NCBI GenBank assembly: GCA_903861005.1
Contig: CAIOSP010000164.1
Location: forward strand, 1-34,633
Source: an uncultured Pseudomonadota bacterium
GTDB lineage: Bacteria; Myxococcota_A; UBA796; GCA-2862545
Reading direction: 5' to 3'
Length of the DNA stretch: 34,633 nt
Positions 1-34,633 of this stretch are shown piece by piece (positions within the stretch are counted from its first letter, which is position 1; the number at the start of each line of letters is the position of its first letter). The position numbers and the translations under genes are program-made. The notes under the pieces are model-generated. The model was not told the origin of the DNA, did not search any database, and saw only the letters and a list, made by a program, of their open reading frames with translations.

Positions 1-276
1 CGCGAGCCCAGGCCCCAGCCAGCGCGCGACGAAGGTGTCCGTGAGCACCCCCGCGATCACCGGCCCCAGCAGGCAGGCCACCACCCCGCCCAGCGCGATC
101 CACCTCGAGCGAGCCGCCCGCCGCAGCGCGAGCTCGCCCACGGCCAGGCCGGCCGCGACGCCCGACAGGGCGGCCAGCAGGTCGGCCGTCCCCGCGAACG
201 GTGACAGCAGCGCCACGATCGCGAGCGACCATGCCAGTCCCCGGAGCACGAGACGCAACATCGGGCGGGCGGTCAT
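1..276 (-). CDS. Membrane protein, N-terminal fragment (cut by window edge)
   Basis: The reading frame opens with ATG at 276 and stays open to base 1, giving the first 92 residues; the rest lies outside the window. The visible part is strongly hydrophobic, with about three membrane segments (residues 9-29, 33-52 and 70-88), separated by short Arg-rich loops. The start overlaps the stop of the DUF58 gene by ATGA, so the two are translationally coupled. In many bacteria a DUF58 gene is followed by a polytopic protein with a periplasmic transglutaminase domain (TgpA/DUF3488 type), whose N-terminus looks like this. That identity is inference from context only, as no transglutaminase residue is in the window. 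The reading frame itself is well supported. Confidence 0.6.
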   Translation of the reverse strand, partial: MTARPMLRLVLRGLAWSLAIVALLSPFAGTADLLAALSGVAAGLAVGELALRRAARSRWIALGGVVACLLGPVIAGVLTDTFVARWLGPGLA

Positions 277-1538
277 GCGGATGCCCGCATGCGGTCGATC
301 GCGCTCGCCGGCCACACCTTGCCCGCCGCGCGGTCCACCACCACCACCCGCGCCGACGCCGGCGTCAGGACCTTGAGTACCTCGATCAACTCGTCGCGCG
401 TGGGCTCGGCGGGCGGACCCGTTCGGACGGACTCACGCCACCAGGCGTGCGACTCGCCCACCGCGTGGCGCACGCCGTCCGCGCACACGAGCACGTCGAC
501 CGGCACCGGCGCGCCCGCCATCGCGTCCCGCGCGCGCGCGAGCCAGGGCCCGGGTCGACCCGGCACGAACACCATCGCGCGCTGCCCAGGGGCGCCGGCC
601 GCGGACCGAAGGAAGGTGCTGAGCCCGAGCGCGCCTGTGTCAACCTTCACGGTGCCAGACAGCACCAGCAGCCGCTCCGCGGACGCGATGTCGCGGGCCT
701 CGCCCGCGAGCCCGTCCACCGACAGCATCCACCGGCCGCCCAGGCTGGCGTGCCGCGCCGCCACGCGCACCGCCCCGGCCGCCGCGTCGTCGCCCTCCCC
801 GATCACCAGGTACGCGCGCGTCTCGTCGTATGGCGAGAGCGCGCGCTCAGGCGTGCGCACGACCAGCGTGCGCGAGCGCGCGTAGACCTTCCAGAGCACC
901 ATGCGGATCGAGTCGCCCTGGGCGTAGGCCCGCAGGTCGAGCGGATCACCCTCTGCGGTGCCCTCGGGGTGTGAGAGCCCGTCGCCGCCGCGCATGCCGG
1001 CCACCGCCTCCACGTTCTCCAGACGGCCGGTCGATGGCGAGATCGTACAGCCGCGCGCCTCCTCGCGTTCGAAGCGGACGAGGCAGAGGCCGAGCAGGTC
1101 GGTCACCTCGAAGCGCCGCACGACGGTCGTGAACTCGCCGCGGCGCAGCGGACGCACGCGCTCCAGCCGGCTGCCCGAGCCGGACGTCACGTCCACCGAG
1201 GCCACCGGCGCCACCCACGACCACGACACGTCGACGAACGCCAACCACCAGGGGTCGGGCGCGCGAAACGAAGACAGGACCGGGATGGAGTCTTCGAGTT
1301 GAAGCGGACGCCCTGGCGGCGACGCGCCGTAGCGGAGCCAGAGCGCCATCCCGACCACCGCGGGCAACGCCACGCCGACCGCGACCAGCCCCACCGACCC
1401 GAGCAGGCCGAGGATCAGGTCCTGATGGCCCACGCCGTCGCGCCACAGCGTCCAGGCGCTCGCCGCGACGACGATCACGCCTGCCGCGGTCAGCGGGAAG
1501 CGGTCGCGGACGAACTGAAAGGCAGCGCGAAAGGACAT
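273..1538 (-). CDS. DUF58 domain protein
   Basis: The protein has 421 residues. Two hydrophobic segments at residues 16-31 and 41-67 anchor the N-terminus. The DUF58 signature follows at residues 197-230, with GDPLDLRAYAQGD and then VLWK, matching the family pattern GD...LDxRxYxxGDxxRxIxWK. Downstream the fold is consistent with a vWA-like domain. DUF58 proteins usually act with a MoxR AAA+ ATPase and a transglutaminase-like membrane protein in envelope processes, but the exact reaction is unknown. No MoxR gene lies upstream here; the neighbour on that side is divergent. The ATG at 1538 was preferred because translation from it starts directly at the first membrane segment; the frame is open upstream to 1751 but that part is Arg/His-rich and not domain-like. 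The Shine-Dalgarno site is weak. Confidence 0.85.
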   Translation of the reverse strand: MSFRAAFQFVRDRFPLTAAGVIVVAASAWTLWRDGVGHQDLILGLLGSVGLVAVGVALPAVVGMALWLRYGASPPGRPLQLEDSIPVLSSFRAPDPWWLAFVDVSWSWVAPVASVDVTSGSGSRLERVRPLRRGEFTTVVRRFEVTDLLGLCLVRFEREEARGCTISPSTGRLENVEAVAGMRGGDGLSHPEGTAEGDPLDLRAYAQGDSIRMVLWKVYARSRTLVVRTPERALSPYDETRAYLVIGEGDDAAAGAVRVAARHASLGGRWMLSVDGLAGEARDIASAERLLVLSGTVKVDTGALGLSTFLRSAAGAPGQRAMVFVPGRPGPWLARARDAMAGAPVPVDVLVCADGVRHAVGESHAWWRESVRTGPPAEPTRDELIEVLKVLTPASARVVVVDRAAGKVWPASAIDRMRASA

Positions 1539-1671
1539 GCCCGAGCGTCTTAACGCATGCCGCCCGCCCTGCTCGCCACACGAAGCACCAGACACCGTCG
1601 GTTGCAGGGGCGGCAGACAGATTGACTTGGACCGGCGCCCCGGGTGATGGTGCCCACGACCGGAGGTCCAT

Positions 1672-2100
1672 GTGGCCGCAGCCAGCGTGTCCCGCCCCGC
1701 CTTGGTGGCCGCCGCGCTGTTTGCGATGGCCAACCTGGCCGTGGGCGACACGTTCCCCTTCTCCCGGTACGCGATGTACGCGGACCTGGAGGGCTACGAC
1801 TCCTCCGCGCTCATCGTGTTCCGCGCCGACGGGAAGCCCGCGCAGCCCGAGGCCTTTCGGCGCTTCAGCGGCGAGCCGCTCTTCCACGTCACGTCGCCGC
1901 AGGGCGTGCGCTGCTCGATGGGCTGGCGCGTGTTCGAGTCGCGCAGGTGGATGGAGACACACGCCGCCGACCCTGGGGAGGAGCCAGGGCCCGTGAAGTT
2001 CCAGGTCGGATACGTCATGACCAAGTTGACGGCCGAAGGCCCCACGGTGAGCGACGAGTTCATCCCGCTGGCGGACGGGCACGCATGGCCCACCCGATGA
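1672..2100 (+). CDS. Small secreted or membrane-anchored protein paired with HTTM-like protein
   Basis: The protein has 142 residues and starts at GTG 1672, with GGAGG at 1662-1666 five bases upstream. An N-terminal hydrophobic stretch (residues 9-25) is a signal peptide or anchor. It is followed by DTFPFSRYAMYADLE; an aromatic/Pro motif of this kind (PFSxYxMY) recurs in small proteins encoded beside HTTM-type membrane proteins. I know no biochemical function. The stop overlaps the start of the next gene by ATGA, so the two are translationally coupled and probably act together. The link to HTTM partners is recollection of genomic context plus inference; the reading frame, start and coupling are seen directly. 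Confidence 0.7.
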   Translation: MAAASVSRPALVAAALFAMANLAVGDTFPFSRYAMYADLEGYDSSALIVFRADGKPAQPEAFRRFSGEPLFHVTSPQGVRCSMGWRVFESRRWMETHAADPGEEPGPVKFQVGYVMTKLTAEGPTVSDEFIPLADGHAWPTR

Positions 2101-2900
2101 AGCGCGTGCCGTTCGGCCGCTGGCTGATGGCCATGGCGCTGGTGGAGGCGTGGTTCGTCTCGTCGCGCGAGTGGGCGGGCACCCACATGTTCCGCAAGGT
2201 CGTCGGCATCGCGCACCTGGTCGACCCGACGCCGCTCGCGTCGATGCCGTCGTTCTTCGCGCTCACCGCGATTTACCTGACGTGCGTCGCGCTGTGGACC
2301 TCGGGGCGCCTCCTGCCGTTCACGGGCGCCATCGCGTGGATCGTGCTGATGATCTCGGCGTCGCTGGAGGCGAGCGCGATTGGTCGACCGAACCCCACGC
2401 TGGACGTGATCTTCCCGCTCGTGATGCTGGGCTCGTGGGAGGTTGGCCGTAAGATCAAGCGGGCTGGGTCTGAGCTGGAGCGAGACGCGTTCGCGCACGA
2501 GGTCGTGTGCGGCGTGCTCGCCGCGATCTTCGTGCTGGCGTGCACCGCCAAGCTGTCGCACACCGGCATGTCGTGGACCGACGGCAACCCGCTCCGCTTG
2601 TTGGTGTTCGAGCGCAGCTTCGCCGCCACCCCGCCGCTGGGTGACGTGCGGCTGGCGTTCGCCAACACGCCGTGGCTCGGTCGGTTCGCGTCCACCTACA
2701 CGGTGCTCGTGCAGGGCGCGGGCATCTCCTTCCTGTGGCCGCGCGCCCGCAAGCTCTGGACGCTGGCGGTCATTCCCATGTTCACCGGCTTCGCCATCCT
2801 GATGGGCATGTTCCAGGTGCCGTGGGTGCTGCTGCCGATCGCGCTGTCCTGGTCGACGTTTGGCCTGCAGCAACCGGCCAAGTCCGCGCCGGTCGGATAG
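2097..2900 (+). CDS. HTTM-like integral membrane protein
   Basis: The protein has 267 residues and about six membrane segments. A central motif, AKLSHTGMSWTDGNPLR, resembles the K-x-x-x-S/G-x-x-W-x-x-G-x-x-L-R pattern of the HTTM (horizontally transferred transmembrane) family, related to the membrane part of vitamin-K-dependent gamma-carboxylase. A later segment with FLWPRARKLWTLAV matches the R-x-R-x-L pattern typical near the C-terminus of that family. It is shorter than full HTTM proteins (usually 300-450 residues) and has no C-terminal periplasmic domain. The chosen ATG at 2097 overlaps the previous stop; an in-frame ATG at 2085 is the alternative. No reaction can be assigned. The family call is moderate; being a polytopic membrane protein is certain. 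Confidence 0.7.
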   Translation: MKRVPFGRWLMAMALVEAWFVSSREWAGTHMFRKVVGIAHLVDPTPLASMPSFFALTAIYLTCVALWTSGRLLPFTGAIAWIVLMISASLEASAIGRPNPTLDVIFPLVMLGSWEVGRKIKRAGSELERDAFAHEVVCGVLAAIFVLACTAKLSHTGMSWTDGNPLRLLVFERSFAATPPLGDVRLAFANTPWLGRFASTYTVLVQGAGISFLWPRARKLWTLAVIPMFTGFAILMGMFQVPWVLLPIALSWSTFGLQQPAKSAPVG

Positions 2901-2932
2901 GCGCCGCGCCACATCGTGGGGTCAGCGACGTC

Positions 2933-3277
2933 ATGCTCGGAAGCACGTTCATCTACGAAGACGAGCCCTCGCGCCTTCGCGCGCTGCTCAAGCCCGACGC
3001 GCTCGACGATCTGGACTTCATCCAGCTTGAGGTCATGAGCACGCTCGACTTCGAGTCGATCCTGGGCGCCGAAGATCTGGACTGGGCCGAGGGTCCCGCC
3101 GTGGTGCTCGACGATCGCCGGGGCGTGTCGGTGTTCAAGATCTCCGAGGCCGCGCTGCTCTACGTGCTGGCGCACAAGCAGGGGCTGGACGTGCATCAGC
3201 GCTCGGACATCTCGGAGCTGTCGCGCTTCGTGACCGACCGTGGCGCGAAGCACATCTACGAGTACACCAAGTTCTGA
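2933..3277 (+). CDS. Conserved-looking acidic cytoplasmic protein of unknown function
   Basis: The protein has 114 residues and I do not recognise it. It has no signal peptide or membrane segment, is acidic, and reads as a compact mixed alpha/beta domain: an Asp/Glu/Leu-rich N-terminal half (residues 7-45), a beta-rich middle around AVVLDDRRGVSVFKIS, and a helical C-terminus ending in HIYEYTKF. The frame is open well upstream, but ATG 2933 is the first start after the preceding gene's stop at 2900 and leaves a gap of 32 bases, so it may be the last gene of the 1672 operon. Codon use matches its neighbours. The call as a real gene rests on length, composition and position. Confidence 0.65.
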   Translation: MLGSTFIYEDEPSRLRALLKPDALDDLDFIQLEVMSTLDFESILGAEDLDWAEGPAVVLDDRRGVSVFKISEAALLYVLAHKQGLDVHQRSDISELSRFVTDRGAKHIYEYTKF

Positions 3278-3332
3278 TCGTCGCAGGTCCCTTTGGACGC
3301 AGCACCCAAGATCGTCCACGCGACTCTGGCGC

Positions 3333-3372
3333 CCTCGGTCTAGACTCAGTGTTGTCGCCTCGGTCTAGACTC
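3333..3372 (+). promoter_or_regulatory. Two direct repeats with a palindromic core upstream of the MopE-type gene
   Basis: CCTCGGTCTAGACTC occurs twice, at 3333-3347 and 3358-3372, with a period of 25 bases. Each copy contains the 8-base palindrome GTCTAGAC. The second copy ends 16 bases before the start codon of the repeat-protein gene and just upstream of its GGAGG ribosome site (3379-3383). Two identical palindromic sites about two and a half helical turns apart look like operator or promoter-proximal sites, but no regulator is identified. A duplicated -10-like TAGACT element is the other reading. Confidence 0.45.
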
Positions 3373-3388
3373 GTCGTTGGAGGTTCGC

Positions 3389-4615
3389 ATGTGGATGGCG
3401 TTCACCGTTGCGATGCGTGTGGCCCTCGCTGCCGACCCGGCACACGACGACGCGGACCTCGACGGCTGGTGCCCGTCCGGTGTGGATCTGGACGGAGATC
3501 GCCGCTGTGACGCGGCCGTCGAAGCCGTCCCGCTCGGGGACTGCGACGACACGCCCGTGACGGGCGCGTCCATGCACCCCGGCGCCGCCGAGTCCTGCGC
3601 CGGACCGGACATGAATTGCGACGGCCAGGTAGGCCTGACGGACCACGACGGCGACGGTTTCAACGCGTGCGATGACTGTGACGACAACTGGATCGCCACG
3701 CACCCGACGGCCACCGAGGTGTGCGGGGATCAGCGCGACAACGACTGCGACGGCGTGATGTTCAGCCTGACGCACGCCGACGCGCTCACCGTGTACACGG
3801 ACGCCGATCACGACGGCTGGGGCGACTCTTCCACCGCGCGGATCGTCCAGCTCTGCGAGCTGCTCCCCGGCGAGTCGTTCAAGGGACTCGACTGCAACGA
3901 CGCCGACGCCACCGCGTGGCCAGGCGCGCGCACGGGCGGCGACAACTGCGATGGCTTCGACGGCACCGTGGACCATGACGGCGACGGCGTGGACGCGGAC
4001 ATCGACTGCAATGACGGAAACCCCGCCGTCCGTCCCGGCATCCCCGAGCTGTGCTTCGACCTCACGGACAACAATTGCGACGGTGCGACCGACGAGGTTG
4101 GCGGCGTCGGCGCGGCGGAGCGCTTCCCCGACCGCGACCGAGACGGCCAGGGCGACCCCGCCACACCGACCTCTGTCTGCGCGTACGTCATCGCCGGCGT
4201 CTCCTACGTCACGGACAACACGGACTGCGACGATGGCGAGTGGACGCTCTCCGGGTCTGACCGCGACCGAGATGGCCTGTCCGGGTGTGATGGCGACTGC
4301 GACGACGAGGACCCGGACGTGAACCCGTCCACGGTCGAGATCCCCGGCAACGGCAAGGACGACGACTGCGTGGACGGCGACGCCGCCGTGGTGGTGGCCG
4401 ACACCGACGTCCCGACCGACACCGCGCTCACGGCGGAGACGGACGCCGTGGAGGACACGGACGCGACCGCAGACAGCGACGACATCATCGACACGGGCTC
4501 GATCCCCTTCAAGCCGCCAGGCTGCGGCTGTGAGACCTCCGGAGAGCGCGTCCCGGTGGCCGCGCTGCTCCTGCTGGCCGCGTTCGCACGCCGACGCCGC
4601 GCCTTCAGCGCCTGA
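3389..4615 (+). CDS. MopE-type Asp/Cys-repeat surface protein with MYXO-CTERM-like tail
   Basis: The protein has 408 residues. GGAGG at 3379-3383 sits five bases before ATG 3389, and residues 1-15 form a signal peptide ending near ALAA. Residues 16-330 hold about six copies of the putative metal-binding motif of the MopE family (DCDD...PGA.E.C...DNDCDG), each rich in Asp and Cys. An Asp/Thr-rich spacer (about 333-370) leads to a C-terminal tail (376-408) with GCGC, a hydrophobic helix and RRRR. That architecture matches the MYXO-CTERM sorting signal: export, processing at the Cys, and attachment at the cell surface. Calcium or copper binding is known for some MopE-like proteins and is inferred here. 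The 3' end overlaps the convergent TPR gene by 11 bases. Confidence 0.88.
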   Translation: MWMAFTVAMRVALAADPAHDDADLDGWCPSGVDLDGDRRCDAAVEAVPLGDCDDTPVTGASMHPGAAESCAGPDMNCDGQVGLTDHDGDGFNACDDCDDNWIATHPTATEVCGDQRDNDCDGVMFSLTHADALTVYTDADHDGWGDSSTARIVQLCELLPGESFKGLDCNDADATAWPGARTGGDNCDGFDGTVDHDGDGVDADIDCNDGNPAVRPGIPELCFDLTDNNCDGATDEVGGVGAAERFPDRDRDGQGDPATPTSVCAYVIAGVSYVTDNTDCDDGEWTLSGSDRDRDGLSGCDGDCDDEDPDVNPSTVEIPGNGKDDDCVDGDAAVVVADTDVPTDTALTAETDAVEDTDATADSDDIIDTGSIPFKPPGCGCETSGERVPVAALLLLAAFARRRRAFSA

Positions 4616-6596
4616 CCGGCGCCGCCCACGACGGCAGCGCCAAATCCCTTGGCTTGTCCCAGCCCAGGAAGCGCATCTCGTCCCCGACACACCAGCCGGG
4701 GAGGGTCGACGAGCGGTTCCCGCGCATGAGCGTCAGCAGCGCGCGCAGCCGCGACACCGCGTCGGCGCCGCCTGCGTCGCGCGCGTCCAGCCACGCGCCC
4801 GGCGCGACCCGGAGGAGCGACGCGTCCACCGCCTCGGCGATCGAGGTGTCCCCCGCCTCGGCCTCGATCAGCGCGACCAACAGCCAGGTGCCGATGCGCC
4901 CCGGCTTGCCCCGCAGCGCGGTCGCCAGGTCGCGGCGGGCGGCGTCGAGGTCGCCCAGCCGCCACGACATCTCCGCGCGGTACGGAAAGAGCGTCGGGCC
5001 CTCGAAGCCGAGCACCTCGATGGACTCCAGCCACACTTCCCGGGCGCGGGACAGGTTGTCGCGAAGCAGGTGGGACGCGCCCATGCCAATCCACGCCCAG
5101 GTGGTGACGCCATCGCGCGCGAGCGCTTCGTGGAAGCTGGCCTCGGCCTCGGCCGAGCGGCCCAGCCACAGCAGCGTCTCGCCGCGGTAGGTGCACGGCG
5201 TCGGATCGCCGGGGAAGCGCGCCGCCAGCGCATCAAAGCGCGCGAGGACCTCTGACGCGGGCCGGGTGCGGAGCAAGAGCTGCGTGGCCCGCGCCAGCGC
5301 GCGCGGGTGCGGCGGGACGTCCACCGCCACCAGCCGGCCATTTACCAGCTTGGTCGGGTGCGCCGAGCGGTTGCCGCCAAAGCGCGTCAGCACGGACTCC
5401 AGCGCGTCGCGGATCGGGCCGACGCGCCCGCTCTCGAGCGCCGCGACATCGACCAGATCACCCAGCTTCTCGACCACCGGTCGCCACGCCGCCGGATGAC
5501 GCGTCGAGTCGTCGGGCGCGCCGTGCAGTACGCCGAGCACGCGGGTGATCTGCGCGACCAGCGACCAGCCACGCCCCGACGACATGGCTCGTGTGGCCGT
5601 CGCGATCGCGGGGCCGCCGCGTCCGAGCCGGCGCTGCGCCTCGCTCTGCCAGACCAGGACCTCATCGGCGGGCAACCAGCTGGGCACGCCCCCGCGCCCT
5701 GCGGTGAGCGACGGCGTCACGCGCTCCAGCGTCGCGAGACCGGTCGCCGCGTCGCCACCCAGCACGCGCGCCGCGCCGCCGATCGCCAACGCCTCGGGCG
5801 AGTCCGGCCCGACCTCGTCCGCCAGCGACACCGCGCGCGCTGCCTCGCCACGCCACAGCGCGATCCGCGCCGCCGCCAGTCGGGCCGCGGGCTCCGTCGA
5901 TCGGGCGACGCAGTCCTCCGCCTCCTGCGGTCGACCGACCGCCATCCAGCGCGCCGCGTGGACCACCACGTTGGCGGGGGTCGCGTCCGCGGCGAGGCCG
6001 ATCACCTCCGCCGCGTCGGCGGCGTCACGCGCCGCCGCGATCTCCGCGGCCAGGTCGAGCACCACCAGGTCGTCCGGCGCTGCACTCCGCGCGCGGGCGA
6101 CGGCGTCCGCGGCCGCGTCCAGATCGCGATGCCCCACCAGCGCTCGGGCGAGGCGGAGGAGGTGCGGCGCGCTCGCGTCCGCGCGATCCGTCACGCGACG
6201 CAGCGACGCCAGCGACGCGTGCGGACGACCGAGGCGATCGTAGACTTCGTGCAGGACGAGCCAAGGATCGACGGCGTCGGGCGCCATCTGCGTCGCGTGT
6301 TGGGCGAGCGCCAACGCGCGCGGCAGCTCCTCCGGTCGCGGCGCCGCCGGAGGGCCACCACCCGCGCCGTAGCCTGCGCCCCAGCCGATCAAGCGCGCCG
6401 CGCGCACCCACACGCGCACGTCGTCGGCGCCCGCGATCAGCGCTTGCTCCACACGCGCCGCGCAGGCTTCACGGTCGCCGAGCTGCCGCGCGCACCATCC
6501 TGCGAGGAGCAGCGACTCGGCGTCCTCCGCGCCCTCCAGTGCGACGAGCGCCTCGGCGAACTTGCCCTCGCGCGCGAGCTCTCGTGGGGCGGTCAC
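4605..6596 (-). CDS. Large TPR-repeat protein
   Basis: The protein has about 663 residues, almost entirely helical Ala/Leu/Arg-rich repeats of 34 or so residues, with recurring A..A...L..A and WLxxA-type TPR consensus positions. Examples are the N-terminal block AREGKFAEALVALEGAED and the late block LLWLGRSAEAEASFHEAL. There is no signal peptide or membrane segment, so it is probably a cytoplasmic scaffold; partners are unknown. The GTG at 6596 was chosen because GGAG lies six to nine bases upstream and the helical repeats begin at once. The frame continues upstream to 6731, but that part is Arg-rich and not repeat-like. The C-terminal 30 residues (GWCVGDEMRFLGWDKPRD) are not TPR. It is convergent with and overlaps the MopE-type gene. 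Confidence 0.75.
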   Translation of the reverse strand: MTAPRELAREGKFAEALVALEGAEDAESLLLAGWCARQLGDREACAARVEQALIAGADDVRVWVRAARLIGWGAGYGAGGGPPAAPRPEELPRALALAQHATQMAPDAVDPWLVLHEVYDRLGRPHASLASLRRVTDRADASAPHLLRLARALVGHRDLDAAADAVARARSAAPDDLVVLDLAAEIAAARDAADAAEVIGLAADATPANVVVHAARWMAVGRPQEAEDCVARSTEPAARLAAARIALWRGEAARAVSLADEVGPDSPEALAIGGAARVLGGDAATGLATLERVTPSLTAGRGGVPSWLPADEVLVWQSEAQRRLGRGGPAIATATRAMSSGRGWSLVAQITRVLGVLHGAPDDSTRHPAAWRPVVEKLGDLVDVAALESGRVGPIRDALESVLTRFGGNRSAHPTKLVNGRLVAVDVPPHPRALARATQLLLRTRPASEVLARFDALAARFPGDPTPCTYRGETLLWLGRSAEAEASFHEALARDGVTTWAWIGMGASHLLRDNLSRAREVWLESIEVLGFEGPTLFPYRAEMSWRLGDLDAARRDLATALRGKPGRIGTWLLVALIEAEAGDTSIAEAVDASLLRVAPGAWLDARDAGGADAVSRLRALLTLMRGNRSSTLPGWCVGDEMRFLGWDKPRDLALPSWAAPVRR

Positions 6597-6767
6597 GCGT
6601 CGCTCCGGGGAGCGCGACCAAGCCAGCGCGGCGCCAACGTTCGGACCAGCACGGCGGCTCCCCAAGCGGCGGACATAGGTCCTTCGCCAGCTCGGTCGTA
6701 TCGACGCCCGCTCGGCCACGCCACGAACCACAGCGGCGCGCGCCCCGCGCGAGGATACACACCGCGC

Positions 6768-7904
6768 ATGCTCCTGCTCGCGCCAATGCTGCTCGCGGTG
6801 GTCGGCTGCGTGCCGCCGGACTCAGGCTCGCCTGGGAAGGGCCACCACCCGGATCAGCCGTCCGTCCATCAGCAGTTCGAGCTGGACGCGGCGACGTTCC
6901 CGGCGGACTACGCCCAGATCTCGGAGCCGACCCGCCCGGTGGACGATCCACCCGCGATCACCGTCTACGGCTACTGGCCGTACTGGGGCGACCCGCTCCC
7001 GACCGTGCCCTGGGATCAGCTCACCCACGTCGCCATCTTCGACGTGACGCTGGACGCGGATGGCGGCCTGACCGACATCGCGCACTGGACCGATCACGCG
7101 GCGGAGGCCGTCGCGCTCGCCGAGCCCTACGGCGTGCACGTCGACCTCACGGTCACGTCCTTCGACGATGCGGTGATGGACTCGGTGCTCGCGTCGCGGG
7201 ACAAGCGTCGCGCGGCGGTGACGGCGCTCAAGGCGCTGGTCGACGACTACGGCGCGGACGGCGTGAACGTGGACTTCGAGGGCCTGCCGGTCGGATCGAA
7301 GGCCGCGTTTGTCGTGTTCATCCAGGAGCTCGCCGCAGAGGTGGGCGAGGTCTACATCGCCATGCCCGCGGTCGATTGGGCCGGCGCCTACGACTACGAC
7401 CAGCTCGCCCTGGCCTCCGACGGCCTGTTCATCATGGGCTACGACTACCACTACTCGGGCGGCGACCCAGGCCCCGTCTCCCCGCTCGACTCCAGCGGTA
7501 CGTGGGGCAACTACGGCCTGGCGTGGACGGTGGACGACTACCAGCGCTGGGGCGCCACGGCGGACAAGCTGGTGCTCGGGCTGCCGCTGTACGGCGTGGA
7601 CTGGCCGACGACGTCGAACGCGGTGCCAGGCACCAAGACAGGCCGCGGTTCGACCAGCCTGTATGCGGACGCCGCGCTCGCCGCCGGCTCCCTCGGCCGA
7701 CACTGGGACGCCGACTCCTCGACGCCCTATGCGTTCCCGTCCTCGGACCACCAGCTCTGGTATGACGACGACGCGAGCCTCGACGCGAAGATCGGGCTTG
7801 CCGTCGATCAGGGCCTTCAGGGCGTGGGCTTCTGGGCCCTCACGTACGACAACCACGACCCCGCGCTGTGGGCCATGGTGGACGGCTGGAGTCACCCGAA
7901 CTGA
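6768..7904 (+). CDS. GH18-family glycoside hydrolase lipoprotein
   Basis: The protein has 378 residues. The N-terminus is a lipoprotein signal with lipobox VVGC (Cys14), so it should sit on a membrane facing the periplasm or surface. After a 40-residue spacer the glycosidase domain starts at YGYWPYWGD. The catalytic motif DGVNVDFE lies at residues 164-171, a full match to GH18 DGxxxDxE with Glu171 as the acid. Further GH18 features are MGYDYHY after the motif, LVLGLPLYG, and the C-terminal GVGFWALTYDN with the barrel-closing Trp. The likely activity is hydrolysis of beta-1,4 GlcNAc-containing polymers (chitin or peptidoglycan), as in YaaH-type or chitinase-type enzymes; which one is not decidable. 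GAGGA at 6751-6755 is a rather distant ribosome site. Confidence 0.88.
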   Translation: MLLLAPMLLAVVGCVPPDSGSPGKGHHPDQPSVHQQFELDAATFPADYAQISEPTRPVDDPPAITVYGYWPYWGDPLPTVPWDQLTHVAIFDVTLDADGGLTDIAHWTDHAAEAVALAEPYGVHVDLTVTSFDDAVMDSVLASRDKRRAAVTALKALVDDYGADGVNVDFEGLPVGSKAAFVVFIQELAAEVGEVYIAMPAVDWAGAYDYDQLALASDGLFIMGYDYHYSGGDPGPVSPLDSSGTWGNYGLAWTVDDYQRWGATADKLVLGLPLYGVDWPTTSNAVPGTKTGRGSTSLYADAALAAGSLGRHWDADSSTPYAFPSSDHQLWYDDDASLDAKIGLAVDQGLQGVGFWALTYDNHDPALWAMVDGWSHPN

Positions 7905-7923
7905 TCGCGACGCGGAGCGTATG

Positions 7924-7952
7924 CCCCGTTAGTCTCGCGGCGCAGCACGGGG
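7924..7952 (+). promoter_or_regulatory. Short inverted repeat in the leader of the aminotransferase gene
   Basis: CCCCGT (7924-7929) and ACGGGG (7947-7952) can pair across a 17-base loop, ending seven bases before the start codon of the aminotransferase gene at 7960. The right arm contains the only G-rich candidate ribosome site of that gene, so pairing could mask it. The stem is only six pairs and could be chance in DNA of this composition. Confidence 0.25.
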
Positions 7953-7959
7953 TGTCTTC

Positions 7960-9270
7960 ATGACCATCGACGTCTCCGCTCAGTACGCGGCCTTCAAGGA
8001 CACCGCGCCCCGCGCGACCGCACCTGCGATGGACGAGATGCAAGGGTCGGACATCCTGGCGATCGCCGCCGAGGTCCGCGCGCTGCGTGAGCAGGGTCGC
8101 CCGGTGCACAACCTGACCATCGGCGACTTCGACCCGGCGGTGTTCCCCATCCCCACGGCCCTGTCCCAGCGCATCCACAAGGCGCTCGACGACGGCCACA
8201 CGAACTACCCGCCTGCGGTCGGCGTGCCCGAGCTCCGCAAGGCGATCACCACTCTCTACCGCCGCGAGCTGGGTCTGGACTTTCCGGTCGACTCCGTGCT
8301 CGTCGGCTCCGGCGCGCGTCCGCCGCTCTACGCCGCGGTCAAGTGCCTCTGCGCCGACGGCGACAACGTCATCTACCCGGTGCCGTCGTGGAACATGAAC
8401 CACTACGTGTGGCTGGCGCGCGGACACGGCGTGCCCATCGTCACGTCGCCCGAGACCGGCTTCATGCCGACGGCCGCACAGCTGCTGCCGCACCTGTCGA
8501 CGGCGCGCATCGTGCTGATCAACAGCCCGCAGAACCCGTCCGGCACCCTGATCACACAAGACGTGCTCGGTGAGGTGTGCGACGCCATCCTGGCTGAGAA
8601 CGCGCGGCGCCGCGCGCTCCATGAGCGTCCGCTGTTCCTGCTGTACGACGCGGTCTACTGGCAGCTCACGTTCGGCGAGAGCAAGCACCACACGCCCATC
8701 AACCTCCGCCCCGAGATGGCGCCCTACACGGTGATGGTCGACGCGATCAGCAAGTGCTGGTCCGCCACCGGCCTGCGCGTCGGCTGGTGCGTCGCGCCGC
8801 CGTGGGTGCGCGACAAGATGCAGCAGCTCATCGGCCACATGGGTGCGTGGGCGGGCCGCGCCGAGCAGATCGCGACCGCCGCGCTGCTTGAGGACCCTTC
8901 TCTGCTCGGCACCTACATGGTCGACTTCAAGCAGGAGATCCGCTTCCGCCTGGACGGCATCCAGGCGGGCGTCGAGGCGATGGCGCGCGACGGCCTGCCC
9001 GTCAGCTGCCTGCCGGCCGCCGGCGCGATCTACTTGTCGGTGCGCTTCGACCTGATCGGCCGCACGCTCGCCAACGGCACCACGCTCCGCACCGACTCCG
9101 ACCTTCGCAAGTGGTTGCTCCACGAGGCCGGCGTCGCGATCGTGCCGTTCTCGTCGTTCGGCTACCCGGATGGCTCCGGCTGGGTGCGCATGAGCGTCGG
9201 CTCGATCACCCGCGACGACGTCGCCAAGACCGTGACCGCCCTACGCGACGCGCTCGGTCGCGCGCTCTAG
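7960..9270 (+). CDS. PLP-dependent class I/II aminotransferase
   Basis: The protein has 436 residues, the usual size for fold-type I aminotransferases. The PLP lysine is Lys265 in DAISKCWSATGLRVGW, matching the AspC-family S.SK.....G.R.G motif. The substrate/cofactor loop SPQNPSG and the PLP-contacting YDAVYW are present, as is the C-terminal RMSVG with the carboxylate-binding Arg. It carries out amino-group transfer in the cytoplasm; the amino acid is not decidable. The N-terminal motif NLTIGDFDP.xFPIP is a variant of the usual N-terminal G.(P/D) region. It is separate from the second aminotransferase at 9750 and differs clearly from it in sequence. The ATG at 7960 was chosen on frame and the short gap of 55 bases from the GH18 gene. 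Confidence 0.9.
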   Translation: MTIDVSAQYAAFKDTAPRATAPAMDEMQGSDILAIAAEVRALREQGRPVHNLTIGDFDPAVFPIPTALSQRIHKALDDGHTNYPPAVGVPELRKAITTLYRRELGLDFPVDSVLVGSGARPPLYAAVKCLCADGDNVIYPVPSWNMNHYVWLARGHGVPIVTSPETGFMPTAAQLLPHLSTARIVLINSPQNPSGTLITQDVLGEVCDAILAENARRRALHERPLFLLYDAVYWQLTFGESKHHTPINLRPEMAPYTVMVDAISKCWSATGLRVGWCVAPPWVRDKMQQLIGHMGAWAGRAEQIATAALLEDPSLLGTYMVDFKQEIRFRLDGIQAGVEAMARDGLPVSCLPAAGAIYLSVRFDLIGRTLANGTTLRTDSDLRKWLLHEAGVAIVPFSSFGYPDGSGWVRMSVGSITRDDVAKTVTALRDALGRAL

Positions 9271-9359
9271 GCCCCCAGGCCGCTTCGTCGAGAATCGTCG
9301 CACACCCCTTCCATGGGCGACGCGACGCGCGTACGTTCGCCCCACACATGGAGTCCGTC

Positions 9360-9737
9360 ATGGCTACGGTTGAGGTCACCCAGGACAACTTTCAGACGCT
9401 TCTCCAGAGCAAGGACATCGTGATCCTGGACTTCTGGGCCGAGTGGTGCGGCCCCTGCAAGCGCTTCGGCCCGATCTTCGAGTCGACCAGCGAGAAGCAC
9501 CCGGACGTCCTGTTCGGCAAGGTGAACACCGAGGTCGAGCAAGAGCTCGCCGGTTCGTTCGGCATCCAGTCCATCCCGTCGACCGTGTTCTACCGGGACG
9601 GGATCCCGCTGCACATGCAGCCCGGCCTGCTCCCGCAGGAGGCGCTGGAGGATCTGCTTGAGCAGGTCCGCAAGATCGACATGGACGGCGTCCGCGCCGA
9701 GGTCGCCCGCCGCCGCACAGAAGGTCCGCAGGCCTAG
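9360..9737 (+). CDS. Thioredoxin
   Basis: The protein has 125 residues. The redox motif WCGPC places the reactive cysteines at 30 and 33, preceded by DFWAEW, and the cis-Pro loop reads SIPSTVFYRDG. It reduces disulfides in cytoplasmic proteins. It has no signal peptide. The C-terminus carries about 20 residues beyond the usual thioredoxin fold (KIDMDGVRAEVARRRTEG), a charged helix. ATG 9360 was chosen because GGAG at 9350-9353 is six bases upstream; an in-frame ATG at 9348 is the alternative. It lies between two aminotransferase genes and is convergent with the second. Confidence 0.93.
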   Translation: MATVEVTQDNFQTLLQSKDIVILDFWAEWCGPCKRFGPIFESTSEKHPDVLFGKVNTEVEQELAGSFGIQSIPSTVFYRDGIPLHMQPGLLPQEALEDLLEQVRKIDMDGVRAEVARRRTEGPQA

Positions 9738-9769
9738 CGCGCCGACGGGTCAGCGCGCGGCGTAGGCCT
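9730..9769. terminator. Inverted repeat between convergent thioredoxin and aminotransferase genes
   Basis: AGGCCTA (9730-9736) pairs with TAGGCCT (9763-9769), and the GC-rich inner bases can extend the stem with bulges. It spans the stops of both convergent genes, which is the expected position for a bidirectional terminator. There is no T-run on either side, so the call is modest. Confidence 0.35.
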
Positions 9770-10934
9770 TCAGGCCGCTCGCCAGCACCGCCGCCGCGCG
9801 CACCAGGTACGCCTCGTCCAGCACCGCGGCCAAGCGCACCTCGCGCTTGCCCGCGGACGGGTTGGCGTAGAAGCCCTCTCCGGGCGCGACCACCACGCTC
9901 TCGCCCTGGTCCCGATGATCGGTGACCAGCCAGCGGGCGAACGCGTCCGCGTCGTCCACCGGCAGCTCGGCCATCAGGTAGAACGCGCCCTCAGGGCGGT
10001 GCGTGCGCACGCCGGGGATGGCGGCGACCGCGTCGTAAAGCCCGTGCACCCGACGACGGTAGAGGCCGCGGACCTCGACGTAGTAGCTCTCGGGCATGTG
10101 CAGCGCGGCGACCGCGGCGGCCTGCGCGAGCGGCTGGGGCCCCAGGCGCGCCTGACCGAGCCGCTCCACGCGCTCCATGAAGTCCGCGTGCTGCGAGATC
10201 AGGAAGCCCAAGCGCACACCACACGCCGACCAGGTCTTGGACAATGAGTCCACCACGATCACGTGGTCCTGCTCACCGTCGAGCTCCATCACCGACGTGG
10301 GCGCGCTGTCGAACCAGATCTGCCGGTAGACCTCGTCCGCGATGACCCACAGGCCGCGGCGACGGGCCCAAGCGACCACGCGGGCCAGATCCTCGCGGCC
10401 GTAGACCGCGCCGGTGGGGTTTCCGGGGTTGGAGAAGAGCAGCGCGCGCGTGCGGGGGCCGACCAGCGCGTCGAGCTCGTCGTCCGGGGGCAGCGCGAAG
10501 CCGTTCTTGAGCGTCGTGGGGATCGGCCGAACCGACGCGCCTGCGAGCGTCGCGAAGCCGTTGTAGTTCGTGTAGTAGGGCTCAGGGACCAACACGTCGT
10601 CGCCCGAGTCGCAGATCACCGCGAGGGCGAACGAGAGCGCCTCGGACCCGCCCTGGGTGATGGCGATGTCCGCGGGCCGCAGCCCAGGCGACCACCGCGA
10701 GAAGTACCCAGCGGCCGCTTCACGACACGCGGCGGTGCCCGACGAGGGCCCGTAGCCGAGCACGGTGGGCCGGAACGACGCGAGGGCGTCGAGCAGCGGC
10801 GCGGGCGTCGGCACGTCGGGCTGGCCGATGTTCAGACGGTGGAAGTGCACGCCCTGTTGCGCGACGACAGTGGCATCGAGCTTGCGGATCGCGCTCTCCT
10901 GCAGGGCAAGGGCGCGATGGGACAGCGTCGACAT
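9750..10934 (-). CDS. PLP-dependent aminotransferase (aspartate/aromatic aminotransferase-like)
   Basis: The protein has 394 residues. It has all the marks of the AspC superfamily: NIGQPDVPTP at 35-44, SNPGNPTG at 168-175, ADEVY with Asp200 contacting the pyridine nitrogen, and the PLP lysine Lys233 in SLSKTWSACGVRLGF. The C-terminal half has GAFYLMAELP and a PGEGFY region of the type that binds the substrate carboxylate. It works in the cytoplasm in amino-acid metabolism; substrate unknown. ATG 10934 has GAGG six bases upstream and was preferred to GTG 10955. It is followed downstream by the convergent thioredoxin gene and preceded by a NUDIX gene on the same strand with a 42-base gap. Confidence 0.9.
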   Translation of the reverse strand: MSTLSHRALALQESAIRKLDATVVAQQGVHFHRLNIGQPDVPTPAPLLDALASFRPTVLGYGPSSGTAACREAAAGYFSRWSPGLRPADIAITQGGSEALSFALAVICDSGDDVLVPEPYYTNYNGFATLAGASVRPIPTTLKNGFALPPDDELDALVGPRTRALLFSNPGNPTGAVYGREDLARVVAWARRRGLWVIADEVYRQIWFDSAPTSVMELDGEQDHVIVVDSLSKTWSACGVRLGFLISQHADFMERVERLGQARLGPQPLAQAAAVAALHMPESYYVEVRGLYRRRVHGLYDAVAAIPGVRTHRPEGAFYLMAELPVDDADAFARWLVTDHRDQGESVVVAPGEGFYANPSAGKREVRLAAVLDEAYLVRAAAVLASGLKAYAAR

Positions 10935-10976
10935 GAGGACCTCGGGCGCGGCCACTAGCGCGATCTGCGCTCGCGC

Positions 10977-11561
10977 TCACGGGGTCCGTTCGAGTCCGAG
11001 GCCACGACCGTCGAGCCGGTGCAGCAGGTCGTCGACCATGTGCAGGGTCAGGCCCCACAGGCGGTGACCGGCAAAGTCCACCCGTGGAAGCTTCATTCCC
11101 ACGACCGGCGGGTAGCGCATGTGCCCCCGCCCCTCGCCCCGGAGGAGGTCGTCGAGCGGGTAGGACAGCACGTCGGCGACCTCTTCGTTTGGCCGCCAGG
11201 CCGGGACCTCGGGCATGGCGAACACGAACGGCCGGATCACCAGCCGGGTCATGGGGCGGGACTGGAGGTCGTCGAGCTGGCCGAGCAGCTCGCCTTCGCG
11301 GAGGTCGACGCCCACCTCCTCCATGGTCTCGCGCATGGCGGCGGCCAGGGAGGAGCGGTCCTCCTTCTGCTCACGCCCGCCTGGAAAGGCGAGGTGCCCG
11401 GACCACGGGTCGCCCAGGCGATCGGCCCGACGAATGAACCACAGGTGACGACCCGGCGTGAGGATCGCCGCGACGGCGGCGCGCTGAAGGTTGGGTTCGT
11501 CGAGGGTCTTGGGGGGCCGCGCCACCGCGGCCCGGATGTCGGCCAGTTCGTCCTGCTGCAT
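10977..11561 (-). CDS. NUDIX hydrolase, CoA-pyrophosphatase-like
   Basis: The protein has 194 residues. The Nudix box spans residues 61-85: LAFPGG, 14 residues, then RETMEEVGV. The spacing equals that of the NudL-type CoA pyrophosphatases, where an acidic residue (here Asp68) takes the place of the first canonical Glu. DPWSGH just before LAFPGG is typical of this subgroup. It probably cleaves a nucleoside-diphosphate derivative such as CoA or a relative, with Mg2+; substrate is inferred only. ATG 11561 was chosen because the fold begins soon after it; the upstream in-frame extension to 11639 does not look coding. It may be cotranscribed with the aminotransferase downstream. Confidence 0.85.
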   Translation of the reverse strand: MQQDELADIRAAVARPPKTLDEPNLQRAAVAAILTPGRHLWFIRRADRLGDPWSGHLAFPGGREQKEDRSSLAAAMRETMEEVGVDLREGELLGQLDDLQSRPMTRLVIRPFVFAMPEVPAWRPNEEVADVLSYPLDDLLRGEGRGHMRYPPVVGMKLPRVDFAGHRLWGLTLHMVDDLLHRLDGRGLGLERTP

Positions 11562-11674
11562 GGAAATCCCGCAGCGGAGCGTAGCCTCGGCCGTGGGGAT
11601 TGGCCCTACCCCCTGCGACCGAATACCGGTGCCCGCCACAGGAGACCGCTTTGGACGAGCCGGAGAAGCCCGCG

Positions 11675-12514
11675 ATGCCGACGACGCCCGTCCGCAATGC
11701 GCTGGACGACGAGCGCCCCGAGGGCTTCCGAGAGATGCTCACCACGTGGGGTCCGGCGCTGCTGGCCGTGGTGCTCATTCGCCTCTTCATCTTCGAGCCG
11801 TTCCGCATCCCGTCCGGCTCGATGGTTCCCACGCTGCTGATCGGTGATCACGTCATCGTCACCAAGTTCAGCTACGGCGTGTGGATGCCGTTCAAGAGCA
11901 TCGGCATCCCGTTCACCGGCTACGGCCTGGACGACCTCGGTCTGGATCTCCAGAACGTCGAACTGTGGGACCTGGGCGACCCCGAGCGCGGCGACGTGAT
12001 GGTGTTCCACTACCCCAAGGATGAGGACACCACGTTCATCAAGCGCGTGGTCGGCCTCCCCGGTGACCGCATCAAGGTGGTCGACAACCAGATCATCCTC
12101 AACGGCGTGGCCCAGCCCCGCGTCCCGCTCGGCGAGTACGACGACGTCGACGACGGCTGCCAGGTCCGCTCGGCCCGCCGCTGGTCGGAGGAGATGTCGC
12201 GTACGGACGGCACCACGCTCAAGCACGCGATCCTCACGCAGATCGACCGCCCGGGCATCCTCGCCAACGAGCCCGAGATCACCGTCCCGCCCGGCCACGT
12301 GTTCGCCATGGGCGACAACCGTGACCACAGCATGGACGGCCGCTCCTGGGGCTTCGTGAACGAGAACCTGATCAAGGGCAAGGCCCACGCGGTCTGGTTC
12401 TCCTGGAACGGCTGCCAGGGCTCCACCGGAAGCCTGCGTCTGGACCGCATGATGCGCTCGCTCTACTCGGCGGAAGGCCTCGACCTCCCGGCCGACAGCG
12501 CGCCGGGCAAGTAG
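11675..12514 (+). CDS. lepB: Signal peptidase I
   Basis: The protein has 279 residues from ATG 11675. A membrane segment at residues 28-41 is followed by box B, PSGSMVPTL, with catalytic Ser49. Box C/D has RGDVMVF and IKRVVGLPGD with catalytic Lys123, and box E is GDNRDHSMDGRSWG. It cleaves signal peptides of exported proteins on the outer face of the inner membrane. An insertion of about 60 residues between boxes D and E is common in proteobacterial enzymes. The start is uncertain: TTG at 11651 has a better-placed AGGAG (11640-11644) and would add eight residues, while ATG 11675 has GGAG nine bases away. A single hydrophobic anchor is present, fewer than in the E. coli enzyme. Confidence 0.95.
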   Translation: MPTTPVRNALDDERPEGFREMLTTWGPALLAVVLIRLFIFEPFRIPSGSMVPTLLIGDHVIVTKFSYGVWMPFKSIGIPFTGYGLDDLGLDLQNVELWDLGDPERGDVMVFHYPKDEDTTFIKRVVGLPGDRIKVVDNQIILNGVAQPRVPLGEYDDVDDGCQVRSARRWSEEMSRTDGTTLKHAILTQIDRPGILANEPEITVPPGHVFAMGDNRDHSMDGRSWGFVNENLIKGKAHAVWFSWNGCQGSTGSLRLDRMMRSLYSAEGLDLPADSAPGK

Positions 12515-12547
12515 GCGCCGCTGATCGCCGCACACGCGGTCGGCGCC

Positions 12548-12901
12548 GTGCCGCGCTCGCTGGCAGCGGCGGCGCTGTGCGCGCTGTCCGCGTGCGGCGG
12601 TGCCTCCATCGACGCCCAGACCGCGTGCACGCTGTCCTCGGACTTCGTCGCGCAGGTGTTGAGCGCGCTCGATCACCTGGGCGGCTTTGGCGGATCACCC
12701 GCAGCGGCGGACACCGCGACCACGCTTGAGATCACCGACGCGACGTGCACGGACTTCGACCTGGTCCGACGCGAGGGCACCGCGACGATCACGCTCACGC
12801 TGGACTACACGATCCAGAACAAGCCGGTCGAGCAGCCCGTGTCCTACGCGTGCGCGCTGGTGCTGGCGGACGACGGCTGGCGGGTGGCGACCTGCCGCTA
12901 G
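12548..12901 (+). CDS. Small predicted lipoprotein of unknown function
   Basis: The protein has 117 residues from GTG 12548, 33 bases after lepB and probably cotranscribed with it. The N-terminus has the lipobox LSAC with Cys16 after an Ala/Leu-rich helix. The mature part is a small beta-rich domain; TATITLTLDYTIQNKPVEQ and YACALVLADDGWRVATCR look like strands, and the mature part has four further cysteines that could form two disulfides. I recognise no family. The envelope location is inferred from the lipobox. Confidence 0.7.
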   Translation: MPRSLAAAALCALSACGGASIDAQTACTLSSDFVAQVLSALDHLGGFGGSPAAADTATTLEITDATCTDFDLVRREGTATITLTLDYTIQNKPVEQPVSYACALVLADDGWRVATCR

Positions 12902-12914
12902 GCCGTTGACTGAC

Positions 12915-13493
12915 TCACAGCGTCCGCTTGCCCGCCATGCGGTCGAGCGCCTCGGCGGCGCGCGCGACGTCGGGATGACCCGCCGGACCCAACACCGCCT
13001 GCCGGAAGCACTGCGCCGCCTCCTCTGACCGCCCGGTCACCCGAAGGAGCACGCCCAAATTGTAGAGCGCCGACGGGTCGTCGCGGCGACGCTGGAGCGC
13101 GTCGCGGTAGTGTGCCTCGGCCGCCTCGGCCTCGCCGTCGCCCCAAGCGGACTTCCCCTTCTCCACCAGCTCGTCCGACTCGTGGATCAGCTCGATGTCG
13201 AGCATGACCTTGGCGCCGAGGTTGCCGAGCAGGAGCATCAACGGTCCGAACGCGAACAGGGCGACGCCCTCACCCGCGAGGACCGCACCCAGCGGCAGGT
13301 CCGGGCCCACCTGCTTGCCCTTGTACGACACGCGCACCTTGTGGTGCTGGCCGGTGGCGTAGGCGTCCTCGGCCTTGGCGCGCAGCTCATCGAGCTTGGC
13401 GCGGACCTTCTTGGTGAACTCATCGAGCTTCTCGGGGTCGATCTCGATGCGGAAGCCCTGGAACGGCTTCTTGGGATCCTGGTCGTCGCTCAT
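12915..13493 (-). CDS. TPR-containing protein with internal hydrophobic segment
   Basis: The protein has 192 residues. The N-terminal 60 residues are charged and helical (EKLDEFTKKVRAKLDELRAK, residues 21-40), followed by a beta-like KVRVSYKGKQVG and a hydrophobic stretch at 69-98 that may span or dip into the membrane. Residues 109-170 are two TPR units (SAWGDGEAEAAEAHYRDAL, then SALYNLGVLLRVTGRSEEAA). Function unknown; it is likely an adaptor. ATG 13493 is followed by a natural acidic N-terminus. It ends 13 bases from the convergent lipoprotein gene and is divergent from the pseudouridine synthase with a 56-base gap that must hold both promoters. Confidence 0.8.
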   Translation of the reverse strand: MSDDQDPKKPFQGFRIEIDPEKLDEFTKKVRAKLDELRAKAEDAYATGQHHKVRVSYKGKQVGPDLPLGAVLAGEGVALFAFGPLMLLLGNLGAKVMLDIELIHESDELVEKGKSAWGDGEAEAAEAHYRDALQRRRDDPSALYNLGVLLRVTGRSEEAAQCFRQAVLGPAGHPDVARAAEALDRMAGKRTL

Positions 13494-13549
13494 CGCTTCA
13501 CCCTCGTCATGCGCACCAGGATAGCCCTTCGCACGAAAGGCGACCGCCG

Positions 13550-14212
13550 ATGGCCACGACCTGGAACAAGCCCGCAGGACTGCCCGTGTTCCCGCCGCAT
13601 GGAGAACCCGACGGCGACAGCGTGCTCGCGCGGCTCCTGCGCGACCAGCCGGCGCGGGCGGCCCTCGCCTGGCCTGAAGGCTTCGAGGGCGGGATCGCGC
13701 ACCGCCTGGACAACTCGACGTCCGGCGCCTTGTGGGTGGCCGACGACGTCCGCGAGCTCGGCGTCCTGCGCGACGCCTTTCAGGGCGGGCGCCTGACCAA
13801 GACCTACCTGATGCGCACCAGCCGGGTGGTCGGCTGGACCGAGAACACGTGCGACCGCGCGATCGCCCACGATGCGCAGAAGCGTCGGAGGATGATCGTA
13901 CAGCGCGGCGAGTCCACCCCGCACCGCGGCGCCTGGTACCCGGCGCACACCCGGTTCGTCCGCCGCCACGACGACGTCTGGCAGGTGCAGATCACCACCG
14001 GCGTGATGCACCAGATCCGCGTACACGCCGCCTTCCTCGGCATCCCGCTGCTGGGCGACAGCCTGTACGGCGGCGGCGCCACGCCGGACGACTCGCCCGA
14101 GGGCCTCACCTTCTTCCTGCACCACGTCGGGCTGGCCGGCGCCGGGCTGCAGACGGCGCCCGTGCCCGACCCCGAATGGGCTCACCCCAGGTCGACGATC
14201 ACCGGCGCGTGA
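13550..14212 (+). CDS. RluA-family pseudouridine synthase
   Basis: The protein has 220 residues. The catalytic motif HRLDNSTSGALW places the nucleophilic Asp at residue 54. Downstream are the family's KTYLMRTS strand, RRRMIVQRGES, and the binding-site HQIRVHAAFLGIPLLGDSLYGG. It isomerises a uridine in rRNA or tRNA to pseudouridine; the target cannot be told. It lacks an N-terminal S4 domain and starts directly with NKPAGLPVFPP, so it belongs with the short single-domain members. The 3' end overlaps the convergent exonuclease III gene by 31 bases. Confidence 0.92.
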   Translation: MATTWNKPAGLPVFPPHGEPDGDSVLARLLRDQPARAALAWPEGFEGGIAHRLDNSTSGALWVADDVRELGVLRDAFQGGRLTKTYLMRTSRVVGWTENTCDRAIAHDAQKRRRMIVQRGESTPHRGAWYPAHTRFVRRHDDVWQVQITTGVMHQIRVHAAFLGIPLLGDSLYGGGATPDDSPEGLTFFLHHVGLAGAGLQTAPVPDPEWAHPRSTITGA

Positions 14213-14943
14213 TCGCTGACGACCAGGCCGCCCTCGCGGTGCACATCCGCACCAGCCAGCTTCACCGGCGCGTTGCCAAGCAGGTAGTCGATGCGCCAAC
14301 CCCGATCGAGCGCGCGCGCCTGACCGCGGTTGGACCACCACGAGTACGGCCCTTTGCGCTTGCCGACGTGCTCGCGGAGCAGGTCGCGCCAGCCGCTGCC
14401 GAGCAGCTCGCCGAACCAGTCGCGCTCGTGGGGCAAGAAGCCAGAGTTCTTGGCGTTGCCCTTGGGGTCGTGGATGTCGTCCGGCGTGTGCGCGATGTTG
14501 AAGTCGCCGCCCATCACCACCGGGTGCGCCGCGCTCGCCTTCACGCCCGCGGACCACGCCGCGAACGGCGGCATCCAGCCGTCCTTGTAGAGCTGACGCT
14601 CAGGGCTCGACGAGCCGGACGGCAGGTAGACGCTCACCACCTCGACGCCGCCCGTCCGCACGCGCAGCACGCGGCCGTCGGGGTCTGGCGCGTCCATGCC
14701 GGTCTTCACGTCGTCGATCTTCTCGCGCGACCACACGGCGGTCCCCGCGTAGCCGAGCTTCTCGGCCGGGTGCCACACCACGTTCCAGCCCGCCGGCGCG
14801 GCCCACTCGGGCGGCAGCTGCTCAGGCGTGCTGCGCACCTCTTGGAGCAGCAGCACGTCCGGCGCCAAGCGCTCGATGAAGTCCGGGAAGCCCTTGCGCA
14901 GCGCCGCCCGGAGGCCGTTTACGTTCCAGGTGACGATGCGCAC
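14182..14943 (-). CDS. xth: Exodeoxyribonuclease III (AP endonuclease)
   Basis: The protein has 253 residues. Motifs of the exonuclease III family occur in order: RIVTWNVNGLRAA at the N-terminus, LLLQEVR with metal-binding Glu35, GYAGTAVWSR, GGDFNIAHTPDDIHDP, YSWWSNRGQARALDRGWRIDY, and SDHAPV at the C-terminus with the catalytic His. It acts in base-excision repair, cutting DNA at abasic sites. GTG 14943 lies just after the hemB stop (two bases apart) with GAGG inside the hemB end, so hemB and xth form an operon. Confidence 0.95.
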   Translation of the reverse strand: MRIVTWNVNGLRAALRKGFPDFIERLAPDVLLLQEVRSTPEQLPPEWAAPAGWNVVWHPAEKLGYAGTAVWSREKIDDVKTGMDAPDPDGRVLRVRTGGVEVVSVYLPSGSSSPERQLYKDGWMPPFAAWSAGVKASAAHPVVMGGDFNIAHTPDDIHDPKGNAKNSGFLPHERDWFGELLGSGWRDLLREHVGKRKGPYSWWSNRGQARALDRGWRIDYLLGNAPVKLAGADVHREGGLVVSDHAPVIVDLG

Positions 14944-14945
14944 GC

Positions 14946-15935
14946 TCAGCCTCGCTTCAGTCGCTCGGCGACCTCGGTCGCGTAGTAGGTCAGGATCATG
15001 TCGGCACCGGCGCGCTTGAAGCCGAGCAGCGCCTCGTGCACGCACGCGACCTCGTCGATCCAGCCGTTGGCGCCCGCCGCCTTGAACATCGCGTACTCGC
15101 CGGACACCTGGTACACGGCGACAGGGCGACCAAACGCCTCCTTCACGCGCCAGACGATGTCCAGGTAAGGCATGCCGGGCTTGACCATGACGATGTCCGC
15201 GCCCTCGTCCAGATCCAGCTCGACCTCGTGCAGCGCCTCGTCGCCGTTGCCCGGGTCCATCTGGTAGGTGCGCTTGTCGGTGCCGCCGCGCGGCGCGCTG
15301 TCGAGCGCATCCCGGAACGGCCCATAGAAGTAGGACGCGTACTTGGCCGAGTACGAGAGGATGAGCGTGTCGTAGCTGCCCTGCGCGTCGAGCGTGGCGC
15401 GGATGGCGCCCACGCGGCCGTCCATCATGTCGCTGGGGGCGACCATGTCGGCGCCGGCGCGCGCGTGACACGCGGCCTGCTTGACCAGCGCCTCGATCGT
15501 GACGTCGTTGTCGATGCGACCATCGACCACGATGCCGTCCTGGCCCAGGCTGCTGTACGGGTCGAGCGCGACGTCGGTGATGACGAGCAGGCCCGGCACC
15601 TCCTTCTTCAGGCGACGCACGATGCGCGGGACCAGGCCGTCGTCGTTCCACGCCTCGGCGCAGTGCAGCGACTTCAGCTGGTCGGCGACCTTGGGGAAGA
15701 GCGCGACGCCGCGCACGCCCGCGGCCCAGGCGCGCGCGCACTCCTCGACCAGCCGCGACTCGCTCAGGCGAGACTGACCGGGCATGGACGCGATCGGCAC
15801 GTCGGGCCCCTCACCCTCGAACACGAAGTGGGGCTGGATCAGGTCCTCGGCGTGGAGCTTGTTCTCACGCACGAGATCGCGCACCGCGGCACGCGTACGA
15901 AGGCGGCGCGGACGCCGCTCGGGGAAAGCTGCCAT
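14946..15935 (-). CDS. hemB: Porphobilinogen synthase (delta-aminolevulinate dehydratase)
   Basis: The protein has 329 residues, the typical length. It condenses two 5-aminolevulinate molecules to porphobilinogen in tetrapyrrole biosynthesis. Schiff-base lysines are Lys198 (SYSAKYAS) and Lys252 (MVKPGMPYLD). The metal-site segment reads DVALDPYSSLGQDG (121-134): the three zinc cysteines of the E. coli or human enzyme are replaced by Ala123, Asp125 and Asp133, as in the Pseudomonas and plant enzymes. It is therefore of the zinc-independent type with probable Mg2+ activation. GGGAG lies five to six bases before ATG 15935. It is the first gene of the hemB-xth pair. Confidence 0.97.
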   Translation of the reverse strand: MAAFPERRPRRLRTRAAVRDLVRENKLHAEDLIQPHFVFEGEGPDVPIASMPGQSRLSESRLVEECARAWAAGVRGVALFPKVADQLKSLHCAEAWNDDGLVPRIVRRLKKEVPGLLVITDVALDPYSSLGQDGIVVDGRIDNDVTIEALVKQAACHARAGADMVAPSDMMDGRVGAIRATLDAQGSYDTLILSYSAKYASYFYGPFRDALDSAPRGGTDKRTYQMDPGNGDEALHEVELDLDEGADIVMVKPGMPYLDIVWRVKEAFGRPVAVYQVSGEYAMFKAAGANGWIDEVACVHEALLGFKRAGADMILTYYATEVAERLKRG

Positions 15936-15980
15936 GGGATCTCCCGGGAGCGCCGCCGCGCGACGCTCATGTCGTGATGC

Positions 15981-17843
15981 CTAAGAAGCGCGCCGACGAC
16001 GAAGCGCGACGAGCAGCGCCGCCAATGCAGCGACCGCGCCAGACGACGAGCCCGGCGTCGCGCAGCCGCCACCGCCAAAGTAGCCGGCCGTGCCATCGGT
16101 CCCGTTGCCGATCTCGTCGGGGTCCAGGTACGCGGGGACACCGTCAAAGTCGCCGTCGCCGGTGCCCTCGTCCGCGTCCGCGTGGTGATCGCCGTCGTCG
16201 TCGCGGTCCTTGTTGTTCGGGTGACCGTCGTCGTCGAGGTCGTAGTCCGCGGGGGACGTGCCCTCGGGGTACTCGGACGCCGGGCGGTCGCAGGTCTCCG
16301 TCAACGTCGGGATGCCGTCGCCGTCGTCGTCGTCGTCGAGCGAATCCGCGAGACCGTCTGCGTCGTAGTCGCCCGATGATCCGTCGGCGCGGCTCTCCGC
16401 GCCATCGAGCAGGCAGTCGCCGTCGCTGTCGGGGTTGAGCGGGTCCGACGGCGAGTGGAAGAACTCGACGTCGTCGCGCAGGCCATCCTCGTCGGAGTCG
16501 GCCTTGACCGGATCGGTGCCGGTGACGCACGTCTCCTGCACGTCGAACAACGTGTCGCCGTCGCCGTCCACCGTGCCGTCCACGACCTCGATCGTGAGCG
16601 TGGCCGACGTGGCCAGCCCGAGCCAGGTGAAGGTGTCCATCCAGGCGTTGTTGCCCTTGGAGACGCCCGAGAAGTTGCCCCACGCGCGGCTGTTGCCGTT
16701 CGGGTCGGTCGCCTGGTTGTAGGCGCCGGACGACAGCCCCGCCGCGCCCGACGTCACCAGGGACGCCTCGCCGTTGGGGAGCAGCACGTCGCCCGCGGCG
16801 ACCGCCTCGTCGTTCCAGAACATCGACAGGCCGCGGCGCGTGTTGCCACCCTGGTACTCGAACAGACGAACGCCCGGGTAGAGCGTCTCCATGTCGCGCA
16901 CCACGTAGTGCAGCTCGCCCACGCTGAGCGACACGCGGCAGTCGTAGGTACCGGGCGCGAGCGTGTCGCCGAACTGGTCCTTGCCGTCGAACGTGACGCG
17001 GTTGGCGCCGTTGGTCGCGGCGCCGGTGAGGTGCAGGTCCTCGTCGCCGGCCACGTTGAAGGTGCCGTCGCCGTCCAGGTCACACACCAGGTGCCAGGCG
17101 CCCTCGACGTTGCTGTCGAAGGTGAACGCGCCGTCGTAGAGCCCCGGCGCCATGGCCGTGCAGCTGCCGGCGTCCACCGAGAAGTCGACGTTCTGCAGCG
17201 TCGGCGTCAGCGGGTTGAGCGACGCGCTCTCGGGGGGGCGGATGTAGACCGCGAGGTTGCCGTGGTAGCCCTGGCCCACGTCCGGCACGCTGCGGCCCGG
17301 CGCGCTGAGCAGGCCGCGGTTGGACGCCTCGACCCGGTACAAGTAGCCGCCCAGGCCCTCGGCCTTGATCTCGATGACGCCGTCGCGGTCGGTCGAGCCA
17401 CCGTTCACCAGCGCGTAGAAGGAGCGGCTGAGCGCGCTCGATGGGCCAAACGACGACGAGTCGAAGCGCCAGTCGTCCGACCACATGCGGCCGCCGGTGG
17501 CGCTCGGCACCGTGAGGTCCCAGTGGGCGATGCGCGCCGACCACACGAAGCGCCACGCGCCGGACTGGTCCGGATTGATGGTGTCGCCGCTGTGGAACGT
17601 GCCGGCGGCGGTGCCGTCGGGACGGATCACGTCCACGTCCGCGTCACCCGTGTAGACGATGACCTCGGTCGCGTCACGGAGCACGTCGACGTACACGGCC
17701 GACTGCGGCATCAGGAAGTCGACCTGCGGTAGATCGAGGGAGCCCTCCGCGTGGGCGACGCCCGACGCGCCGAGCGTCAGGGCGACCAGCGGAACACCAA
17801 GCAGGAACGGGCGACGCGCGAGCGCGCGTGTGCGGGCGATCAC
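15981..17843 (-). CDS. TSP3-repeat surface protein with MYXO-CTERM-like tail
   Basis: The protein has 620 residues. It starts at GTG 17843, which overlaps the stop of the OmpA-family gene by GTGA, with GGAGG about seven bases upstream. Residues 1-32 form a signal peptide ending in GVAHA. A large beta-rich region (33-420) has no recognised family. Residues 425-580 carry thrombospondin type 3-like calcium-binding repeats (DSDGDCLLDG, DDDDDGDGIP, DLDDDGHPNN). The tail at 587-620 has GGGGC with Cys594, a hydrophobic helix and RRRR, a C-terminal sorting signal like MYXO-CTERM. It should end at the cell surface and bind Ca2+. Coupling to the OmpA-family gene suggests joint work. Role inferred; repeats and tail are seen. 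Confidence 0.87.
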   Translation of the reverse strand: MIARTRALARRPFLLGVPLVALTLGASGVAHAEGSLDLPQVDFLMPQSAVYVDVLRDATEVIVYTGDADVDVIRPDGTAAGTFHSGDTINPDQSGAWRFVWSARIAHWDLTVPSATGGRMWSDDWRFDSSSFGPSSALSRSFYALVNGGSTDRDGVIEIKAEGLGGYLYRVEASNRGLLSAPGRSVPDVGQGYHGNLAVYIRPPESASLNPLTPTLQNVDFSVDAGSCTAMAPGLYDGAFTFDSNVEGAWHLVCDLDGDGTFNVAGDEDLHLTGAATNGANRVTFDGKDQFGDTLAPGTYDCRVSLSVGELHYVVRDMETLYPGVRLFEYQGGNTRRGLSMFWNDEAVAAGDVLLPNGEASLVTSGAAGLSSGAYNQATDPNGNSRAWGNFSGVSKGNNAWMDTFTWLGLATSATLTIEVVDGTVDGDGDTLFDVQETCVTGTDPVKADSDEDGLRDDVEFFHSPSDPLNPDSDGDCLLDGAESRADGSSGDYDADGLADSLDDDDDGDGIPTLTETCDRPASEYPEGTSPADYDLDDDGHPNNKDRDDDGDHHADADEGTGDGDFDGVPAYLDPDEIGNGTDGTAGYFGGGGCATPGSSSGAVAALAALLVALRRRRAS

Positions 17844-19768
17844 TGTCCACCTCCCTGCTCGATCTGCTGTTTGGCCTTGTCGAGGAGCGTAAACACCACC
17901 CGACGGTTGAGCGCACGACCGGCGGCCGTGTCGTTCGTGGCGATGGGCCGCGCCTCGCCGAAGCCGCGCGCGAGGAGCTGCTCCTCGGGCACACCGCGCT
18001 CGACGAGGTAGTCACGCACCGAGTTGGCGCGCGCGTCCGACAGATCGAGGTTGCCGTCGTCGGACCCCTGGTCGTCGGTGTGGCCCTCGATGAGCACGCG
18101 GCCGACCTTGTTCGCGAGGATGGTGTCCGCGACCTCGTTGAGCAGGTCGAAGGACTCCTTCTTGATCGTGGCGAGACCCTCGTCGAAGTAGACCTTGTCG
18201 AGGATCTTGAGCTCCTTGGCGCCGACTTCGACGCGGGTGGGGAGCAGCTGCGTGCGGATGATCGCCTGACCCTGAGGATCGATGGTGACCTCCTCACGGT
18301 ACACGCGGTAGCCGGGCGCCTCGACGTAGACGTTGTACGTGCCGGGGCCGACCGGGTGGTCCGCCTTGCCGGTGGTTCCGAGCGGATAGCCGTCGGTGTC
18401 GGCGCAGCCGAGCATGCGGGCGGTGGGCTCCCACCGGGCGACCGCGCCGGTGACCGGACGTCCCTGGTTGCCGGTCAGGTCGTAGGTGACGTGGCCCGTG
18501 CGCACCGCGCGAAGCGCGACGTCCAGCGCGTTGTTGCCCTGGTTCAGGGTCGCGGAGCCGTCACCGATCAAGCAGTCACCCAGCGTCGCGCTCACGTCGT
18601 ACGTGGCGCCCGGCGGCAGGTCGGAGGACACGTGCGCGTCGGACGTGGACGTGAAGGTCTCGCCGGCGTCGGCGCCGCGCTTCACCATCTCGACGTCGGC
18701 GCCGACCACAGGCTTGCCGTCCCACATCATGCGCACCGACAGCGCGGACAGCGAGTCGGGGCAGCCGTCGTTGTCCTGGTAGCCGTTGGGGGTCTCAGGA
18801 TCGTCCGGGCACTTGTCGATGGTGTCGAGCACGCCGTCCTGGTCGCGGTCAGACGGGGTCGGGGCCTCGATCTTGCCGTAGCCCAGGCCGATGAAGGCCC
18901 GCGCGCGAGGGGCGCCCACGCCGGGGCTGATGCCGACCGCGCCGCCGAAAAGCAGGTTCAAGCCGTTCGCCTGACGGTTGCGCAGGGTGAGCGTCAGCTC
19001 CATGGGGGACTCGGTCAGCGCGTGCCCGTTGTTCTTGGCGAGCGCGACGGCGAGGTTGCCTTCCAGGTTGAGCGAGGTCGTCTTGGCGACCAGGTAGCCG
19101 AGGCCCAGGCCCGCGGTGAACTGATCGGCGCCCGCCAGGTTGTCCAGCGCCACCTTGGGCACGAACTGGGCGCCCGCCTCACCGGTCCAGGTGAACCCGC
19201 CGACTGCGTACGACGCCGCGAGGCTGCCGCCGCCAGCCAGGAAGCTCTGGCCGAGGAACTTCTTCTCGGCGCCCAGCGGCGCGTCCAGGTGGCCGTAGAC
19301 CGCCAGCCCGAACCCGTGCTCGTCCGCCTTGGGGATGAGGATCGGGATCATGGCCGTGGCGCGCAGATCGCCCATGGCGACGCCTTGGTAGGCGCCCTGC
19401 CGGTCGAACGACGCGAAGTAGACGGGTGCGGCGATGTCCAGGCGGAAGCGCTCATGGAAGCTCAAGCCGGCGGACACGTTGAGCGCGACGACGTTGTCCA
19501 GCCAGGGGGTACGCACCTTGGTGCCGTCGGCCAGCACATCGTGACGGACGAGCGGCTGGCTGGCGTACTCGAACACGCCGCCCACCCAGCCGTCCCACTG
19601 GGTGAGACGTCCAGGACGGTTCACGCGCAGGGGATCTCGAAGATCACCGTCGTACGCCGCAAGGAACAGGTCATGGGCATCGAAGAACCGGGTTGTCCCC
19701 GATGCTCCGTCCTGCGCCCACGCGCTACCGGACAGCGCCAGGGCCAGGATCACGCCAGTCGACAGCAT
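17840..19768 (-). CDS. OmpA-family outer-membrane protein with TSP3 and carboxypeptidase/PEGA-like domains
   Basis: The protein has 642 residues. A signal peptide (1-18, ending AWA) leads to a beta-barrel-like part up to about residue 300, a TSP3-like stretch with DRDQDGVLDTIDKCPDD, two or three beta-sandwich modules (for example GPGTYNVYVEAPGYRVYRE, PEGA-like), and a C-terminal OmpA/MotB domain. The last has ILIEGHTDD-type peptidoglycan-binding residues (LIEGHTDDQGSDDGNLDLSD) and ends in NRRVVF. It should link the outer membrane to peptidoglycan. ATG 19768 was chosen: GGGAG lies five to six bases upstream, and the earlier ATG at 19795 falls inside a predicted -10 element. It follows the receptor gene across a 120-base gap with two hairpins. 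Confidence 0.88.
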   Translation of the reverse strand: MLSTGVILALALSGSAWAQDGASGTTRFFDAHDLFLAAYDGDLRDPLRVNRPGRLTQWDGWVGGVFEYASQPLVRHDVLADGTKVRTPWLDNVVALNVSAGLSFHERFRLDIAAPVYFASFDRQGAYQGVAMGDLRATAMIPILIPKADEHGFGLAVYGHLDAPLGAEKKFLGQSFLAGGGSLAASYAVGGFTWTGEAGAQFVPKVALDNLAGADQFTAGLGLGYLVAKTTSLNLEGNLAVALAKNNGHALTESPMELTLTLRNRQANGLNLLFGGAVGISPGVGAPRARAFIGLGYGKIEAPTPSDRDQDGVLDTIDKCPDDPETPNGYQDNDGCPDSLSALSVRMMWDGKPVVGADVEMVKRGADAGETFTSTSDAHVSSDLPPGATYDVSATLGDCLIGDGSATLNQGNNALDVALRAVRTGHVTYDLTGNQGRPVTGAVARWEPTARMLGCADTDGYPLGTTGKADHPVGPGTYNVYVEAPGYRVYREEVTIDPQGQAIIRTQLLPTRVEVGAKELKILDKVYFDEGLATIKKESFDLLNEVADTILANKVGRVLIEGHTDDQGSDDGNLDLSDARANSVRDYLVERGVPEEQLLARGFGEARPIATNDTAAGRALNRRVVFTLLDKAKQQIEQGGGQ

Positions 19769-19790
19769 GAAGTCTCCCACGAGGGGCAAT

Positions 19791-19819
19791 TGCATACCGA
19801 ATTCTGACGATCCTCACAA
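19791..19819 (-). promoter_or_regulatory. Sigma70-like promoter before the OmpA-family gene
   Basis: On the minus strand a -35 TTGTGA (19814-19819) and a -10 TATGCA (19791-19796) are separated by exactly 17 bases. Transcription would start around 19783, leaving a leader of about 15 bases that still holds the GGGAG ribosome site. It lies downstream of two hairpins that follow the receptor gene, so the OmpA-family and TSP3 genes could be expressed on their own. Confidence 0.45.
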
Positions 19820-19825
19820 GGTCTA

Positions 19826-19869
19826 GGGCCGTAATCCAACGGCCCGCCTGCCCGCTGCAAGAGCGGGCA
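19826..19869 (-). terminator. Two tandem hairpins after the TonB-dependent receptor gene
   Basis: In the direction of transcription the first hairpin is TGCCCGCT / AGCGGGCA with a 5-base loop (19849-19869), the second GGGCCGT / ACGGCCC with a 6-base loop (19826-19845). Both stems are perfect, three bases apart. Neither has a T-run, so they may terminate weakly, need Rho, or protect the 3' end of the upstream message. They start 20 bases after the receptor stop. Confidence 0.55.
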
Positions 19870-19888
19870 CGCCCTCATATTCGGCGCG

Positions 19889-22800
19889 TCAGAGCTTCCA
19901 GCCGAGCTCCAGGCCGAGCGACCAGCCCGGCCGACGCGACTCGATCACCTCGTCGCCGAGCGTGAACGTTCGCTTGGAGTCAAGCAGGTTCTTGCCCGAC
20001 AACTTGACGTCGAAGCCCTTGGCGATCTTGGCGCCGAACACCACGTCGAGCGCATGGAACGGCATCTCGCGGCTGTCAGGCAGGCCGAACGAGCCGACCT
20101 CCGAGATGCGGGGACCAAACACGTTGTACAAGATCGCGGCGTTGATCCCGAGATCGGGGTTGTCGTAGCCGACCTGCGCGTTCACGACCCACGGGCTCTG
20201 CCCCTGGAGCGGTCGGATGTTGTTGGTCTGGGCGCCGGCGTTGGTGTCATCGAGCTCGACGCGGGAGCGGATGAGCGCCGCGTTTGCCGCCACGTAGAGG
20301 TCGCGCAGCGCAGGCGACGCGAACTCAAAGCCCTTGCGGACCTCAAACTCCAGGCCGAGGTTCGTGGCGCGCAGCGCGTTGGTGTACGTCAGCGCCTCGT
20401 CGGAGCCGATGATGACGAGGTTCTCGATCGGGTTGGTGAACAGCTTGGCGAACCCGCTGACCGACACGACGTCGCCTCGGTCCGGGAACCACTCCCAGCG
20501 CAGGTCGATGTTGTCGATCAGCGCGCGCTTGAGCTCGGGGTTGCCGAAGTTGGGTCGGCCGCCCGTGACGTCGACGTAGGCCGCTGGCGACAGCTCGCGG
20601 AACTCGGGGCGCGACAGCGTGCGGCCGTACCCAGCGCGGACGTCCATGTCGTCGCGCGGCTTGAACGTCAGCGTGACCGCAGGAAGCACGTCGGTGGTCG
20701 CCAGATCGCTGACGATCGGCTTGCCGTCCGGGTTGAACAGCTCGAACGTCGTGACCTGCTGCTTGCTGTTCTCAACCCGCAGACCGGCCATCACCTCAAA
20801 CCAGGACGTGACCGGGATCTCCGCGAGCGCGTAGCCCGAGATCACCCGCTGACCCGCGAAGTAGTTGTCCGTCGCCTGCGTGATCTCCTTGATCTGGAAG
20901 CCGTCGGGCGCGATGGCGTCCTGCGTGAAGATCTGCTCAGCGTCCGCCTGCAGGGCGTCGGAATTCTTGTCGCCCTTGTTGAGGAACGAGAAGCGACGGG
21001 TGTCGACGCTGCGGTTCTTGTCGATGAGCGACGCGCCCATCTTCACGCGCCCCTCGGAGTCCTTGCGGACGAGGAACGGCACCGTGACGTTGAGCGCAGC
21101 CTCGTGGGTGTCGTCGCCCAAGGTGCTGAAGAAGCGCGAGTTGGAGTCGCCGTCGCGGCTAGACAGACGGAAGGCGCCCGCGGCGGCGTCCCAGTCGTAG
21201 CGGTTCTCGCGGCGGTCGGGCTCCAGGCGGCTGGCGCGCGCGAACTCGTAGCGCCAGTCGATCTTGGAGGGGTGCTCCCCCGTGGCCAGCTCGTGCGAGC
21301 CCTGCACCTGCTGCACGATGAGCATACGCTCGATCCAGCGGATGCGGTTGACCTTGATCTCGTAGCCGTCGTCCGGGTAGTTGCCCTGGAACACACGGCT
21401 CTCGTCGTCCGTGTTGCGCAGGAGCATCGTCGTCGCGGAGATCTCCTGGCCCTCGGCCGGCTTCGCACCCAACGTCAGCAGCCCGCTCATGCGGATGCGG
21501 TTGTTGGTCTGGTTGAAGTCGTAGAAGGTGTTCTCGATCGGCTTGCCCTGCGACACGTCGTAGTAGTGATGGGCGTACTGATCCGACTGCCACTCATTGC
21601 CGTACGAGAAGGCGAGCAGCGCGCCCACCGGGCGGCCACCGAGCTTGAAGCCGTTGCCCAGCGTGATGTTGAGGCCGACGTCCGGCGCGACCAGCTTGCC
21701 GTGCGGCGTCCACACGTTGCTGAACGCTCTCCCAAGCGTCTGGAGCTCGTCGGCGGTGTAGCCGGTGGTCGAGAAGCGGTCCTTCTCCTTGAGCGGCGAC
21801 TCCTCGCTCGCCGCGACCACGGACGCGGGCTCGGCGCGCGTGCCGTTGTCCATGCCGAGGAAGTCGGTGGGGCCGCGATCGTAGACCAGGCCTTGCTGGA
21901 AGGAGGTGCCGCCGCGCACGAGCGACGACACGCTCACCTTCACGACGGGGCCGCTCGGGAACGCGAGCGTGCGGAGCAGCACGACGCCGCCGCCGAACTC
22001 GCCAGGCATGTCGGGCGAGAAGGTCTTCTGCACGACCACGCTCTCCAGCACGCTGGCCGGGAACATGTCGAGGGGGACGACGCGACGCTCGGGCTCGGGG
22101 CTCGGGAGCTGCGCGCCGTTGACGATCGTCATCGAGTAGCGCTCGCCGAGACCGCGCACGTAGACGTACTTGCCGTCGACGAGCGTGAGGCCGGTCACGC
22201 GACGAAGCGCCGAGGCCGCGCTGCTGTCGCCGCTGCGCGACATCTGCTCGGCGCCGAGCACGTCCGCGACCACGCTGCTCTCACGACGCTCGTCGAGGAG
22301 CGCCGCCGTGTTGCCGGTGACCTTGGGCGCGTGGACCGTGAAGTCCTCGAGCGCGAGGCCGGCGGGCACCAGCACGATCGAGACCTCGGTCGGCTTGCCC
22401 TCAACGAGGACCACGTCAGGGACGGACTGCGCGGCGTAGGCGCTCGCGACGATCGACAGCTCCCAGCTGCCCACCGGGAGCTCGATCGAGAAGTGACCCT
22501 GCGCGTCGGTGACGGCTTCGTCATTGCGACCGCGGACGAACACGCGCGCGCCGCGCACGGCGGTGCCATCGGCGTCCGACTTGATCGTACCAGACAGCGT
22601 GCTGCGCGGACGTGAGGCCTCGTCGACCGAGGGCGCGACCTGTTCGGCCGGCACCTCGTTGGTGGACGAGAGCGGCGCCTCCTCGTGGCTCCAGGTGATG
22701 AGCAGCTCGCTGGACTTGCCAGGCTCGACGCGGATGGTGCCCGCAGAGCGCGTCACGCCATCGACGCCGACGACCGACACGGGCCACGTGCCCGCCGCCA

Positions 22801-22984
22801 CCGACACCACGAACCGACCGGCCGCGTCCGTGGCGCCCGTCGACTCACCCACGTGCACGACCAGACCGGCGAGCGGCGCGCCCGAGCCATGCTCGAACAC
22901 CACGCCCACCACCTGCCCGTCTGCCTCCTGCGCGTACGCGGAGAGCGGCATGGCGAGCACGGCGGCCCACCCCAAGCGTCGCAT
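19889..22984 (-). CDS. TonB-dependent outer-membrane receptor with two N-terminal beta-sandwich domains
   Basis: The protein has 1031 residues. A signal peptide (1-18, ending AYA) is followed by two carboxypeptidase-regulatory-like domains (about 24-98 and 129-206). A possible TonB box is EDFTVHAPK (213-221). The plug spans about 232-345, with VRGLGERYSMTIVNG and VQKTFSPDMPGEFGGG typical of the family. The rest is a 22-strand-type barrel ending in SLGLELGWKL, with the terminal hydrophobic residue expected for Bam insertion. It should bind and import an unknown substrate using energy from the TonB complex encoded upstream. ATG 22984 overlaps the previous stop by one base (TGATG), with GGAGG eight bases upstream; an in-frame start at 23014 is rejected. 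Confidence 0.93.
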   Translation of the reverse strand: MRRLGWAAVLAMPLSAYAQEADGQVVGVVFEHGSGAPLAGLVVHVGESTGATDAAGRFVVSVAAGTWPVSVVGVDGVTRSAGTIRVEPGKSSELLITWSHEEAPLSSTNEVPAEQVAPSVDEASRPRSTLSGTIKSDADGTAVRGARVFVRGRNDEAVTDAQGHFSIELPVGSWELSIVASAYAAQSVPDVVLVEGKPTEVSIVLVPAGLALEDFTVHAPKVTGNTAALLDERRESSVVADVLGAEQMSRSGDSSAASALRRVTGLTLVDGKYVYVRGLGERYSMTIVNGAQLPSPEPERRVVPLDMFPASVLESVVVQKTFSPDMPGEFGGGVVLLRTLAFPSGPVVKVSVSSLVRGGTSFQQGLVYDRGPTDFLGMDNGTRAEPASVVAASEESPLKEKDRFSTTGYTADELQTLGRAFSNVWTPHGKLVAPDVGLNITLGNGFKLGGRPVGALLAFSYGNEWQSDQYAHHYYDVSQGKPIENTFYDFNQTNNRIRMSGLLTLGAKPAEGQEISATTMLLRNTDDESRVFQGNYPDDGYEIKVNRIRWIERMLIVQQVQGSHELATGEHPSKIDWRYEFARASRLEPDRRENRYDWDAAAGAFRLSSRDGDSNSRFFSTLGDDTHEAALNVTVPFLVRKDSEGRVKMGASLIDKNRSVDTRRFSFLNKGDKNSDALQADAEQIFTQDAIAPDGFQIKEITQATDNYFAGQRVISGYALAEIPVTSWFEVMAGLRVENSKQQVTTFELFNPDGKPIVSDLATTDVLPAVTLTFKPRDDMDVRAGYGRTLSRPEFRELSPAAYVDVTGGRPNFGNPELKRALIDNIDLRWEWFPDRGDVVSVSGFAKLFTNPIENLVIIGSDEALTYTNALRATNLGLEFEVRKGFEFASPALRDLYVAANAALIRSRVELDDTNAGAQTNNIRPLQGQSPWVVNAQVGYDNPDLGINAAILYNVFGPRISEVGSFGLPDSREMPFHALDVVFGAKIAKGFDVKLSGKNLLDSKRTFTLGDEVIESRRPGWSLGLELGWKL

Positions 22985-24132
22985 CACGGGCAACCTCCGG
23001 CGGCGCCGCGGCACGCGCTCATGGCTTCACGGAGCGCCGTGGCGTCGCGGAACACACGCGGGTCGGCGATGCCCTGCAGGTGTCGCTCGGCGCGGTCCAC
23101 GTCGCCCAGCTCGAACGCGCTGTAGGCCAGCGCGTAGCGGACGCCGTCGTCCTTCCCAAGCGAGAGGCGATCCAGGCGGTCCTCAAGCGACAGCGCGCGC
23201 GACCAGTCCGCCTGCTCGACGTACAGGCCAAGCCGCTGACGGGCCTTCTCGGCGGGATCGACGACGCGCCCGTTGAAGTAGAGCGCGCGGTCGAGCTGCC
23301 CGGCCTGACGCGCCGACTCAGCCGCCGCGATGAACAGCGACGGATCGACCTCCGCCGCGACGCCCAGGATGTCCGCGGCGATCGAGGCGTGACCGGTCTG
23401 CAGGTACAGACGGCCGAGCAGCTTGGACACGTCGACGCTGTCCGGGAAGCGCATGCGCGCCTCCTCCAGAAGCGCGATCGCCTCCTGCTCCTCGCCCGCG
23501 TTGCGCATCGCCTCGGCGAGGCCGAGCCACGCGGTGCGATCGCCGGGCTGCTTGGCGAGCCACGCGCGGCCCTGGCTGACGGCCTCCTGGTAGAGGCCCA
23601 GCGACACGAGGAGCGCTACCTTCTGGCGGCCGAATTCCAGCTCCGCCGGGAAGCGGGCCTCGCCGTCGGCGAGCGCGCCCCACGCCTCACGCGGGTGAAC
23701 CAAGTCCACCTGCGCGCGCGCGAGCAGCAGCCACGAGCCCGCCAGCGCCCTGCCCGCCTCGCCTGACGCGGCGATCGCGTCGACCGCGGCCTGCGGATCC
23801 TTGGTCTCCAGCAGCGCGCGCGCGAGGTGCAGGTTCACCAGAGGGTCCGCCTCCTTCTGCGCGAGCGCTTGGCGGAAGTCCTCGATCGCCTGCTCAAACA
23901 GGTTGGCGTGGGCGCGGACGAGGCCGCGCAGCGTGTAGAAGCGGGCCTTGTCCAGGTGGCGATCGGCCACGTCCACGTCGGCGAGCACGCGCTCGGCGCG
24001 GTCCCAGTGTCCGTCGCTCACCATCAGCGCCGCGAGCTCGACCGGATCCACGTCCTGGGGCTCTTCGGCGATGGCCGGCTTCAGCCACAGCGCCAGCGCA
24101 GCCGCCAAGATCAGACGCACGTTGGGTCCCAC
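22984..24132 (-). CDS. Periplasmic TPR protein of the TonB2-type locus
   Basis: The protein has 382 residues from GTG 24132, three bases after the tonB stop, with GGAG seven bases upstream. A signal peptide (1-22, ending AIA) is followed by some nine TPR-like helical repeats (for example LFEQAIEDFRQALAQKEAD and LYLQTGHASIAADILG). Two Cys residues occur only in the last 11 residues (SACRGAAGGCP), which may form a small disulfide loop. A TPR gene in this position directly after tonB is known from the Vibrio TonB2 clusters, where it is a conserved companion of unclear function. It may help the TonB complex meet the receptor. Confidence 0.85.
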   Translation of the reverse strand: MGPNVRLILAAALALWLKPAIAEEPQDVDPVELAALMVSDGHWDRAERVLADVDVADRHLDKARFYTLRGLVRAHANLFEQAIEDFRQALAQKEADPLVNLHLARALLETKDPQAAVDAIAASGEAGRALAGSWLLLARAQVDLVHPREAWGALADGEARFPAELEFGRQKVALLVSLGLYQEAVSQGRAWLAKQPGDRTAWLGLAEAMRNAGEEQEAIALLEEARMRFPDSVDVSKLLGRLYLQTGHASIAADILGVAAEVDPSLFIAAAESARQAGQLDRALYFNGRVVDPAEKARQRLGLYVEQADWSRALSLEDRLDRLSLGKDDGVRYALAYSAFELGDVDRAERHLQGIADPRVFRDATALREAMSACRGAAGGCP

Positions 24133-24135
24133 GGC

Positions 24136-24786
24136 TTACTCCAGCTCGAAGCGCAAGGTCTGGCGTACGCGGACGGCGACTGGCGCGCCCTGGTACATCG
24201 CGGGCTCGAACCGCCACTGCTTGATCGCGTCCACGGCCGCGGCCTCGAACACACCGGAGGGCTGCGCCTCCAGCACGCGAACATCCTGCACCGAGCCGTC
24301 GTTGCTCACGCGCAGCGAGAGCGTGACGAAGCCGGTGATCGCCGAAGCGCGCGCACGCGCGGGGTAGTCCGGCTGCACGCGACTGGACGGCCGCGGCGGC
24401 ACGTCCACCGCGTCCTCGTTCATCACGGTCTGGGACACGTCACCGACGATCGAGCGTGTCGCCTCGTCGAGCGCGCCACCCAGACCGGGCAGACCGAAGT
24501 CCATACCAGCGAGGCCTGGCGCGAACGCGGCGCTCGGAGGAGGCGCTGACTTGGCGGCGCGCGACGCGGCGGCTTGCTTGGGACGGGCGGCGGCGCTGCG
24601 GGGCGGAGGCTTGCTCGACGAGGGCACGTCGAAGCTCACGACCTTGGCGGCCGTCTCCGTCTTCTTGTCGGTGTTGATGTGCTTGAGGAGGTCCAGCACC
24701 GCGGACGTGGCCGACAGGCCGACCACGACGCCGACGACGCCCATGAAGCGTCGGACCCAAACAAAGGCGGTGCTCTGGACCTTCAA
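24136..24786 (-). CDS. tonB: TonB energy-transducing protein
   Basis: The protein has 216 residues. It opens with a single membrane segment (about 12-34). A Pro/Ala/Lys linker (KPPPRSAAARPKQ, SAPPPS) spans part of the periplasm, and a TonB C-terminal domain (about 140-215) begins at PDYPARARASAITG and includes AVDAIKQWRFEPA, the hallmark of the domain. It couples proton flow through ExbB/ExbD to opening of the receptor. The TTG at 24786 lies one base after the exbD stop and is the only start before the membrane segment; no close ATG exists until residue 15. The SxxxH motif of the classic TonB helix is not clear. It is short, as is usual for TonB2-type proteins. Confidence 0.9.
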   Translation of the reverse strand: MKVQSTAFVWVRRFMGVVGVVVGLSATSAVLDLLKHINTDKKTETAAKVVSFDVPSSSKPPPRSAAARPKQAAASRAAKSAPPPSAAFAPGLAGMDFGLPGLGGALDEATRSIVGDVSQTVMNEDAVDVPPRPSSRVQPDYPARARASAITGFVTLSLRVSNDGSVQDVRVLEAQPSGVFEAAAVDAIKQWRFEPAMYQGAPVAVRVRQTLRFELE

Positions 24787-24787
24787 A

Positions 24788-25195
24788 TCAGCCGCCTTCC
24801 GCGTCCGTGATCACGCCCACGTCCGACGCGCCGGCCAGGCGGCACTGATCGACCACCTCGATCAGCTTGTCGGCCGACACCCGCCGATCGGTCACGACGA
24901 GAACGCTTCCGTCACCCTGCTCGCGCAGGAAGTCACGCACGCGCCCCTGTAGCGCCCAGGGCTTCACAGGCACGTCGCCCACCCACAGCGCGCCGTTGCG
25001 GTCCAAGGTCACGCGCAGGGCCGAGGCCTTGGGCGTGGAGCCGCTGGACGCCGACGGGCGCTCGATGTCGACCTTGGTCTCCTGAGTGAACTTGGCGGTG
25101 AGCATGAAGAAGATCAGCAACACCATCATGACGTCGATGAGCGGCGTGACGTTGAGGTCAGCCTTCTCTTCGGCGGGGCGGCTCTTCAGGAGCAT
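24788..25195 (-). CDS. exbD: ExbD/TolR proton-channel subunit
   Basis: The protein has 135 residues. The N-terminus reads LNVTPLIDVMMVLLIFFM, the signature of ExbD, with the essential membrane Asp at residue 21. A single membrane helix (about 20-36) is followed by a periplasmic alpha/beta domain (SVLVVTDRRVSADKLIEVVD). It forms the proton path with ExbB and drives TonB. Its start overlaps the end of exbB by 10 bases and GGAGG sits four to five bases before the ATG, so expression is coupled. Confidence 0.96.
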   Translation of the reverse strand: MLLKSRPAEEKADLNVTPLIDVMMVLLIFFMLTAKFTQETKVDIERPSASSGSTPKASALRVTLDRNGALWVGDVPVKPWALQGRVRDFLREQGDGSVLVVTDRRVSADKLIEVVDQCRLAGASDVGVITDAEGG

Positions 25196-25770
25196 GACGC
25201 CTCCTTCGCGGCGAGGTGTTCGACCACCGCGTCCAGGCAGCTGTCCAGCGTGGTCTGTCGACGGTCGAGCAGCGCGCCGATCATCAGACCGGGGACGGCG
25301 ACGACCAGCCCAAGCTCGGTGGCGGTGAGCGCCAGCGCGATGCCAGCCGCCACGCCCTCGTTCTTCCCCACCTCAGCGGACGACGACATCATCCCAAACA
25401 TGTCGACCATGCCCGCGACGGTGCCGAGCAGGCCCAGCAGCGGCGACACCGCGGCGGTGCTGCGCACCAGGTCGGCGTGGATGGCGAGGTCGAGCTGGTA
25501 GGGGCCAACCACGGCCTGGAGCTGCCCCTTCTTGGGAACTCCGTGCCGCAGGTCGGTCTCACGGACGAGCGCGCGAACCCCGCGGTCGTAGACGTTGCGC
25601 GGGCGAGCGCCGGAGCGCGCGCGCTCGATGGACGCCTCAGGCAGCGGCACGCCGAAGCCCGCGAGCGTGAACATACGCACGCCGATCCCGTACCAGAGCA
25701 CGACCATGCACACGAAGATCCACGGCCCGACGACGTCCGCGGAGCCGAGCGCGTCGACGAGTCCGGTCAC
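25186..25770 (-). CDS. exbB: ExbB/TolQ/MotA-type proton-channel subunit (small)
   Basis: The protein has 194 residues with three membrane segments: 13-34, about 105-124 (AVSPLLGLLGTVAGMVDMF) and about 140-168 (ALALTATELGLVVAVPGLM). These are the conserved MotA/TolQ/ExbB helices; the second has the LLGLLGTV motif and the third the T.xGL..A.P pattern. It makes the ring in which ExbD moves. It lacks the extra N-terminal periplasmic domain of the upstream paralogue, as in the small ExbB2 of Vibrio. GTG 25770 overlaps the preceding stop by GTGA. Confidence 0.94.
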   Translation of the reverse strand: MTGLVDALGSADVVGPWIFVCMVVLWYGIGVRMFTLAGFGVPLPEASIERARSGARPRNVYDRGVRALVRETDLRHGVPKKGQLQAVVGPYQLDLAIHADLVRSTAAVSPLLGLLGTVAGMVDMFGMMSSSAEVGKNEGVAAGIALALTATELGLVVAVPGLMIGALLDRRQTTLDSCLDAVVEHLAAKEASCS

Positions 25771-27152
25771 TTGCCCACCCCAGCGAGCGGCGCCTCGTGC
25801 GGGATCTCAGGGTCGGCGCCGGTCTCGGTGGCGTTGATCAGGCGCAGCGCCGAGTTCTCGACCCGCGACATGACCGAGTGGCCCCAGCCGAGCAGGATGT
25901 GGCCGATCAGCAGCGACGGGATGGCGACGGCCAGACCGAACTCGGTGGCGATCAGCGCCTCGGAGATACCGCCCGACAGCAGCTTGGGGTCTGCGTTGCC
26001 GAACAGGGTGATCGCCTCGAAGGTGCGGATGATGCCGCTGACCGTACCGAGCAGACCGACCAGCGGCGCGACCGTGGCGATGACAACGATGGTGGAGCCG
26101 AAGCGCTCGATGCGGGGCTGCTCGGTGATCAGCGCCTCGCGGGCCAGATCCTCAAGCGCGCCGCGGCCCGCGTCCAGGTGCGCCATCAGGCGAGACACGA
26201 CGCGAGGCGCGCTGCCCTTGGCCTTGGCGAGCAGGCGGGCCGCGTCATCGGCCCGGCCCTTGGCGACGAGGTCGATCGCCTTGTCGGTGACCGACGCGCC
26301 GCGCGAAGCGAGCAGCAGCCCGAGCACGCGCAGGACGATCAGCACCAGCGACGCGGCGCCGAGCGACAGGATGCCGTTGCCGACCCAGCCCGCCTCAAGG
26401 CGCATCTCGTCCCACGTGCGGACGTGCGGCTCCTCGATGCGCTTCTCGCGCCCTTCGTGGAGGAACAGGCCCATGGTCGCAGGCTTCTGCTTGGCGAGCA
26501 GCGCGTCGGCGGTGGCGCCGCCGCCGTTCGACCAGGCGCGGAGCGTGCCGTCTCCGACGGGCACGAGCGCCGTGTTCGTGGCGGCGAGGCCGTACGTGGC
26601 GATCTCACCGACGCGGAGCAGCTTGCCCTTCACGGCCGCGCCCTTGGCGTCGAAGAAGGTGCCCTCTTCGACCTTGATCTCGCCGAGCTCGCCGAGGCGG
26701 CTGGCGGCGGCTTCGAACGCGCGGCCGAAGCCCTCGGCGTAGCCGGCCAGATCCTTGGTCGTGGGGTCCGCGAGCGTGAAGCCGGGACGCTCGAGGTCGG
26801 TGCGCGCCTGGAACCACGTCACGTCGACGGTGTCCTGGGCCTCGCTCACCTGACCGGCGGCGCGCTGGGCGTCACCGAGCGACTGGTCGGCAGACTCACC
26901 CTGGATCTGGATCGCGGTCAGCCGCGCCTCCAGACCGTCAAGCTGCGCGTCGGCCTTGGCGCGCGCGGAGTCGGCCTCACGGCGCTGAGCGGCGAGCCGC
27001 TGCTCCAGGCTCTCCTTCTCAGCGATCAGGTAGGCGTACTCCTTCTGGTAGGCCGCCTGCAGAGGGTCGGCGACCGTGGAGGGGGCCGGGACGTCCTGGG
27101 CGTACGCGGGCGCGGAGGCAAACGCGAGCGCGATCCAGAGTGCGTGCTTCAC
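25767..27152 (-). CDS. TtpC-type large MotA/TolQ/ExbB protein with periplasmic domain
   Basis: The protein has 461 residues. It has a signal peptide (1-19), a long periplasmic part (20-254) that starts with a coiled coil (about 38-105), then three membrane helices (255-283, 352-374 and 400-423). The last two are the MotA/TolQ/ExbB proton-channel domain with APLVGLLGTVSG and TEFGLAVAIPSL. This architecture is that of TtpC, the extra component needed by TonB2 systems in Vibrio. It pairs with the small ExbB directly downstream. GTG 27152 overlaps the DUF3450 stop by GTGA, with GAGG seven bases upstream. TtpC is the family call; its mechanism remains open. Confidence 0.9.
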   Translation of the reverse strand: MKHALWIALAFASAPAYAQDVPAPSTVADPLQAAYQKEYAYLIAEKESLEQRLAAQRREADSARAKADAQLDGLEARLTAIQIQGESADQSLGDAQRAAGQVSEAQDTVDVTWFQARTDLERPGFTLADPTTKDLAGYAEGFGRAFEAAASRLGELGEIKVEEGTFFDAKGAAVKGKLLRVGEIATYGLAATNTALVPVGDGTLRAWSNGGGATADALLAKQKPATMGLFLHEGREKRIEEPHVRTWDEMRLEAGWVGNGILSLGAASLVLIVLRVLGLLLASRGASVTDKAIDLVAKGRADDAARLLAKAKGSAPRVVSRLMAHLDAGRGALEDLAREALITEQPRIERFGSTIVVIATVAPLVGLLGTVSGIIRTFEAITLFGNADPKLLSGGISEALIATEFGLAVAIPSLLIGHILLGWGHSVMSRVENSALRLINATETGADPEIPHEAPLAGVGK

Positions 27153-27910
27153 TGGGACACCTCGGGGAGCGCGAAGGGCAGCTCGAACCAGCCGACGCGC
27201 TGCTGCTTGTCCATGGAGGAGAAGAGCGAGTTGACGCGCAGGGCGTCCTGCGGATCGTCGAGCAAGCGGTTGGACCAGGCGGCGCCGTCGCGCTGGACCA
27301 CGCCGACCTTGCCGTCCTCGGTGCGGAAGTACATAGCGACCATGCCGAGCCGCGCGACCTGCACGAACATCTCTTGGCCGCCCACGGTGATGACCTGACG
27401 GTCGAGGACGTTCTCACGCCCCAGCCGCAGCTCGTCTTCGATGGACTGCCACACGCGGCCGACCGCGACGCGCGGGTCAACCAGCTTGCCCGCGACCTGA
27501 TCGCGGACGGTGGTGAGCGCGGCGACGCGCTCGTCGAGTCGGTACGGCAGGCCCGACTTGACCTGGGCGATGAGGCGATCGAGGCCCGCGATCACGGTGG
27601 GCGCGAGGGTCTCGTACGCGGTGGCGTCGGCCATGACGGCGGCGCGCTGCCGGTCGAGCTCACGCTGAAGCTCGGCCACCCGCAGCTCCTCCTGGCGGAT
27701 CTGCGTCTCGAGCTCCGTGCGGCGAAGCTCGCTCGCCCGTAGGTCGGTGCGCAGCGCGTCGCGTTCGGTGTCGAGGGTCTGCGACAGATCCTCCACGGTG
27801 GTGCGGAGCTCGGCGAGCTGGTGCGCGTAAGCCGCGGGGTCATCTGCGCGCGCCACAGACGCGATCGAGCTGACCGCGAGCGCGAACAGGAGAGGAGTGG
27901 ACGAGCGCAT
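27149..27910 (-). CDS. DUF3450 periplasmic coiled-coil protein
   Basis: The protein has 253 residues with a signal peptide (1-22, ending ARA). A long coiled coil (about 28-95) is followed by a mixed domain whose conserved patterns (GLDRLIAQVKSGLPYRLDERVAAL, then VFVQVARLGMVAMYFRT-like and VGWFELPFALP) match the DUF3450 family. DUF3450 genes stand first in TonB2/TtpC clusters. The protein is thought to act in the periplasm with TtpC; no activity is known. ATG 27910 has GAGGT six bases upstream. Three copies of a 9-base repeat lie just before it. Confidence 0.9.
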   Translation of the reverse strand: MRSSTPLLFALAVSSIASVARADDPAAYAHQLAELRTTVEDLSQTLDTERDALRTDLRASELRRTELETQIRQEELRVAELQRELDRQRAAVMADATAYETLAPTVIAGLDRLIAQVKSGLPYRLDERVAALTTVRDQVAGKLVDPRVAVGRVWQSIEDELRLGRENVLDRQVITVGGQEMFVQVARLGMVAMYFRTEDGKVGVVQRDGAAWSNRLLDDPQDALRVNSLFSSMDKQQRVGWFELPFALPEVSQ

Positions 27911-27925
27911 TCAGACCTCGAGCGG

Positions 27926-27952
27926 GGTTCCGGCGGTTCCGGCGGTTCCGGG
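27926..27952. repeat. Three tandem 9-base repeats in the leader of the DUF3450 gene
   Basis: GGTTCCGGC occurs at 27926-27934 and 27935-27943, and a third copy with one change (GGTTCCGGG) at 27944-27952. They lie 16 to 42 bases before the start codon at 27910, on the other side of the SD sequence, so in the leader or promoter. The unit GGTTCC.GG contains a GGAACC core on the reading strand. Function unknown: operator or a slippage-prone tract. Confidence 0.6.
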
Positions 27953-27961
27953 AGACGACAA

Positions 27962-27989
27962 GGGCGTGAGCGCAAACGCGCCCACGCCC
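27962..27989 (-). terminator. Hairpin after the beta-helix lipoprotein gene
   Basis: On the minus strand GGGCGTG-G-GCGC pairs with GCGC-T-CACGCCC around a GTTT loop, giving 11 Watson-Crick pairs and one G-T pair. The stretch after it, CTTGTCGTC, is slightly T-rich. It begins 17 bases after the lipoprotein stop at 28006, so it is the best-formed terminator of the window. It would separate, at least in part, the lipoprotein message from the downstream DUF3450 operon. Confidence 0.7.
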
Positions 27990-28005
27990 CAGGGAGTGCG
28001 AAGGA

Positions 28006-29487
28006 CTAGTTCGCGGCGTGCGTGGTCCAGCCAGCGGTCCAGTCATCCGCGCCGATGGCGCCGATGAAGTTCGTGGCGTCGATGAGCGGGTCGGACAGGT
28101 CGTTGCCCGGCTTGTTCAGCAGCGGCGAGCCCGAGGCCGGCTTGTAGTTGGGCGCGGTCTCGTTGTAGGCGGCCGTGATCTTCGGGTCGGTGCCGACGAC
28201 GTTGCCGTCGTTGAGGGTGCGAACGAAGTCGTCGACCGTGAACTGGCTGCCGTCGTCCGCGTCCGCGGGGAACGGCGTGGCGGAGATCGCCGGGCAGTAG
28301 AAGTAGCTGTTCGAGACGGCCAGGCTGCCGTTCAGCGCCGACGTGCCCGCGTCCCAGGCGTTGGTGAAGGTCGAGGCCTTGTCGAGGTCGAGGCAGGACG
28401 CGCCGTAGCCCTGGACCGCGAACTTGTTGAACTTGCCCCAGGTGCCCTCACGGAGGAGGAGGCCCGCGGTGGAGAGCGGCGTGCCGCCGTTCTGCGCGGC
28501 GATCAGCGTGAAGTTCTGCAGCGTCGGGTTGGAGCGCGGCGTCGCCTCGTTGTTGTTCTTGTTGTTGTCGCCTTCGATGCCGCGGTCGGCGGCCGTGTTG
28601 AAGGCCTGGACGACCACGTACTGCACCTTGCCGCTGAAGCCGTCGGTGTAGTCGAAGCCGTCGTCCTGCGCGCCGGTGATGACGAGGTGCTTGGCGTTGA
28701 CCGTGCCGCCGAAGAACTCGATGCCGTCATCGGCGGTCTGGTGCGTCTGGACGTAGTCGACGACCGTGCCGTCGCCGACGCCCTGGAACGCGATGCCGTT
28801 GAGCTCGTTGGTGGTGTTGATCAGGGTGCCGGCGAACTCGACGCGGACGTAGCGGAGGATGCCCGAGCTGTCGTGCGAGTCCTGGCCGCCGTAGGTGCCG
28901 GTGGCGGCCTCACCGGGGATGTTGCACTCCGAGGGGCTGGCGCAGGAGTTGGACGGCGCGCGGCCGTTGATCACGAGACCGCCCCAATCCGACGGGCCGC
29001 GCGAACCGTCGAGCTGCGCGGAGGTGAAGAGGATCGGCGCGGCCTTGGTGCCGTCGGCGATGAGCTTGCTGCTGCGCTGGATGACGAGGAAGCCGTCGGT
29101 CGCGCCGTCGCCGAACACCGAGGTGCCGGGGCGAATGGCGAGGATGGTCTCGTGGACGTCGTCACCGATGAACACGCCGCCCTTGAGGATCCAGTTCTTG
29201 TCCGGCGTCATGGTGAACGACTCGGTGATCGTGCCCGTGAGGCTGACGTTGTTGCCGTCGCAGGAGATGCCGGAGATCGTGCAGGGGTCCGTGTCCGGGT
29301 AGGTGTCGACGACGTCCGTGTCGTTGATGTCCGTGTCGTTCGTGTCGACCGTGTCCGTGTCGTTCGTGTCGACCGTGTCGTTGGTGTCCGTGTCCGACAC
29401 GTCCGTGTCGCCGTCCTTGGAGCCGTCGGCGCAGGCGAAGGTGAAGGATCCGGCGAGGGCGAGGAGGATGAGGAGCTTCGAGTTCAT
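28006..29487 (-). CDS. Beta-helix-type lipoprotein of the transport locus, function unknown
   Basis: The protein has 493 residues. The N-terminus (LLILLALAGSFTFAC) is a probable lipoprotein signal with Cys19; Thr at -3 and Phe at -2 of the lipobox are unusual. Residues 27-67 are a low-complexity Asp/Thr-rich linker. The rest has repeated short strands with Gly/Asp/Asn turns and the recurrent pieces TSAQLDGSRGPSDWGGLVIN and FGGTVNAKHLVITGAQDDGFDY, as in right-handed beta-helix proteins of a family I know only as hypothetical. It is first in the block, so it may be the surface partner of the receptor. ATG 29487 is preceded by GGAG nine bases upstream; a longer frame to 29541 has no support. Confidence 0.85.
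   Translation of the reverse strand: MNSKLLILLALAGSFTFACADGSKDGDTDVSDTDTNDTVDTNDTDTVDTNDTDINDTDVVDTYPDTDPCTISGISCDGNNVSLTGTITESFTMTPDKNWILKGGVFIGDDVHETILAIRPGTSVFGDGATDGFLVIQRSSKLIADGTKAAPILFTSAQLDGSRGPSDWGGLVINGRAPSNSCASPSECNIPGEAATGTYGGQDSHDSSGILRYVRVEFAGTLINTTNELNGIAFQGVGDGTVVDYVQTHQTADDGIEFFGGTVNAKHLVITGAQDDGFDYTDGFSGKVQYVVVQAFNTAADRGIEGDNNKNNNEATPRSNPTLQNFTLIAAQNGGTPLSTAGLLLREGTWGKFNKFAVQGYGASCLDLDKASTFTNAWDAGTSALNGSLAVSNSYFYCPAISATPFPADADDGSQFTVDDFVRTLNDGNVVGTDPKITAAYNETAPNYKPASGSPLLNKPGNDLSDPLIDATNFIGAIGADDWTAGWTTHAAN
29287..29409 (-). repeat. Asp/Thr-codon tandem repeat in the lipoprotein gene
   Basis: Residues 27-67 of the lipoprotein alternate D, T, N and V (DTVDTNDTDTVDTNDTD). On the plus strand the DNA reads as repeats of GTGTCCGTGTCG and GTGTCGACC-like units. 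Such DNA is prone to slippage and could vary in length by steps of 3 or more bases, changing the reach of the lipoprotein above the membrane. Confidence 0.75.
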
Positions 29488-29836
29488 CAGTGCGTTCTCC
29501 GCGAGGGTCTCCACCGGATTTGGTGGTGAACGCCCGCCCATTAAGAAGGGGTCCGTGACAGGCCGCCCTCGTACTGGTGAACACCTGCCAAAGCCCGAGA
29601 ACTGATCGCGACGGTTCCGTGACGCTGGATCGTGGGCGGATCAGGCGGGACATTCGACACAGGACCGAGACGCCGACGAGGACCGTCCGACACCCATGGC
29701 CGAATTACACTGATTCAAACTAATAGATCCGAATCCGAATAATCTGCCCATAAATGCCGCCCTGTGTGACAGACGCGGCATGAACGGACACCCCGGCACC
29801 AAACCGACACGCGTACGACAGATCCACGTTTCGCTG
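29488..29836. promoter_or_regulatory. Gene-free region with AT-rich island, likely promoter of the transport locus
   Basis: No reading frame of any credibility is present in these 349 bases. About 29697-29756 is strikingly AT-rich (by eye about 37 % GC) with the repeat ATCCGAATCCGAAT. It lies about 210 to 270 bases before the lipoprotein start at 29487 on the coding (minus) strand. I could not fit a convincing -35/-10 pair or sigma54 site, so the promoter position is undecided. The region most likely holds the promoter for the whole block, and the terminator of the glycosyltransferase gene. Confidence 0.55.
29754..29781 (-). terminator. Hairpin downstream of the glycosyltransferase gene
   Basis: On the minus strand ATGCCGC and GCGGCAT form a 7-pair outer stem, with CTGT / ACAG as a 4-pair inner stem around a 3-base loop; small unpaired bases separate the two. 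TTTATGG follows. It begins about 55 bases after the glycosyltransferase stop at 29837, so it is a plausible terminator. The weak T-run lowers confidence. Confidence 0.45.
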
Positions 29837-30982
29837 TCACATGAGCGTTGCGTAGAACTGCAACAACTCCGTCGCACGCGCCGCCCAGCTCCACTGCGCG
29901 GCGACCTCCGCGCGCGCTTCACGTCCGAGCTTGAGCAGCTGATCAGGTTCGGCGAGGCACGCTCGCAACGCGCGACCCAAGGCCTGCGGCGTGTCGTCTG
30001 CGCGCACGCATCCGGCGATGGGCTGCGCAGAGCCAGCCGCGGCGACCGTCACGACGCCGGCACCCAGGGTGTTGAGGAGCTTGATCGGAAAACCGGCACA
30101 CAGGCGTCGCGGCACCGCGGCGATCGCGCCCACGGACAGCGCGTCGGCCAGGTCCGGCAAGCCGTGGACCTGCGCGACGCGCACGCGATCGCGGGACAGA
30201 CGGGCCGCGTCGACGTACGCCCACACCTCCTCCGGCAGCGACGACGTCGCCATCAGCAGGCCCGCATCGGGCACGTGGTGCATCGCCTCCATCAGGAGGT
30301 CCAGGTCCTGGTAGGCGTCCGTGTTGCCCGTGTAGAGGACCCAATGGCGGTCATCGAGCCCCCACCGCGCGCGCGCCCTCGCGGCGTCGCCGCCTCGCAA
30401 CTCGTCGACGTTCACGCCCGGCCCGATGCGCACCACCCGTTCGGCACCGTGGGCGCGAAGGTGCACCTCCGCGCGCTCCGACAGCGCGACGCACGCGTCC
30501 GCCATGCGCGGAATGGCGTGATCGACCGCGCGCCCGAGCGGACCGGCCACCTTGCCAGCGAGCCCCCGCCGCCAGTAGGCCGGAAGCTCTTCCTCCAGAG
30601 ACGTGTGCAGATTGTACACAAGCGGCACGCGCGCCGCGCACAGCGCGCGCGCCAGCGCGGCGACGAACGGGGCCTCGACGTTGTGCGCGTGGACCACGTC
30701 GATTCGATCCCGCCTAAGCACCCTCGCGACGGACATCACCAGCGCCGCGTCCAACAGCAGCTTGCCCGCGTGCGGTCCGCTTCGTGGCGACTGCAGCGCG
30801 TCGAGCCTGGGCATCGGGACGCGCTCGACGCCCGCAGGCCAGGCGCCCTCGCCGCCGTAGGTCGCGAGCCAAACCCGCGCGCCTGCCGCGGCGAGCGCGC
30901 CGCACATGCCCCCCACGTAGACCTGCGAGCCCTGACCGAGTGGGAACGGAAAGGCCCCCACTTGGAGCACCGCGAGCGTCAC
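29837..30982 (-). CDS. GT4-like glycosyltransferase
   Basis: The protein has 381 residues with two Rossmann-like halves. The N-terminal half has GGMCGALAAAGARVWLATYGG and DVVHAHN (95-101); the C-terminal half has RIGPGVNVDEL, VLYTGNTDAYQDLDLL and GFPIKLLNTLGAG (297-309). These mark family 4 glycosyltransferases, which add sugars from activated donors in the cytoplasm. The EX7E motif position reads with Lys301 and Asn304 and lacks the second Glu, an oddity shared by some GT4 subgroups. GTG 30982 overlaps the stop of the sulfatase-fold gene by GTGA. The joint product is probably a cell-surface glycan. Confidence 0.87.
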   Translation of the reverse strand: MTLAVLQVGAFPFPLGQGSQVYVGGMCGALAAAGARVWLATYGGEGAWPAGVERVPMPRLDALQSPRSGPHAGKLLLDAALVMSVARVLRRDRIDVVHAHNVEAPFVAALARALCAARVPLVYNLHTSLEEELPAYWRRGLAGKVAGPLGRAVDHAIPRMADACVALSERAEVHLRAHGAERVVRIGPGVNVDELRGGDAARARARWGLDDRHWVLYTGNTDAYQDLDLLMEAMHHVPDAGLLMATSSLPEEVWAYVDAARLSRDRVRVAQVHGLPDLADALSVGAIAAVPRRLCAGFPIKLLNTLGAGVVTVAAAGSAQPIAGCVRADDTPQALGRALRACLAEPDQLLKLGREARAEVAAQWSWAARATELLQFYATLM

Positions 30983-32523
30983 TGGGCGGCGATCGGATCT
31001 TGCGCGGCGGGGGGCAGCGGCTCGAGCTCAGTGGGGAGCTTGACGCTCGCGTGCGCCTCGCTCGCGGCCCACAGCGCGTCGAGCTTGGTGCGCTCGGCCT
31101 CAGCGCGGGCGGTCGCCAGGGTGTCACCGCAGGTGAGGAGGTTTCCGGTGAGAAGGTTCGTCTTCCACTCGGGATCGCGCACGTCATCGTAGAGCGCGGC
31201 CTGGCCCTTCGCGTCCAAGACGTAGGCGTAGTGCCCGTCACGCATCACGCGGCGCACCCCACCGTCGACCTTGTCCCATGAGGGGTTCTCAAACACCGCC
31301 GCCTTCCAGTACCCGGTGACGTTGCAGGCCTCGGGGTCACCCGGGGCGAGCTCAGCGGCGGGCAGCGTGACGCTGGGGAGGGCGTCGAGGATCAGCCGGG
31401 TGTCGATGATGGGCCGCAGATCCGCGGCGTCAGGGACAGGGATCCACGCCCACTTAGCGAGCGGCCCGAACCAGTCCACGCTGGTCATGCCGCCGCCGTA
31501 GGACTTCGCGGCGAACGAGCGGCCGGGGAAGCGGATCCACGACCGGACCTCCAGCGCGCTCCGACGCAGATCGCCAGGCTCCGGGCTCGCGCCGCGCAGG
31601 CCCGTCACCAGCACGATCGTGGGGTTCGGGCGGGCGTCGACCGCCTCCAGCACCCGCTTCAGCGCGGCGTCGAGCGCGCCCGGACCGGCCTCGTCGGCGA
31701 GTTCCACCACCAACAGCGACGACCCCTTGGCGGGAGTGCGGAGCGCCGCGACCGCCGCAGACGCCGCCGTGGCCGCGCGCTCCGAGGGACGCGGAAACCA
31801 ATTGGAGGCCGCGCGCACCAGCGCCAGCCTGGAGGTGGGGACGTCACGACCGAGCCCGTGCGCGGCGCCCACCCCGACGACCGTGTCGAACGAGGACGCC
31901 CAGCGACGCTCAGCGTCGCCGTCACCCTGGAGGACGGCCGCGGTGCGGTAGCCGAACATCGCGACCGTGGCCGCGAGGTCCGGCACGTCCGACGCAGGTC
32001 CGTCGCCGTGGTCGCGCTGGCCAGGGAGCAGTCGGCCCGTGAACAGCGCAGCGAGCGCGTCCTCGCGGTCGGTCGTGGAGGCGAACGACGACGGGAACGC
32101 CAGCGACTGGGTCGCGAGCAAGGTCAGCGTGGGCATGGCGTCGACCGTGGCCGGGTCGAGCTTGTCGATGGCGACGATGACCACGTCGCGGCCGCTCGGC
32201 AGCGCCGTCTCACGGGCGGGCCAAGTGACCTCCACGCCGTCGCTGAAAGCCACCGCGCACGCGGCGCCAACCGTGATCGCGCCCGCCGCCACGCCGCTGC
32301 GCCAACCGCGACCCTTGCCGGACAGCAGAAGCAGTCCAAACAGCGCACCCGCGGCGGCGCCCACCACGCCGTCGATCAACGAGGCCCAGCCGAACACGCG
32401 GAGACCATCGTCCAACGAGGCGGATCGCGCGAGCGCCGCCTCGCCCAGGCCTGCGATCGTTCCGATCAGCCAGCCGTATGCCGCGCCAGGCGCCGCGCCG
32501 CGAACCGCCACGAGGACCTCCAT
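30979..32523 (-). CDS. Membrane-anchored sulfatase/alkaline-phosphatase-fold protein, apparently degenerate
   Basis: The protein has 514 residues. Three hydrophobic segments (about 13-29, 43-68 and 77-94) precede a domain with the opening of the sulfatase fold, RDVVIVAIDKLD (112-123), and the LFTG strand (160-163). In active enzymes a Cys, Ser or Thr nucleophile in a C/S/T-x-P-S-R motif sits ten residues before the final Gly of LLTG; here that place is Arg153 and the whole motif is replaced by TDREDA. The usual metal-binding DHG is not seen, nor a replacement. I infer a non-catalytic relative or one with a changed mechanism. It is coupled to the glycosyltransferase by a GTGA overlap. ATG 32523 was chosen; no strong ribosome site. 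Confidence 0.7.
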   Translation of the reverse strand: MEVLVAVRGAAPGAAYGWLIGTIAGLGEAALARSASLDDGLRVFGWASLIDGVVGAAAGALFGLLLLSGKGRGWRSGVAAGAITVGAACAVAFSDGVEVTWPARETALPSGRDVVIVAIDKLDPATVDAMPTLTLLATQSLAFPSSFASTTDREDALAALFTGRLLPGQRDHGDGPASDVPDLAATVAMFGYRTAAVLQGDGDAERRWASSFDTVVGVGAAHGLGRDVPTSRLALVRAASNWFPRPSERAATAASAAVAALRTPAKGSSLLVVELADEAGPGALDAALKRVLEAVDARPNPTIVLVTGLRGASPEPGDLRRSALEVRSWIRFPGRSFAAKSYGGGMTSVDWFGPLAKWAWIPVPDAADLRPIIDTRLILDALPSVTLPAAELAPGDPEACNVTGYWKAAVFENPSWDKVDGGVRRVMRDGHYAYVLDAKGQAALYDDVRDPEWKTNLLTGNLLTCGDTLATARAEAERTKLDALWAASEAHASVKLPTELEPLPPAAQDPIAAQ

Positions 32524-32602
32524 CTGTGCGATGCTAACACCGGCAGGGCGTACGTGGCCGAGGCGTGCGCCGATCGATACGATGGCAGCAATGGGAGCGC
32601 GC

Positions 32603-33340
32603 ATGATCGAGGTCCACGACCTGCGGAAGAAGTACGTCACCGCCTCGGGCAAGCCGACCGTCGCGGTGGATGGACTCTCCCTGGTGGTGCAGCCCGGCGA
32701 GGTCTACGGCCTGCTGGGCCCCAACGGCGCCGGCAAGACCACCACACTCAAGATGCTGGCGACGCTGATCAAGCCGGACTCGGGCACCATTCGGGTGGAC
32801 GGCGTGGACGCGGCGACCAACCCGTTGGGCGTGCGCGCTCGCCTCGCCTACGTCCCCGCTGAGGCCGGTCTGCCTCCGCAGCTCTCTCCCCGAGAGATCG
32901 TCCGGCTGTTCGGCGCCATCCAGGGTGTGTCCGACCCTGGCCCACGCGCGGTCGCCATGCTCGAGCGCCTGGGCGCGGGCTCGTACCTGAACACGCCGTG
33001 CGGGGACCTCTCGACCGGCATGAAGCGGCGCGTGGTGCTGGCTCGCGCGCTGATCCACGACCCGCAAGTGCTCATGCTCGACGAGCCCACCGACGGTCTG
33101 GACGTGCTGGGCCGTCGCGACGTGCTGGAGCTGGTCCGCGGGCAGGCCGAGGCCGGTCGCACGATCATCTTGTCCTCGCACATCATGATCGAGGTGGAGC
33201 GCGTGGTCGATCGCCTGGGCATCGTGGCGCATGGCCGGATGGCGGCCGAGGGCACGCTCGCGGAGATCCTGGCCGAGTCCGGCAAGTCCACACTCGACGA
33301 CGCCTTTGTCCATCTGGTGCACCCGGAGGACAGGGCGTGA
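32603..33340 (+). CDS. ABC transporter ATP-binding protein, NatA-like
   Basis: The protein has 245 residues. Walker A is GPNGAGKT (39-46), the signature LSTGMKRR (136-143), Walker B LMLDEP (Asp160, Glu161), and the H-loop His193. The Q-loop Gln is absent (YVPAEAGLPPQLS), as in the NatA-type family where an acidic or small residue often stands there. It energises export across the inner membrane with the next gene. ATG 32603 was chosen since GGGAG is six bases upstream; ATGs at 32582 and 32591 are alternatives. The stop overlaps the permease start by GTGA. Confidence 0.93.
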   Translation: MIEVHDLRKKYVTASGKPTVAVDGLSLVVQPGEVYGLLGPNGAGKTTTLKMLATLIKPDSGTIRVDGVDAATNPLGVRARLAYVPAEAGLPPQLSPREIVRLFGAIQGVSDPGPRAVAMLERLGAGSYLNTPCGDLSTGMKRRVVLARALIHDPQVLMLDEPTDGLDVLGRRDVLELVRGQAEAGRTIILSSHIMIEVERVVDRLGIVAHGRMAAEGTLAEILAESGKSTLDDAFVHLVHPEDRA

Positions 33341-34293
33341 GCGACACCCGCGCGGCCTTTCGGGGCTGGTCATGGCTGACGGCGTCGATGGTGCAGCGCT
33401 TCCTGCGTGAAGGGATGGTGCTGCGCTCGATGATCTTCCCGGTCGCGCTGGTCATCTTCGTGCTGGTCGGCACGGTGGGCTTTGTGACCTGGTGGCGGGT
33501 GGAAGGTGCCGCGCTCACGCCCGCTTTGGCGACGCCCGCGTTTCGTGCCGCGATCGAGGACGCCGGCGGAACGGTGATCGTCACCGACACGCCCGAGGCG
33601 GTCGTACGCGCGGGTCAGGCCGCGTTCGGCTCCGACGGCAAGACGCTCTGGTTGGACCACACCGGCATGCCCCCGCAGAAGCTGGAGTCCGCGTTCCGCC
33701 AGCAGCTCGGCACGGTGTGGCGCCCCTACCAGACCAGCGAGATGCGCTCGTCGGCGTCCAAGTCGGACACCAGCTCCACCGGGATCGCGCAGTTCATTGG
33801 CGCGCTGTTCGCCATGTACGGCGTGGTGTTCGGCGCAGGCGCGATCGCGCGTGACCGCGACGACGGCACGCTCGACGCCGAGCTGTCCGTGGCGCTGCCC
33901 ATGTGGGTGTCCGCCTTGTCACGCTGGTCGGCGGCGACGATCGTGCTCGGCCTGTTCTACGCGATGTCCGTGGCCATGCTCCACGCGGTGATCGGGCTGG
34001 CGACGCCGTGGGCGCTGGCGATCAACGGGGCGACCGCAGCGTCCACGGCGGCGGCGGTCGGCATGGCGGCGATCGGACGCGGCGGAAAGACGCGCGGGTT
34101 CGCAGGCCCCATGTCCGCGGGCCTGGTGATCGTCATGAGCCTGTTCTCGGTGGGGCTGACCAACCCGGAGTGGTCGCTCAACCTACCGATCGCGTCGCTG
34201 ATCTCGACCCAGGTTGGCGCGGCGCCGCTCTTCGCGCTCGCGCTCGGTCCGCTGTACGCATGGTGGTTCGCCCGTCGGGTCGCGGTGGGCTGA
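33337..34293 (+). CDS. ABC-2 type permease, NatB-like
   Basis: The protein has 318 residues with GTG 33337 overlapping the ATPase stop, and GGAGG eight bases upstream. One membrane segment near residues 31-52 is followed by a soluble periplasmic domain (about 58-145) with SSASKSDTSSTGIAQ near its end, then about five more segments from FIGALFAMYGVVFGAG onward. The cytoplasmic GAIARDRDDGTLDAELSVA matches the coupling-helix region of ABC-2 permeases. The topology with a large loop after the first helix is like NatB, the sodium-efflux permease. The substrate is inferred only. Confidence 0.87.
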   Translation: MSDTRAAFRGWSWLTASMVQRFLREGMVLRSMIFPVALVIFVLVGTVGFVTWWRVEGAALTPALATPAFRAAIEDAGGTVIVTDTPEAVVRAGQAAFGSDGKTLWLDHTGMPPQKLESAFRQQLGTVWRPYQTSEMRSSASKSDTSSTGIAQFIGALFAMYGVVFGAGAIARDRDDGTLDAELSVALPMWVSALSRWSAATIVLGLFYAMSVAMLHAVIGLATPWALAINGATAASTAAAVGMAAIGRGGKTRGFAGPMSAGLVIVMSLFSVGLTNPEWSLNLPIASLISTQVGAAPLFALALGPLYAWWFARRVAVG

Positions 34294-34297
34294 TCGG

Positions 34298-34633
34298 CTA
34301 GCTGCGGTACTCGCCGGACACCGAGCGGTCCTCGATCCCCAGCGCCGTCTCGACGCGAGACTCGAGGAAGCGCGCCTGATCCGCGGAGTCGAGGCCCTTC
34401 ACGATGGTGATCTCCTCACCGCCGCGCAGCACGACCTGCAGGTTGAAGGTCACGGTGACCTGACCCTTGTTCGACGTCTCCAGGCGCGAGACGTAGAGCT
34501 GCTCGACCTCGGTCCGATCGAGCGAGCGCGAGCCGGGCCACGGCAGCGGGCCGTGCTTGACCGCGACCTTGCTGGCGGTCAGCGTGACCGTCGTGTGGTT
34601 CACGAGCCCGGTGATCGCGTAGTACGCGAGCCC
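34298..34633 (-). CDS. Conserved protein, C-terminal fragment (cut by window edge)
   Basis: The frame runs from the right edge (10 codons beyond the GTG at 34603, GLAYYAITGL) to TAG at 34298, 112 codons. GLVNHTTVTLTASKVAVKHG followed by PLPWPGS is the strand-rich part after a membrane helix in small proteins of unknown function; I do not recognise a named family. The rest is beta strands with ETSNKGQVTVTFNLQVVLRG and a final helix. The stop is four bases from the convergent permease stop. The true start lies outside the window. Confidence 0.65.
   Translation of the reverse strand, partial: GLAYYAITGLVNHTTVTLTASKVAVKHGPLPWPGSRSLDRTEVEQLYVSRLETSNKGQVTVTFNLQVVLRGGEEITIVKGLDSADQARFLESRVETALGIEDRSVSGEYRS

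Follow-up and report, generated by a model that had tools for sequence, protein, structure and literature searches.

The best-known cargoes of TonB-dependent transport are iron, B12 and glycans. In Vibrio, the energising genes of the TonB2 system occur in the order TtpB2-TtpC2-ExbB2-ExbD2-TonB2-TtpD2 (PMC6957404). In Myxococcus xanthus, the TonB-dependent transporter (TBDT) Oar, which serves protein secretion, is encoded together with a complete Ton system of its own in a cluster of tonB1, exbB1, exbD1, exbD2 and oar that names no DUF3450 or TtpC gene (PMC6434023). In Caulobacter crescentus, the lipoprotein ElpS (CC0170), encoded next to the TonB-dependent receptor (TBDR) Cc0171 and the type II secretion system (T2SS) genes gspC-N, has been described together with Cc0171 under phosphate starvation; overproduction of ElpS led to more secreted phosphatase activity, cc0171 was constitutive, intracellular phosphate was unchanged, and binding or import by ElpS itself was not demonstrated (PMC2996285). 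The Caulobacter PhoB regulon takes in the T2SS and several TBDRs (PMC11208175). Equally, in PUSIII and PUSIV of Flavobacterium johnsoniae, ElpS-related lipoproteins with a predicted pectin-lyase fold, FI and FII, accompany TBDTs, with FII located within the phoBR operon, strong induction at low Pi and no private Ton motor reported (PMC8115612). ElpS and FI/FII are surface lipoproteins induced by phosphate starvation (PMC2996285, PMC8115612).

In the window analysed here, that is the whole stretch of 34,633 nucleotides, eight genes on the minus strand between 19889 and 29487 encode, in this order, a lipoprotein, DUF3450/TtpB, TtpC, ExbB, ExbD, TonB, TPR/TtpD and a TBDR (Table 1). With a probability of roughly 0.7, we consider this locus to encode a receptor system that is under PhoB control, has its own energy supply and captures a phosphorus-containing ligand; we infer its substrate and transport direction. 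Its parts are known, but their combination is apparently undescribed; the open-access literature searched on DUF3450 or ExbB with phosphate or the Pho regulon yielded no account of it.

Table 1. Features of the lipoprotein-motor-receptor locus in the window; all Pfam domain scores of the motor proteins and the TBDR exceed the cut-off.
Feature	Position	Strand	Evidence or remark
Pho-box-like direct repeat CGTCACGGAACCGTCGCG	29607..29624	-	120-137 nt before lipoprotein ATG
ElpS-family lipoprotein (probable)	28006..29487	-	signal peptide, lipobox Cys19, Asp/Thr-rich linker (about 20-65), predicted right-handed beta-helix
13-pair stem-loop between lipoprotein and DUF3450 genes	27961..27990	-	putative role
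DUF3450 protein, TtpB-like, divergent class	27149..27910	-	PF11932 78.6 bits
TtpC-like MotA/TolQ/ExbB protein, long N-terminal extension	25767..27152	-	PF01618 88.9 bits; tree
ExbB	25186..25770	-	PF01618 69.3 bits
ExbD	24788..25195	-	PF02472 98.5 bits
TonB	24136..24786	-	PF03544 77.4 bits
TPR protein, TtpD-like position and type	22984..24132	-	PF14559 71.1 bits; Vibrio tonB2 order (PMC6957404)
TBDR	19889..22984	-	Pfam CarboxypepD_reg, Plug, TonB_dep_Rec

The tight arrangement of the genes described by the sequence-only reading is present throughout at the positions it gave. DUF3450 and TtpC as well as TtpC and ExbB share a GTGA (27149-27152 and 25767-25770), ExbB and ExbD overlap by 10 bases (25186-25195), ExbD and TonB as well as TonB and TPR are separated by 1 and 3 bases, and the TPR stop codon overlaps the TBDR start codon in TGATG at 22984. 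The junction between the lipoprotein and DUF3450 genes is not tight, as a 95-base gap harbours the stem-loop, which is possibly an attenuator or a stabiliser of the mRNA 3' end. That reading had recognised a Ton locus of the TtpB/TtpC type that includes a receptor of its own, which holds true, and had proposed to search for its gene order in other genomes; the set, including the lipoprotein, recurs in many genomes of Myxococcota and some Pseudomonadota, so that its arrangement is not due to chance.

The lipoprotein possesses, by inspection, a signal peptide with a lipobox (MNSKLLILLALAGSFTFAC, Cys19). It matches no Pfam or NCBIfam model, and a search of PDB sequences with the protein or its profile retrieved nothing credible. 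The beta-helix features noticed previously are nevertheless borne out by an AlphaFold2 model that predicts a confident right-handed beta-helix (pLDDT 94, pTM 0.94). VIA-align relates the model to generic beta-helix chains (Z up to 22.7), and Foldseek returned no match at E<=0.001, so that the protein cannot be assigned to one particular enzyme family. The neighbours of the model in fold space comprise pectin/alginate enzymes and phage tailspikes. Within the beta-helix, the carboxylates E193, D253, D254, E257, D275, D279 and E305 as well as the motifs DDxxE and DDxxD are invariant in a family alignment of 58 sequences, D276 is either D or E, and D206, E228 and D307 are near-invariant. Of the 284 Myxococcota genomes sampled, 119 contain homologues (E<=0.001, some matches covering the linker only), and the family extends to Pseudomonadota, Bacteroidota, Poribacteria, Gemmatimonadota and others. 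The protein shares 39% identity over 275 aa (E=1e-51) with an Oceanicaulis homologue (L074) encoded in the ElpS gene order, lipoprotein-TBDR-gspC, and equally 39% with an Aquimarina protein (Bacteroidota). It is thus probably a member of the same family as Caulobacter ElpS and Flavobacterium FI/FII, the link to ElpS being made via syntenic relatives and the statements of PMC2996285 and PMC8115612.

The receptor consists of two N-terminal carboxypeptidase-regulatory-like domains, a TonB-box-like EDFTVHA, a plug and a barrel, and against PDB sequences only carboxypeptidase D domains were matched. Its start is most likely the ATG at 22984, from which the protein has a signal peptide, the mechanical open reading frame extending to 23014. 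The genome encodes eight plug-domain proteins; just two share this receptor type, each encoded next to an ElpS-family gene. A TBDR gene accompanies the lipoprotein gene in 66 of 78 loci with flanks of at least 6 kb, and the distance matrices of the two proteins correlate with r=0.79 (n=89; permutation maximum 0.12). The TBDR is the constant partner of the lipoprotein and the remainder is exchangeable, namely T2SS genes, a TtpB/C-type Ton motor or neither, the last being the commonest class of locus. The proposal that the lipoprotein is part of the module stands for the recurring gene set; as a core formed with the TonB2 genes it does not, the stable core being lipoprotein and receptor. In fact, the family is widespread without DUF3450-TtpC, in Alphaproteobacteria with T2SS genes in place of the motor, in Poribacteria, Bacteroidota and Gemmatimonadota. 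Independent spread of the lipoprotein family is what the sequence-only reading had itself named as counting against its proposal.

The window has all six energising genes of the Vibrio TonB2 system, arranged as they are there, but differs by a divergent DUF3450 class, a separate TtpC clade, a cognate receptor and lipoprotein, and an upstream site that resembles a Pho box more than a Fur box. The DUF3450 protein scores 78 bits compared to 254-312 bits for 57 genes of the main class, and TtpC is placed by the tree outside the clade of the main class, for which reason we regard the motor as a divergent TtpB/TtpC type and do not class it as a Vibrio TonB2 orthologue. A lipoprotein gene is located within 1.5 kb of 32 of 55 divergent-class clusters, but of none of the 57 main-class clusters; in Myxococcota the high-scoring main class never adjoins the lipoprotein. 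Furthermore, to judge by the TtpC tree, the lipoprotein-receptor pair acquired the motor at least twice. Compared to the Caulobacter locus, which has a lipoprotein of the same family beside a TBDR in a phosphate-starvation context, the window lacks a T2SS and carries the TtpB/TtpC/ExbB/ExbD/TonB/TPR motor between lipoprotein and receptor. Unlike PUSIII/PUSIV, where the TBDT equally lies beside an ElpS-related lipoprotein, it possesses a private motor, a trait shared with the complete Ton system of myxobacterial Oar.

The likely nutrient of the system is phosphorus, as judged from PhoB/PhoR/Pst neighbours in relatives, the Pho-box-like site and the literature on ElpS and FII. Divergent PhoB/PhoR genes adjoin the lipoprotein gene in genomes of the same family or order; in one such relative PstS (TIGR02136, 292 bits, above cut-off), PstC and PhoU are encoded there as well, and in another a Porin_O_P protein. 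In Alteromonas, the locus reads PhoB-PhoR-PstS-2OG oxygenase-lipoprotein-TBDR-DUF3450 to TPR; Alteromonas macleodii carries a plasmid-borne copy. Pho genes occur at 7 of 38 Myxococcota loci, where about 0.028 would be expected per locus (p=7e-5), and at 24 of 119 loci with the lipoprotein versus none of 17 DUF3450 loci without it (p=0.03). No Pho gene is present within the window itself, and 55 of 78 lipoprotein loci have none in the flank searched. The repeat upstream of the lipoprotein gene, one half-site of which, GTCGC, is imperfect, is the top site in the 34.6 kb window for a position weight matrix whose training set included sites upstream of the lipoprotein genes of relatives, and its score is reached in 4 of 1000 shuffles. 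It is identical in a congener (G118) and resembles repeats before both pst operons of the same genome. The bare pattern GTCACN6GTCRC, with 0.61 chance occurrences expected per window, was rejected as too weak alone to define a Pho box. Upstream of lipoprotein genes in general, GTCA pairs peak at spacings of 11 (11 counts) and 22 (15 counts) against a mean of 1.7 at other spacings and 0 and 2, respectively, in coding controls.

Genes further downstream had been suggested to form a surface assembly around the receptor; the locus survey ruled them out as members of the module. The OmpA gene (17840-19795) has a relative above the level of the OmpA domain at only two loci, in both upstream of the lipoprotein and not after the receptor, and none of the loci surveyed carries a homologue of the MYXO-CTERM-like gene (15981-17843). 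Specific enzyme partners such as phosphatases and CAZymes were likewise discarded, with no recurrent enzyme family among 116 sampled neighbour ORFs, many of which are perhaps not real genes; the most frequent families, with three members each, were aminotransferase, ABC, glycosyltransferase 4, 2OG oxygenase and TonB.

The order TtpB-TtpC-ExbB-ExbD-TonB-TtpD is that of the iron-regulated Vibrio tonB2 operon (PMC6957404) and one Pseudoalteromonas copy lies near siderophore genes, which would suit an iron/siderophore (or haem) system like that of Vibrio, in which the lipoprotein would help by haemophore or siderophore binding. Such a function is improbable considering that the window contains no match to the Fur-box consensus 19-mer with up to three mismatches, which a diverged box could escape, that the main DUF3450 class is distinct and in Myxococcota never neighbours the lipoprotein, that PhoB-like genes recur at the loci and that low Pi induces the Flavobacterium homologues, which are repressed when Fe is limiting (PMC8115612). 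Somewhat less remote, though still unlikely, is glycan uptake by a SusCD logic, whereby the lipoprotein would bind or cut a polysaccharide, the receptor import the oligomers and the phosphate link be regulatory only. The fold neighbours of the lipoprotein model and the N-terminal domains of the receptor, which resemble those of SusC proteins, accord with it; however, the lipoprotein has no SusD domain, the SusC model TIGR04056 reaches 24.9 bits (cut-off 368) in the N-terminal domain only, and Pho genes recur at the loci, whereas no CAZyme family does so among the 116 neighbours sampled.

On the other hand, receptor and motor might move a protein, possibly the lipoprotein, outwards for export or surface assembly, as PopC secretion in M. 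xanthus requires Oar and its Ton genes (PMC6434023). The second copy in this genome (C130) and two further loci (L116, L160), arranged as TonB-ExbB-ExbD(-ExbD)-TBDR-lipoprotein, have a gene set like that of the Oar cluster, which the window does not resemble, and Alphaproteobacteria carry T2SS genes in the place of the motor. We regard export as hardly probable, since ElpS in Caulobacter is surface-located without the T2SS (PMC2996285), loci with neither motor nor T2SS are the most frequent kind and nutrient scavenging is the better fit to the Pho-gene linkage.

For a phosphorus-capturing receptor system, we infer regulation at this locus, surface exposure, ligand class, transport direction and the role of the acidic ladder as follows. 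At low phosphate, PhoB-P, encoded elsewhere in the genome, where C3, C30 and C130 carry candidates, would bind the upstream repeat and activate the lipoprotein gene together with the motor and receptor genes that follow. The ElpS-type lipoprotein would be delivered to the external side of the outer membrane; there, the carboxylate ladder of its beta-helix, perhaps metal-bound, may capture or help to cleave a phosphorus-containing ligand and hand it to the partner TBDR. TonB, powered by ExbB/ExbD and aided by TtpC, TtpB (DUF3450) and the TPR protein, would open the receptor, and phosphate freed in the periplasm could enter via Pst. A more specific version is tentative and rather doubtful, namely that the private TtpB/TtpC-ExbBD-TonB-TtpD motor, recruited independently at least twice, energises only the ElpS-type receptor complex, and that a metal-loaded carboxylate ladder on the beta-helix holds the phosphorus-bearing polymer or ester which this complex imports; if true, the system would be for phosphorus what SusCD is for glycans, but with an engine of its own.

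The locus sets apart two DUF3450/TtpC lineages, apparently with different jobs. Relatives of the lipoprotein are reported in two experimental papers as phosphate-starvation lipoproteins of unsettled function; the locus makes the cargo of the ElpS-receptor pair testable, and a receptor for phosphorus compounds that has a motor to itself would broaden TonB-dependent transport.

The minus-strand block, running from a lipoprotein (LIP) of the Caulobacter ElpS/Flavobacterium FI/FII family through six energising genes (the motor) to a TonB-dependent receptor (TBDR), lies in a window that is contig C164 of a 5.8-Mb genome. Other genomes of its family are Myxococcota (L049, which seems to be one and the same MAG locus as L129 from genome G069). 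The gene overlaps and gaps described in the sequence-only reading proved correct on re-check, and DUF3450 through TBDR are translationally packed. LIP and DUF3450 are separated by a 95-base spacer with a strong 13-pair stem-loop, which could cause an excess of LIP over the motor; many relatives possess strong, differing stem-loops at the equivalent place. The suggested membership of OmpA-family and MYXO-CTERM-like proteins was not borne out, as these genes lie outside the conserved unit in the locus survey. The DxDxDG repeat-rich protein with its MYXO-CTERM-like C-terminal tail (18.2 bits vs cut-off 20) has a homologue at none of the surveyed loci. Equally, the endonuclease/exonuclease/phosphatase-family protein was not found at other surveyed loci. 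The family-4 glycosyltransferase gene is kept in the congener (L170) and in L127 and L145 of the same family (301 and 179 bits); the Flavobacterium johnsoniae phoBR operon likewise includes a glycosyltransferase, and a function in lipid remodelling under low phosphate is possible.

Features of the window in and around the block
Feature	Position	Strand	Remark
Pho-box-like site	29607-29624		CGTCACGGAACCGTCGCG
Glycosyltransferase, family 4	29837-30982	-	immediately upstream of LIP
LIP	28006-29487	-	first in transcription order
Stem-loop	27961-27990		LIP/DUF3450 spacer
DUF3450	27149-27910	-	second
TtpC-like ExbB, long N-terminal extension	25767-27152	-	third
ExbB	25186-25770	-	fourth
ExbD	24788-25195	-	fifth
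TonB	24136-24786	-	sixth
TPR protein	22984-24132	-	seventh
TBDR	19889-22984	-	eighth, last
DxDxDG-repeat protein	15981-17843		MYXO-CTERM-like tail
Endonuclease/exonuclease/phosphatase family	14182-15741		few genes downstream of block

The window's LIP has no match in Pfam, NCBIfam or PDB sequences, and its 58-member family matched nothing there except three weak Beta_helix hits and one stray match. The beta-helix features noticed from the sequence agree with the AlphaFold2 model, a right-handed beta-helix (pLDDT 94). Solved chains sharing the predicted fold include mannuronan epimerases, tailspikes, alginate lyases and polygalacturonases (~10% identity), none with a significant Foldseek E-value. 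Throughout the 58 homologues from many phyla, W168, E193, T241, D253, D254, E257, D275, D279, Q289 and E305 are invariant, and position 276 is D or E. The motifs DDxxE (253-257) and DDxxD (275-279) stand 22 residues, approximately one helix turn, apart, which suggests a stacked carboxylate ladder, conceivably a metal site or catalytic centre. The Asp/Thr/Asn-rich linker following the lipid cysteine (residues ~20-70) is common to proteins on five other contigs of this genome (C59, C117, C142, C50, C34; 51-62% identity over ~60-70 aa) and is perhaps a common tether for surface lipoproteins. Whole beta-helix domains occur in tandem in some LIPs (L039 6139-10209, L040 7429-10230, L041 7423-10293), triple in Alteromonas and double in Pseudoalteromonas and Indioceanicola. 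In Xanthomonas arboricola pv. guizotiae (L096 9425-11149), the ElpS homologue is seemingly split over two overlapping ORFs by an in-frame stop, which may reflect either a mistake in sequencing or decay of the gene.

Published relatives of LIP are tied to phosphate starvation. In Caulobacter, phosphate starvation leads to production of the surface lipoprotein ElpS (CC0170), whose gene adjoins the TBDR Cc0171 and type II secretion (T2SS) genes and whose overproduction increases secreted phosphatase activity; a comparable arrangement has been reported for X. campestris, S. alaskensis and H. neptunium (PMC2996285). Among the members of the Caulobacter PhoB regulon are T2SS genes together with several TBDRs (PMC11208175). 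The ElpS-related FI and FII of F. johnsoniae (31-36% identity) are among its strongest low-Pi proteins, and the phoBR operon includes FII and a TBDT (PMC8115612).

LIP matches at E<=0.001 occur in 119 of 284 sampled Myxococcota genomes, a few covering the Asp/Thr-rich linker alone. From the 594 relatives that the genome-contig scan gave, the top 80 were retained, and these span many phyla; plasmid-borne relatives are found in Alteromonas, Pseudoalteromonas, Sphingomonas, Indioceanicola and Hymenobacter. Three arrangements surround LIP: LIP-TBDR-gspC-F (Alphaproteobacteria, Xanthomonas, one SAR86), LIP and TBDR with the complete motor (Myxococcota in the window's order; Alteromonadaceae with the receptor immediately after LIP), and the pair without motor or T2SS (Poribacteria, Bacteroidota, Gemmatimonadota). 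Among the 78 loci whose flanks both reach 6 kb or more, a TBDR of the window's type is present at 66, T2SS genes at 8 and a Pho gene at 23. The proposed association of LIP with TonB2-type genes thus holds in part, with the motor at 26 of the 78 and LIP also occurring in T2SS-linked or pair-alone loci. LIP and TBDR distance matrices correlate over 89 loci (r=0.79, permutation maximum 0.12), to which shared phylogeny contributes. Two of the eight plug-domain proteins of the window's genome are of this receptor type, each beside a LIP gene. The second ElpS-type locus of this genome (L156, C130 112000-128873) reads TonB-ExbB-ExbD-TBDR-LIP, followed by one protein with both phosphodiesterase and LamG-like domains and by a second LIP; the likeness of this gene set to the Oar Ton cluster of M. 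xanthus suggests that Oar may be a receptor of this type.

Pho genes recur at homologous loci. Plasmid pBGP9 carries PhoB-PhoR-PstS-2OG oxygenase-LIP-TBDR-DUF3450-TtpC-ExbB-ExbD-TonB-TPR. In genomes of the same family or order, LIP adjoins PhoB and PhoR (L129, L131, L135, L136) or PhoB without PhoR (L133, L137, L141), with the motor absent nearby in L133 and L141 of the window's family, where LIP, TBDR and PhoB stand together; L136 further has PstS (TIGR02136, above cut-off), PstC and a PhoU-domain protein, and L131 a Porin_O_P protein. Three PhoB-like proteins scanned fit TIGR02154 best at 205-242 bits, below the equivalog cut-off of 296, so that the name depends on context too. PhoB-like linkage is seen at 7 of 38 Myxococcota loci vs ~0.028 expected per locus (p=7e-5), and at 24/119 LIP loci vs 0/17 DUF3450 loci without LIP (p=0.03).

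Upstream of 122 LIP genes, GTCA pairs are enriched at spacings 11 and 22 (11 and 15 counts; 0 and 2 in coding controls) and raised at 21 (9), the mean of other spacings being 1.7. Both pst operons of the window's genome bear such repeats (TGTCACCGCATTGTCACA and CGTCACCCAATCGTCACA). With a matrix built without the window, CGTCACGGAACCGTCGCG ranks as the top site of the entire window, 137 nt upstream of the LIP start codon; its score is reached by 4 of 1000 upstream-region shuffles, and it is identical in the congener, the distal promoter region of which has diverged. Because the site has one imperfect half-site, and chance alone would give the simple pattern 0.61 times per window, it is graded a likely putative Pho box.

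In the 284 Myxococcota genomes, LIP lies within 1.5 kb of 32 of 55 low-scoring DUF3450 genes (37-115 bits) vs 0 of 57 high-scoring ones (254-312 bits; Fisher p=1.8e-13), and two genomes (G214, G058) have one gene of each class. The high-scoring DUF3450 to TPR clusters L171-L181 of Myxococcota, which probably correspond to the TonB2 motor of Vibrio, have neither this receptor type nor LIP nearby. In a quick TtpC tree of 51 rows, with SH-aLRT as sole support measure, LIP-linked genes form two separate sets, a Myxococcota type including the window with Marinicella, Methylothermaceae and one Planctomycetota MAG, and an Alteromonadales/Marinobacteraceae/Bermanella set that falls together with the main, unlinked class (SH-aLRT 100). 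This indicates that the motor and the LIP-TBDR pair were united at least twice.

Most likely, the locus encodes a receptor complex that is under PhoB control, has an energy supply of its own and serves a phosphorus-containing ligand; we place the probability that it serves phosphate-starvation uptake at about 0.7, and that of any specific ligand lower. The parts with their order, the family, the predicted fold, the invariant acidic residues, the pairing with the receptor, the Pho genes beside related loci and the Pho-box-like site are what the sequence analysis shows. Beyond these, low Pi would elicit expression, LIP would be exposed at the cell surface to capture or cleave the ligand, and transport would be directed inward with hand-over to Pst. 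No description of the motor joined to an ElpS-receptor pair was found in the open-access literature. Each component is of a known kind; what seems new is the way they are combined and the fact that this was assembled more than once.
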